This document shows, in pieces, positions 1 to 64,000 of a stretch of DNA of 64,000 nt. The position numbers were made by a program, and so were the translations under genes. The notes beneath the pieces were generated by a model, which saw nothing but the letters and a program-made list of their open reading frames with translations, ran no database searches and was not told the DNA's origin. This DNA is from Macrolepiota albuminosa (Eukaryota; Basidiomycota; Agaricomycetes; Agaricales; Agaricaceae). The DNA lies in the NCBI GenBank assembly GCA_027475525.1, contig JAMWFC010000049.1:5130947-5194946 (forward strand). The letters run 5' to 3'. Numbering within the stretch: the stretch's first letter is position 1; every line of letters begins with the position of its first letter.

Positions 1-2385
1 TTTTCAATGCCTGCACCTCATGAGTTGTGTGAAACTATGTCTGGAATGAATGAGGCAGTCAGGATTCATATGGATCATATGCATGACCATCTCACTTGTC
101 TGGTGGATGACTCTCTTGGAGTCAGGTTTAAATTTCCTGCTGAGGTAAGTCCCCACAAATCTGATGGTAAGCACATACGTGCATATGCTGGAGGGCATAG
201 GTTCTCCCAGCTGGAGGATTAGGCCATGGACATCTGTTACCACCTGGCAGCCTGCTGCTATGGTGGAGACAACATGGACCAGGAGAGAATATTTGTGCTA
301 CACAAATTTATGGAGGGAGAGGCTTGGAGTTGGTTCCGCCACCATGTTCTTCACATTAATCGCAACAAATTGCATTGGATGTTTAAAGAGGTCTTCATAG
401 GACTGTATAATTGCTTTGTCAATGCTGCAACAATGCAGGAAGCTCAGGATGCCTTTAGAAAGGCAGTGTATGATGCTAAGACTGGTATCCAGACATTTTA
501 TGATGACCTGGTGGATCATGCACAGGATATGGCCATCTATCCAGACAAATACACCATTTGCAAGACATTCCTGGATGGAATACCTGCAGATATGAGGAGA
601 GTGTTGATATGTGACAACAATTTGTCTCTGGAGGTCAATACTGTGACCAAATTCTTGGCGTATGCCATTTGGTATGAGCAGTTGACATGTACTGCAAATC
701 ATTATGAACAGCATAGCTCACGCTGAGGACTGGTGAACTGTCAAGCAGTGAAGGTGGGAACCTTCCTGGCCAAATGGTCAGAGATGGAGAATAATCGCAA
801 TCCACAATTCGTTGTCTGCAAGACAATTCCTGGAGGCCAATGGCCTTGATCAAAGCCTGCTGGATATTTGCCAGCAAAAGATAGTTGACCCTTTTTGAGT
901 CAAAACCAAGTAACAGCTAGAGGGGGTGTAGCACCTGCAACGCATATGGTGAGCAAACCCACTGGGGTTTCTGGAGCAGCTCAGAGAAGGCCTGCCAGGG
1001 ATCCCTCAGCATGCTAGAACTGTTTAAGGTCAGGCATTTCACTAAGGAATGTCCTGCCCTGCCCAAGGCACACATCTGGGTGGCCTATACAGCTGCAGCT
1101 CCTAGCAAGGTTGTCAGTGACAATGAGGACGATGAGGTTGTCAAAGAGGCAGAGGAAGAGCTGCAAGTAGAGGCTGAGGGCTCAGAAGTGGATGATGCTG
1201 AAAGTGTCCAGATTGATGGCAACAAATGTATTGCAGTGGACATGTACAACAGTGACTATTACACTTGTGATGACAAGGAGGAACACCTGTTTGCACTGAC
1301 TGAGTGCTGTGGAGATCAACACATCCAAATGAGACGTGTAACCCTGCAGAAGGCAACTAATAAGTTGCAGTGGCCACATTATACTTCCAAGGAGAAGGAG
1401 TGCTTGGTCACCTATGTTGATGTCAATGGACATCTGGCATGGATGTTGTGGGACTCAGGGAGTACCACTATGGGCATTATGCCCCAATTTGCTCATGTCA
1501 ATGTGATATGTGTTCATGAGCTGGAGGAGCCATTGATGCTCCAGTTGAGGTAGGAAGTTGCGCCATGGTGCAGTTTAGCACTGAAGTAAGAATAAAAATG
1601 GCAGGGACATTGACCAAAGAGTATGTGGACATAGCAAATTTTGATCACTACAACATGATCATTGCTACACCATTTATGTGTAAGAACAAGGTGTCCTTGG
1701 ACTTTGTGAATGACATGGTTGTGAATGGTATGTCTTTGAAGGCAGAGAAAGTCATGTCAAATGACAGAATGGTCACCTGAGGTGCTATTGTGCAACTGAA
1801 AAGCGGCATGATGAATGCAACTGACTAGATGGTCACAAGAGAGTGACTGTACAGGAGGTGGAGGACAAGCAAGTCCCACCAAAAAGCCTGCTGGCAGATT
1901 TGCCGGCTATACTGATGATGTCTGAGGAAGAGTTTCAAGGAACTCTGAAGAAGGGGAAGCACCTGAATGTGGTCAGGTGTACAAATGGAAAGCCTAAGCA
2001 GGCTATACAGCATAAGAATGAGCATGGTAAATGCATGGTAGAGTTGCTGGAATGTCAGCCGACTAGCTCTCAAGTAAAGGTTGAGGATCTCGTCAAGGAC
2101 GAGGTAAATAGTACCATGGGAACTGTGGGAAGCACAAGGTTGTTAAGAGATCGACCAGTGCCTTGGCCAGGAGTGCAATGGGTGTATGACCCATGAATGC
2201 CATGAGAGTGGAACAAGTTGGTAGCGTCAATGGTGATGCATACTATGGAAAGGGTGCAGTCGACTCAGATGGGAGAAGTATACTGTCATGCATGAGAGGA
2301 CAAGATTTCCAAAACATCAGATATCGTATTTGACAGAGTATCGCTGACAGCAAGAAGCATGCAATCATCGTCAAATACAACAAGA
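1..2385 (+). mobile_element. Decayed chromovirus gag-protease fragment (G family)
   Basis: This is a truncated, degenerate copy of the element annotated at 52770-64000. It aligns collinearly with 55662 to about 58060: capsid-like region (about 7-720), zinc-knuckle region (about 1010-1070), aspartic protease with a recognisable DSG (near 1450) and the linker towards reverse transcriptase. Nearly every difference from the other copy is TG or CA here where the other has CG, and many create stops, so the frame survives only in pieces (226-726, 1011-1553, 1565-1780, 1843-2196). The first cysteines of the CCHC knuckle are lost. In this copy the gag and protease parts share one frame (1011-1553), showing that the frame change in the right-hand copy is a mutation. 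The left end is cut by the window and the right end meets an unrelated transposase fossil near 2385. It cannot encode protein. Confidence 0.85.
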
Positions 2386-3090
2386 GTGGTGAGAAGGCAG
2401 AGTTGTTCCATCAGGTTCTTTGAATTTTCAGATAACTAAACCTTGAAAGATATCGTTCAGAACTCCATTGTGAGATTCACCAATCATCCGTTCCCATGCA
2501 CCATCCATCATATTTTCAAATCCTTGACATGAGAGAAGGCCAGCAAGCCAATCCTTTCAGTCAAATGCAATATATAGCTTCAATGGAACATAAACTGTTT
2601 GATCTTCGATCTGTTTTTGACAGACAAGAATTCCATGGCACATTGAGCGTCCATAGGTCTCATGCCGACAAGTCTTAGGGTAGATGGGAATACCATTGTG
2701 GATTGTAGTAGGTGCATAGATCTCATGGCATCTTGGGCACGTAGCGTAGATGGTTTTTTTTCCCATCGAGATTGAACTGATCTATTGTGGTCCAGATATC
2801 GTGTGGAAAATTGCTGAGGATTGATTGGAAGTAAGGGAGAGATTCTATGCCTAGGATGAAGGATTTGACATGTAGAGTGGATGAAACAAGGTCATTTATG
2901 AGTGAGACCACTTTAAGGACAGTTGTTTGAATGATGAACTGAATGACATCAAACAACCAGGTGCAGCCTCTCCGAGGTAGGTTCAGGACGACACTGCATG
3001 CGACAACCATGAGAAAAGTGATTTGGATCAGAGGTTTTGCATGTTGAAGATTGTCATGGAAGTGGTGGCCTGTGTGCTGATGTGAGAATT
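2386..3090 (-). pseudogene. Fossil of a Plavaka-type (CACTA-like) transposase N-terminal region
   Basis: Read on the minus strand, two overlapping frames (2723-3010 and 2557-2766) and the sequence after them give a protein that resembles the N-terminal part of fungal Plavaka transposases as I remember the family. Seen: an FPHDIW segment, a DQFNLDGK segment, then YATCPRCH with a following IPIYPKTC, then KDWLAGLL and MMDGAW. The CPxCH plus downstream Cys arrangement and the KDWLAGLL segment are the recognition points. Frames shift near 2760, and stops interrupt after IAFD and before KFKEPDG. No DDE core is present, so only about 230 codons of a much longer protein remain. The left edge abuts the chromovirus fragment, suggesting truncation by insertion or deletion. 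No terminal inverted repeats were found. Family assignment is from memory and needs a profile search. Confidence 0.6.
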
Positions 3091-3189
3091 GATGATGCAG
3101 CTAAAAATCTCTTCACTCACCGGTGTCATACTTCTGTTCAAAAGTAGTCTGGTCACAATCTTTCCTTTTTATTTCAGTCCAGAAAGCTT

Positions 3190-3704
3190 TGGTTTTGTCT
3201 AATTTCTGTAAAGATACCTGAATTCTAACCTTTACTTCATTATGTATGACCAGTAATGCTTGGTCTCCACCACAGCCCTCTTGAGCTTATCGCTTTCGCG
3301 GTAGAAGCACCTTTCTATCTCTTCAAGTTCATTGATAGTTCAACTAGCATTACGGTCAAGTGATGGAGATGCAAGTCCTTCAACTTTTGCAACAAGGTGG
3401 TGTAGTCGATTATCTATCTCCTCAAGGACCTCGAGTGTTTGCAAAGCAGGAGTCGAGTGAGTCAATTCAATTAATGGACATGCTTGACCTTCAGCAAGAG
3501 AGGCTGCAATATCCCCTTCTTGTGAATGGATAGCCTCTTTCTGTGTGGATTGAAGTGCCTGCTGAAGCACATTTGCTCCAAGACGTGTCGAAGCAAATTG
3601 CTTGGTCAAATTTGCAACTTAATCATCGGCTTGATGTCTGTTCCAGGTCCGTTGAGGAAGGCAATAGCCTTGCTGGTCAGCTTCATATTTTGTGTGGCAG
3701 CCAT
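3190..3704 (-). pseudogene. Fossil hypothetical fungal gene, helix-rich
   Basis: A candidate ATG lies at 3704 on the minus strand. The first about 30 codons run to a stop near 3610 and the protein continues in another frame (3609-3340) with a stretch rich in Ala, Gln, Leu and Glu, then a segment with the pattern EEIDxRLxxLVxxVExLxSPS. After an in-frame stop at 3340 the frame still reads TINELEEIERCFYRESDKLK and a short YWS-containing segment before decaying near 3200. This organisation (helical N-terminus, then a Glu-rich RFYRE-like segment) resembles multi-copy hypothetical proteins of mushroom genomes; I cannot name a function. At least one frameshift and one stop are seen. It may be a separate gene or part of the same degenerate repeat as the transposase fossil to its left. 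Confidence 0.4.
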
Positions 3705-4235
3705 GGGTAGTACACAAGCACAGAACTAGTTTTGGTGGAGACATGAAGAAGATTAAAAACCAGTTGCTTGTATGTTGCAATGCTGAGATAAAAAAAAAAA
3801 AACAAACAAAACAAATCTCAAAAAGGAAATGGTTTGTCGTGAACTGCAGGTCAGTTTCCATCAATGTTAATACAGATAAGTATTCTATATAGTACCAAAT
3901 ATAAAGTAAGCCATACTTCTTGTTGATAAAGTACTCTGGATGCAGAAGCATGGGAGAGCGGGAGAAAATCAGCAATCAGCTGCTCGCCATATATCCAAAG
4001 CATGAGGAGGAGTAAGTGAGTGCAGCAGGTACCACATAGTGCAGGAACAGAAGGGACATTCTAAATCTGTCTCCGAGCTAAGGTTCATGATGACCTGTTG
4101 CAGGCGCAAGTTGCAGTGAGTCACCAGTGAGCTAGTCCAGCTCAATGTTGTACATGAGGTCGAGATTGTTCTACAACGCACACATTACAAGAATTTTGAA
4201 AATCTTCCTTCTCCCAATTTCATCGCAGTGATCCA
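3705..4235. other. No gene seen (AT-rich interval)
   Basis: AT-rich sequence with an adenine run near 3790-3800. Short ORFs on both strands show no recognisable motif. It separates two minus-strand fossils. Part may be an untranslated 3' region of the kinase-like fossil to the right. Confidence 0.5.
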
Positions 4236-5690
4236 GATTAACGGTGGGCATTGGAAGACCGACTTACAAAGCACAAAATGCCTGACGGTATCGTTGTCTG
4301 CAAAGGGCCATGGAAAGCTTGCCCATTGTGACAATCTCCATACACAACATGAGCTTGGGTGCCTGCCACCTCAGTGTACCACCTACCAGCTCTATAATCA
4401 GATGACCAAAGACAAGAGAAAGAAAAGAAAACCGCATGGGGTGATGTTGTCCCACTAATCTTATACACCTCCAACTTCATCTCGCTCTGTTCAAAGTCTG
4501 AAATGACACAATGTGCATCATCGTAAACATGGACGTTTGCCGCCTTGAGATCGCCATGCTCAGTGGACACATCCTCCCAAACCCCACCTCTTCTTCTACT
4601 TCTCCATGTCCATTCCTTTCTCTGCCCCAGTCCCAGCATCCCCAACCCACTTCAACGCCCTCTGCAGTGTCTTGATCACCTCTGGCATCTCCTCCCTTTC
4701 AATCTGCAAAACACTCAATATCTCAAGATTGCTCCCTGCACACAGCACAGTGCGCATTGGCTCCCACAGATCCTCATTGTCCCACTCCTCATCCAACACG
4801 TCCTGAGATGTGTGCACAGTTTTCAGCGTTGGCAGGACCTGCAAGGGGCACAGTTTATGGGGTGTCAGCAACAGAGACGTGGATGAGGCACCAGGCAATG
4901 GTAACGGTGATGGTGACGGCACAGAGAATAAACCTTGTCAAAAGTGCCCTTGACTTACCTGACAACACTCTTAAGCTCAGGCGCATGGCACCCTGCATAC
5001 TTCTCAAGGATCTTTATATATTCTTTGCTTGCGATACTCTTCATCACCTTGACGAAGTCTGCCTCCTTCCTCAGAGAGTTGTTGTACAGCTTGCGCATGT
5101 GTGGGCTGGGTCAAAGAAAAACTCAGAAAGGCAATCAAGTAGAAAAAATGGATAGATAGACGGACAGATAGATACGTACATTTCAACATGTGTAAGGAAC
5201 CACCAGTTTGCAAGAGAGAACACGAGCTTGCTCTCGCTGATCAGAGCGAGGCCAAACCACACTGCACTGCCCATAGACTCAGGGTTGTTGAGGTACCTGT
5301 AACGTACATTAGACTTTAATTTCAAGCAGAGATGGTGACAAGGGCACACCGACACTTCCAACCTCACTGTCCAACGAGATCAGTTGGATGGCTTCTTCCC
5401 TAAAAAAAGATGGTATGAGTATTATGGCAAGTATGATGAGCACAGACAGAGCTTTGACAAACACATTGATTGACTCTTGATACCCACCATCAACAAATAC
5501 ATTTTGAGTCAGAGGGAAGTGTCCTGCTTATCCTGTCCATCTCGTGCTTCAGTACCACTTGGTGGCTTGTATCTGTCAAGCCAAACACATAATCTAACAT
5601 GTTGTTTGCTTCATCATTCAAGACGTTATAGTACTCATACAATCAGGTCACACTACACAGATTGCAAGAGCCCAGAAAGCAACTTGTGAT
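4236..5690 (-). pseudogene. Kinase-like pseudogene lacking the N-lobe
   Basis: Minus-strand exon-like blocks separated by short GT-AG introns: about 5640-5510 (EYYNVLNDEANNML), 5400-5345, 5300-5175, 5105-4965 (YNNSLRKEADFVKVMKSIAS), 4845-4610 (DEEWDNEDLWEPMR) and 4570-4240. The last block has the catalytic loop as HGDLKAANV and a metal-binding motif reading DFE rather than DFG, followed by a SGTTSPH segment and LRWQAP, typical of the C-lobe of tyrosine-kinase-like proteins of mushrooms. The sequence passes almost directly from the upstream helical region to HGDLKAANV, so the Gly-rich loop, the Lys strand and the alpha-C helix are missing. The segment expected to read GKLPWPFADND is shifted by one base near 4310. 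With DFG altered, the N-lobe absent and a frameshift, it cannot be an active kinase. Confidence 0.65.
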
Positions 5691-5859
5691 AATTTGAATC
5701 TAATTAAGCGCAAGTAATCAATAGCACCTGCTTTAGAGAACTACAGTCAGGTATATAACTAGACGTAGCAATCATTCTACATATTGAGTCCTCTCTGCAA
5801 TGCCTTTTTCAATCATCTGCATCGCTACTGAAACCATGGTGAGAAAAATGAACTCGTTA

Positions 5860-8800
5860 TATAGGATGGGCAAACAAACTTGTAGAATTCAGGCAATTCA
5901 GTGGGTTCTTGAATATCCAAGAGCTCAAGTTGATCTGGGCGTCATGTGCGGAGGAATTCAGTGCTATAGCAGTTGCGAGGAAGACCAGAGATAGGGCGTT
6001 CCTGTGTAGATGGTGGTCTTGCAAGTCGGCGTCTTGTTCAAAAGGGCTTTCCAGGTAGTGAGTTACCATAACCATTTCTTGTCTCTCGATGACTGTCAAT
6101 ATATTTCAGTATCTCCGTGACTTGCTCGCTACGCCATGCCCAGAACCGAACGTGATAAAGATCCCTTACTTCATCTTCTGTTTCATCAGAACTTTGCCCT
6201 TCTGTTTGGATTGCAATGAGCAGTTGAAGAAGAGCCTCCCAAGTAACACGGTCTGGCGTGATAAGCTTCTCTTCACATATCTGGCGTCGAGTATCAAATA
6301 ACTGAGTCAAGAAACTATCAGTAGAACCATGGAATAGTGAAGGTAAATAACTCACTGTCTTTTGGTGTTTCTGGACACGATTCTTTGCCAGAGTGACCTG
6401 ATATTGGTCATCTGCTCGCTGTTGGGCTTGTGCCTCAGTCTCGTTGGACCTTGGTGTTTGGTGTTTAAGTTCTTTCTTGAGAGTTGCTGTAAAAAGTGGT
6501 CCTTTAAACCATCCCTTGCCTCACCATCGAAGTTGTGTCCAGCTGCCACGAGCTCATTGATAAATTGGTCAGCTAATGATCTGTTCCACAGACAACGAAC
6601 ATCGTCCCAATAAGGGCAGGAAGGAATAAACGTAGGTGCAGGAATTTCACCACGATCAAAATGGTCAACTTCTTCAGGTGAGGCCATTGTGATGCCCATT
6701 TTGAGTCGCTTGTTTGATGTCTTTATCTTTGGTGATAGATAATTTGGCCTTGAGAGCATCACGCAAGGTTTTCTAACAGTAGTATAAGCATGAGTCAAAT
6801 CAAGGACAACATCATTACTTACCATCATATCGGTACGTGATCGATTCTTATGGCGTGGTTTAGGAAGTGCTTTGTAAGGAGAATGGCGCGATAATCCAGC
6901 AGTTGTCCAAAATCCAGGTGAGTGGTTTATCGTCAAAAAGGAAATGCGAGTCTCAGCCAACTTTTCACGCAGTGAGTTGAGTGAACCAGCAAGGTTAGAC
7001 AGGATGGAAGAAAAATGACTTGAAGAAGAGTCCATAAGTGTTTCTCTGGGTGGGGTCTGGCTAGCAGCATGGGCTGAAGCATGGGGAGATTGATGCCGCC
7101 TATTTTCTCTAAGAGTACTTGGACCTGCATTTTGGTGATAAGAAGATTGTATTGATTCCTCATGATTACTGTCAGAAGTCCAAGGCGCTGACTGAGGCAT
7201 AGAGAAGACTGGCATGGATGGAGAGATATAGGCCTTGTGAGGAATGGCTGAAGACTGACAAGGTGATGACTGGTGACTTGGTTGAAGTCTAGGCATTGAG
7301 GTAATAGGAGACGATAGCTGAGGAGTAGAAAGGCGTAGACGAGATATTCGGTGATTTGAGGAAGAATATGGACGAGGAATTTGAAGAGGTGGCACCACTG
7401 TTTCTTCCACACTTGCTGGATCCAAAATAAAGACACGTAGACACATCTCTTGGAGGGTCCATTTCCATACCTTTCCATGTTGGCGGCCTGATACAAAGAA
7501 TAAATAACACTGATAAATTGTTGAGAAGAGCCAGACGTACCCTCATTCTCGCCAATTGAGGATCCGCTGGAAGCTTTCCATGTGCACGGTCTGAAAGGCT
7601 AGAAAATGTGCCAATATTTGATAAAGACCTCTCAGATAATGCTTGGGCAGATCCTTGAGCCAAAGTTTGAGTAAGATGGGAGCTTTGCTGAGCTTGTAGT
7701 TGCTGCTAAGCTGTTAAAAGAGCTACTATGTTGATATTGTTCAGACTCACCTCTAATCTTTGGTTACGATCATCAAGCTCAGCCTGAAGTGCAATGATCT
7801 CTTTGTTGTGAATATCATAATATTTTCATATGCTTGTTCTGAACGAGCAGCCGCCTCTGCAGGTAGATGGGCCTGCTCAGCCAAGTTTGACGCCTGTATC
7901 AATGCCATTAAGTGTGGAAAGAGGAAGAGAAGACATTGCGCTTACATGAGCTTGAGTTTCCTCCAGTTCTCGTATTCTGTTTTCCACCTCTTCACAAGCC
8001 CTGACGGCAATGGCAAGCTGTTGCTGGTGCTCTGTTTGCAAGCGAGTGGCTTCAGAGTGAAGCTCTTGTTGATGTCTGTAATCTTGTTCTTCTAACCGCT
8101 CACATACTTCAGTTGCTGTGTGTGCAGAAAGAGCCTGGTGCTCTTCAGTAAGTAATTGATTTAGCTCTTGGTGAAAGTGATGTTCTCGTTTTTGAAGTTC
8201 CTATTCAGATGAGTAACCATGACGTCAGGGCAATAGGTGACATCCTCACTTGAGCTTGAATTCTCTCTAGTTCCCCGATCCTGTTCTCCATCTCTTCTCT
8301 AGCATGGGTTGTTGAATCTATGATTTGTTGCTGACATTCGATGTGGAGGCGGTTGATTTCAGCCTGACGAGATTGCTCATGCTTGCAATTGTGTTCCTTC
8401 AAGATCTGTTCAATCTTGTTGGCATTCCGTGTGGAAAGGTCCTGTTGTTCCTGCTGAAACCGTTGCTTTTGTTCTCGAAGGGTTTGCTGGCAGCTTTCCA
8501 GCTCTCACTGTAAGTTCTGCTGGCGTTGTTCGAATTCTTGACGTTCCGTGAGTGCCTGCTGCAAGTGCGTGTCAAATTCCGCTTGAAGACTTGCTTGATT
8601 GTGTAAAGCCTCTTGAAGCTCCTGAAGCACTTGGTCTCGCTGGGCTGAAGTTACTGAAAGCAGCTGAGAACTGCTCTGGGATTCTTGAATGGCCTGAGCC
8701 TGTACTGCATTAAGTTCAGCATTTGATTTTACGACTACAGAATCAAATACGCCTCGTGCTAGCCATGCAGATCTAACTTGGTTATGTTGTGCCTGTGAAG

Positions 8801-9657
8801 TATCTTTGAGCCATACAATTTGGAAGATCGGCCACCGATGAACTCGCTTGCTCAAGTTGGGCAGTAAGCAACTCTATTTTAACTCTCTCTTCATCGAGCT
8901 GATCCAAGAGCTGTAGAAAGAAAAAAAAAAGATAGAAGCTCAAACAATGATAGAGAATGCAAAAATAGCCTTACCAGGGTGTTCTGGATATAAAGCGAAG
9001 GATCTCCAATGACTCTATACTTGGTGCGGTAGCAGTAGCTCTAGTGCCAAAGGGCGATCACTATAAAGACGGAAAAAGTCACACCGTAGCAGGTACTCAC
9101 TCCATCGGGGCCTGTCTCAACATCTTCATTGTTGGTGTCACTGCTATGGCGCTTCAATGAAGTCTACAAGTATAGAGTTATCGCACCAGGAGAAGTGAAA
9201 CAATCAATATTTCTTACTGAGCTACTAGACTGTATCACAGCCAAATTAGGTTCTGAAATGTCCGTAAACTCCTGAGCCAGATGGTCGTCACTTGTCTGTG
9301 TACCAAATGTCATCAATATGAGACTTGTGCATAGATTGAAGACTGACATGCATATCACCCATAATCGCCACCTCAGAAGAAGGTCCGGAATGAAGAAAAG
9401 CAAGATTATCAGAGGATTGAAGGGCACTCTGAGTGTTGCGGATACGAGCTGGAACCTTCTGGTGAGGAGGTGGTGCTGGCCAATGAGAGCCTCTTGCAAG
9501 TACCATACATAGCACCTGAAGAGGGCTCTACTTCCTCAATTGTTGAGGTATTGTTGGTGGATCTGACTGTAGTCGCCTGAGAGTCATTACCAGTATGCCG
9601 AGCGGACTGGATATCGGGTGGGGAGGAAGAGGCTCCAAAAAAGAAGTTCAGAGGCAT
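5860..9657 (-). pseudogene. Multi-exon coiled-coil gene, inactivated by TGA codons
   Basis: ATG at 9657 (MPLNFFFGASSS). About ten exons separated by introns of about 45-65 bases can be followed leftward, for example the intron starting GTAAGA near 9210, one starting GTGAGT near 9105 and one starting GTAAGG near 8975. The middle (about 8890-7750) is a long Gln/Glu-rich coiled coil. The C-terminal part (about 6700-5860) carries a domain seen in many mushroom hypothetical proteins: DVRCLWNRS, KNRVQKHQKTLFDTRRQ, a QSSDETED segment, WAWRSEQV, GKPF and SGLPRN. The reading frame is interrupted by TGA at 8505-8507, 6038-6040 and 5942-5944, each where CGA (Arg) fits the protein, and by apparent one-base losses near 7820 and within an A/T run at 6491-6495. 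Function unknown. The stops argue for a real pseudogene, though the two homopolymer shifts could be assembly errors. Confidence 0.7.
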
Positions 9658-9907
9658 TGAGCAAAAGTGTGGACTCAAATTGTGGTGTAACAATTTGTAT
9701 ACAGATGAGCTGTGTCAATGAGAGGTTCGAGTCGATGAACATTTTATACCACAACCTGCAGAGTGGGTGAGCTGTCCAAATGTTAGTCCGTGCCTGACAG
9801 GCACGATGAAGTAACCTTGTACTGACCCGATTGCCTTGAACATCAAAAAGAAGAGAACATAAGTAGCAAACAAGGCGCGTTTAACAAAAATAATGAGGAC
9901 AAAGTTG

Positions 9908-10350
9908 TGTAACGGCCCACCAATGGCTGAACCATTGCCCTCTCTCTCTCTCTCGGCTATTCTCTCAGCCGCGTTATGCAGTTAGTATTACGTTATGGGT
10001 ACTTGTACGCTTGGCAGTAGTTCTTCTTCAATCTATTAGGACTTAAACCTGTTCCTTCTCAAAGACTCTAAGCTTTCTTAACTCTATCTCGTGGGGTGTT
10101 ACCATGTAGATCACGCAAACGTCACATATTTTGAACAGCTACAACTCAAACTCCTAAAAAAAACGAATCCTATAGAACCCGTCTCCGCTCAGCAAAACTG
10201 GCTCAGAAAGTAGCAGAGCCATTAGCTGAGGAAGACCTGGAACGAGACCCAGTCATGGAGGGCTCTTCGGAGCTTACCGGGCTGGGGAGCTCCACAGGAT
10301 CTGCGTATCCCTCCGCCGTCAGCATACAGGCTAGTCAACCAAGAGACTGT
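9908..10350 (+). mobile_element. Truncated LTR retrotransposon 5' end (LTR plus gag start)
   Basis: Begins with TGTAACGGCCC, a start typical of basidiomycete gypsy LTRs, contains a short CT microsatellite (about 9942-9955), and from about 10143 has an open frame with basic then acidic residues (KKNESYRTRLRSAKLAQK, followed by EEDLERDPVMEG) resembling gag N-termini of fungal gypsy elements. The frame stops near 10360, where GC-rich unrelated sequence begins. No second LTR, primer site or pol was found, so this is a 5' fragment. The LTR end is not clear. Confidence 0.45.
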
Positions 10351-10980
10351 TCATACAGATAGTCTGTTTCCGATTTTGATGATGGCTGTGAAAGCCAACA
10401 AGAGGGAAATGAGAAATGCAGATATCAACGCACGGCGAGCCAGGATGCCCTCTGAATCGTCGTCGAGCTCGTCCATGGCCTCGAGACACGTGTGGACAAA
10501 GATGGAGACCCAGCCGTGGATGCAGCGTGTCATGGACAGATGGGTAAACTCGAGGCACTGAGGGGAGGGTCTGCGGAGGTCTTGCTCTGAGGTCTGGGCT
10601 GGTGGGAAGGGAAAGGACGTCGGCGTGGCAGCGGCGGGAAAGGGGCGGCTGACCGTCGGAATGGGGCCAGAGTCTACGACAGGAAGGAGGAGGGTAGGCG
10701 AAGGTGCACAAGTGGCTGGAGGTGTGGGGCAAAGGGGCTGGGTGGTAGGGGCGGCGGCAGGGTGGCCTGTCTATGGAGGGCGTGCCACGGTCTGGGCCAT
10801 GCCCTGGTTGGCGACCTCTTGATGGGCGGTTGATGGCAGGGACAGATGGCGGAGACAGGCCTTGCTCTGGAGGGCGTGGAGCAGCAGGTACTCGAGGGCG
10901 GCAATGGGCGAGCCGAGCACAGAAGGAGGTGGTAGCATAGAAGGAGGTGGGTAGCACAGAAGAGGAGGACACCAGGGCAC
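10351..10980 (-). pseudogene. Possible proline-rich protein with C-terminal membrane segment, one stop
   Basis: One minus-strand frame is open from 10980 to 10351 except for a single TAG near 10770. It encodes an N-terminal segment with SPIAALEYLLLHALQS, a Pro/Thr/Ala-rich middle, then a less repetitive C-terminus (MTRCIHGWVSIFVHTCLEAM) with an acidic DELDDDSEG patch and a hydrophobic stretch of about 20 residues beginning SAFLISLLLA. That C-terminus looks more protein-like than the competing frames at 10331-10999 and 10674-11069, which are Arg/Pro/His-rich as expected from reading GC-rich DNA out of frame. If real, it is a single-pass membrane protein now interrupted by one stop, or a gene with an unrecognised intron there. 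No family recognised. Confidence 0.3.
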
Positions 10981-11069
10981 GTGCCTGGAATGGAATCACG
11001 CTTCACGCGTATATGCTTTAATTGTATTCTTGCTTTGCTTTCTATCTCTTCAGCTTTAGATGCCTTCAC

Positions 11070-13093
11070 ATGGGTATCGCTGGGCTATGGGATGTGAGGT
11101 GTGCCGTGCCTTTTCTCTTTACAACTAATGTGTCACGCAGATCATCTACCCTGCCGCCAAAATACAATCCTTAACCCATCTCTCAGTGATAGAAGGGTTT
11201 GAGGCAAACCCTGATGGTGCTCGTGGATTTAGGCTCGGTATTGACGTCAGTATTTGGTTCTTCCATGCCGAGTATGGCAAAGGAGGAGAGAACCCTGCCC
11301 TCCGTACCCTATTCTTTCGCTGTGCAAACTTGATGCGCTCTCCATTCCTTCCACTGTTCATCTTTGATGGTCCGCAAAGGCCTGAATGCAAGAGGGGGAA
11401 GACAATAGCCCGGGAAGACCATAGACTTAGCCCTCAGTTCAAGATGATCATTGAGGCTTTTGGATTCGAGTGGCGGACTGTAAGTTGTTTGTTTTTGTGT
11501 TACGCTGCTCTCATAATATATGGTTTGATAGGCTCCTGGAGAAGCTGAAGCTGAGCTAGCATATCTCAACGGCATGGGTGTTATTGATGGCATTTTGTCC
11601 GACGATGTGGATAATTTTTTGTTCGGCGCTACTACAGTCATCCGAAAGTGCATATTTTCTATTCGATCCACTGCTCAGTCTCTCAACCCACAAAAATAGC
11701 TCTTCAAACCAACTTGATGGAAATCGCTCCAATCCTGTTTTGAATGCCGCAGGCAAGGATGACAAAAACCACACAAGAATCTACCATTCTTTCGAGATCA
11801 TGGCCCACCCCGACATACGTCTGACACGCGGTGGAATGATTCTTATTGGTCTCATGAGTGGAGGTGATTACCATCAAAGAGGTCTGGATGGTTGTGGTGT
11901 AAAGATTGCGCATGGCCTCGCGAAGTGTGGGTTGGGAGATACTCTCTTTGAGGCTGCTCAGACCATGACTCGTGAGGAACTGGAAACATTTCTCATTTCC
12001 TGGCGTCGTGAACTGCGTCATGAACTTTGTACGGACTCGAAAGGTCACATTGGACACCGTAATCCATCATTAGCGAATTCTGTACCTTCCGACTTCCCGA
12101 ACGTCGATATCTTACTATCATATACCCATCCGATCACCTCGCGTTCAACAGGAAACCCCGTGGATACACTCAAAATGACTCTGTCAAGCGAGCCTGACCT
12201 AGGAAAGCTCGCTGCAGTATGTGAGTCGTATTTTGAATGGGGGTTCAAGGAGAGAATCATCAAGCGGTTTCGAAACATAATGTGGCACTCCGTTACATTG
12301 CGAATCCTCCGACGTGCGGTTCTGCATCTAGACCATATTTCACTATCCACACTGAAGAGCGGCGAACCAGAAGCTAGAAAAACATCATGCAGATTTCTCT
12401 CATCTTCGATGGGAAGTGAAGGCAGCGGCAATGAGGATGAGCAACTTATCATTAAGATCCACTCCGAACGGAGTCACGTTTCCACCGACAAAATTCTGGA
12501 GTACCGTGTAGAAATAGCTCCGGCACAGCTCGTTCGCCTTGCCGAATCAGGCATCAAGGGGCTTCGTTCTCCAGAGGATCCAGACAAATGGAAGGAGGAT
12601 GAGGATGAGGATGAGGATGGTAAGAGTGCCGAATCAAAAAAGTCTTCGCTCAGTCCCGAGAGCCACATACGCCTATGGATTCCGGCTTGCATGGTCCGCC
12701 TTGTGGAGCCTCGGCTTGTCCAGGAGTATCAAGTGCTACTTGAGACTAAAAGTGTGAAGAAAGCGAGAAAGGGACAAGGCAAAAAGACAGCCATCGTATC
12801 GATGGATATCCGAAAATTTTTCACAACCCCTGCCACAGCTAAGATGTCTGCTTCGCCATCTGGCATTTCAGCGGCCACTCCATCCCACAGCTCACCTTCA
12901 AGTTCAAGGCAGATACTGAAAAAGTGAGCTCTTTTATCTGTGCATATTTTCATGCAAGTTCATGAACAGATACCGGCCAAGGAAACAAATTGAAAACCAG
13001 ATGTCCTTGCATCACTTTTTCAATGTTAGGCCCCTGAAGAGGCAGAGACTGACCGGTCCGTCGACTGGTGATGCGGATTGTAAGTTTTATTGA
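11070..13093 (+). CDS. GEN1/Yen1-type XPG-family structure-specific nuclease
   Basis: Five exons by inspection: 11070-11093, 11141-11479, 11532-11647, 11700-12923 and 12970-13093, joined in phase to 608 residues. Start MGIAGLWD is the N-terminus typical of the family, whose free Gly2 lies in the active site. Likely metal ligands: Asp43 (GIDVSIWFF), Asp84 (FIFDGPQ), Glu125/Glu127 (APGEAEAEL), Asp146/Asp148 (SDDVDNFLFG) and Asp216 (SGGDY). The helix-hairpin region (GLDGCGVKIAHGLAKCG) and a chromodomain-like region follow, then an acidic run (EDEDEDED) and a Lys-rich tail. Residues 578-585 (QMSLHHFF) match a PCNA-binding PIP box, and a second FF motif (MDIRKFF) precedes it. The family resolves Holliday junctions and flaps in the nucleus. 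All motifs are intact and no premature stop was found. The final exon could instead continue through a GTAAGT donor at 13080. Mushrooms often carry several paralogues, so orthology to Yen1 is not proven. Confidence 0.85.
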
Positions 13094-14493
13094 TGTAAAA
13101 GTAATAATTGAACTAGGCTTTTTGGGTAAATACAACTTTATTTCACAAAAGTTCGTGGGCTTGTTACATGCGCGCACACTTTGAAAAGTGATGTTGTTAT
13201 AATTTTTATTGATTTTTAAAATTAAAATGCAAATTAAATTCACACTAAAATCGGGAATCAAATAGTATTACTACTAAAACCCGAAGTCAGTCTACTGCTG
13301 TTGGCCTAAGACGTCTGCTCCCTGGGGACTCCGAGCCGCGGCAAGTCAACTGCTTGCCCGACTCCCCCAATTCTACCCTCCTTTTATATCCTTCGTGATT
13401 ACGCATGGACCTCTACTTATTTGTGTGTTTTGAGGGTTTGCTTGCAGCATTTTCATGCCCGGCTACTCGGCGCAGCATGCCATCAGTCTGGGCACGGTTT
13501 ACTGCGTGCCCCATGCTTAGCATTTACGAAACCATTCCTCCGTCATTTTCTTCGGCTAACTTCCTATCCTCGCTCTGTCTCTCTATCTGCTTCTCCTCCC
13601 GGGGTCTATTCTGTGGTTGCGTGGTCGTGGCGGGTATTGAGGAGCAGGGCTCAGGGGTTGGGTGTGATTTTGGTGGTGTGATGAATACTCGGAGATAGCT
13701 ATTGATAGGTGATGTCGGATCTGATGTCCCAAGATCTTGTCCCGGCCGAGCACTGCCACCTTTTGGCTATCCCCTTGATTGGTTTGTTGCTATAGTGCAT
13801 TACGGTCAAAACCAACCTCTTGGCACCCCAAAAATTAGAAACTTTATACCACCTTGAAAAATGAAGATAAAAGTATGAAAACTACCGGAGATTGAGAAGG
13901 GCTTTTGAGTTATCACAACACTTCCTTGAAATTTTAAGTTTGAATTTTTTTTTCACTTGAAAACTGGATTTAGGACCCTGAGCCATCATTATATAAGCTG
14001 ATGGCCCTTGATGTGACTCCATTTGGTATATTAACTAAGCAATGACATGATTCCTACTGAGGGTTCTGAAGCATATCTAAAGACATCATAATGTTTGCAG
14101 GAACGCAGCAATGAGATTTATACTTTTGAACTGCAAATTCAGCAAGGCACACATTCAAACCCTTACTATGAATAAAGGTTTAGGTCATCCTTGATAGGGA
14201 AGTTCAGCAAAATTTACCTGTAAGCATCCATGTAATGCCATGTCTGATGAAAAAATGCTCGAATTGTCTTCACTTTGCATGACAGTATGATTTCAGGCAC
14301 TAGAGTCTTGGCTGTGCTGAAGGTTCCATCAGCAAAACAACAATAACCTGTCAGGATGACATTAAAGATGGAGCAGCTCAAGTCAATAAAGACTCACAAT
14401 ATTTCATCCACCCTAAAACATTTCGATCAGATTAAGTTCACAATGAAACTTTGGAATTTTTGGCTTTAGGAGCAAGTTCCTTTCATTGTTACT
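13094..14493. other. No supported gene (AT-rich intergenic)
   Basis: Downstream flank of the nuclease gene. 13100-13280 and 13800-14490 are AT-rich with no ORF of note. 13300-13760 is more GC-balanced and has overlapping plus-strand ORFs (13405-13698) and a minus-strand frame (about 13700-13530, Pro/Thr-rich then Glu/Arg-rich), none with a recognisable motif. Probably intergenic DNA or an eroded repeat. Confidence 0.4.
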
Positions 14494-14812
14494 TTAATTA
14501 GAGGGCTCACAGCAGGTCAATACAGCATTGTAACACACAGTGACACCCACTATACTGTGGGCAATGTAAGTTTCAAGATCCTGCATGTCCTCATTCTCAT
14601 TCTCTTCAAATGCCAGATCTTCCCTGCCATTCTCAGTCAATGTAAACGCTGCACCAGAATGCTTTATCTTGTCATCTGAATCTGATGCCAAAGCATAATC
14701 AGGATCTGTCAAAGTGTCGATGGGATCATCCATAAAACTGGGGCCAAAACCATCAGCATGGTCAGCTCGTTAACGTTTGGCCTGCACAACACATTTGCTG
14801 GGCCTTACCATG
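14494..14812 (-). pseudogene. Possible N-terminal exon of a transposase-like or hypothetical gene
   Basis: A minus-strand frame from an ATG near 14812 begins MVRPSKCVVQAKR, has a stop (TAA) after 13 codons, then continues for about 95 codons with a strongly acidic composition (DDPIDTLTDPDYALASDSDD, NENEDMQDLETY). The basic start followed by an acidic stretch is common at N-termini of mushroom DDE transposases and hypothetical proteins, but nothing diagnostic is present and no further exon is evident to the left. Element A inserted 70 bases upstream, so it may have separated this exon from its promoter. Confidence 0.25.
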
Positions 14813-14882
14813 GTATATAGACTGTTTTTCAGGGCCTCTATGTTTGTTTTTTTTTTTTTCAAAAACTGGATTTTAGTCACGT

Positions 14883-15925
14883 TGATAGGCTTCTACTTGG
14901 ACTGAGCGCATCAAGGGACATTATAGGCCGACCAACACTTGACACACTAGAGACTCTAGCGACCAGCCTTGGGTACAGAGCAGCCCTAGCACGGGTGCTC
15001 TATGGCAAGACTTATCCATTCATCTCAATCACCAGTACCAGCCCCTCAGCGCCCTCCACTCAGTTACTTTGGAGAACAAGAAGACTCAGAACTCATAGCG
15101 CTAGCACAACGGCGGAAGGTGACTCTGACCAAACCCCGATCAGTACTGAAAGGAGTTAGCAATTGGCGTTGTCAATCACCGAGGCACCTCAATCAGAAGT
15201 CTAAAAGAATCAATGACGACGAGACAGGATACACGCAGACCCAACATTTAAATCTATCAAAAGATGGTACAATGTTTAGCGCCGGAATTAGCGCTCACAG
15301 CGTCTGTCGAGGATTCCCTGACCATACCCCGGGATGGCATAGCCAATTAAATTACATCAAAAAGTGAGCAAACTCGTACCACTTCTAAGTAGTTTTCGAG
15401 TCGCCGTTGGTCGCCATCACCCATGTGCTGCAGATCGCCGTTGACAGGTGGCCGTTAGCTACAGTCACGAATAGAGGCGCTAATTGGTAGCGCCATCAAT
15501 GGACTTATTTTGGAAATAATGTAGTGCATAGTATAAAAACTAGCTACTTGCCATGTATATAACAACGAATTGTAACCTCTTGAGCACCCAGTTACACTTA
15601 GTGTTCAAATCGCGCTAGCATTGCCTGACTTTGTCACCAAGTTCGGCGCTAGCTTCGTCTATCTCGTCTTCGTTGTTTACGGTGCCACCTACGGGCACGC
15701 TACGCTGCGCTATTTGTTTATTTCTCTATAACTTCTCCTAAACTACGACACTTACTACTTGCTAGGTAGCACCCGAGGCGCTATCGTCTAGCGCATCACC
15801 CTATCACCTCTGCTCGAGCACACCGGGACCCTGCCAGGACTCCTCACAAACCCGTACGCCAGGCGCTGGAGATGGCGTTGTACTGCATATACGTCCAGCG
15901 CACCTAACCACAGTTGGCGTCATCA
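14883..15925 (+). repeat. Element A 5' LTR
   Basis: Starts TGATAGGCTTC and ends GGCGTCATCA, matching 50560-51602 base for base apart from about 15-20 substitutions. The termini TGATAGG and GTCATCA are shared with the otherwise different LTRs of C and D. It must contain promoter and polyadenylation signals, but none was assigned. Flanked on the left by the target duplication ACGT. Confidence 0.93.
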
Positions 15926-15928
15926 TTT

Positions 15929-15946
15929 TGGAGCCCACCGCGAGGG
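15929..15946 (+). other. Primer binding site of element A
   Basis: TGGAGCCCACCGCGAGGG lies three bases after the 5' LTR. The same 17-18 bases occur next to the 5' LTRs of C and D (complement near 47191-47208 and 40619-40636, also three bases away). TGG pairs with the CCA end of a tRNA. The implied tRNA 3' end would read CGCGGTGGGCTCCA; the isoacceptor was not identified. Confidence 0.75.
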
Positions 15947-16316
15947 GTTCTATTGAGGCAGAATTCCGCCGGAAACTCGAGCCCAGCGACAGCGCCACCT
16001 CCTATTGGAGAGCGCGTTTGAACAAACCTTAACTGAGTCACCACACTTACCAGGCACGCTACCGAGGCAGACTTTAGATCAGGAACTTGAAGCCGCTCCA
16101 GATAGCTTGGCTGAAAGCTTCTTCCCATTTTCCCGACCGTTCGAATACTTAGCAGGTGAAAACCATACACCGCTTACTCCTTTGGAAGAGCTGTCTAGGT
16201 CATTATTGCCAGAACCTAGCGACTCAGAATTACCCGAGCCAGTACCGACTACAACCACGCCAAGCAAAACTACCACTAACGCTACTATTCCCACCACGAC
16301 GTCGACGCCAGCTAGT
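15947..16316 (+). other. Element A gag leader
   Basis: Leader between the primer site and the gag ATG. The gag frame is open through it (from about 16005) and Pro/Thr/Leu-rich, but has no ATG before 16317, so either gag begins at 16317 or translation uses a non-AUG start upstream. Confidence 0.5.
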
Positions 16317-18679
16317 ATGGAGCAGGCAAACACACCATGTATGCTGCCAAGAAACCACTTCTCGTCGCCAAAATGGGACGAGACGAAACCTCGTGAACTA
16401 ACACAGTATTTCCGAGAATTGGAATATTTATTACGTGACTGCCGAGTCACCGACAACACACAAATGAAAGAATACGCCGCCAGATATGTTTCCTACGATA
16501 CCGCGGAATCCTGGACAGGACTGGATGAGTTTCAAGGATTAACACGAGATGCGGTGCCAAGGTCGTTTACCTACGAGGAATGGAAAAAGGCGATCATTAA
16601 ACTGTACCCGGGCGCTGAAGAATCCACACGCTATACTGTCCTTGAAATCCAGAAACTGGTACAGGATACCTTTGCAACAGGCATTTATACGCTAGGCACG
16701 CTATCTACTTATTATCGAGATTTCCAGCGAATTGCAAGATGGCTAGTACAGAACGGCAAACTCTACAGGAACGAGGAGCGGCGCTTGTTTCAACAAGGCA
16801 TTCCAACATCACTATGGACCCGTATAGCTCGTCGCTTAGAAATTCTTAAGTCCGACCACCACCCTGAGGAACCCTACGATATAGAAGACATTTTTGAAGC
16901 AGGTAAATGGATACTGAAAGGCACGGATACTGGCATCCCCTTCCAGCAACCCTCTAGTACTGATAATGGAGGAAAGGCACCACCTGTTGTGGCGCCAGCA
17001 CCTAGCGCGACTAACAATCAGGGAGGTTTTGTCAAGAAGGAGGATCTGGAAAATGCAGTCAACATGGCCGTCGCAAACGTTATGAGCAAATTGGAAACGT
17101 TAATCTCGACTAGCCTTAATGCGCCCCGAGGTAATATGCAATCCGGCCCTTGTCACTTCTGTGGTGAGGCAGGACATACGATGACTCGCAGACGCTGCGC
17201 TATCCTTGAACAATACCTGCGCCAAGGAAGAGCACGCCGAGGCGCCGACGGGAAAATAGTCCTACCCTCCGGCGCTAACATCCCTCTATATCCTGAGCAC
17301 CGAACCTTCCAGGGACGAATTGATGAATGGCACCGACGTAACCCTGGGAACTTAGCGACGGGCAATCTCAATAGTACGGCCGCAGCGGAGGCAGAAACAA
17401 CTCCACAACAGGCGCTAATCCATGAAGTACTCCAGCTTAACGCTGTTAGCGAGCGACCGACGTTGTCACGAGAACAACTCCACAACAGGCGCTAATCCAT
17501 GAAGTACTCCAGCTTAACGCTGTTAGCGAGTGACCGACGTTGTCATGAGAGGAGAGGATCGAGACGTTGGAAAGGGAGCTAAAGTCGCTAAAGAATCAGG
17601 TTTTCAATGGTGTCGAGATTAAAAAGAGCAAGCAACCGTTGAAAGACTATAGACCCTCAGGTGCTACATCAGATCCAGCACCCGCAAAGCCTTCAAATCC
17701 TGGCATCAATGACAACACACCTGATATGGCCAAAGCATCAGCTAGCACGGAACCGCCACTACACCCGTATTCAGGACTTGCCGGTAACTACGCTCCGCCT
17801 ATCAATCAAAACTTTGGGGCGCCAGACAAGCCAGCAGGAGGCTACCGACCAACGGCACCAATCTACGACATAGAAAAATCTAAGCAAGTATTCGATCGTA
17901 TTATGAAAAGTCAAGTCACGATGTCGGTAGGGGAGCTATGCAGTGTGGCGCCAGACGTCAGGAATCAGATGCGCACAGCGGTTACCCCTCAACAAAATGT
18001 AGCTAACAATGTAACGGCAGTGGATGAATGCGACGACGTGCTACCCGGATTCGCGTACATAACAGAGATGGTCGCATCGGAAATCAAAGAAGAGGCCACG
18101 CCACCCAAAGAAGCTACGTCCATTGACCTGGTTGAAACCTACCTTAAGTCGCTAAGATCTAGCGACAATCCTGCCGTCCTCACTGTAGCCCAAGACTCTC
18201 ATGCGATTCGCTTGATTATGTTGACAGTTGATGGAAAAAGCGAGATAGAATCTATCGTGGACAGCAGATCACAGATTATTTCAATGGCTGCTGACGTCGC
18301 TAACGAGCTTGGCATCATTTACGACCTGACCATCATTCTTAATATGCAAAGCGCTAACGGCACTATTGATCGATCCTTGGGAATGGCCCGTAACGTGCCA
18401 TGCGCTGTTGGCGATCTTATGTTTTACCTTCAAATACACATTCTTAGATTGCCTGCGTACGACTTATTATTAGGGAGGCCCTTCGACGTCTTAGCCCAAT
18501 CAGTAGTCAAGACAACGTCTGAAGACAAAACGACGCTAACTATTAGCGACCCTAACTCGGGTGTCAGGAGAACGGTACCAACGTTTCCCCGGGGGAAATT
18601 CCAGAAACCGGGACCGAGAAAGCGACCTTATGTTAGCGACAACCCTTGCGAGTGTTTTCCGGCGCCATCAAGGAGATGA
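16317..18679 (+). pseudogene. Element A gag-protease, inactivated
   Basis: ATG 16317 (MEQANTPCMLPRNHF) aligns with the gag start of element D. Recognisable parts: capsid-like helical region (about 16350-16920), a cysteine knuckle (CHFCGEAGHTMTRRRC near 17150) and an aspartic protease near 18250. Three lesions: a 77-base tandem duplication (17397-17550) that shifts the frame so the first half stops at 17495; TGA in the duplicated copy where D has CGA; and a protease active site reading DSR instead of DSG. Downstream the frame is open from 17567 to 18679, where it overlaps pol in the -1 frame. In the family, Gag forms the particle and the protease matures it; this copy cannot do so. Confidence 0.88.
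17397..17550 (+). repeat. 77-base tandem duplication inside gag of element A
   Basis: The block beginning ACAACTCCACAACAGGCGCT occurs twice, 77 bases apart. Because 77 is not a multiple of three it breaks the gag frame. The second copy has two further CG-to-TG changes (GAGTGACCG versus GAGCGACCG, and CATGAG versus CACGAG). Confidence 0.9.
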
Positions 18680-21600
18680 GTGATGAGGATCATGGAGATG
18701 AAGTGCTTATCTTGGACTATAACCATCAGACTGGGCAAGTAAACTTTATATCATATACCCCTTTAGCCCATGAAATCTTGAATTCTTCTTCGTCGCTTAC
18801 TAGCGAAGCGTTATCCTACTTATACCTCACTGTGTCAGATATTACTGAAAACCTTTCAACAGACACTTATTTCGTTTCTACTCCTGACTCTAAAGAACCT
18901 TTGATATCAGGTTTCGCTAGAAACCATGACTCTATTTATAATACGTTTGCTAACAATAGTACCTCTAAGCGCAAAGGGGTTCAGGTCAAGAAGAAATATA
19001 AACCCGTAGCGCTTAAAACAAAACTGGTAGTGAGCGCCGTACCCGAGGAATTTCACATCGAAAGAAAAATAATAGGCGACCCTTTGGCTACCCTGCCAAA
19101 ACTCGACCCAAATCCACCACCCTTCGAACCAACAGGACGATTTACAGAAGAACGAAAGGCGCTATTTCTTAGCGCCCATGATACCGGCTTTCTCTCGACA
19201 GAGGAAATGAACGTATTAGTCGACATCATGCAAAAACAGAATAAGGCTTTCGCATGGGAGGACTCAGAACGCGGTAAACTTAGAACTGACTTCTTTCCCC
19301 CAGTGGTTATACCGACAATACCGCACGTACCCTGGACTGAGCATAACCGACCCATACCCCCAGGCATCAAAGCCGAAGTCTGCCAAATTATTCGCTCCAA
19401 GATAGCGGCAGGTGTATACAAGCCTTCTAATTTGGCCTACCACTCGAGGTGGTTCTGTGTACTAAAGAAAAACAGGAAGCTACGTATAGTTCACAGTCTA
19501 GAACCGCTAAACAAAGTCACCATTTGTCATTCAGGGGTACCGCCATTTCCCGATCACGTCGCTGAATCTTTCACGGGACGAATATGTGGCGCTACCCTGG
19601 ATTTGTACGTGGGCTATGACGAGCGCTTAATCCATCCTTCCTCTCGCAACTTGACAACATTTCAAACACCGTTTGGGGCGCTACGGCTAGTCACACTTCC
19701 TATGGGATGGACAAACTTGGTACCGATATTTCACGACAATATTACGTTTATCCTACAGCCCAAAATACCCCACCATGTGCTCAGCTTCATAGACGACGTA
19801 GGAGTTAAAGGCCCGAAGGATTGGCGATTGGTAGATGGCAAGCCCGAAGTTCACCCGGAAAATCCTAATATTCGCATGGCGCTATGGGAATTCTTTCAAC
19901 TGGTTAACCGAGTACTTCAGCGCATGAAGTATTGTGGCGGGACGTTTTCAGGGCACAAGCTCGTTCTTTGCGCACCGCAGTTTAAAATTTTGGGGCACGT
20001 TTGCACGCCAGAAGGCAGGATTCCAGAAAAGAGCCGATTAGCGCTGTTGGAGAAATGGGGGGTCTGTCATAACCTCTCGGAAGTTCGCGCGTTCTTGGGC
20101 ACTGTAGGGGTGCTGCGCATGTTCATACACCATTTTTCTCATTGCGCAAACGCCCTTAATCGCCTAACCCGTTCAGGGGTCCCCTTCGAATTCGGACCCG
20201 ATCAAATCAATGCCCAGAAGGACTTAGTAAAGGCGCTACAGGAAGCGAAACCATTGGTACCTATTGACTATACTACCGCCGATCCCGTTATACTTGCTGT
20301 TGACACATCATATATTGCCGTTGGCTTCTTTCTATGCCAGTGTGATGGCGTGAACCGGAAAATCAGGCGCTACAATTGCTTTGGATCGATTACCCTTAAC
20401 GACCGAGAATTGCGCTACAGTCAGCCCAAGCTAGAGTTATATGGCTTGTTTCGATTGTTTCAGGTGCTGCGCATGTACCTCATTGGGGTACGAAATCTCA
20501 TCGTCGAGGTCGACGCACGATACATCAAAGGAATGCTTCAGAACCCTGATATTCAACCGTCGGCCAGTATGAACCGCTGGGTAGTAGCGATAATAATGTT
20601 TCACTTCAAGTTAGTACACGTCAGAAGTGCATTCCATGGGCCGGACAGATTATCTAGGCGACCCAGACAACTGGAAGATGAAGCGCTAGACAATAGCGAC
20701 AACGATGTATTTGATGACTGGATTGATCGATTGCATGGTTTCATGCATATCATTCAGCTGCCTATTCCGGTGCTTCGCGAAGACCAACCAGTTTCAAATT
20801 GGCTTCACCCTATTGTTCCGTACCAGCCCCGACCATATCAGGCATCATCAACTTTTTACACGGCCAGTATCTATAACGTCGCTAAGCCGTCTAACGATCT
20901 AAAGATAGTCGAGGAACCAAGATCCTTGCGAGAAGACAGTCAGAACCTGCCATATTCGGCGGTACCTCAAAGCGCCAAAGCTAAGTCAGAAGACCAGCGA
21001 GTGGACCAGGTTAGGAAGTGGCTACAAGATTTGTGACGACCATCAGACCTTACGGATACGGAATACGCCACCTTCATTCGATATGCGACGACTTTCTTTA
21101 TAGTGGAAAACCGACTTTGGAGACGAAATAGAGATGGCACCCATAAACTAGTAATTAAACCGGATAATCGAGTTAGGATTCTACGTGCTATGCATGATGA
21201 CTTGGGACACCGAGGACTCTATGCGACAAGGGCGAACCTTTTGGAGCGCTTTTGGTGGCCGCAAGTTAGCGCCAATATTGCGTGGTATATTCGCACTTGT
21301 CATCTCTGTCAAATCCAGCAGACACGTCAGGTTCTAATTCCCCCAACAGTAGCGACTCCAGCGCCGTTATTCGGAAAAATATATATCAACACCATGCACA
21401 TGCCCAAGTCAGGGCGCTACAAGTATATCATTCAAGGAAGGTGTTCCTTGGTACATTGGCCGGAGTTCTGTATGCTCCAGCGGGAAAATACAGACGCTAT
21501 AGCTAAGTGGCTCTTTGAGGACGTTATCTGCCGATGGGGAGCCCTTCACGAGATCGTCACAGACAACGGAGCGCCAATAGTTAAGGCGCTCACTTATCTT

Positions 21601-22356
21601 GCCAAGAAATACAACATACAACACATCCGAGTCTCAGGATACAATAAACGTGCTAATGGAATCGTAGAAAGGCCTCATTTCGATGTTCGACAAGCGCTAT
21701 TCAAGGCGGTCGACGGCGACGAAAGTCGCTGGAGCGAGGCGACTTATTCGGTCTTCTGGTCGGAGCGGGTTACCGTACGAAAGAGGATGGGCTGCTCTCC
21801 CTACTATGCGGCAACTGGCACCCACCCCTTGCTACCTGCGGATGTGGTGGAAGCGACATACCTACAACCCCCACCGAACTCAATACTATCCTCTACCAAC
21901 ATGATCGCTAGACACACTATAGACCTACAACGACGCATGGAGGATCTCGAGCACTTACATGAGGTAGTATTTCAGGCTAGACGACAAGCTGCGCTACGAT
22001 TTGAAACCGAGCATAGCACCATGATTTGAGACTACAACTTCACAACTGGCGCCCTAGTACTAATGCGCAACTCCAAGATCGAGGTTACCCATAACAAAAA
22101 GATGCGGCCTCGGTATCTGGGACCCCTAATAGTGGTTTCCCGCAATCGGGGAGGCGCATATGTACTCTGCGAGTTGGACGGCTCAGTTTTGCATCGACCA
22201 GTAGCGGTGTTCCGACTCATTCCCTACTTAGCACGTGAACACATTTTATTACCTTTATCGGCGCTGGACATTGACACTGCTAAACTTCGAGAGCTAGAGG
22301 AGACCGAATTTGTGGACGATGACGAAGTCGCACCAGAAGAAGAAAACGATCAGTAA
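18646..22356 (+). pseudogene. Element A pol (RT, RNase H, integrase), inactivated
   Basis: The frame begins inside the end of gag with no ATG. Order: N-terminal linker, reverse transcriptase (LDLYVGYD, later SFIDDVGVKGP as the polymerase box), RNase H (LAVDTSYIAVG), integrase zinc finger (HDDLGHRGLYA and CHLCQ), integrase core and a C-terminal RYLGPLIVV segment. No chromodomain. In-frame TGA at 21034-21036 and 22027-22029 split it into 18646-21036, 21103-22029 and 22063-22356. The first catalytic Asp of the integrase is Asn here (INTMHMP against VDTMHMP in D); VTDNGAP and the later Glu are kept. About three quarters of residues match D. Antisense genes follow tail to tail. Confidence 0.9.
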
Positions 22357-22483
22357 TAGGACCCGAAGGGGAAGGGCGCTAGACCTTAGTGCCTTGCACC
22401 TTACTTATGAAAGGAACAACAACGCATAGGATTTCATACTATACAGGACTATGGAACTGGCAATAATTGATCTATGGGCTACT

Positions 22484-23272
22484 TTACGTTCTACGGCAAG
22501 GACCCCTGACAAATCCCTCAGAGCGCCGGGGGTGCTGTCTGCGGCGGAGATGCGCAGGAGAAGGAGGCGGTGCAGGGGGGAGAATAGGCGACGGAGTAGA
22601 GGGAAAGGTCTCCGGAGGAAAGGTGGAGAAGCCGGGAGGAGATTCATTTATGGGAACAGGCGGCGCACCAGCGCGAATGGTGGAAGAGCCGGTGGGAGAC
22701 TCGTTTATGGGAGCAGGCGGCGCTCCCGCTCCGAAGCGAAAGGTGGAGGAACCGGGTGGAGACTCATTTATGGGGGCAGGAGGTGCCCCAGCTCCGAAGC
22801 GAGGAGCTAGAGGCATAAACGGTATGATGATGCGCTGAAGCGTGGCGGCACAAACTTCGTCGTCAATCAGGTCTGGCAAGGGCAACCACTTCAAAGTCTG
22901 AAGCTGGGGGTCAGCAAACCTGAACGTAGGAGCGGGAAAAGAAGAGGAACTAACAACATTATCCGTTTCGAGGAGTAGGTACTCCAAGCTTTTTGTGCTA
23001 CCCGAAATAGGAGGCTGGAAGGACACGTAAGAAGGTACTTAAGGACCCTGACGGTGGAAACTTACCGCGTTGGGGTGCTGTTCGGACTCCACGAGCCACT
23101 CCTGAGCCATAGCCAGAAGTAACCGGTAGCGCCGAATCAGGGTAAGGATATTCCCGTTGTGGTGTTGGATACCGCCTGGGGGCAGTCGAGCAAAGAACAT
23201 CTCGAGGCGATCTAAAACCTCGGGACGAGGGACGGAGGTGATGTCTTCGAGAAAGAAAGAGGGAGTAGGCAT
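22484..23272 (-). CDS. Antisense gene 2b of element A, Pro-rich repeats
   Basis: Two minus-strand exons: 23272 to about 23067 (MPTPSFFLEDITS, then LDRLEMFFARLPPGGI and RRYRLLLAMAQEWL), donor GTAAGT, and about 23003-22484 after a CCTTCCAG acceptor. The second exon begins PPISGSTKSLEYLLLE, contains PLPDLIDDEVCAATLQRI and then three copies of a block with the core GAPPAPINESPPG, ending in an Arg-rich tail. The N-terminal segment resembles that of gene 2a (LDRxxxFF, PPxGI, RRxRLL), so the two may be duplicates. It lies between pol and the long accessory gene, opposite to pol. No cysteine cluster. Function unknown; no stop or frameshift noticed, but the exon boundary is an inference. C and D lack it. 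Confidence 0.5.
22638..22810. repeat. Three direct repeats coding for the GAPPAPINESPPG block
   Basis: Imperfect units begin near 22638, 22695 and 22758 (steps of 57 and 63 bases), each containing a GGAGA(C/T)TC(A/G)TTTATGGG core. Step sizes are multiples of three, so the antisense frame is kept. Confidence 0.8.
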
Positions 23273-23669
23273 TCCAAAGAACTTAACAACGCTAGGCCCA
23301 GAAATCTCAGATATATACCTAGCGACATTATGCAGGGTCGAAGGGACTTAGGAAACAGAACTTATGCGGCACCATCACGAGGACGCGACAACAACGATAT
23401 ATTTCATATAACAACGGCAGAAGAAGCAAAAAGCTGGGAATATGTTAGGCCGGTGGCGCTGCGAAGAAGATGGGATCGCCTCACTCAAACAATAGGGGGG
23501 GGGAAGAAAAACAACACGCGACAGGTCAAGAAGGGCCGAACCAAGAAATACGCTTGCTAACAACCGTCGGCCCCTCGAGGGGACCACGAAAGAGACGAGC
23601 GCCGGTATACTTGCGAGGGGACTAGGAGAAAAGAGCCGTTAGACACGGAAGGAGAGGTGATGGCTCAGT

Positions 23670-24047
23670 TACTAACCAGGTAATAGCTTTCCTCCATCAA
23701 AAGTTGAAGACGATCCGCCGTGTCTTCGGTGGCGATTTCCTGGATTTGGGCGACTGTCAGAAGGAGTGCGCCAAGAATAGCAAGACACGCACATGGAAAG
23801 CCTGACTCCAAGTAGCCTCTGTACCAAAACGCGTTAACGGGGACGCGTCTCCCCAAATTTCACAAGCAGCCCGCAGAAGCCGACAGCGACGACCCAACTC
23901 GACTACTTCGTCGGCCAACTTAGGAATACCCTCGGGAGGGTAATGATGAAAGAACAAGGTGGCCCGGTCCAGAAAGGTGGGAGGGTCCATGGTAACATAG
24001 GCGCAATCACAGCTTTGAGTCCACACGCAACCAGACGGGGTGGCCAT
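23670..24047 (-). CDS. Antisense gene 2a of element A, short helical protein
   Basis: Minus-strand ATG at 24047 (MATPSGCVW; a second ATG at 23990 gives MDPPTFLDR). Exon 1 reads FLDRATLFFHHYPPEGIPKL then LGRRCRLLRAACEIWGD and continues to about 23800. A second exon (VAQIQEIATEDTADRLQLLM) follows and stops just after a possible donor GTTAGT near 23670. It shares the LDRxxxFF, PPxGI and RRxRLL pattern with gene 2b, suggesting duplication or two exons of one larger gene whose join was not resolved. Function unknown. Like the long accessory gene it runs against gag-pol. Confidence 0.4.
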
Positions 24048-24535
24048 TGCGAAGACTGATGGAATCGAGTTGATGCATAAGTAATTTATAGGACACGGGA
24101 AGTGTTTCGATTAGCGACAGCATGGGAGGACTTTTCTCAAGGAGCCAGGACCCTAACAGGAGCACTAGCCAATCAAAAGTGTTTAACTTATTCTGGGTCC
24201 CTCCAAAAAGGGAATCGACATTCGATGTTCAGTGCTTACTCACAACTGCGCTAAACGGGCATAAGCAATCACTGGTTTTCTATTTCTTTATACGCGCTAC
24301 TTCTTACATGGATCCGCTTATTTATTTCCAGACAGTTCCTATTTTCTACTTAGGCTGGCGCGGTAATGGCTATTGGACTGCGTTGGCAAAGGGGTTTTTG
24401 CGCTGTGATGATCTACTGAGCGTTTCCCCTTTTTACTTATTTTTCTTTTGATTACTTACAAACTGACAATTTGAAGCAAGGGGGGGGGCGTTTATTTTAG
24501 CATCACACACTACAAAGTACGTATCAAATGACAAA
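24048..24535. other. Element A spacer, no gene supported
   Basis: Probable promoter side of antisense gene 2a and 3' side of the long accessory gene. A plus-strand ORF at 24122-24451 has no recognisable motif. A run of nine or ten G occurs near 24480. Ends with ACAAA, the left target duplication of the solo LTR. Confidence 0.4.
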
Positions 24536-25403
24536 TGTCACGACCCCTCCCCTCCGGGCCCACCCCGGGACACCCCCGGAACACCCTCCGGGACCCTCCC
24601 TCCGACCCCACAGGACACGCCCCGCCATCACGACCGCCGACACCGCCATCACGCGCATCAAGGACCGCCATCAGCCGTCTCCAGCCCCGATCAACGATCC
24701 GATCACGCGAGGACCCTCCCTCCGACCCCACAGGACACGCCCCGCCATCACGACCGCCGACACCGCCATCACGCGCATCAAGGACCGCCATCAGCCGTCT
24801 CCAGCCCCGATCAACGATCCGATCACGCGACTCGTGCCAGCCATCACGCATCACGCATCACGGCTCCATCCGCGCCAATTGATCGCGCACCCCACACGCG
24901 CGATCCCGGTATACAGCCCCTGCCGCTACTCAATGACCCCCGGAACCCATCCCAGACATCCCGGAACCCCGAGACCCGGTCCCGTAGTACTTATAGCGTA
25001 GTCCCTCGTTGTATTCGCTAGTCTTGATATTACATACTTTGCATAACTGTTACTTGGATATTGCGTGCCCTCTGTTTGACTGGTACGCCTCGTTTGGTAC
25101 GCTTCGACTGGCACGCCTTAGTATTCGCGTGCTCTAAGCTTTGGTACGCACTTCGCGACTCTTAATTTACTGACTTGGTCTCGTCTTAGAACCTCCGGTT
25201 CACGACTCGACCCCCTCTAGCTCCCAGCCACTCTCATCCAAAACCCCCGGACTCTAGTCCCCTCTCCCGGGATTACCCCTGTCCTCGTCTTGAACCCCGG
25301 AGTCCTAGCCCCGGAGTTCCAGACACCCGAGTATCCGTAGATCAAGTCCGCATCGTAAGGGCGTCGCTTTCCCGGAAAGCCCCCGATTCAGCGGAACCTG
25401 ACA
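24536..25403 (+). repeat. Solo LTR of an unrelated retrotransposon
   Basis: 868 bases from TGTCACGACCCC to CCTGACA, flanked by the perfect five-base duplication ACAAA (24531-24535 and 25404-25408). No internal region remains, so it arose by recombination between two LTRs. It is inserted in element A, between its antisense genes. A related decayed LTR occurs at 52176-52769. ORFs inside it are by-products of its GC-rich repeats. Confidence 0.88.
24591..24830 (+). repeat. Perfect 120-base tandem duplication in the solo LTR
   Basis: Bases 24591-24710 recur at 24711-24830 with no difference seen. The related LTR at 52176-52769 has only one copy, so the duplication is specific to this copy or its parent. 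Confidence 0.95.
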
Positions 25404-25442
25404 ACAAAGTCCATAAAAGTTTAAAGCGCTAAGGGCTGGCAA

Positions 25443-25692
25443 CTATGGATCATACTCAGGAAGGGCGGGATCGCCCAAAGGAAGCAAGTCCCCGTCCTGG
25501 ATCCCATTGCTCGTCTGCCACTCAAGCACAGCCATAATATTGTCATGGAGCTCGAGCAAGAGGCGCTCGCGGCAAGCTAAGGTGGAAACATGAGGACGCA
25601 GGTTGGCAAGTTCGCAACCAACGACTTCGGTCACATCCTCGATATGGCAAAGTTGCTGGCGAAGGTCGGCAGAGGGACGGAGAGGAGTAACG
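25443..25692 (-). pseudogene. 3' end of element A's antisense accessory gene, cut off by element C
   Basis: Minus-strand frame ending at 25443 with EWQTSNGIQDGDLLPLGDP. It matches the C-terminus of the accessory proteins of C (near 29100-29220) and D (near 33690-33800), which share the WQxxNxxxxGDLLP pattern. Upstream it runs directly into the LTR of element C at 25693. The other end of C (48151) continues the same gene in the same frame once the four-base target duplication is allowed for, so this is the tail of the gene starting at 50413. Confidence 0.85.
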
Positions 25693-26628
25693 GTGATGAC
25701 GCCCAAAGTTTGGTCAGTAACAAATGTAACTTAAGTGTTACCGTACCAAGAGTTTGCGTTGGGCGCGCTATAAGTGATTTGAGGAGTCCTGGGCAGGTCC
25801 CAGAGAACGCGTCTGTGGAAAAGGGGGAAAAGTCGGTAACGGGTGTCAGCAAGTGTAAAGCGCTAAGGTAAAGCGCCTAGGAAGAAGCGGTAAGTGAACA
25901 CGGCAAAGGTAAGCGGCAAGAGCACGATAAGCTTAGCGAGGTCTAAGTGTCGATAATGCCTGCCGTAGTTGCAAGGCGCGAGGGTGTCGTATGATAGTGA
26001 GAGTCTGCAACTGCCAACGAGTTCGACGTTGCCGACCGTAAATGAGCTCTTGAGCGTAAGGGAGACTGAAGTAAGTGGGGGAACTCTGGTCTATTCGTCT
26101 GATGATGTATGTACAAGTCGGTAAGTAATATATATACTACAAGGAGTTCACCGTCGCCAGTGACCAACCATTGCCAAAGTGCGGTAAACTGGAAAATTTC
26201 ATAGGGGTAGCTCCAACGGTTTCAGATCCCTACCGTCCTTTGAGGACCCTTGGCGCCACCCGGCGGCAGATCGCAGTGCTAAACCATCAATCCATCACTC
26301 TTCTGTCTGTCAGAACCCCTAAGCGATGTTAAGCGCCAAATCGAGACGCTAAGCGGTGTCAGACGCCAAGGTCAAACGCCAAGCTGTCCGTCAGTTTTTG
26401 ATAGATCATCAGGCTTCTCGCTAAGCGCTGTCGTCAGTGACTGATGCCATCTGTCAGTTGTCATTCTTGCTGCCGTCGGCGCTATCATTGATCGGATCTG
26501 CTTCTTGCCGTGCACGGCCGTCAAATATCGCCAAAATTGGATAATTAGCGCGCGCTAAGGTATTTTGAGTCGGTGCCGTGTTGCCGTAGCCTGCCGTTGA
26601 TGCGCTGATCCTGTATGGGGTCCTATCA
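25693..26628 (-). repeat. Element C 3' LTR
   Basis: On the plus strand it runs TGATGACGCCC to GTCCTATCA. Immediately to its right TCTCCCCCC is the complement of a GGGGGGAGA polypurine tract, fixing this as the 3' LTR. ORFs inside (such as 25943-26167) are not genes. Confidence 0.92.
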
Positions 26629-26798
26629 TCTCCCCCCAACTGAAAAATTGACTGTCCTCAGTCACCAAATAAGGCTACCGTTACCGCTTTTGTGACAGGT
26701 GGTCCGTGCGTTCTTGAGATTTTGTTTATAGTCCTGGCGCATGAGTGTGGACTTCGTTTCTCCTCCCCATCTTTACCTGGCACTTTAATACAATTAAA

Positions 26799-29220
26799 AT
26801 GTCCTTCCGTATTCCAACTCCGCCCCCTGTCCCATCCCGTGAGGCTCAAGATGCAGCCTCGGCCTACATCGAGAAGGCAAACAATTTCCTCAAGCGGATC
26901 GATGGCGTTGGCGCCGACGCGCCAGTAAATTTGGTGGTTGCCGTTATGAAGCTGTACGAGCGGTGGTTGGAGGTGCGCGTTCTTGGCGTGGGCTGGGATC
27001 GTGAAATAGAGGTTCGAGAGTGGTGCCGATCGCGGTACCTGGATCATCGTGGCGTGGAGTGGCTAGCGCCTTTTTCTCGTTTTGTAAGTACCTCCAGTTC
27101 TTGCCGTGTCGCTAGCTGATCGCGTTGTCAGGCGCCTCCTCCCATCCCAACGATCGAGGATGAGTTGGAGGACATTTTGTCTGGTGCCTTGCCGATGACG
27201 GTAAGCACGCCAGCGGCAGAGTGAGTATTCCTAACCCATTCTTTTGACTTAGCTTTGGTCTGACTTGTCACCACACAGTAAACAAGAGGTGTTGGCGCCT
27301 TTGGCGCGCATGCAGGTTGCGGAGGAGGTCGCGGCAAGGCAGGAGGAGATTTCTCAGGACGCCCGTGAGATCACCAGGGCGCTAGAGGAGCGAGAGAGAG
27401 TGGCCGCATTGGCGGCAGAGATGGAGGACGTTGCCGCTGGGAAGGCACCAGTTGCCAAGGAACAGAGCAAGGTTTCGCGCGCCGGCAGTGCACAGAGCCC
27501 AGCACTGCCGGCTAGCAGGAAGGGCTCCCCAGTAAAGCCGGGTAAGGCTTTGAAGAAAGTGAGTTTTTGCTCTTGCCGCTGCCGCGCCACGCTAACCACT
27601 GTTTCCAAGTCTCGCAAGGGAAAGGCTCCCCAGTACGCGGTAAGTGTTCTTTTTGGACCTAGGCGGTGTTTACTAACTTGTGTCTGCAGGCGCCAACGCA
27701 AAGTTCCTTCGACGACAAGGAACTGAAAGGTTTACTTTTGCCGCGTCGGGAGGAGGCGGTCCTTGACGAGGGGCAGGAGGCCGGGGTTGTCATGGAGGAG
27801 ATGAAGGGGAAGAAAACTGTTTCCCTGGCGACCCGGCAGGCATTTAAGGAGGCGTGGGGAGCGGTAAGTGGCTTTGCCGTCTCATTTATTCTATTGTTAA
27901 CTTGTAGCGCTAGTGTGACAAGTGCTGGGCTGACAACGACCCAGAAGGCTGCTGGTTCCCGACTGGGGCCCAGCCGTGTTATCGTTGTGGCGCCCTCAAG
28001 CGCGCCTGTACTATCGACGGGGCGAAAAGTTGCGAGCGTGGCGGCGCGCCAGATGCTCTGGTCGAGAAAACGTTCTCGCGCGCTGTTTTGGTGAGGAGGG
28101 CCAGGGAGTTTGTGGAGGGCCGGTTGCCGCTGGAGGAATGGCGGCCATTGGACGTGCCTCCTTGGCGTTGCCGACGTGCCAGGGAGATGGGACGGAAACA
28201 GTCGGCAACCAAGGCGCCGGCGAGCGCCAAGGGACTTCGGTCCCAGAAAAACGACAAGCCCCTTCCCCAAGCAAGGGGAAGGGCAAAGCAAAACATCCTC
28301 GCGTGGTCTCGTCGTTGCCTTCGCCGTCGCCAGCGCCTCAAGATACCGAAATGGCCGATTTGGAGAAGGCCTTGGCGGCGAGTCGCCTGCCTCCTCGCGA
28401 TTCTGAGGCGGGCCCAAGTGGCCTCCTGTCGCCTATCCATTTGGCGGCGAGGTCCCTTGGCGGGGAACAGGAGGAGGGAGAACGGGAAGCGGTTGGCAAC
28501 GCGGCGCCTCGAAAGGAGCTGGAAGAAGCCCCTGCCGACATCGAGATGGGGGAGGAGAAGGCAGAGGGAGCGGCAACGGGAGGAGATGAGGACGCTGAAG
28601 GGGAGGAGGACGAAACCTTGGCGACGCAGCGCCAAGGTGACGAGGAGGTGGTAGCGGGAGAGGGTGAGGGAGAGGCATCGGCAAGGGAGGTAGTGGCAGA
28701 AGTTGAGGGCGCGGCAGGAGTTGCCAGGGAGGAGCCAGAGTGGCACTGGCTACCTCCCTACGGTAACGTTGCCCCCTGGGAAGTCTCAGACCCTGAGGAC
28801 GTTGCCGGATTGGAGCCGAGGCGCCCCATGATCGCCAGGGTTGATCCCACTTGGACTCCCCAGCCACAGCCAACGGTTACTGGCGACGCTTTCCAGTGGC
28901 TGGGGCAGGACCTCGTTTACCCGGTCATTGCGCTAAATCCTCGCGAGATGTTGGAGCGGTATTCGAGGTGGGCGGCAACGATGGAGTCTTCTATGGAGCA
29001 GGAACAGGAATGAGTACGGGGCCAACTGATGGCGCTACGATTGCGCTACTCCAACCTGGGTCGTAGCCTCCGCGTTCTTCGCGATTACCAGGACGATTGC
29101 CAAGCCGCTATGGATTGGCAAACCGCCAATAACATCTTGCCGGGCAACCTCCTCCCCCTTCGCGACTCCTCTCTGCCTGTGTCGGACAATTCCTTGCCGA
29201 TGGATGATGACAGTGATTGA
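26799..29220 (+). pseudogene. Antisense zinc-cluster accessory gene of element C, broken
   Basis: Same six-exon plan as in D: 26799-27083, 27132-27200, 27253-27558, 27610-27639, 27690-27863 and 27914 onward, with five short introns at matching positions. N-terminus MSFRIPTPPPVPS, a REIEVREWC segment, an FDDKELKGLLLPRRE segment, then the cysteine cluster CDKCW, C, CYRC, C (spacing CX2CX8CX8CX2CX6C, 27914-28010), an acidic middle and the LPPYG, WTPQPQPTVTGDAF and LRYSNLGRS segments. Two lesions: about ten bases are missing relative to D near 28115-28125, shifting the frame after REFVEG, and TGA at 29011-29013 replaces an Arg codon. It lies between pol and the 3' LTR on the strand opposite gag-pol, ATG about 170 bases from the LTR. 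Role unknown. Confidence 0.85.
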
Positions 29221-29648
29221 GCGGACCTTAGCGTAGATAGGCCGCTTTGTCTATATTTTCTTGTTGCCGTGTTCGATATATATCTGTTTTTGCCGCCTCC
29301 TTGCAGAGTGGACGGGTAAGCCTAGTAGTCTGAGTTAGCGCAACCGCAAAGAGCGAAGCAAGTAAAGTTAAGAGAAAGTAAGCGGCAAGCCTTGTAAGGT
29401 AGGTTTTAGTAAGAGGAGTAGTAGGTGAGGGACTTAGACAAATTTTGAAGAAAAAGGGAAACGCTCAGTAAATCATCATAGCGAAAAACCCTTGGCGAGA
29501 GTTGCGCAATGCGCTAAGCGTTGGCGACACGCTAGCACTGCGACTTGACTATGTAAAGAATTGTCTGTTGGATATAGTACAGTAAGCATCGGCAAGAAAG
29601 ATAAGTAAGGTAGTAATAGGGAAAGGGAGCTTATCAATATAGTCTTTT
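29221..29648. other. Tail-to-tail interval of element C
   Basis: Space between the stop of the antisense accessory gene and the end of pol on the opposite strand. It aligns with 33801-34224 of element D. Probably holds the two 3' untranslated regions; no ORF supported. Confidence 0.6.
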
Positions 29649-30445
29649 CTAATCGTTTTCTCCTTCTTCAATCAGAGTTGGCAAGTCATCATCGTCCAAT
29701 AGTTCTGTTTCTTCAAGTTCTCTTAACTTGGCGGTGTCGATATCTAGCGCTTCAAGCGGCAAGTCAATGTGTTCTCTGGCGAGATACGGCAATAGGCAAA
29801 AGGCGGCAACAGGTCGATGTAGCACTGAACCATCTAGTTCACAGAGCACGTAAGCGCCTCCACGGTTACGAGAGATAACTACCAAAGGTCCTAGATAGCG
29901 CGGGCGCATTTTCTTGTTGTAGGAGGTCTCGATTTTGGAGTTGCGCATGAGCACTAGCGCTCCTCTTGGGAAGTTGTAATCTTTGATGGTAGCGCTATGC
30001 TCGGTCTCGAATCGCAGGGCTGCTTGGCGACGGGCGCTAAAGACTACCTCGTGGAGTCGCTCTAAATCTTCTTTCCTTCGCTGGAGATCAATAGCTCGTC
30101 TGGCGATAAGGTCGGTAGTCGCTAAGATGCTGTTGGGTGCTGGCTGAAGATAGGTCGCTTCTATAATGTCGGCAGGGAGTAACGGATGGGTGCCAGTAGC
30201 CGCGTAATAGGGAGAGCAACCCATGCGCTTACGAATAGTAACTCTTTCCGACCAAAATACTGAATATGTCGCTTCGCTCCAACGAGACTCGTCGCCATCG
30301 ACTGCCTTGAAGAGCGCTTGCCGAACGTCAAAGTGGGGTCTCTCTACCAGGCCATTGGCACGTTTGTTGTAGCCAGATACTCGAATGTGGTGAATGTTGT
30401 ATTTCTTGGCGAGATATGTTAGCGCTTTGATGATGGGCGCACCGT
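29649..30445 (-). pseudogene. 3' part of element C pol (integrase C-terminus)
   Basis: Continues the pol frame interrupted at 41590. Contains the integrase core after the second Asp (KALTYLAKKYNIHHIRVSGY, the catalytic Glu in ANGLVERPHF), the RYLGPLVVISRN segment and an acidic tail ending at 29649. Nearly identical to 34225-35021 of D. The break is exactly at CCGT, duplicated on the other side of D, so it is a late disruption. Confidence 0.92.
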
Positions 30446-31395
30446 TGATGACGCCCAAAGTTTGGTCAGTAACAAATGTAACAATTGGGTTACCGTACCA
30501 AGAGTGTGCGTTGGGCGCGCTATAAGTAATTTGAGGAGTCCCGGGCAGGTCCCAGAGAACGCGTCGGTGAAAAAGGTGAAAAGTCGGTAACGGGTGTCGG
30601 CAAGTGTAAGCGCTAAGGTAAAGCGCCTAGGAAGAAGCGGTAAGTTAACACGGCAAAGGTGAGCGGCAAGAGCGCGGTAAGCTTAGCGAGGTCTAAGCGT
30701 CGATAGTGCCTGCCGTAGTTGCAAGGCGCGAGTATGTCGAGTGTTGGCGAACGTCTGCAACTGCCGATGAGTTTTGACGTTGCCGACCGTAGCGTAAATG
30801 AGCTCTTGAGCGTAAGGGAGACTGAGGAAAGGGGAGTAAACTGTGGTCTATTCGTCTGCTATCCAATGTACAAGTCGGTAAGTACTTTTATACTACAATA
30901 AGTTCGCCGTCGCCAGTGGCTAATGACGCCAGAGTGCGGTAAACTGGAAAATTTCAAAGGGGTAGCTCCAACGGTTTCAGATCCCTACCGTCCATTCAAG
31001 AGCCTTAGCGACGCCAGGCGACAGATCGCGAAGCTAAACCATCACTCCATCACCCTTCTGTCCGTCAGAGTACCTAAGCGATGTCAGGCGCCAAATCGAG
31101 ACGCTAAGCGGTGTCAGACGCCAAGGTCAAACACCAAGCTGTCCATCAGTTTTTGATAGATCATCAGGCTTCTCGCTAAGCGCTGTCGTCAGTGACTGAT
31201 GCCATCTGTCAGTTGTCATTCTGTCTGCCGATCGGCGCTATCATTGATTGGATCTGCTTCTTGCCGTGCGCGGCCGTCAGAAGTGGCTTAAAATAGGTAA
31301 AATGCGTGCGCTAAGTTCGGAACGAGTGCGGCAAGGTTTCCAGAGCCGGTGCCGAGCCTGCCGTTGATGCGCCTAACCTGTATAGGGTCCTATCA
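30446..31395 (-). repeat. Element D 3' LTR
   Basis: Plus-strand ends TGATGACGCCC and GTCCTATCA. The polypurine tract complement TCTCCCCCC follows at 31396-31404. Contains two imperfect copies of a block of about 31 bases with the core CTAAGCGxTGTCAGxCGCCAA (near 31075-31135). The accessory gene starts 170 bases to the right, pointing away from the LTR, so LTR sequence may act as its promoter (inference). Confidence 0.93.
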
Positions 31396-31564
31396 TCTCC
31401 CCCCAACTGAAAAATTGACTGTCCTCAGTCACCAAATAAGGCTACTGTTACCGCTTTTGTGACAGGTGGTCCGTGCGTTCTTGAGATTTTGTTTATAGTC
31501 CTGGCGCGTGAGTTTGGACTTCGTTTCTTCTCCCATCTTTTTCCTGGCGCTCAAATAAAAAAAT

Positions 31565-33800
31565 ATGTCTTTCCGTATTCCAACTCCGCCTCCAGTCCCG
31601 TCTCAGGCTGCTCAAGAAGCCGCCTACGCATACATCGCTAAGGCCAACCGGTTTATTCGGCACATCGAGGGCGTTGGCGCCGAGGCGTCTCAAAATTTGG
31701 TGGTTGGCGTCATGAAGCTGCTGGAGAAGTGGTATGAGGTAAGGGTCCTTGGCGTTGGCTGGGATCGAGAGATCGAGGTGCGGGAGTGGTGCCGGGCCCG
31801 CTATGTGGATAATCGTGGCGCGGAGTGGTTAGCGCCGTTTTCTCGTTTTGTAAGTGCTTTTAGCCCTTGCCGTGTCGCTTAGCTAATTCCTCCCTAGGCG
31901 CCTCCCCCCGTCCTTACTATCGAAGATGAACTTGAGGACATCCTTTCTGGCGCGTTGCCGATGACCGTAAGCGCATCGGCAACAGAGTAAGTAGCTTCTG
32001 ACCTTCCCTTCTCTAGCTATGGACTGAACTGTCTCCTCGTAGTAAGCAAGAGGTACTGGAGCCTCTTGCTCGATTGCAGATCGAGCAAGAGCAGGAGGAG
32101 GCTGCCGCTGCCGCTGCCGCGCACTCCTTGGCGGTGGCAAGGGCAGAGCTCGCCAAGGAGCAGAAGAAGGAGTCCGTTGCCGAGGGTTCCAGCAAGGGGT
32201 CTCGCGCCGGCAGTGTTCAGAGCCCCACACTGCCGGCAGGCACACAGGGTTCGCCTTCAAAGCCTGGAAAGGCTTTGAAGAAAAAGGTAAGTCTGCTGTC
32301 GTTGGCGCTTCTTCTTACCGGTGGTAACTGTCGCTAGTCTCGCAAGGGGAAGGGTCCTCAATACGAGGTACGCCGTCGTGACACTTTGCCGACCTTTTAC
32401 TGACTCTCTCTCAGCTCCCTAGTCAGACCACTTTCGACGACAAGGAGTTGAAGGGTCTGCTCTTGCCGCGCCGGGAAGATGTCGTGATGGATGAGGGCAT
32501 TGAGGGAGGAGTGGAAATCCCCGAGATGAAGAACAAGCGTACAGTTTCCTTGGCGACGCGCCAAGAGTTCAAAGATTCGCGGGGAGCGGTAAGCAACTTG
32601 TCTTTTATAACTTTTCTTCCACTAGACTGGTCTTAGTGCGACAAATGTTGGGCTGACAACGACCCCGAAAGTTGTTGGTTTCCCACTGGCGCTCAACCGT
32701 GCTACCGATGCGGCACTCTCAAGCGTGCCTGTACCATTGATGGCGCCAAGAGTCGCGAGCGGGGCGGAGCGCCTGATGCCTTTGTCGAGAGGACCTTCTC
32801 TCGGGCGGTTTTGGTCAAGCGGGCGAGGGAGTTTGTTGAGGGGGAACGTAGGGAGGTTGCCGCTGGGAGGGCGGCGAAGATTAGCAAGTCCTCCTTGGCG
32901 CTGCCGACGCGCCAAGGAGATGAATCGGAATCGGTCGGCAAGCGCGGCGCTGGCGAGCGCCAGGAAAAACGCAAGGCCCCCTCCCCAAGCAAGGGCAAGG
33001 GTAAGGCCAAACGTGTACGCATCGAGTCGCCCCCCTCCTCTCCAACTGCTGAGGACACGGAGATGAGGGAACTTGGAGAGGCCCTTGCCGCCAGTCGCCT
33101 CCCTGCCGTTAGCGGTGAGGCTGGCCCTAGCCGCCTATTGTCCCCTCTCTCCTTGCCTGAAAACGCGCCTGCCGACGTGTCAACAGCTGGCGCCGCAGGA
33201 GATGAGGGTGACGTTGTAATGGGAGAGCCCGCTGGCGCGCAAGAGGTAGCTGGGGAGGAGGAGAAACGGGAAGGATCGCCGAGTCGCGAGGAGGTCGGGG
33301 GCGGCAGTGAAGATGCTGAGGGAGAGGCAGAGGAAACTTTGCGGGAGGTTCCTGGCGAGTCCTCGGAATTGCCGGCGGTGGAGCCTGCCGCCCCCTGGCT
33401 AAGCGGCGACCAGTTAGCGACACAGCACTGGTTGAGCTCCAGTGGGCCTTCGTCGTGGACCCCCCAGCCTCAGCCAAGAGTTGCTGGCGACTCATACGAG
33501 TGGCTGGGGGAAGACTTGGTCTACCCGGTGGTTGCCTTGTACCCGCCACAAGTCATAGAGCGGATGGCGGTACGTGCGGCAAGCATGCGTGCAGTATTGG
33601 GTCGCGAACGCGAGCGAGTCCGGCAGCAAATTATGGCGTCGCGACTTCGATATGCCAATTTGACCCGTAGTATGGATGCGCTGCAAGAGTACCAAGCCGA
33701 CTGTAATGAGGCGCTAGAGTGGCAAGCCCTCAACCACGTTCAAGTTGGCGATCTCCTACCCTTCGACGACTCCCTGCCTCTCACCGATAGCGAAAATTGA
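31565..33800 (+). CDS. Antisense zinc-cluster accessory protein of element D
   Basis: Six exons by GT-AG inspection: 31565-31849, 31898-31966, 32017-32286, 32338-32367, 32415-32588, 32637-33800; all joins keep phase, giving 663 residues. Start MSFRIPTPPPVPS. Domain 1 (about 1-95) ends with REIEVREWCRARY and EWLAPFSRF. Exon 3 is Ala/Glu/Gln-rich; exon 5 has FDDKELKGLLLPRRE. Exon 6 opens with six cysteines spaced CX2CX8CX8CX2CX6C, like the fungal Zn2Cys6 cluster (CX2CX6CX5-12CX2CX6-8C) but with a longer first loop. A Lys-rich stretch, a long acidic region and a C-terminal domain (WTPQPQPRV, GEDLVYPV, LRYANLTRS, GDLLPF) follow. It sits between pol and the 3' LTR on the opposite strand. Inference: a nuclear DNA- or chromatin-binding protein, perhaps regulating the element or its targeting. 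Same gene in A and C. No named family recognised. Confidence 0.85.
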
Positions 33801-34224
33801 CGGACCTTAGAGTAGATAGGCCGTCGTGTATATATTTTGTTTGTTACCGACTCGATTTATATAAATTGCCTGTTTCTTTGCCGAGTGGAAGAATTGAGTC
33901 CCGTAATCTGAGTTAGCGCAACAGCATGGAGCCAAGAAAGTAAAGTAAAGAGAAAGCAAGCGGCAAGCATTCTAAGATAGGGTTTTTAGCGATAGGAGTA
34001 GTATGAGAGGGACTTAGACAAATTTTTGAAGAAAAGGGAAACGCTCAGTAGATCATCATAGCGAAAAACCCTTGGCGAGAGTTGCGCAGGGCGCTAAGCG
34101 TTGGCGACACGCTAGCGCTGCGGCTTAACTACGTAAGGAATGTCTGTTGAATATAGTATAATAAGTAGCGGCAAGAAAGTAAAGTAAGTAATATAAAAAT
34201 GAGAGCTTATCAATATAGTCTTTT
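33801..34224. other. Tail-to-tail interval of element D
   Basis: 424 bases between the accessory gene stop and the pol stop on the opposite strand, aligning with 29221-29648 of C. No ORF supported; probably the two overlapping 3' untranslated regions. Confidence 0.6.
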
Positions 34225-37200
34225 CTAGTCAATTTCTTCTTCTTCAACTAAAGTCGGCAAGTCATCATCGTCCAATAGTTCGGTTTCTTCAAGTTCCCTA
34301 AGCTTGGCGGTGTCAATATCTAGCGCCTCAAGCGGCAAATCGATTCGTTCCCTGGCGAGATACGGTAGTAGGCAAAAAGCGGCAACAGGTCGATGTAGCA
34401 CTGAACCATCTAGTTCACAGAGCACGTAAGCGCCTCCACGGTTACGAGAGATAACTACCAAAGGTCCTAGATAGCGCGGGCGCATTTTCTTGTTATAGGA
34501 GGTCTCGATTTTGGAGTTGCGCATAAGCACTAGCGCTCCTCTCGGGAAGTTGTAATCCTTGATAGTGGCGCCATGCTCGGTTTCGAATCGCAGGGCTGCT
34601 TGGCGACGGGCGCTAAAGACCACCTCATGAAGTCGCTCCAAATCTTCTTTCCGCCGTTGGAGATCAATTGCTCGTCTGGCGATAAGGTCGGTAGTCGCTA
34701 AGATACTGTTGGGTGCTGGCTGAAGATAGGTCGCTTCTATAATGTCGGCAGGGAGTAACGGATGGGTGCCAGTAGCCGCGTAGTAAGGAGAACAACCCAT
34801 GCGCTTACGAATGGTAACTCTTTCCGACCAGAATACTGAATACGTCGCTTCGCTCCAACGAGATTCGTCGCCATCGACTGCCTTGAAGAGCGCTTGCCGA
34901 ACGTCAAAGTGTGGTCTTTCCACCAGGCCATTGGCGCGTTTGTTGTAGCCAGATACTCGAATGTGGTGTATGTTGTATTTCTTGGCGAGGTAAGTTAGCG
35001 CTTTGATGATGGGCGCACCGTTATCCGTGACGATTTCTCTTAGCGCTCCCCAACGGCAGATGACGTCCTCAAATAGCCACTTGGCGACCGCCTCGGTATT
35101 TTCTCTTTGGAGCATTCGAAATTCAGGCCAGTGGATTAGCGAGCAACGACCTTGAATGATGTACTTGTAGCGACCAGATTTGGGCATGTGCATGGTGTCG
35201 ACGTAGATTTTGCTGAAGAGGGGAGCTGGCGTTGCTACGGTTGGCGGTATGAGCACTTGGCGTGTCTGTTGAATTTGGCAGAGATGGCAAGTCCTGATGT
35301 ACCAGGCGATGTCGGTACTAGCGTGGGGCCACCAGAACCGTTCTAGCAGAGAAGCTCGGGTAGCGTACAGACCTCTATGTCCTAGCTCATCATGCATAGC
35401 GCGCAGGACCCGTAAGCGACTTTCCGGCTTGATGACCAGCTTGTGAGCGCCATCTCGATTTCGTCGCCAGAGTCGGTTGTCGGTAAAGAAGAAATGGGTG
35501 GCATAACGGATAAAGGTCGCGTATTGTTCGTCGGTAAGGTCTGGGGGTCGCTTAAGGTCTTGTAGCCATTGTTCAACGATTAACAAGCGACTGTCTTCTG
35601 CTTTTGCTTTGGCGGATCGGGGGACGGCATCGTAGGTCAGGTTTTTGCTGTCTTCTCTTAGCGACTGGGGTTCCTGTACGACTTTTACTGGAGGCAAGTC
35701 TTGTCCAAGGATGCTTGCCGTGTAGAATGTGAGGGGTGCGCTAAAAGTCTCGGGGCGGTAAGGGACGATGGGATGTAACAGGATGCTGGTAGGCTGTTGC
35801 CGTCGTAATAGGGGGATTGGCTGTTGTATGAGGTGCACGAAACCATGTAAGCGGTCGATCCAGTCCTCGAAATCGCTATCAGCCTGAGGGTCCACTACCG
35901 GGTCGCCAGGCTGCCGTGGTCGCCTAGAGAGTCCATCTGGGCCGTGGAAAGAGCTCTTGACGTGTACCAGCTCAAAATGGAACATGAGGATGGCGACTAC
36001 CCACCGATTCATGCTAGCGGACGGCTGGATATCAGGATTCTGCAGCATGCCTTTGATGTACCTAGCGTCGACCTCAACAATCAGGTTCCGCACGCCAATC
36101 AAATACATCTTTAGCGACCGGAAGGCTTTGAAGAGTCCATAGAGCTCTAGCTTAGGCTGACTGTAGCGAGACTCTCTGTCGTTAAGCGTGATGGACCCAA
36201 AGCGGTTGTAGCGTCGCTGTTTCCGATTGTCGCTAAGGCACTGGCACAAGAAGTAGCCAACGGCAATGTACGAGGTATCCACCGCCAAGATAACTGGGTC
36301 GGCAGAGGTATAATCGATGGGAACTAGGGGCTTGGCGTCTTGTAGGGCTTTTACTAAGTCTCGTTGCGCGGTAACCTGGTCTGGCCCAAATTCGAAGGGC
36401 TCGTTAGCGCGAGTGAGTCGGTTAAGGGCGTGTGCGCGATGGGCAAAGTTTTTGACGAATATCCTGAGAACGCCAACAGTACCGAGAAAGGCGCGAACTT
36501 CAGATAAGTCGCGGCAAGGACCCCATCGCTCCAGGAGGGCTAAGCGAGACTCGTCGGGAACGCGACCGTCGGGAGTGCAGATGTGACCAAGTATTTTGAA
36601 CCTTGGCGCGCAAAGGAGGAGTTTGTGACCGCTAAAGGTACCACCGCTATACTTCATACGTTGGAGAACTCGATTGAGCAGCTGGAAAAAATCCCATAGC
36701 GCTAAGCGAATGTTGGAGTTGTCGGGATGGGTCGCCGGTAAGCCGTTTACGAGTCGCCAGTCTTTGGGGCCTTTGACGCCAACGTCGTCGATGAAGCTAA
36801 GGACGTTATGCGGTATCTCGGGTTGGAGGATGAATGTGATGTCGTCATGGAATATGGGGACTGAGTTTGTCCAGCCCATCGGCAAGGTGACTAGGCGCAG
36901 TGCGCCAAACGGAGTTTGAAAGGTGGTGAGGTCACGGGAAGATGGGTGTATTAAGCGTTCATCGTAGCCAACGTAAAGATCAAGGGTGGCGCCACAGATA
37001 CGCCCGGCAAAGGACTCGGCAAAGTGGTCAGGGAAAGGCGGTACGCCAGAGTGTCGTATGGTTACTCTATTCAGCGGCTCAAGACTGTGAACTATGCGTA
37101 GATTGCCGTTCTTTTTGAGAACACAGAACCAACGGGAGCGGTAAGAACTATTAGAGGGCTCGTAGACGCCAGCCTGTATCTTGGTCCTAATAATCTGGCA

Positions 37201-37974
37201 GACCTCGGCTTCGATCCCAGGCGGTAACGGTCGGTTGTGCTCAGTCCACGGCACGTGAGGAATAGTCGGGATTACAACAGGCGGGAAGAAATCTGTACGT
37301 AGGCTGCCGCGTTCGGAGTCCTCCCAAGCGAAGGCTTTGTCTTGCTTAGCGACAAGATCGGTAAGGACGTTTAACTCATCTTTGGTCAAAAATCCTGTGT
37401 CGTGCTCCTTGGCGAACTGCTGCTGGCGTTCCTCGGTAAAACGTCCTGTGGGCTGAAAGGGTGGCGGATTCGGCGATAAGGTCGGCATGTCGGCAAGAGG
37501 GTCGCCAATGATCTGGCGCTCGATTCTAAAAGTCTCGGGAGAGTGCGTAGCGATGGGTTTTGTTTTAAGCGCAACTGGCTTATATTTCTTTTTAACTTGT
37601 ACCCCTTTCCTTTTGGGAGCGTTAGCTTGGTTATATACAGAAGTGGAAAGGGGAACTGTAGCCTGAGGAGCGGCAAGTCCAAGAACGGCGGGAGCCGAGG
37701 CTCCGGGAAGAGTAGTGAGATAAGTATCGGTAGACGCAATGTTTTGAAAGGATTCAGAAGCGGTAAGGTACAAGTAGGCAAGAGAGGAGTCGGTAATATT
37801 TTGATTTTTCTGGGAAGGCTCTGCGTCGGTAGCGGGTAAAGTAGTTAAAACGTCTTCGGCAAGAAAAGCAGTAGACATAACATTTACAAGACCAGTTGAA
37901 TGGTCATATTCTAGCGTTAGCGCCACATCTCCGTGATCGTCGCCAATCACCTCCTCGATGGTCTGTGAAAACAC
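34225..37974 (-). CDS. Element D pol: reverse transcriptase, RNase H, integrase
   Basis: 1249 codons, uninterrupted. The first codon of the frame used here is GTG within the end of gag and no ATG lies at the overlap, so expression by -1 frameshift from gag is likely. Order: linker (1-200), reverse transcriptase with first Asp in LDLYVGYD (Asp332) and polymerase box SFIDD (394-397, Phe instead of the usual Tyr), RNase H (Asp566, Glu610, Asp636), integrase zinc finger (His861, His866, Cys896, Cys899), integrase core Asp926, Asp984, Glu1019, and a C-terminal RYLGPLVVISRNRGG segment before an acidic tail. No chromodomain. The enzymes copy the genomic RNA into DNA in the particle and insert it in the nucleus. 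All catalytic residues are present, unlike in A. Confidence 0.95.
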   Translation of the reverse strand: MFSQTIEEVIGDDHGDVALTLEYDHSTGLVNVMSTAFLAEDVLTTLPATDAEPSQKNQNITDSSLAYLYLTASESFQNIASTDTYLTTLPGASAPAVLGLAAPQATVPLSTSVYNQANAPKRKGVQVKKKYKPVALKTKPIATHSPETFRIERQIIGDPLADMPTLSPNPPPFQPTGRFTEERQQQFAKEHDTGFLTKDELNVLTDLVAKQDKAFAWEDSERGSLRTDFFPPVVIPTIPHVPWTEHNRPLPPGIEAEVCQIIRTKIQAGVYEPSNSSYRSRWFCVLKKNGNLRIVHSLEPLNRVTIRHSGVPPFPDHFAESFAGRICGATLDLYVGYDERLIHPSSRDLTTFQTPFGALRLVTLPMGWTNSVPIFHDDITFILQPEIPHNVLSFIDDVGVKGPKDWRLVNGLPATHPDNSNIRLALWDFFQLLNRVLQRMKYSGGTFSGHKLLLCAPRFKILGHICTPDGRVPDESRLALLERWGPCRDLSEVRAFLGTVGVLRIFVKNFAHRAHALNRLTRANEPFEFGPDQVTAQRDLVKALQDAKPLVPIDYTSADPVILAVDTSYIAVGYFLCQCLSDNRKQRRYNRFGSITLNDRESRYSQPKLELYGLFKAFRSLKMYLIGVRNLIVEVDARYIKGMLQNPDIQPSASMNRWVVAILMFHFELVHVKSSFHGPDGLSRRPRQPGDPVVDPQADSDFEDWIDRLHGFVHLIQQPIPLLRRQQPTSILLHPIVPYRPETFSAPLTFYTASILGQDLPPVKVVQEPQSLREDSKNLTYDAVPRSAKAKAEDSRLLIVEQWLQDLKRPPDLTDEQYATFIRYATHFFFTDNRLWRRNRDGAHKLVIKPESRLRVLRAMHDELGHRGLYATRASLLERFWWPHASTDIAWYIRTCHLCQIQQTRQVLIPPTVATPAPLFSKIYVDTMHMPKSGRYKYIIQGRCSLIHWPEFRMLQRENTEAVAKWLFEDVICRWGALREIVTDNGAPIIKALTYLAKKYNIHHIRVSGYNKRANGLVERPHFDVRQALFKAVDGDESRWSEATYSVFWSERVTIRKRMGCSPYYAATGTHPLLPADIIEATYLQPAPNSILATTDLIARRAIDLQRRKEDLERLHEVVFSARRQAALRFETEHGATIKDYNFPRGALVLMRNSKIETSYNKKMRPRYLGPLVVISRNRGGAYVLCELDGSVLHRPVAAFCLLPYLARERIDLPLEALDIDTAKLRELEETELLDDDDLPTLVEEEEID

Positions 37975-40259
37975 CGGTAGGGTCGTTCGTTGGCGTGCTG
38001 GTCGGTGAACTCCGGTGGCTTAGCGAGGGCGCCTTTTCGTTGTCCCCTAGGGAACGTTGGCACCGTTCGTCGGATTCCGGAATTAGGGTCGCTAATTGTG
38101 AGGGTCGTTTCCTCGTCGGTAACTGTCTTGACGACTGATCGCGCCAAGACGTCGAAAGGTCTGCCGAGTAATAAGTCGTATGCTGGGGAGCGTAAAATGT
38201 GGATCTGAAGATAAAACGTAATGTCGCCAAGGGTGCACGGCACATTCTTGGCGAGGCCTAGGGATCTGTCCACGGTACCGTTAGCGCTCTGCATGTTTAG
38301 TATTACCGTAGGGTCGTAAATAAGGCCTAAATCGTTAGCGACTTCTGCTGCCATAGAAATAATCTGAGACCCGCTATCCACGATTGCCTCTACTTCGTGC
38401 TTGTTGTCTACGGTTAGCGCTACCGAGCGGATAGCGTGCGATTCTTGAGCGACGGTAAGAATTGCTGGGTCCTCTCCATGGTCCACAGACCTAAGGTAGG
38501 TCTCTACTGGGTCCACAGAAGTGGCGTTAGCGATAGGGTCGGCAGGAGTGTCTTCAGTGTCGGGAGAGTCGATGGTAACAGAGAAACCAGGAAGCGCATC
38601 GTCGAGTTCATCAACCTCGGCAACGGCTGTCGCCAAAGGTCGTCGAGGAGTAACTGCCGTTTTCACCTGATTGCGAACGTCGGGAGCAATACTACAAAGT
38701 TCTTCTACTGACAAGGTGACGTGGGTTTTCATGATACGGTTAAAAACGTGGTTCGATTTTTCGATGTCGAAGATTGGCGCAGTAGGTCGGTAGCCACCCT
38801 CAGGACGTTTCTCGGGAGCGGCAAAGTTTCGTTGTGCGGGAGCGTGATAACGGTCGGGAATCCCTGAATAGGGATGGAGAGGCGGCAAAGGCGGTTCGGG
38901 AGCGGTAGCGGACGACGATGGTTCTGAAGCAGGAGCAGGGGCAGTGGCAGGAGGTGCGGCAGGAGCAGGTGTCGGTAACTTGCTAGCGGGAGGCATTGGC
39001 TTGTATCCTTTAAGAGGTTGTTTAGGCTGCTTAACTTCAACCCCATCAAAGACCTGATTCTTTAGCGAATCCAACTCCTGTTGGAGCTTGGCGATACGCT
39101 CTTCCCGCGAAAAAGTAGGGTGGTCGCCAACGCTGTCGAAATGTAGGACCTCGTGAATCATCTGCTGTTGGGTCGCCTGTTCAGGGTCGGGGTTGGCGTT
39201 GCCAGATAGCGTGCCGGTAACGATTTGTCCTGGATTGCGCCTATGCCACTCATCAACTCGCTCCTGGAAGGACTTCTTGTCTGGGTAGTTGGGGATGGTG
39301 GCGCCAGTGGTGAGGACTATCTTGCCGTCGATAGCCCGTCGAATTCTACCTTGGCGAACGTAATTCTCGAGGGTAGCGCAGCGTCCTCTAGTCATGGTAT
39401 GGCCAATTTCCCCACAGAAGTGGCAAGGGCCAGGTGCGGGTACGTTAGCGGGTCGGTTAGCCGTGAGGTTGGTGGTGATCATGGTTTCAATACGCGTCAT
39501 AGCGGAAGCGACAGCGGCGGTAATCGCAGCATTGAGCTCCTCCTTCTTAACGAAGTCGGCAACAGGAGGCGGGATGGGAATGATACCGTTAGTTCGCTCA
39601 GGTGGTGGGCTCGTCCTAGCGCGCTGCAGTCCAACGCCAGTGTCCGTTCCCTTGAGAACCCATTTACCGGCTTCAAAGACGTCGGCAACGTTATAGGGCT
39701 CGTCTGGGTGATGAGCCTGATGAACTATCTCTAGGCGACGGGCAATACGAGTCCACAGTGAAGTCGGGATGCCCTGCTGAAATAGGCGACGCTCCTCGTT
39801 AATATAGAGCTTGCCGTTCTGCAGGAGCCACCTAGCGATTTTCTGGAACTCGCGGTAATACGTAGAGAATGCGCCAAGAGAAGAAGTGCCGTTGTCGAAA
39901 GATTCCTGAACTAATTTCTGCAACTCGTTTACCGTGTAGCGGGTAGCCTCCTCAGCGCCAGGGTACAGCTGGATTACTGCCGTCTTCCAGTCCTCATACG
40001 AAGCGCCTTGGGCTGGAACTGGCGGTGCGGCAGGGACAAAGGCGGCAAACTCGGTCAAACCTGTCCACGTCTCTGCCGTGTCATACGATACGTATCTTGC
40101 CGCGTACTCCTTCATCTGCGTGTGGTCGGTAATGTTACAGTCTCTGAACAAATACTCCAACTCCTTGAAATACTGGGAGAGCTCCCGTGGCTTGGTCTCG
40201 TCCCATTTCGGTGCCGAGAAGTGGTTGCGTGGCGGCATGCGCTGGACTTGTTGTTCCAT
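37947..40259 (-). CDS. Element D gag-protease polyprotein
   Basis: 770 codons from ATG 40259 (MEQQVQRMPPRNHF), the first ATG of the frame and conserved in A and C; the frame stays open upstream without an ATG. Residues about 10-210 form the capsid-like region (PKWDETKPRELSQYF, LYPGAEEATRYTV, RRLFQQGIPTSLW). A cysteine knuckle at 279-294 is spaced CX2CX4HX6C, two residues longer after His than the usual CCHC box. A proline-rich linker follows, then a retroviral-type aspartic protease with DSGSQ and the later LLLGRPFD. The stop at 37947 overlaps pol by about 28 bases in the -1 frame. Gag packages the RNA; the protease cleaves the polyprotein. Confidence 0.93.
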   Translation of the reverse strand: MEQQVQRMPPRNHFSAPKWDETKPRELSQYFKELEYLFRDCNITDHTQMKEYAARYVSYDTAETWTGLTEFAAFVPAAPPVPAQGASYEDWKTAVIQLYPGAEEATRYTVNELQKLVQESFDNGTSSLGAFSTYYREFQKIARWLLQNGKLYINEERRLFQQGIPTSLWTRIARRLEIVHQAHHPDEPYNVADVFEAGKWVLKGTDTGVGLQRARTSPPPERTNGIIPIPPPVADFVKKEELNAAITAAVASAMTRIETMITTNLTANRPANVPAPGPCHFCGEIGHTMTRGRCATLENYVRQGRIRRAIDGKIVLTTGATIPNYPDKKSFQERVDEWHRRNPGQIVTGTLSGNANPDPEQATQQQMIHEVLHFDSVGDHPTFSREERIAKLQQELDSLKNQVFDGVEVKQPKQPLKGYKPMPPASKLPTPAPAAPPATAPAPASEPSSSATAPEPPLPPLHPYSGIPDRYHAPAQRNFAAPEKRPEGGYRPTAPIFDIEKSNHVFNRIMKTHVTLSVEELCSIAPDVRNQVKTAVTPRRPLATAVAEVDELDDALPGFSVTIDSPDTEDTPADPIANATSVDPVETYLRSVDHGEDPAILTVAQESHAIRSVALTVDNKHEVEAIVDSGSQIISMAAEVANDLGLIYDPTVILNMQSANGTVDRSLGLAKNVPCTLGDITFYLQIHILRSPAYDLLLGRPFDVLARSVVKTVTDEETTLTISDPNSGIRRTVPTFPRGQRKGALAKPPEFTDQHANERPYRCFHRPSRR

Positions 40260-40639
40260 AGCGACTGTGTTGGCGAGTTCGGTTAGCGGTAGTGGGGAAG
40301 GAGTTCTGGAGATTGGCGACGGGGTAAGCGAAATGAGTTGAGAAAGAGGCGTTAGCGGAGTAATGGGAGTGATTGACTGCGGTACGGTAAAGGGCGACGC
40401 TAAGGGGTCGTCGGCACTATAATCGAGGGAATGCGGGAAGAGATCAGGAAAAGCGTCTACAGTGGCGTTCTGTAGTTCCTGGGCTAGAGAGAGACCCGGT
40501 AAGGCACCAGGTGGTTGTGGGGTTGATGGGTGGGAAGGAGCTATGCCTTCTGCCGACTGGTTTAGCAGGCGGCGCCTACGCTGGAGACGGGTTTCTGGCG
40601 GAATTCTGCCCTAGAGATCCCTCGCGGTGGGCTCCAATT
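40260..40639 (-). other. Element D gag leader and primer binding site
   Basis: Between the 5' LTR and the gag ATG. Complement of 40619-40636 is the primer site TGGAGCCCACCGCGAGGG, three bases from the LTR. The gag frame is open and Pro/Thr/Leu-rich from about 40600 but has no ATG. Confidence 0.7.
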
Positions 40640-41589
40640 TGATGACGCCCAAAGTTTGGTCAGTAACAAATGTAACAATTGGGTTACCGTACCAAGAGTG
40701 TGCGTTGGGCGCGCTATAAGTAATTTGAGGAGTCCCGGGCAGGTCCCAGAGAACGCGTCGGTGAAAAAGGTGAAAAGTCGGTAACGGGTGTCGGCAAGTG
40801 TAAGCGCTAAGGTAAAGCGCCTAGGAAGAAGCGGTAAGTTAACACGGCAAAGGTGAGCGGCAAGAGCGCGGTAAGCTTAGCGAGGTCTAAGCGTCGATAG
40901 TGCCTGCCGTAGTTGCAAGGCGCGAGTATGTCGAGTGTTGGCGAACGTCTGCAACTGCCGATGAGTTTTGACGTTGCCGACCGTAGCGTAAATGAGCTCT
41001 TGAGCGTAAGGGAGACTGAGGAAAGGGGAGTAAACTGTGGTCTATTCGTCTGCTATCCAATGTACAAGTCGGTAAGTACTTTTATACTACAATAAGTTCG
41101 CCGTCGCCAGTGGCTAATGACGCCAGAGTGCGGTAAACTGGAAAATTTCAAAGGGGTAGCTCCAACGGTTTCAGATCCCTACCGTCCATTCAAGAGCCTT
41201 AGCGACGCCAGGCGACAGATCGCGAAGCTAAACCATCACTCCATCACCCTTCTGTCCGTCAGAGTACCTAAGCGATGTCAGGCGCCAAATCGAGACGCTA
41301 AGCGGTGTCAGACGCCAAGGTCAAACACCAAGCTGTCCATCAGTTTTTGATAGATCATCAGGCTTCTCGCTAAGCGCTGTCGTCAGTGACTGATGCCATC
41401 TGTCAGTTGTCATTCTGTCTGCCGATCGGCGCTATCATTGATTGGATCTGCTTCTTGCCGTGCGCGGCCGTCAGAAGTGGCTTAAAATAGGTAAAATGCG
41501 TGCGCTAAGTTCGGAACGAGTGCGGCAAGGTTTCCGGAGCCGGTGCCGAGCCTGCCGTTGATGCGCCTAACCTGTATAGGGTCCTATCA
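40640..41589 (-). repeat. Element D 5' LTR
   Basis: 950 bases, identical to 30446-31395 except for one G/A difference near 41536. The right edge meets the target duplication CCGT and then element C pol. Confidence 0.93.
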
Positions 41590-44546
41590 CCGTTATCCGT
41601 GACGATTTCTCTTAGCGCTCCCCAACGGCAGATGACGTCCTCAAATAGCCACTTGGCGACCGCCTCGGTATTTTCTCTTTGAAGCATTCGAAATTCAGGC
41701 CAGTGGATTAGCGAACAACGACCTTGAATGATGTACTTGTAGCGACCAGATTTGGGCATATGCATGGTATCGACGTAGATTTTGCTGAAAAGGGGAGCTG
41801 GCGTTGCAACGGTTGGCGGTATGAGCACTTGGCGTGTTTGTTGAATTTGGCAGAGGTGGCAAGTCCTAATGTACCAGGCGATGTCGGCACTAGCGTGTGG
41901 CCACCAGAAGCGTTCTAACAGAGAAGCTTGAGTAGCGTACAGACCTCTATGACCTAGCTCGTCATGCATAGCGCACAAGACTCGTAAGCAACCTTCTGGC
42001 TTGATGATCAGCTTGTGAGCGCCATCTCGATTTCGTCGCCAAAGTCTGTTGTCGGTAAAGAAGAAATGGGTAGCATATCGGATAAAAGTAGCGTATTGTT
42101 CGTCGGTAAGGTCTGGGGGTCGCTTAAGGTCTTGTATCCATTGCTCGACTACTAACAGGCGACTGTCTTCCGCCTTTGCCTTGGCGGATCGGGGAACGGC
42201 ATCGTAGGTCAGGTTTTTGCTGTCTTCTCTTAGCGACTGGGGTTCCTGTACGACTTTTACTGGAGGCGAATTTTGACTGAAAATGCTTGCCGTGTAGAAT
42301 GTGAGGGGTGCGCTAAAGGTCTTGGGGCGGTAAGGGACAATGGGATGTAGAAGGATGCTGGCAGGCTGTTGCCGTCGTAGTAAGGGAATTGGCTGTTGAA
42401 TAAGGTGTACGAAACCATGTAGTCGGTCGATCCAGTCCTCGAAATCGCTATCAGCCTGTGGATCCACTGCCGGGTCGCCAGGCTGCCGTGGTCGCCTAGA
42501 AAGTCCATCTGGTCCGTGGAAAGAGCTCTTGACGTGTACCAACTCAAAGTGAAACATGAGGATAGCGACCACCCACCGGTTCATGCTAGCGGATGGCTGG
42601 ATGTCGGGATTCTGCAGCATGCCCTTGATGTACCTAGCGTTGACCTCAACAATAAGGTTCCGCACGCCAATCAAATACATCTTTAGCGACCGGAAGGCTT
42701 TGAAGAGTCCATAGAGCTCTAGCTTAGGCTGGCTGTAGCGAGATTCTCGGTCGTTTAACGTGATAGACCCAAAACGGTTGTAACGTCGCTGTTTCCGATT
42801 GTCGCTAAGGCACTGGCACAAGAAGTAGCCAACGGCAATGTACGAGGTGTCCACCGCCAAGATGACAGGGTCGGCAGAGCTATAGTCGATGGGAACTAGG
42901 GGCTTGGCGTCTTGTAAGGCTTTTACTAAGTCTCGTTGGGCAGTGACCTGGTCTGGCCCAAATTCGAAGGGCTCGTTAGCGCGGGTGAGTCGGTTAAGGG
43001 CGTGTGCGCGATGGGCAAAGTTCTTGACGAATATCCTGAGAACGCCAACAGTACCAAGAAAGGCGCGAACTTCAGATAAGTCGCGGCAAGGACCCCAGCG
43101 CTCCAAGAGTGCTAAGCGAGACTCGTTGGGAACGCGACCGTCGGGAGTGCAGATGTGACCAAGTATTTTGAACCTTGGCGCGCAGAGGAGGAGTTTGTGA
43201 CCGCTAAAGGTACCACCGCTATACTTCATACGTTGGAGAACTCGATTGAGCAGCTGGAAGAACTCCCATAGCGCTAAGCAAATGTTGGAGTTGTCGGGAT
43301 GGGTCGCCGGTAAGCCGTTTACGAGTCGCCAGTCTTTGGGACCTTTGACGCCAACGTCATCAATGAAGCTAAGGACATGGTGCGGTATCTCGGGTTGGAG
43401 GATGAATGTGATGTCGTCATGAAATATAGGGACTGAGTTTGTCCATCCCATCGGTAAGGTGACTAGGCGCAAGGCGCCAAACGGAGTTTGAAAGGTGGTG
43501 AGGTCTCAGGAAGAAGGGTGTATCAGACGCTCATCGTAGCCAACGTAAAGGTCAAGGGTGGCGCCACAAATGCGCCTGGCAAAAGACTCGGCAAAGTGGT
43601 CAGGAAAAGGCGGTACGCCAGAGTGTCGTATGGTTACTCTATTCAGCGGCTCAAGACTGTGAACTATGCGTAGATTGCCGTTCTTTTTGAGGACACAGAA
43701 CCAGCGGGAGCGGTAAGAACTATTGGAGGGCTCGTAGACGCCAGCCTGTATCTTGGTCCTAATAATCTGGCAGACCTCGGCTTCGATTCCAGGCGGTAAC
43801 GGTCGGTTGTGCTCAGTCCACGGCACGTGAGGGATGGTCGGGATTACGACAGGCGGGAAGAAATCTGTGCGGAGGCTGCCGCGTTCTGAGTCCTCCCAAG
43901 CAAAGGCTTTGTCTTGCTTAGCGACAAGATCGGTAAGGACGTTCAACTCATCTTTGGTCAAAAATCCTGTGTCATGCTCCTTGGCGAACTGCTGCTGGCG
44001 TTCTGCGGTAAAACGTCCTGTGGGGTGAAAGAGTGGCGGGTTCGGTGATAAGGTCGGCATGTCGGCAAGAGGGTCGCCAATGATCTGGCGCTCGATTCTA
44101 AACGTCTCGGGAGAGTGCGTAGCGATGGGCTTTGTTTTAAGCGCAACTGGCTTATATTTCTTTTTAACTTGAACCCCTTTCCTTTTGGGAGCGTTAGCTT
44201 GGTTATATACAGAGGTGGAAAGGGGAACTGTAGCCTGAGGAGCGGCAAGTCCAAGAACGGCAGGAGACGAGGCTCCAGGAAGGGTAGTAAGATAAGTATC
44301 GGTAGACGCAGTAATTTGAAAAGACTCGGAAGCGGTAAGGTACAAGTAGGCAAGAGAAGAGTCGGTAATGTTTTGATTTTTCTGGGAAGTCTCAGCGTCG
44401 GTAGCGGTAGAGGAAAGCAAAACTTCATCGTCGAGACAAGCGGTAGATATAATATTTACAAGACCAGTTGAATGGTCATATTCCAGCGTTAGCGCCACAT
44501 CTCCGTGATCGTCGCCAATCACCTCCTCGATGGTCTGTGAAAACAC
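41590..44546 (-). pseudogene. 5' part of element C pol, interrupted by D and a TGA
   Basis: Same architecture as D pol up to the second integrase Asp (VTDNG), where D is inserted. One internal stop, TGA at 43506-43508, follows HPSS in the reverse transcriptase; D has an Arg codon (CGT) there, so a CGA-to-TGA change is likely. RT box SFIDD, RNase H (LAVDTSYIAVG), the HDELGHRGLYA zinc finger and VDTMHMP are intact. Overlaps gag at 44519-44546 as in D. Very close to D in sequence, with scattered CG-to-TG changes. Confidence 0.92.
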
Positions 44547-46831
44547 TGGTGGGGAGGCTCGTTGGCGTGTTGGTCGGTAAACTCCGGGGGCTTAGCGTGG
44601 GCGCCTTTTCGTTGTCCCCTAGGGAACGTTGGCACCGTTCGTCGGATTCCGGAATTGGGGTCGCTAATTGTGAGGGTCGTCTCCTCGTCGGTAACTGTCT
44701 TGACGACTGATTGCGCCAAGACGTCGAAAGGTCTGCCGAGTAGTAAGTCGTAAGCCGGGGAGCATAAAATGTGGATCTGAAGATAAAACGTAATGTCGCC
44801 AAGGGTGCAGGGCACATTCTTGGCGAGGCCGAGGGATCTGTCCACGGTACCGTTAGCGCTCTGCATGTTTAGTATAACCGTAGGGTCGTAAATGAGGCCT
44901 AGATCGTTAGCGACTTCTGCTGCCATAGAAATAATCTGAGACCCGCTATCCACGATTGCCTCTACTTCGTGCTTGTTGTCTACGATTAGCGCTACCGAGC
45001 GGATAGCATGCAATTCCTGAGCGACGGTAAGAATGGCCGGGTCTTCTCCATGGTCTACCGACCTAAGATAGGTCTCCACTGGGTCCACAGAGGTGGCGTT
45101 AGCGATGGGGTCGGCAAGAGGTTCATCGGTGTCGGGAGAGTCAATGGTAACAGAGAAACCAGGAAGCGCATCGTCGAGTTCATCAACCTCGGCAACAGCT
45201 GTCGCCAAGGGTCGTCGAGGAGTGACTGCTGTCTTGACTTGGTTGCGGACGTTGGGAGCAATACTACAAAGTTCTTCTACGGATAAGGTGACGGCGGTTT
45301 TCATAATGCGGTTGAAGACGTGGTTGGATTTCTCGATATCGAATATTGGCGCAGTGGGTCGGTAACCACCCTCAGGACGTTTCTCGGGAGCGGCAAAATT
45401 TCGTTGTGCTGGTGCGTGATAACGGTCGGGAATCCCTGAGTAGGGATGGAGAGGCGGCAAAGGCGCCTCAGGAGCGGTAGCGGACGACGATGGTTCTGGT
45501 GTGGCGGCTGGCGGTGCGGTAGGAGGTGCGGCAGGAGCAGGTGTTGGTAACTTGCTAGCGGGAGACATCGGCTTATATCCTTTAAGAGGTTGTTTGGGCT
45601 GCTTAACTTCAACCCCATCAAAGACCTGATTCTTAAGCAAATCCAACTCCTGTTGGAGCTTGGCGATACGCTCTTCCCGCGAAAAAGTAGGGTGGTCGCC
45701 CACGCTGTCAAAATGTAAGACCTCGTGAACCATTTGCTGTTGGGTCGCCTGTTCAGGGTCAGGGTTGGCATTGCCGGAAAGCGTGCCGGTGACGATTTGC
45801 CCTGGATTGCGCCTATGCCATTCATCTACCCGCTCCTGGAAGGACTTCTTGTCCGGATAGTTGGGAATGGTGGCGCCAGAGGTAAGGACAATCTTGCCGT
45901 CGATAGCCCTTTGAATTCTATCTTGCCGAATGTAATTCTCGAGGGTAGCGCAGCGTCCTCTAGTCATAGTATGGCCAATTTCCCCACAGAAGTGGCAAGG
46001 GCCAGGTGCGGGTACGTTGGCGGGTCAGTTAGCCGTGAGGTTGGTCGTGATCATAGTTTCAATACGAGTCATAGCGGAAGCGACAGCGGCGGTAATGGCA
46101 GCATTGAGCTCCTCCTTCTTAACGAAGTCGGCAGCAGGAGGCGGGATGGGAATGATACCGTTAGTTTGCTCAGGGGGTGGGCTCATTCTAGCGCGTGGTA
46201 TGCCAACACCAGTGTCTGTTCCCTTGAGAACCCATTTACTGGCTTCAAAGACGTCGGCAACGTTATAGGGCTTGTCAGGGTGATGGGCCTGGTGAACTAT
46301 TTCTAGGCGACGAGCGATACGCGTCCACAGTGAAGTCGGGATGCCCTGCTGGAATAGGCGACGTTCCTTGTTAATATAGAGCTTGCCGTTCTGCAGAAGC
46401 CACCTAGCGATTTTCTGGAACTCGCGGTAATACGTGGAGAATGCGCCAAGAGAAGAAGTGCCGTTGTCGAAAGATTCCTGAACTAATTTCTGCAACTCGT
46501 TTACCGTGTATCGGGTAGCCTCTTCTGCGCCAGGATACAGCTGGATCACTGCCGTCTTCCAGTCCTCATACGAAGCGCCTTGGGCTGGAACTGGCGGTGC
46601 GGCAGGGACAAAGGCGGCAAACTCGGTCAAACCTGTCCACGTCTCTGCCGTGTCATACGATACGTATCTTGCCGCGTACTCCTTCATCTGCGTGTGGTCG
46701 GTAATGTTACAGTCCCTGAATAAATACTCTAATTCCTTGAAATACTGAGAGAGCTCCCGTGGCTTGGACTCGTCCCATTTCGGTGCTGAGAAGTGGTTAC
46801 GTGGCGGCATGCGCTGGACTTGTTGTTCCAT
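44519..46831 (-). pseudogene. Element C gag-protease with one stop
   Basis: ATG 46831 (MEQQVQRMPPRNHF). Collinear with D gag-protease: capsid-like region, knuckle CHFCGEIGHTMTRGRC (near 45980), protease DSGSQ and LLLGRPFD. One TGA at 46025-46027, just before the knuckle, replaces the CGA present in D (ANRPANV), leaving 46025-46831 and 44519-45967. Otherwise intact, so inactivation by a single CpG transition is recent. Confidence 0.93.
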
Positions 46832-47211
46832 AGCGACTGTGTTGGCGAGTTCGGTTAGCGGTAGTGGGGAAGGAGTTCTGGAGATTGGCGACGGGGTAAG
46901 CGAAATGAGTTGAGAAAGAGGCGTTAGCGGAGTAATGGGAGTGATTGGTTGCGGTACGGTAAATGGCGACGCTAAGGGGTCGTCGGCGCTATAATCGAGG
47001 GAATGCGGGAAGAGATCAGGAAATGCGTCTACAGTGGCGTTCTGTAGTTCCTGGGCAAGAGAGAGACCCGGTAAGGCACCAGGTGGTTGTGGGGTTGATG
47101 GGTGGGAAGGAGCTATGCCTTCTGCCGACTGGTCTAGCAGGCGGCGCCTACGTTGGAGACGGGTTTCTGGCGGAATTCTGCCCTAGAGATCCCTCGCAGT
47201 GGGCTCCAATT
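46832..47211 (-). other. Element C gag leader and primer binding site
   Basis: Equivalent of 40260-40639. The primer site lies in the complement of about 47191-47208, with one CG-to-CA change (CGCAGTGGG instead of CGCGGTGGG on the plus strand). Confidence 0.7.
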
Positions 47212-48146
47212 TGATGACGCCCAAAGTTTGGTCAGTAACAAATGTAACTTAAGTGTTACCGTACCAAGAGTTTGCGTTGGGCGCGCTATAAGTGATTTGA
47301 GGAGTCCCGGGCAGGTCCCAGAGAACGCGTCTGTGGAAAAGGGGGAAAAGTCGGTAACGGGTGTCAGCAAGTGTAAAGCGCTAAGGTAAAGCGCCTAGGA
47401 AGAAGCGGTAAGTGAACACGGCAAAGGTAAGCGGCAAGAGCACGATAAGCTTAGCGAGGTCTAAGCGTCGATAATGCCTGCCATAGTTGCAAGGCGCGAG
47501 GGTGTCGTATGATAGCGAGAGTCTGCAACTGCCGACGAGTTCGACGTTGCCGACCGTAAATGAGCTCTTGAGCGTAAGGGAGACTGAAGTAAGTGGGGGA
47601 ACTCTGGTCTATTCGTCTGATGATGTATGTACAAGTCGGTAAGTAATATATATACTACAAGGAGTTCACCGTCGCCAGTGACCAACCATCGCCAAAGTGC
47701 GGTAAACTGGAAAATTTCATAGGGGTAGCTCCAACGGTTTCAGATCCCTACCGTCCTTTGAGGACCCTTGGCGCCACCCGGCGGCAGATCGCAGTGCTAA
47801 ACCATCAATCCATCACTCTTCTGTCTGTCAGAACCCCTAAGCGATGTTAAGCGCCAAATCGAGATGCTAAGCGGTGTCAGACGCCAAGGTCAAACGCCAA
47901 GCTGTCCGTCAGTTTTTGATAGATCATCAGGCTTCTCGCTAAGCGCTGTCGTCAGTGACTGATGCCATCTGTCAGTTGTCATTCTTGCTGCCGTCGGCGC
48001 TATCATTGATCGGATCTGCTTCTTGCCGTGCACGGCCGTCAAATATCGCCAAAATTGGATAATTAGCGCGCGCTAAGGTATTTTGAGTCGGTGCCGTGTT
48101 GCCGTAGCCTGCCGTTGATGCGCTGATCCTGTATGGGGTCCTATCA
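47212..48146 (-). repeat. Element C 5' LTR
   Basis: About 935 bases, matching 25693-26628 with seven CG versus TG/CA differences found by eye. Followed by the target duplication copy ATGG (48147-48150). Confidence 0.92.
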
Positions 48147-48150
48147 ATGG

Positions 48151-50413
48151 GATAGGAGAACTCGTCCCTGAGCCAAGGGAAGGCGTCGCCAGAAACTCGC
48201 ATGGCGGGAGGGGGCGTCCAAAAGGGATCGAACTTATGGAAGGTTAGAAAAGGGGAGAAAAAGGGGAACAAACAAAGACGGACGTACCCGGACAGTTACA
48301 GGCGCACGGGGTGTCCACTCATGGCGCTCGTCGCCGGGGGACATAGCTCTGGCAGAAGAAAGATGGATGCCGTAGGGAGGCAAGTATCTCCAGCGGCGAC
48401 GACGCTCACCTTCCGGCACCAGGGTTCCTTCGGACTCCGGCGCCGCAGAAGTCTCGCGGCTACTAGGAAAAGAAGAGGAGCTATGGGGAGGAGTAAGGGA
48501 TGGAGTAATGGGGAGAGCAACCGGAGTGTCGCTAGCTGCAACCGACTCGGGGGCAGGGGTAGCGCCAGCGTCAGACATAACGACATCTTCGGCAGCAGGG
48601 ATAGCCACTACGGCGGGAACAGGAGTGGGGGACCTATCAGTCAAGAAGTTAGCACGCAAAGAAAAGAGAAGTTAGGAAAATGCGCACTGGTTACCACTGG
48701 GGCCACTCTGACGAGGGTTAGTGGCGATAGGGGGAGTAAGGCGAAGCAGGAGAGCACATACCGCCAATAGCGCATCGGCATCAACAACGGGCTCAGCTTC
48801 ATCATCATCCTCTCCCTCGGCATCCCTCTCAGTGCCCTCCCCCTCATCCGTAGAAGACTTGGTCGAAGACAAAACCACAGGCGTAGCAGGCGCTAGCTCG
48901 CGGCGCTTACCAGGGCTCTTGCCAGGAGACGCAACAACAGGCTTACGTTTCAAAAGAACAGGACGGCGAGGAGAGCGAGCAAAAGGTGCCACCATAGTAG
49001 TACCATCCTGGGTAGTCAGCAGCGCCAGGCTGGCTGCGCTGATTACCGTGGGTTGGTGAGTAGCCGCCAGATCACGTTGCTGCAGCACGAAGTCCTGGGC
49101 GTTACGAACCAACACCGCGCGCTCATAGTTCCTTTGCATAATGGCGTCCCTACCACGTTCACGAGTACGAATCCCGTTGAAGGCGCAGCCTCGTTTCAAC
49201 GCATCGCACCGATAGCAAGGCAGAGATGCGGTAGGAAACCAGCAGCCCTCAGGATCGTTCTCAGACCAACACTTGTCACACTAAGAAAGAAGTCAGCGAC
49301 AGCATGAACCTACTAAGGGGCAAACCAGTGCTTACCGCGCCAATCTTTGCCCTAAACGCACGATGCTCCAAGGGCGCAACGGTAACCTTCTTCTTGCCGC
49401 CCAGTACTTGGACACCAGCCGGGATGCCGGTATCAATGACGGTAGTATCACGGCGAAGACGCAAAAGGTTGCGAAGCTCCACGTCGGTAAACATGGTCTG
49501 GTTAGGCGCCTATCGACATTAACATTTAGGCGCTAAAGTCTAGCGACAATGAGCAAAGCACTTACGACATACAAAGGGGGAACACGAGCAGGGAGATTGA
49601 TCTGGAAGGGGAGAAGTCAGAAAAATGGAGTAAGGAAGATAGGGAAAGAACGCACGGTACGTTTGGGAGAACTAGAGCAGGAGGCGCTCGTTCAATAACA
49701 ATGGCGAAATTACGTGGAGGACCATGGGAAGTTGTGTGCGTCGGACCGGGTCGTGGCTCGCTACAAGAAACGGCAATGCGTTTGATGGCCGAATGGGGAG
49801 GGGCAGTGTGAACGGGAGAAGCAGCGCTTGGGGCAGGGCGAGGGAAAGAAGCAGCGCCACAAAAAGGGCTGCCAAGAATGGAAGGAGGCAGAACAGAAGT
49901 CGAAGAAGGAGGGGCGGTAGGGACAGAAGGAACAGTAGAGGCCGAGGGGGCAGTAGGAAGACTGGCGACGGTGGGAGACGTGGCAACCGACTGCTCAAGG
50001 ATTAACAGTGGAAAAAGGGGGGAAGAAAAAGAAGGACTTACCTCACTGACCTCGGTACTAGCCAACAACACGTCAATCTCGTCGGATAAGGAGGGAGCCT
50101 AGTATGGGCGCTGAACCTTAGCGCCACAAAGCCAAAATCAAACTTAGAAACTTACGAAAAGGTCCGCGAAAGGGCGCAACCAATCGGCACCTTCGAACTC
50201 ACGGTACCGGGCCACACACCACTCGCGAACCTTGTCACCCCGCTCCCAGGAACTGTCGGAGCCGCGGACCACGAGCCAGCGCCGATAGAGTTGCATAATA
50301 CCAGGGACGGTTTGTGGCGCATCGGCGGGACTGACAGACTTAGCGCGATCAAATAAATAGGAGGCCTTAGCCAGGAAATTGCGGAGAGCAGAGACATCGA
50401 AAGAAGTGGACAT
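48151..50413 (-). pseudogene. Element A antisense accessory gene, 5' part, cut by element C
   Basis: Minus-strand ATG at about 50413 (MSTSFDVSALRNFLAK). Exon 1 ends near 50156 at a GTAAGT donor after GADWLRPFADLF. Later exons: about 50100-50043 (DEIDVLLASTEVSE), a Pro/Ser/Thr-rich exon (about 50010-49660), about 49510-49350 (FTDVELRNLLRLRRD, AGVQVLGGKKKVTV), and one from about 49280 opening with CDKCW and the same CX2CX8CX8CX2CX6C cluster as C and D. Two further introns precede WTPPPAMRVSGDAF and DEFSYP, where element C enters. The gene resumes at 25692. No stop or frameshift was seen apart from the insertion. Divergence from C/D is large, but the N-terminal WCxxRY, the VELRNLL block, the cysteines and the LPPYG block are kept, which suggests selection on the protein. 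Confidence 0.82.
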
Positions 50414-50559
50414 GCTGGAAAGATGGGAAGGAAAACACGGGAAGGTGAAGTGCGGAAAACGACTTTTATAAGGCGCCAGCGGCATTATACGGACCGTAGC
50501 GCAGTCAAATTAATGACGGCGTTTGACTGAGGACAGTCAATTTTTCAGTTGGGGGGAGA

Positions 50560-51602
50560 TGATAGGCTTCTACTCGGACTGAGCGCATCAAGGGACATTA
50601 TAGGCCGACCAACACTTGACACACTAGAGACTCTAGCGACCAGCCTTGGGTACAGAGCAGCCCTAGCACGGGTGCTCTATGGCAAGACTTATCCATTCAT
50701 CTCAATCACCAGTACCAGCCCCTCAGCGCCCTCCACTCAGTTACTTTGGAGAACAAGAAGACTCAGAACTCATAGCGCTAGCACAACGGCGGAAGGTGAC
50801 TCTGACCAAACCCCGATCAGTACTGAAAGGAGTTAGCAATTGGCGTTGTCAATCACCGAGGCACCTCAATCAGAAGTCTAAAAGAATCAATGACGACGAG
50901 ACAGGATACACGCAGACCCGACATTTAAATCTATTAAAAGATGGTACAATGTTTAGCGCCGGAATTAGTGCTCACAGCGTCTGTCGAGGATTCCCTGACC
51001 ATACCCCGGGATGGCATAGCCAATTAAATTACATCAAAAAGTGAGCAAACTCGTACCACTTCTAAGTAGTTTTTGAGTCGCCGTTGGTCGCCATCACCCA
51101 TGTGCTGCAGATCGCTGTTGACAGGTGGCCGTTAGCTACAGTCACGAAGAGAGGCGCTAATTGGTAGCGCCGTCAATGGACTTATTTTGGAAATAATGTA
51201 GTGCATAGTATAAAAACTAGCTACTTGCCATGTATATAACAACAAATTGTAACCTCTTGAGCACCCAGTTACACTTAGCATTCAAATCGCGCTAGCATTG
51301 CCTGACTTTGTCACCAAGTTTGGCGCTAGCTTCGTCTATCTCGTCTTCGTTGTTTACAGTGCCACCTACGGGCACGCTACGCTGCGCTATTTGTTTATTT
51401 CTCTATAACTTCTCCTAAACTACGACACTTACTACTTGCTAGGTAGCACCCGAGGCGCTATCGTCTAGCGCATCGCCCTATCACCTCTGCTTGAGCACAC
51501 CGGGACCCTGCCAGGACTCCTCACAAACCCGTACGCCAGGCGCTGGAGACGGCGTTGTACTGCGTATACGTCCAGCGCACCCAACCACAGTTGGCGTCAT
51601 CA
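50560..51602 (+). repeat. Element A 3' LTR
   Basis: 1043 bases matching 14883-15925. Preceded by a polypurine tract (GGGGGGAGA, about 50551-50559) and followed by the target duplication ACGT (51603-51606). ORF 50679-51044 duplicates that at 15002-15367 and is LTR sequence, not a gene. Confidence 0.93.
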
Positions 51603-51606
51603 ACGT

Positions 51607-52175
51607 GATAGGGGAAATTTTGGTTTTTTCATTTTTATGCATATTCTACCCTACTTTCTTCCTAATTTTTTTTGCCAGAGTCTAATTCCAAAAGTTACGC
51701 TTGGCTCTGATGGGTCGCTTCTAAGTGTGGTGCACTGTACCTTGATGCTACGTGCTGCTCATTGTTGTCACATGTTGTGGGTTCTTTTTTGAGATCAGGC
51801 TCCTGTGTCTACAGTTGTGGACAGTTAAATATGACAACTTTTTTACATCTCAATAAGGATAATTATCTGGGTCAAGCTGACTCCAGGTCTGAACTCAGGA
51901 TCTTGAAATATGTCAAAAAACAACCCTCTGAAGTTTTTCCCACAACATTTTTAGGTGGCCAAATTTTTGAGGATAATTTATTGAATAGGGACTATTATTT
52001 TTGGTAATTCTAGTTCAATACTTCTTTAATCAACATTATTGCACTTTGAGAAACTTGATGGTGGGATTGTTGATTGCGAACAGCCCATGCTGCAGCCTTG
52101 CCAGTAAGACCTCTGTGATAAGCATTTATGAATCACCAAAAACAGTTGATAAAGTGACAAATCACTTCTGTCAGA
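51607..52175. other. Pre-insertion flank of element A, no gene seen
   Basis: AT-rich sequence that was continuous with the DNA left of 14879 before A inserted. No ORF with recognisable motifs; may be an eroded repeat. Confidence 0.5.
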
Positions 52176-52769
52176 TGTCACAACCCTTTCTCTCCGGGTC
52201 CACTCTGGGACACTTCCGGAACCCCATCCGGGATCCTCTCTCCGACCCCACAAAAGCACCCCGCCACCATGACTACCGACACCGCCATCACACGCATCAA
52301 AGGCCGCCATCACCCAGCACACTCAGCAACCCCGCATCATGGACCACCATCAAACTATGATCAACAATTGGATCACACTACCTGCTTCTGGGCCATCACA
52401 CATCGCACATCACGACCTCTCCACACCAATTGATCATGCACCCCACATGTGTGATCCCGGTATACAGTCCTCCTCCTGCTATTCAATGCCTCCTGGAACT
52501 TATTCCAGACACTCTGAAACCCCAGAGACCCAGACCCAGCCCCATAGTACTTATAGCATAGTTCCCCGTTGTATTTGCTAGTCTTGATATTCACCTGAAT
52601 TGTTGTGTGCCCTTTGCCTAACTGGTACATGCTGATTGGCACACTTTGACTGGCATGCTTAAATAACCGTGTGCTCTGAGTTTGGTATGCACTTCACGAC
52701 TTACAATTTATTAACCTGGTCTCGTCTTAGAACCTCTGGTTCTTGACTTGACCCCCATCCAACCCACAG
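52176..52769 (+). repeat. Decayed LTR fragment related to the solo LTR at 24536
   Basis: Begins TGTCACAACCC and follows the 24536-25403 LTR (shared segments such as GACCCCACA, GCGCATCA-like and GTCTCGTCTTAGAACCTC) with many CG-to-TG changes and without the 120-base duplication. Its end is lost at 52770, where a different LTR begins with TGTAACGG. Confidence 0.7.
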
Positions 52770-52787
52770 TGTAACGGAATCATCCGT

Positions 52788-53722
52788 TGATGACGCCCAA
52801 AGTTTGGTCAGTAACAAATATAACAATAGTGTTACCGTACCAAAAGCTTGCGTTGGGCGCGCTATAAGTGATGTGAGGAGTCCCGGGCAGGTCCCAGAGA
52901 ACACGCCAATGAAAATGGGGAAAAGTCGGTAAGGGAGTTGGCAAGTGTAAAGCGCTAAGGTAAAGCGCCTATGAAGGAAGCGGTAAGCGACACGGCAATG
53001 TTAGCGGCAAGAACACGGCAAGCTTAGCGAAGTCTAAGCATTGATAATGCCCTGCCGTAGATGCAAGGCACGAGTGTGTCGAAGGCTAGCGAGAGTCTGC
53101 AACTGCCGACGAGTTCGACGTTGCCGACCATAAATGAGATCTCAAGCGTAAGAGAGACTGAAGTAAGGGGAGCAGGAAACTCTGGTCTATTGTTTGATGC
53201 GTATGTACAAGTCGGTAAGTACTTTTTATACTACAAGAAGTTCACCGTCGCCAGTGACTAACCATTGCTAAAGTGCGGTAAACTAGAAAATTTCATAGGG
53301 GTAGCTCCAATGGTTTCAGATCCCTACCGTCCATTCAAGACCCTTAGCGACGCCAGGCGGCAGATCGCGGTGCTAAACCATCAAACCATCACCTTTCTGT
53401 CTGTCCAAAATGCTTAGCGATGTCAGGCGCCAAATCGAGGCGCTAAGCAATGTCAGACGCCAAGGTCAAACGCCAAGCTGTCTGTCAGTTGTTGATAAAT
53501 CATCAGGCTTCTTCCTAAGTGCTGTCGTCAGTGACTGATGCCATCTGTCAGTTGTCATTCTGTCTGCCGTCGGCGCTATCATTGATTGGATCTGCTTCTT
53601 GCCGTGCACAGCCATCAAATATTGCCAAAATTGGATAATTAGCGCATGCTAAGGTATCCCGAGTTGGTGCCACATTGCCGTAGCCTGCTGTTGATGCGCT
53701 GATCCTGTATGGGGTCCTATCA
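52788..53722 (-). repeat. Solo LTR of the C/D family inside the LTR of element G
   Basis: 935 bases, plus-strand ends TGATGACGCCC and GTCCTATCA, clearly the C/D LTR but with many more differences, so an old insertion. Flanks CCGT (52784-52787) and CCAT (53723-53726) are a four-base duplication with one CG-to-CA change. No internal sequence remains. Confidence 0.9.
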
Positions 53723-53993
53723 CCATGTTATTAGCGTCAACGACGCTATAATCATTTAGTAGAGTATTATGTAAGACAACATCTTGTTTTTACTCTAAGT
53801 ACTAGTCAAATCCAATACTGTGGTCTGATTTAGCACTTGTGTGATACACACAAGATAGTTCTAACCCGTAACTCCAGTTATATTTTTTTAAATCTTCTGC
53901 TATCGGCTTTAGACTCTAGGCTTGTTACCGACTAGGCAACTCTCATCAAAACCTCTCAATTCTCTGTTGGCATCATGTTGAAAACATGCTTCC

Positions 53994-56900
53994 ATGACTG
54001 GCTCTCTTGATCTGGATCCTCCGTTCCCAGCGGTAGACACAGGTGATCTACCTGTGCTTCAAGCTGTGAAGACGCAATTGGCGTCAGCATACCAACCCCC
54101 ACCAAAGTGGGACGAAAAGACCCCTCGCGATGTTAGCGTGAGCTTTGGAATGCCTGGTGGGCTATCCATATCACGGATGATGTCCATTGTACGACCTGGT
54201 GGAAAACCAGGAGAGAGATCCGTGGTCTCAGGAGTGTCGCTGCCAGCGAGCCAAATGCCCTCACTGATGTATCCGGTATTGCCCGAGAGCTCTTCAGCTC
54301 CCTCGGAGGGTCAACCGGACGTTACCCAGTACTCGGAAATGGTACAAGGCAGCGCGTTTGCGCATAGCACCCCATTCCGGACTGCACCTATGGAACGGCA
54401 TTTGGAATATGTGGCCAATGCTGCCACTGAACCGGGACCGTCGTCGTTGACAACACAAGGACAGAAGCAAGGACCAGCAATAGTGGTCAGTAGGGAGGAC
54501 GACAATGTCGTAGGGTTGGAAAAGGCGTCAACAGCGCCTGGAATCCCAGAGTTGCACAGATGGGCCGGCAAACAGCTGCAAGTGAGGCATGACGGCCTCA
54601 GGAGAGTTATGGACTTAGAGTCCGAGTTGGAGTCCTCAGATGATGAGGAAAGCAAAAGGTCGCATTCGACCTTGTCGATCCAGTTACAGCTGGTGTTGGA
54701 CCAATATCCGGTGGTCGCGAAGGAATCGACGCGAAAGCGTCTGCAGCTTTATGTGGTAAAGCATTTACAGTTGCTGGCTGCTAGGAGCCACGATGTACCC
54801 CGTGCAGATTCGAATGAATATATCAAATTGTTTGTGCGCATCTTCGAACTCAAAGTAGTGGAATACCTTAAGCGCAAAGCGGCGCGAGGGTCAGCAGTCT
54901 CAATGGCTACTTCAGCCGACTCCGTAGAATGTGAGATGAGTGTGCGTCGACAAGCACCATTAATCGCGGATGCGATGGAATTGCTCAATGCACCTTGTCA
55001 GGCTAATGAGTCTCAGCAAGACTACGTTTGGCGTCAGAACGCTGCACACCATCAACGCATTGTTAGCAGAGTGCCTCAGCAGGCATTGTCTGAGGTGGAG
55101 ACTGTGACGACGACTCCGGCAGAGCCAAAGGCACTACTTGCAGTGCAGGAGGTTAAGACACCTTGGAAGCAAGTTACAATCAAGGAAGAGGTGGACGAAG
55201 TCCACATTCTTGAGGAGCGAACATGACCACAATGCGTAGTGCAACGCGTCCACCTAGTGGACAACTGGAATGAACACGTCAATTACCAGAGGATACGCAA
55301 CCAGGACTTGCACGATCATGGTGAGTCGTTAATTGATGACCAGGGGGTAGTCGTTGAAGGGCGTGATGGTGTAACGCCTGTCAATGACATGTGGCGACAA
55401 TTCATGGCTCGGACTGCTGAACCGGACAGAGATCCGGATGGTAGTGATAGTAGTGGTCACTACGAATGGAGGGAGCCAAGTCATCGCAATAACAACGGTG
55501 GAGGTCGTGATCGCAAAAATAACGATTGAGACGATAATAATCGTCATGATAGTGGCAGGGAGGCTGGTGGAGAATCAGCAGAGCCACAAGTAGGGCAACA
55601 GCCCACCCCACGGCCAGAATGAACAGCCAATGAACACCTGTTTCGCAGTCCCCAGGCATTTTTGATGCCCGCACCTCATGAATTGCGTGAAACTACACCG
55701 GGAATGAATGAAGCGGTCAGAATCCATATGGATCATATGCATGACCGCCTCACTCGTCTGGTGGATGACTCCCTTGGAGTCAGACTTAAGTTTCCTGCTG
55801 GGGTAAGTCCCCGTAAATCCGATGGTAAGCACATACGTGCGTACGCTGGGGGACATAGGTTCTCTCAACTGGAGGACTGGGCCATGGACGTGTGCTACCA
55901 CCTCGCAGCCTGCTGCTATGGTGGAGACGACATGGACCAGGAAAGGATATTCGTGCTACACGAATTTATGGAAGGAGAGGCTCGGAATTGGTTCCGTCGC
56001 CATGTTCTCCACATTAATCGCGACAAATCGCATTGGACATTTAAAGAGGTCCTGATAGGACTGTATAATCGGTTTGTCAATGCTGCAACGATGCAGGAAG
56101 CTTGTGATGCCTTCAGAAAGGCGGTGTATGACGCTAAGACTGGCGTCCAGACCTTTTATGATGACCTGGTGGGTCATGCACAGAATATGGCCATCTATCC
56201 AGACAAATACACTATCCACGAGACATTCCTGGACGGAATACCCGCAGACATGAGGAGAGCGTTGATACGCAACGATAATTTGTCTCTGGAGGTCAATACT
56301 GTGACCGAATTCTTGGCGTATGCCATCCGTTATGAGCAGTCGACACGGACTGCAAACCATTATGAGCAGCGTAGTTCACGCCGAGGAACAGTGAACCGTC
56401 AGGCAGTGAAGGTGGGAACCTTCCTGGCCAAACGGACAGATATGGAGAACAATCGCAATCCGCAATTCGTTGTTCGTAAGACAATACCTGGAGGCCAACA
56501 GCCTCGATCAAAGCCTGCTGGACAATTGCCAGCAAAGGATAGTCAACCCTTTTCGGATCAGAACCAAGTAGCACCGAGAGGAGTGGTGGTGTCTGTACCA
56601 TGTATAGCGGGCAAAACCGCTGGAGTTCCAGGAGCGGCCCAGAGAAGGCCTGCTGGGGATCCCTCAGCGTGCTACAACTGTAGCAGGAGCAGGCATTTCA
56701 CTAAGGAGTGTCCTGCCCCTCCTAAGGCACATATCCGAGCAGCCCATACGGCTGCGGCACCTAGCAATGTCGTCAGTGACGACAAGGACAACGAGATCGT
56801 TGAGGAAGCAGAGGAAGAACCGCAGGTAGAGGCTGACGGGTCGGAAGTGGATGACGCCGAGAGCGTCCAGATTGATGGCGACGAATACATCACAGTGGAT

Positions 56901-59900
56901 GTGTACGACAGCGACTACTATGCTCGTGATGATGAGGAGGAACACCTGTTTGCACTAGGAGTGCCGTGGAGATCAGCGCATCCGAATGAGACGCGTAACC
57001 CTGCAAAAGGCAACTAATAAGTTGCAGCGGCCATGCTATACTCCTGAAGAGAAGGAGTGCCTGGTCATGTATGTTGATGTCAATGGACATCTGGCATGGA
57101 CATTGTGGGACTCTGGAAGTACCACTACGGGCATTACGCCCCAGTTTGCTCACGTCAACGCGATTTGCATTCATGAACTGGAGGAGCCATTGATGCTCCA
57201 GCTGGGGACTGTGGGGAGTTGCGCTATGGTGCAGTTTGGCGTGGAGGTGAGGATAAAGACGTCAGGAACGTTGACAAAAGAGTATGTGGATATAGCGAAT
57301 TTTGATCGCTATGACATGATTATCGGTATGCCGTTTATGCGTAAGAACAAGATGTCGCTGAATTTCGTGAACAACATGGTCGTTGTGAATGGTACGCCTG
57401 TGAAGGCAGAGAAAGTGGTGCTGAACGACACAGATGGTCGTTTCAGGTGCTATCGCGCAACTGAAAAGCGGCGTGATGAGCGCAACTGACTAGATGGTCG
57501 CAGGAGAGCAACTGTACAGGAGGTGGAGGACGAACAGGCCCCACCAAAAAGCCTGCTGGCAGACTTGCCGGCTATACTGATGTCTGAGGAAGAGTTTCAA
57601 GGAACTCTGGAGAAGGGGAAGCACCCGGATATGATTGGGTGTACTAATGGAAAGCCTAAACAGACTGTACAGTGCAAGAATGAGCATGGTAGACGCGTGG
57701 TGGAGTCGCTGGAATGCCAGCTGACTAGCTCTCGAGTGAAGGTTGAGAATCTCGTCGAGGACGAGGTACACAGTACGATGGGAACTGTGGGTAGCACTAG
57801 GTCGCTAATGGATCGACCAGTGCCTCAGCCAGGAGTGCAATGGGTGTATGACCCACAAATGCCACAGGAGTGGAATGAGTTGGTAGCATCAATGGTGACA
57901 CAGGCTATGGGAAGTGGGCAAGCGACCCAGACGGGAGAAGTGTACCGTCACGCATGAGAGGACGAGATTTCCGAAACATCGGATATCGTATTTGATGGAT
58001 TTTAGCTGAAAGCGAGAAGTGTGCAGTCGTCGGCGAGTACGACGAGGAAACAACTGGTTGTAAGGTTGAATCTGGGAGATCTCACAGAGGAGCATGTATG
58101 TGCCTTACAGGAGCGATTTGAACCAAAGGTTCAACTGCGTATAGCACGTGTAGCCAAAGGAAAAGGTAAGGCTTTGAGCCTTACAGAGGAGGATATTCCT
58201 CGATTGCGCCAGCAATGGCAACTGGAGTTTGCTGATATTGTCAATGGAACGAAGGAAGAGCTTCCTCCGTGGCGGGAGGTTAATCATGAGATCAACCTCA
58301 TTGATGATAACAAGCAGTACAAGTATCATTTGCCTCGCTGCCCGCGAGCACTTCAGGATCAACTTCGTGAGAAGATGAATAGATTCATAAATGCAAAGTG
58401 GTGGGAACCACGACCAGCAGTGCAAGCTGCACCATTGCTTTGTATTCCCAAGAAGGATGGAATGTTACATACTGCATTGGATGCGTGACAGCGCAATGAT
58501 AATACCGTCAAGGATGTAACACCTCTTCCAGATCAGGAAGTGGTACGAGAAGATGTCGCAACAGCGAAGTATAGGTCAAAAATTGACCTCACAGACGTGT
58601 ACAAACAGGTTTGCATACACGAAGAGGATATACCGAAGACACTGTTCTCGTCCCTGATGGGGACGTTTGTGAGTAACATCATGCAGATTGGTGATTGTAA
58701 TGCACCAGCAACATTTCAGAGGTTAATGACCTCAATCTTTCGAGATGTAATCGGGAAGTTTATGCATGTCTATTTAGACGATATATTCATATTTTCTGAC
58801 TCCATTGAGGAGCATGAGCAGCACCTACGAGTCGTATTTGAACGGCTACGGAAGGCCAGTCTCTATCTCAAATGGAAGAAGTGCGAGTTGTACGCAACGA
58901 GTATAGATTGTCTCGGTCACGTCATTGACGAGAAGGGCATTCACCCGGATATGAATAAGCTCGACCGAATCCGAGAGTGGCGTACTCCACGCACATATAA
59001 TGATATCCAACGATTTGTCGGACTGGTGAACTATATTGGCAACTTCTTGCCAGACATCACTGCATACACTGGGCCACTTATGGCCATGACCCAGAATGGG
59101 TCACCGTTTCATTGGAGACCACTGCATCAGCGGTGTTTTGAGATGATTAAGCACATATGCATGAAAATGCCAGTCATCCGGCCAATTGACCCACGCATTG
59201 ACGAGCCCATCTGGCTCATTTGCGATGCGTCAAAGACTGGGGTTGGGGCCATGTTTGGCCAGGGTAAAACGTGGCAGACTTGCTGACCAGTGGGATTTAT
59301 GTCCCGTAAATTCACTGCTGCTCAGCAGAATTATGCTGTGCACGAGTTAGAAACACTCGCAATCCTGGAAGCCCTCCTAAAGTAGGAGGATAAACTGATG
59401 GAATATAAGATCCACATTATTACGGATCACAAAGCACTAGAGTTCTTCAAGACTCAGGTGCACCTGTCTCCACGACAACATCGCTGGATTGACTACATGT
59501 CACGGTACCAGTTCGACATCACCTATGTAAAAGGTGAATTGAACAAAGTCGTGGATTGCCTGTCTCGATATTTCAAGAGTGATACTCAAGATGACGTCCA
59601 TGACGCGCATGACTATGTCCAGGCAGACAAATGTATTGACCCAGAGGGTGAAGATTTGCCTCTGCATCGGTTCCACAAAATCAGGGAACATAGGGTCGAG
59701 CTACGTGCCATGCAAGCGCAAGAAACACGTCGCAGTAAGCGACTGCACGAACAGCGAGAGACTCGTGATATCGAAGCCCAGGTGCTAGTGGATCATGAGG
59801 CCCCTCAGCCAAGTGAAGAGACAAGGCAAGGGGTGCCTACGGGAGGTACTGGTATGACGCTCCAGCAAGCGCTGGAGTCACAGGACCATACGCCTGCACC

Positions 59901-61392
59901 GGCCGACTTAGGCAATGCGCAATTCCGCACACGTATCCAGCAAGGATACAAGGATGATAATCTCTTCTCAGAGATTTTGAACAATATCCAAGCGCATCCG
60001 CGCTTCAAGGTGGAGCAGCAGCTCGTCTACCTTACCAGACCCACGGGGTCCAAAGTCATCTGCATTCCCCGGGAGAGGTCGTTGATTACGACTATCCTGG
60101 ACCAGGCCCATAGAGTAGTGGGCCACTTCAGAACTCAGAAAACGCTGGACTATGTGCGACGCTGGTACTGGTGGCCGCAAATGGCCAAAGAGACAAGCCA
60201 ATTCTGCTCGACATGCGAGCTATGTCAACAGTTGAAAGTATCGACTTTGAAGCCACCGGGAAAGCTTCATTCGCTACCCATACCAGTCAAACCTTGGGAT
60301 TCGATTGGGATGGACTTTATAGGTCCGTTCCCCGAGTCGAAAGGCTTTAACTACCTGTGGGTAGTGATCTGCAGAATGACCAGTATGGTCCATCTCATTC
60401 CGGTGAGAACCACCATGACCACGTCAGACTTGTCATGGATCTATCTCAAGGAGATAGTACGCCTCCATGGACTGCCAAGTTCGATCGTAAGCGATCGAGA
60501 TGCTAAGTTCACTTCCAAATGGTGGAAGGAGTTGCACAAACTGCTAGGAGCAAAGTTGCTCATGTTGACATCGTTTCATCCGCAAATGGATGGTCAGACT
60601 GAACGTGCGAATAGAAATATTGTGCAAATATTGCGAGCATTCGTACGTCCTGATCAGAAGGACTGGGTGGATAGATGTCCACTGGTGGAATTCACGATAA
60701 ACACGAGTATATCGGAAACCACAGGGTATTCACCCTTTGAACTCAACAATGGCTACATGCCATCAATGATTCGTGAACTTTGCATGGACGAAGTTATTCA
60801 TGTGGGAGTGAAGCAGTTTGCGCGCAACGCGCTAAGGAATTTGGCAGATGCCCATGACACGATTATAGAATCGCATGTATGGCAAACCAAACATGCAAAT
60901 AATCGCAGACGTGATGAGCCGGACATCGAGAAAGGTAGCCTAGTGTACCTTTCGACGAAGAACTTGAACCTGCTGAAAGGCAGGGCGAGTAAGCTGTGTC
61001 CGAAATGGATTGGACCATATAAGGTCCTTGAGGCAGAGCCAAGCACGTCTAACTACGTGCTGGAACTACCCCAGGTGCTGCAAGCGTGCAGGATAGTGCC
61101 CAAGTTTCACGTGTTGCTATTGCAACCGTATATGGCCAGTAGTGATGCGCTATTTCCTAATTGTGCAACTCCGGAGCCGTATGACTTTGGAACTGGCAAT
61201 GACCAGGAGTGGTTCGTAGATGACCTCATAGGTCATCGGTGGACGAAGAGAAGCCTCAAATTCGAGGTGAGGTGGAGCCTAGATGATACTACCTGGGAAC
61301 CGCTAGTGAACTGCAAAGACCTTGAAGCAATGGACAGGTACCTAGAGTTGCAGGGTGTGAAACACCCTCAACAGCTAGCAAAACGCGCATAA
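53994..61392 (+). pseudogene. Element G gag-protease-pol with chromodomain, inactivated
   Basis: ATG 53994. Order: long gag N-terminus (to about 55650), capsid-like region (55860-56380), canonical CCHC knuckle (CYNCSRSRHFTKEC, near 56670), protease DSGSTTTG (near 57110), reverse transcriptase with KIDLTDVYKQ and VYLDDIFIF (58570-58790), RNase H (ICDASKTGVGAMFG), integrase zinc finger (HRVVGHF, CELCQQL), core DFIGPFP, VSDRDAKF and GQTERANRN, then a C-terminal chromodomain (FEVRWSLDDTTWEPL, 61260-61310). The whole is one frame if a two-base loss near 56960 is repaired: the copy at 1011-1553 has gag and protease in one frame. Stops include TGA at 55224, 55527, 57487, 57955, 58486 and 59284, mostly where Arg fits, TAG near 58003 and a TAG where Trp fits near 59383. 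Chromodomains of such elements bind methylated histone H3 and direct insertion to heterochromatin. Confidence 0.9.
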
Positions 61393-61627
61393 TGCACGTG
61401 TGGTGGTGGAATGTGGACGAAGTCCACTTTGATAGCCGGTAAATAACCGGGTGGCTACTAATTGTGGCTGCTGTTTGTGACCATTTATGCGACTATGATC
61501 GCCGGTGGGAAGCCGGGTGGCGTGTATTTGTGGTTGTTTACACCACTAGCGGAGTTGGGAGATTGTTTTTTTTTTTTTTCTTTCTTTTCTCAAGTCCCAA
61601 TACACGTAGTCTACGTGTCTAGTGAAA

Positions 61628-64000
61628 ATGGCCTATTGGGGGCCGCAAAAGAGTGATCAGAGCCAGCAAGGCTCTAGTGGAGGGGGGAGATCCCCAAATA
61701 TACAAATGCCAACTCAGAGGCAGCTGCCATATCCGGCGGCGAGCCAGTTTCAGTCAGCAGTGGCCTATCCAGGCCGTGATGAGCCGCTTCTGTACCAGAC
61801 ACCCCTCTACTCGCAAGAGATGGAGGTCGATGACGAAGGGCGCTACGGGCGCCCAGAGGACAGCACACGCCACGAGCATTACTATCAGGAACCGTTGTCA
61901 CGTCCAACTGCGTCGTATCTGACGTATGCAGGTGTGGTGACGGGGCTGCCATCAGTACCATGGGTGCACCGGCCCGTGGAAGAGTCATATGGGGAGCCTG
62001 CACCACAAGCGCAGATTGTAGCTGGGTCAGACATGCTGTTGGGCAGACTGGAAGCAGCGGGACAGCCAGTCCCTGCAACTGCGTTCTTCCTGCAGGACAG
62101 TTTGGCCATGATGGTGATGGAGGGGTTGCTCGACCAGATCGAGCTCATGAAGAGGCAGCGCGTTGCAGCGCTGGAACAGATTGAACGCGTGTCTAAGCGC
62201 AAAATTGCCACAAGTGAGGAATCGACTGCTGAAGTCAAGAGGGCTAGATATCAGCCCAGTCGACCGGTCAACCCTCCATGGGCAAGGATGCCGTCGGAAG
62301 TGCAATTCACGCGCCATGAGCAGCCTGCTCAGCCTGTGGCTTCATCATCGCAGTTACCTGAGTCGGGCCCACAGGCCTCTTCAGAGTCACTGGCTGCCGT
62401 CAGTGAACTCTTGGCAGGTCTGTCCCTGGGTCAGCGGGAAGCCGCATCATCTTGGGCCCCACCTAGGGGGCCCAAAACCGTTGCTGTGGCGCCAAGAGCG
62501 CCCGTTATTGTCATGCCTTGCACTGAGCCTGGAGGGAAAACTCTGGCACAAAATGCACCTGCCTCTTCAGTGGCTCAGCCACAACCAGAATCGACCGCCC
62601 TGACCAAGTCGGGGCCGTCTCATCAGCGCTGCAGCCGCAAGCCGCCTCTCGATGCCTCCAAATTGGAGGTTATACTCTTTCCTGCTGGCATTCCCGCACA
62701 AGCGGGAGAAGCCCAGATGTTGTTCATGCTGCCAGTGTTTGTACTGGCCCCACCAGAGAAGTACCCTGTGGTCGTATTGACCCCAGACCCCTGCACGCCG
62801 GAGCAGTATGATGGTCTGGTGGCGACCTCGAGAGGGAAGACCGTGCCTGAAAAAGGCAAAGCAGCAGTACCCTCCTTGTCCGACGAGAGCAACTATGGAG
62901 AGTCGAGCTCGGAGCAGGAGGAGGATGGGGAGGAGGGGGAATCGGCCGCGGACTGGTTCCAATGAGTATTGCGCAATAAGCGCGTTGCAAGGAAGAAGGC
63001 GATTCGCGCCAAAGAGCTACAGGCCCAGAAGTATAGGGCTGAGGATGAATTTTTGGGGAAGATTCCCGATGGCTTGGGAGTGAAAGTGTGGGGGCCGCTC
63101 GATATTGAGTGAATGAATTTGTGCTTTAGAGGAGCACTCAGCCATTGCACCTATTATTCGTATGCTACAAATACGGTGCTGATGGGAGCTGACACCAATA
63201 GAGCAGTGGCATATGAGTTTTCCTCTGGCCATCGTGCTCACATCCCGGGCACGATTGTGTATAAGCACGCCCTGCGTGGCCTTTCCTGCACTCCATTAGA
63301 GCTGGACTGGCTCTATAAGTATTATATAAATGTACACGTCCCGCGTCGCAACAGAATTGTTGCGTACATGCTGATCACGGAGCTCCAGATGTTCGTGCAG
63401 TGAACAGTTGAGGCTCTGCATGATCAAACCATGCAGCTCCTGATGAAGGAGCCTCAGTACCAGGACCTCATCAACCCGATGCAGGGACCTGAAGACCTTG
63501 CTCTTGTCGAGCGACGACACATTCCGGGGCGCTTTTTGCGCACGAAAGATGATGGCACCACGGCGTTGCGCGTAATGCACGCTCAGGATCCAGCCACCCC
63601 ATTTGACCTTGACCAGCTGGCGCAGTACGCGCTGGTCTTTGGCCGACCCAGGTTGGAAAATACCTATCAAGGTATTGCTGTGGATCATGCCTACCGCATG
63701 CACTGGCGGACCCTCTTTGGGTTTGCCTTATGTCAGGCTCTGTGCACTAACAGTGCAGCCAAGCCGGTGATCGTGCGGCGCATGACCCTCGTCATCGCCT
63801 CGTATGACGCCATGTTCCCCGAGCAGCCATTTGAGCCCCAACGTGAGCCCCAGCATGGGCTGCAGCTCAAAATTCACCAAGTTCACGTGCCCAACGACCA
63901 TGCATGGAACTTCTCTGATGACGACGTGTTACGCGTCTTCCTACACAACCGGATCCCGCTGGAATGGGTGGACCACACATATACGTACGGCGTAGTCTTC
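61628..64000 (+). pseudogene. Element G downstream sense ORF of unknown function, partial
   Basis: ATG 61628 (MAYWGPQKSDQSQQG), 235 bases after pol, same strand. The frame runs past the window end, at least 790 codons, broken by TGA at 62963, 63110 and 63401, all plausible CGA-to-TGA sites because protein-like sequence continues (VLRNKRVARKKAIRAKELQ, then MNLCFRGALSH, then TVEALHDQTMQLL). The N-terminal third is Gln/Pro/Ser-rich with a basic KRKIATSEESTAEVKRARY stretch, followed by an acidic EEDGEEGES patch. The C-terminal part looks globular (HIPGTIVYKH, DLDQLAQYALVFGRP, HAWNFSDDDVLRVFL, EWVDHTYTYGVVF) and resembles hypothetical proteins I associate with mushroom repeats. No enzyme, envelope or membrane features seen. 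A poly-T run (about 61567-61580) lies just upstream. Confidence 0.65.

Follow-up and report, generated by a model that had tools for sequence, protein, structure and literature searches.

As had been supposed in a preliminary description of the same DNA, Ty3/gypsy elements of Macrolepiota albuminosa carry a multi-exon gene of their own on the strand opposite gag-pol; this gene is under purifying selection. We investigated it in a stretch of 64,000 nucleotides, referred to here as the window, and in genome-wide searches that covered the 100-Mb assembly of 129 contigs. The gene structure, its fixed place in the element, the hundreds of copies of its cysteine cluster, the purifying selection and the conserved splice sites are all evident from the DNA itself, and a near-invariant inverted repeat lies by the polypurine tract, upstream of a TATA-like box. 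Until now, the antisense extra genes of LTR elements have mostly been ORFs of unknown function. With hundreds of copies in one genome, clear selection on the coding sequence of those that were analysed, five antisense introns, a near-invariant candidate site and a cysteine module, the function of such a gene becomes directly testable.

Three nested elements and the structure of the antisense gene

The window contains three related LTR elements, called A, C and D, which are nested: D lies inside C, and C lies inside the antisense gene of A, which it splits between 25690 and 48147 (Table 1). The LTR pairs of D, C and A are 99.9, 99.25 and 98.3% identical, respectively, and all three insertions are flanked by a 4-bp target site duplication (TSD; CCGT for D, ACGT for A and ACGG/ATGG for C). 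Their LTRs, together with Pfam matches to protease, RT_RNaseH and Integrase_H2C2 that follow one another in this order, place them among the Ty3/gypsy elements. RVT_1 (PF00078) and rve (PF00665) gave no Pfam match at E≤1 in the D or A pol protein; the motifs are visible by eye. The pol genes of D (34225-38019, minus strand) and A (18637-22029, plus strand) represent a divergent lineage, with an RT/integrase core outside PF00078 and PF00665.

In D, the antisense gene consists of six exons on the plus strand, opposite gag-pol and between pol and the 3' LTR, with 661 codons and a stop codon, and its five introns of 47-56 nt have GT..AG borders throughout. The preliminary description was right that the gene is open over six exons and gave 663 codons, where the count is 661 plus the stop. 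The location that it gave, antisense and in the stretch from pol to the 3' LTR, is borne out in A, C and D, and so is the presence of the six-cysteine cluster (CX2CX8CX8CX2CX6C; from 27914 in C) and of a WCxxRY block in all three; the GDLLP block which it had also assigned to all three copies is found in D and A, and GNLLP stands in its place in C. The A and C copies are diverged and broken, and only that of D is open throughout in the window.

Further open stretches in antisense orientation, starting MATPSG... and MPTPSF..., lie between the end of A pol and the A antisense gene (22484-24110, minus strand); these could be additional antisense genes and are absent from D. An exact tandem duplication of 120 bp is located at 24591-24830.

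Table 1. Positions in the window of the features of elements D, C and A
Feature	Position	Strand	Remarks
D 3' LTR	30446..31395	-	TSD CCGT at 30442-30445
D polypurine tract GGGGGGAGA (element sense)	31396..31404	-	Inner edge of D 3' LTR
Inverted repeat TTGACTG-TCCT-CAGTCA	31415..31431	+	Near-invariant; candidate operator; also C 26648-26664 (+), A 50524-50540 (-)
TATA-like box TTTATAGT	31492..31499	+	66-73 bp upstream of ATG; TTATAAAA at matching place in A
D gene exon 1	31565..31849	+	N-terminal helical domain (helices from model of homologue P0001); WCRARY and GAEWLAPF blocks
D gene exon 2	31898..31986	+	
D gene exon 3	32043..32286	+	Low complexity, constraint weak
D gene exon 4	32338..32367	+	30 nt
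D gene exon 5	32415..32588	+	
D gene exon 6	32637..33800	+	Holds the cysteine cluster; by eye, acidic and basic/NLS-like stretches; coiled coil at the C-terminus; stop
D six-cysteine cluster CX2CX8CX8CX2CX6C	32637..32732	+	Seen in aligned copies
D pol ORF, 1264 aa	34225..38019	-	Pfam matches to RNase H and to integrase H2C2; by eye, motifs FIDD and D..D..E-like
D gag-protease ORF, 887 aa	37947..40610	-	gag-asp_proteas above cut-off; DUF4100 just below cut-off
D 5' LTR	40640..41589	-	TSD CCGT at 41590-41593
C 3' LTR	25694..26628	-	Partner LTR 47212-48146; TSD ACGG/ATGG
C antisense gene copy, broken	26799..29220	+	Frame change near 28120, stop at 29013
A 5' LTR	14883..15925	+	3' LTR 50560-51602; TSD ACGT; flank 14879-14882
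A antisense gene copy, 5' part from ATG	48147..50413	-	Cluster from 49280 downward; cut by C insertion
A antisense gene copy, 3' end	25443..25690	-	GDLLP block, stop

Copies in the genome and selection on the gene

A DNA pattern for the cluster found 636 sites genome-wide (302+334), and the reversed pattern, used as a control, found none on the forward and one on the reverse strand. Likewise, a 27-nt motif beside the polypurine tract occurred at 383+395 sites with up to three mismatches, against none for its control. The two go together: among the 100 cluster sites listed out of 636, 82 were preceded on their own strand, at a distance of 0.8-2.6 kb (median 1276), by a listed exact site of the repeat motif, and for one such a site lay on the opposite strand; a cluster lay 0.8-2.6 kb downstream of 82 of the 89 exact motif sites that, out of 100 listed, fall within the stretch covered by the cluster list. 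At the 30 loci that match D exon 6 best (L009-L038, D itself included), the C-terminus of pol is present on the opposite strand in every case and the 5' block is in the expected orientation in 29. The exon 6 protein matched at least 126 stretches of the genome, 102 of them stop-free and 24 with a stop, and the A-type protein at least 150, of which 140 were stop-free; these counts are lower bounds, as 107 of 1238 and 150 of 862 candidates, respectively, were scored.

We aligned 41 copies, that is D and 40 of 41 loci, L032 being left out as it is rearranged upstream of exon 6. Of these, 27 are intact, eight have a 77-nt exon duplication, five a premature in-frame stop and one a deletion, proportions which do not give a genome-wide rate because the loci (L009-L050) were selected from matches to D and begin with the 30 that scored highest. 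Exon lengths of 285/89/244/30/174/1164 recur across the copies, and length changes are multiples of three, except for the 77-nt duplications and the one deletion. The splice signals are kept throughout the alignment with few exceptions: the donor of intron 1 is not kept in one copy, nor is that of intron 3 in one (L041), and a deletion has truncated one intron 2. In nine further copies, as in C, intron 3 starts 3 nt further upstream with the donor GTGAG, and for these copies the exon columns hold one intron codon. A fused exon 5-6 junction had no match genome-wide with a pattern that covered only GGNGCN before the cluster, and therefore no processed copy was seen at this junction; a narrow pattern for the exon 4 donor found 16 sites.

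Tandem duplications of about 77 bp occur at various places in ten copies (L012, L016, L019, L022, L025, L026, L034, L036, L037 and L044), eight of which have one in an exon and were left out of the intact count. Duplications of this size are also present at C14:124646/124723 and C46:467971/468048. It is likely that they are k=77 assembly joins, and repeat copies of this assembly may be chimeric through such joins.

Selection was assessed in 18 non-redundant intact copies (153 pairs), for which pairwise Nei-Gojobori estimates made without a tree, the pairs being non-independent, gave a median dN of 0.095, a median dS of 0.65 and a median dN/dS of 0.14 (range 0.017-0.25). The median p-distance of the introns of the same copies is 0.385. 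Exon changes fall on the first, second and third codon positions 227, 166 and 492 times in 609 codons, the third position being highest. The N-terminal block, the cysteine cluster and the C-terminal helix are the most constrained parts of the protein, and its middle is the least constrained. All six cysteines are present in 41 of 41 aligned copies, with no gap or insertion in the cluster, and five of the six are written with two codons; W5, W14, P16 and P21 are likewise present in all 41. Among the 27 intact copies, only the gene's own frame is open in exon 6, and the other frames are never stop-free. For close pairs omega is 0-0.35 where it is defined, values that rest on few changes. Copies seem to recombine with one another because D and L029 have identical introns and yet differ with a dS of 0.22. 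The C-terminal piece of pol is open at 21 of 30 loci, and its pN/pS is 0.064 versus 0.108 for the antisense gene in the ten copies common to both sets; the antisense gene is thus less constrained than the pol C-terminus, which counts against the explanation that we prefer below.

Among the findings that the preliminary description had named as speaking against such a gene are a dN/dS near 1 and a host gene captured once and copied without constraint. Neither holds: the median ratio is far from 1, and the second does not agree with this ratio or with the invariant cysteines. We judge the gene to be a selected gene of the element rather than a passively copied capture because of the dN/dS, the retention of all cysteines, the lack of an intronless exon 5-6 junction and a match in Termitomyces.

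The protein and its relatives

The Termitomyces protein P0001 is 38% identical to the D protein over 98% of its length. Three protein searches together found 21 different proteins, all of them from two Termitomyces strains and with no precomputed Pfam domain. This does not imply that the protein is restricted to that genus, because two of the searches were limited to the 7995 candidates with most words in common and repeat masking may have preceded annotation in other genomes. The Termitomyces proteins align across exon joins 1/2, 4/5 and 5/6, and joins 2/3 and 3/4 lie in poorly aligned stretches. Searches of Pfam, PDB sequences and viral contigs found no credible relative.

The cluster had been likened to that of the fungal Zn2Cys6 regulators (PF00172). 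These have six cysteines in two CX2C..C halves, with the spacing CX2CX6CX5-12CX2CX6-8C, as well as a coiled coil and acidic stretches, and the antisense protein resembles them in having six cysteines so arranged, a coiled coil and acidic stretches. However, its second gap is X8 instead of X6, the loop between the second and third cysteines has no basic character and the coiled coil is at the far C-terminus. PF00172 had no match in D exon 6 (E≤10), in P0001-P0003 (E≤1) or in 24 members of set A2 (E≤10), in a search whose HMMER filters drop most weak matches. The spacing, together with the absence of a Pfam or PDB match, speaks against Zn2Cys6 membership; the protein may nonetheless work like a zinc-cluster regulator. 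Read by eye, the first loop of the cluster (ADNDPE) is acidic, in which it differs from the loops that typically contact DNA, and this too counts against our preferred explanation.

AlphaFold models were available for P0001 and for one partial homologue. In the P0001 model, residues 542-604 form a C-terminal helix of 63 residues with a pLDDT of mostly 96-98, and moderate confidence attaches to the N-terminal helical domain of this model and to a helix that follows the cluster. The cluster itself has pLDDT blocks of about 31-66 in the P0001 model and 35-41 in that of the partial homologue, and Foldseek with the predicted models returned nothing at E≤0.001. The basic stretches seen by eye, the cysteine cluster and the predicted C-terminal helix would fit a nuclear DNA-binding factor, and the protein is best read as an accessory protein of the nucleus that combines a zinc-cluster-like module with a coiled coil at its C-terminus.

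Known antisense genes and possible functions

Antisense accessory genes are known from plant elements, of which Grande and RIRE2 are Gypsy elements, and from Boty, whose brtn gene is said to have been described from Botrytis cinerea, an ascomycete, and Sclerotinia by Zhao et al. in 2011; HBZ, a bZIP protein of a retrovirus, resembles the D gene in being encoded antisense by an LTR retroelement, and homology is not implied. The fungal form with five introns and a cysteine cluster is a new variant. The preliminary description knew of no named family for it and our searches found none, the general kind, an extra ORF that lies antisense in the stretch from pol to the 3' LTR, being already known. 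In plants, such ORFs (aORF-3R) include maize Grande gene23, rice RIRE2 and TRP28 of Silene Retand, and an antisense promoter has been reported upstream of gene23 (PMC7264820). A role in the nucleus or in DNA binding has been proposed for such plant ORFs, Retand is given as a Gypsy element (PMC7264820, PMC11963269), and 97% of Retand clusters are reported to contain antisense ORFs with TRP28 (PMC11963269). As in the plant elements, the gene described here lies between pol and the 3' LTR of an LTR element, opposite gag-pol; it is present in most copies of its lineage, as the plant ORFs are reported to be in most copies of a family, and it is conserved as a protein. It differs from them in its five conserved introns and its fungal host, and neither TRP28 (PF04195) nor any other credible Pfam domain was matched by the antisense protein or its relatives; the plant accounts consulted mention no cysteine cluster, whereas the D protein has one. 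The additional antisense gene brtn of Boty in Botrytis/Sclerotinia, also between pol and the 3' LTR (PMC7264820) and also named in a further paper (PMC8365987), is like it in belonging to a fungal LTR element. HTLV-1 HBZ is presented as an antisense-encoded nuclear protein of an LTR retroelement in PMC11963269. No antisense zinc-cluster gene of basidiomycete elements was found among the titles and abstract openings listed from the open-licence literature in PMC.

The upstream region of the gene contains a block, CTATCATCTCCCCCCAACTGAAAAATTGACTGTCCTCAGTCA, made up of the edge of the LTR, the polypurine tract, a box rich in T (element sense) and the inverted repeat. This block is almost invariant in 21 upstream regions including that of A, with one change each in three rows and one row beginning inside the block, and A and D diverge immediately past it. 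D, C and A carry the 17-nt inverted repeat in exactly the same form although the LTRs of A and D have no exact 12-mer in common (they share one 11-mer; those of A and C share two overlapping 12-mers). With up to two mismatches, it is found in the window only at the three 3' positions of D, C and A and at none of the 5' ends of the elements, and therefore control of the sense promoter would need to be indirect. Lying upstream of the gene start, the repeat is the closest candidate target of the protein. CGG-rich motifs in the LTRs had been suggested as targets before; however, the LTRs of A, C and D have 20, 29 and 33 CGG+CCG triplets, respectively, versus 30.7, 30.4 and 32.7 expected from base composition, so that these triplets are not above expectation, and the conserved inverted repeat contains no CGG.

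Taken as a whole, the explanation that we prefer, and which we put forward tentatively as somewhat short of probable, is a spliced antisense accessory gene encoding a nuclear dimer that binds the inverted repeat and regulates its own promoter. The gene would be expressed as a spliced mRNA from a promoter of its own just inside the 3' LTR. Its introns face against the genomic (sense) RNA and would therefore stay unspliced there and survive reverse transcription, which by established logic suggests why such a gene sits in antisense orientation. The protein would then enter the nucleus and form dimers through the coiled coil at its C-terminus, and its zinc-cluster-like module, presumably holding zinc, would bind the inverted repeat TTGACTG-TCCT-CAGTCAA. 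From this site the protein would control the antisense promoter of its own gene and, with it, the balance of antisense and sense transcription of the element. The NLS-like basic stretches and the acidic middle, both recognised by eye, fit such a nuclear dimer, as do the cluster and the long predicted C-terminal helix. It counts against this explanation that the inverted repeat, which adjoins the polypurine tract, could serve reverse transcription or RNA structure instead of protein binding.

It is also conceivable, if unlikely, that the protein is a nucleocapsid- or Env-like structural protein or an RNA chaperone whose cysteine cluster binds RNA. The acidic and basic low-complexity stretches and the coiled coil are compatible with this, and the polypurine tract, the starting point of plus-strand synthesis, is where the conserved block is found. 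However, intron-containing antisense expression would be an odd route for a structural protein, and gag and protease are already encoded on the sense strand.

The insertion sites bear on two further roles for the protein of a selected gene. For the D-type LTRs, 100 of 445 flanks were listed and 95 of these are unique; their 4-bp sites have CG at the centre in 57 cases, CG, TG or CA in 90, CT in four and TA in one. For the A-type LTRs, 100 of 402 flanks were listed and 98 are unique, with CG at the centre in 55, CG, TG or CA in 91, TA in five and AG in two. The survey read one side per site, both sides being compared for A, C and D. The CpG frequency of the window is 5.6%, and other flank positions have no comparable bias. 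TG and CA middles are likely decayed CG, and the preference for NCGN may be a property of the integrase. CpG-centred insertion is a strong and simple target rule, of interest by itself. One role, to which we give a small chance, is that of a targeting factor, as the preliminary description had suggested; acting at integration, the protein would ride with the pre-integration complex and tether it to CpG-containing targets: both gene-carrying families insert at CpG-centred sites, but the preference is limited to the duplicated 4 bp, as the integrase alone could bring about. The other, which we regard as improbable, is that the protein counters host silencing by RNAi or DNA methylation arising from convergent sense and antisense transcription. 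The tail-to-tail layout would permit overlapping transcripts, and the apparent decay of flank CG to TG/CA would fit cytosine methylation in this genome; on the other hand, the protein has no credible Pfam domain. A combined possibility, which seems very doubtful, is a new class of zinc-cluster coiled-coil proteins with two tasks, recognition of the inverted repeat at the polypurine tract of their own element and guidance of integration to CpG-centred sites; if true, one intron-containing gene of the element would couple its expression to its choice of target. Finally, a chance frame, a functionless host gene captured once and copied passively, or a non-coding antisense RNA locus can practically be set aside: the stops in 24 of at least 126 matched stretches and the 14 of 41 aligned copies that are not intact would suit it, but the low dN/dS, the frame-keeping length changes, the splice sites, the invariant cysteines and the Termitomyces homologues do not, and the codon evidence already contradicts it.

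Elsewhere in the window, a chromovirus-like gypsy element (53982-62962, plus strand; RVT_1, rve and a weak Chromo match) adjoins an LTR of the C/D type; no significant homologue of the antisense protein or of its relatives turned up in this element by tblastn. A likely host gene encoding a GEN1 C-terminal domain (Holliday junction resolvase) is located at 11560-12924 on the plus strand.
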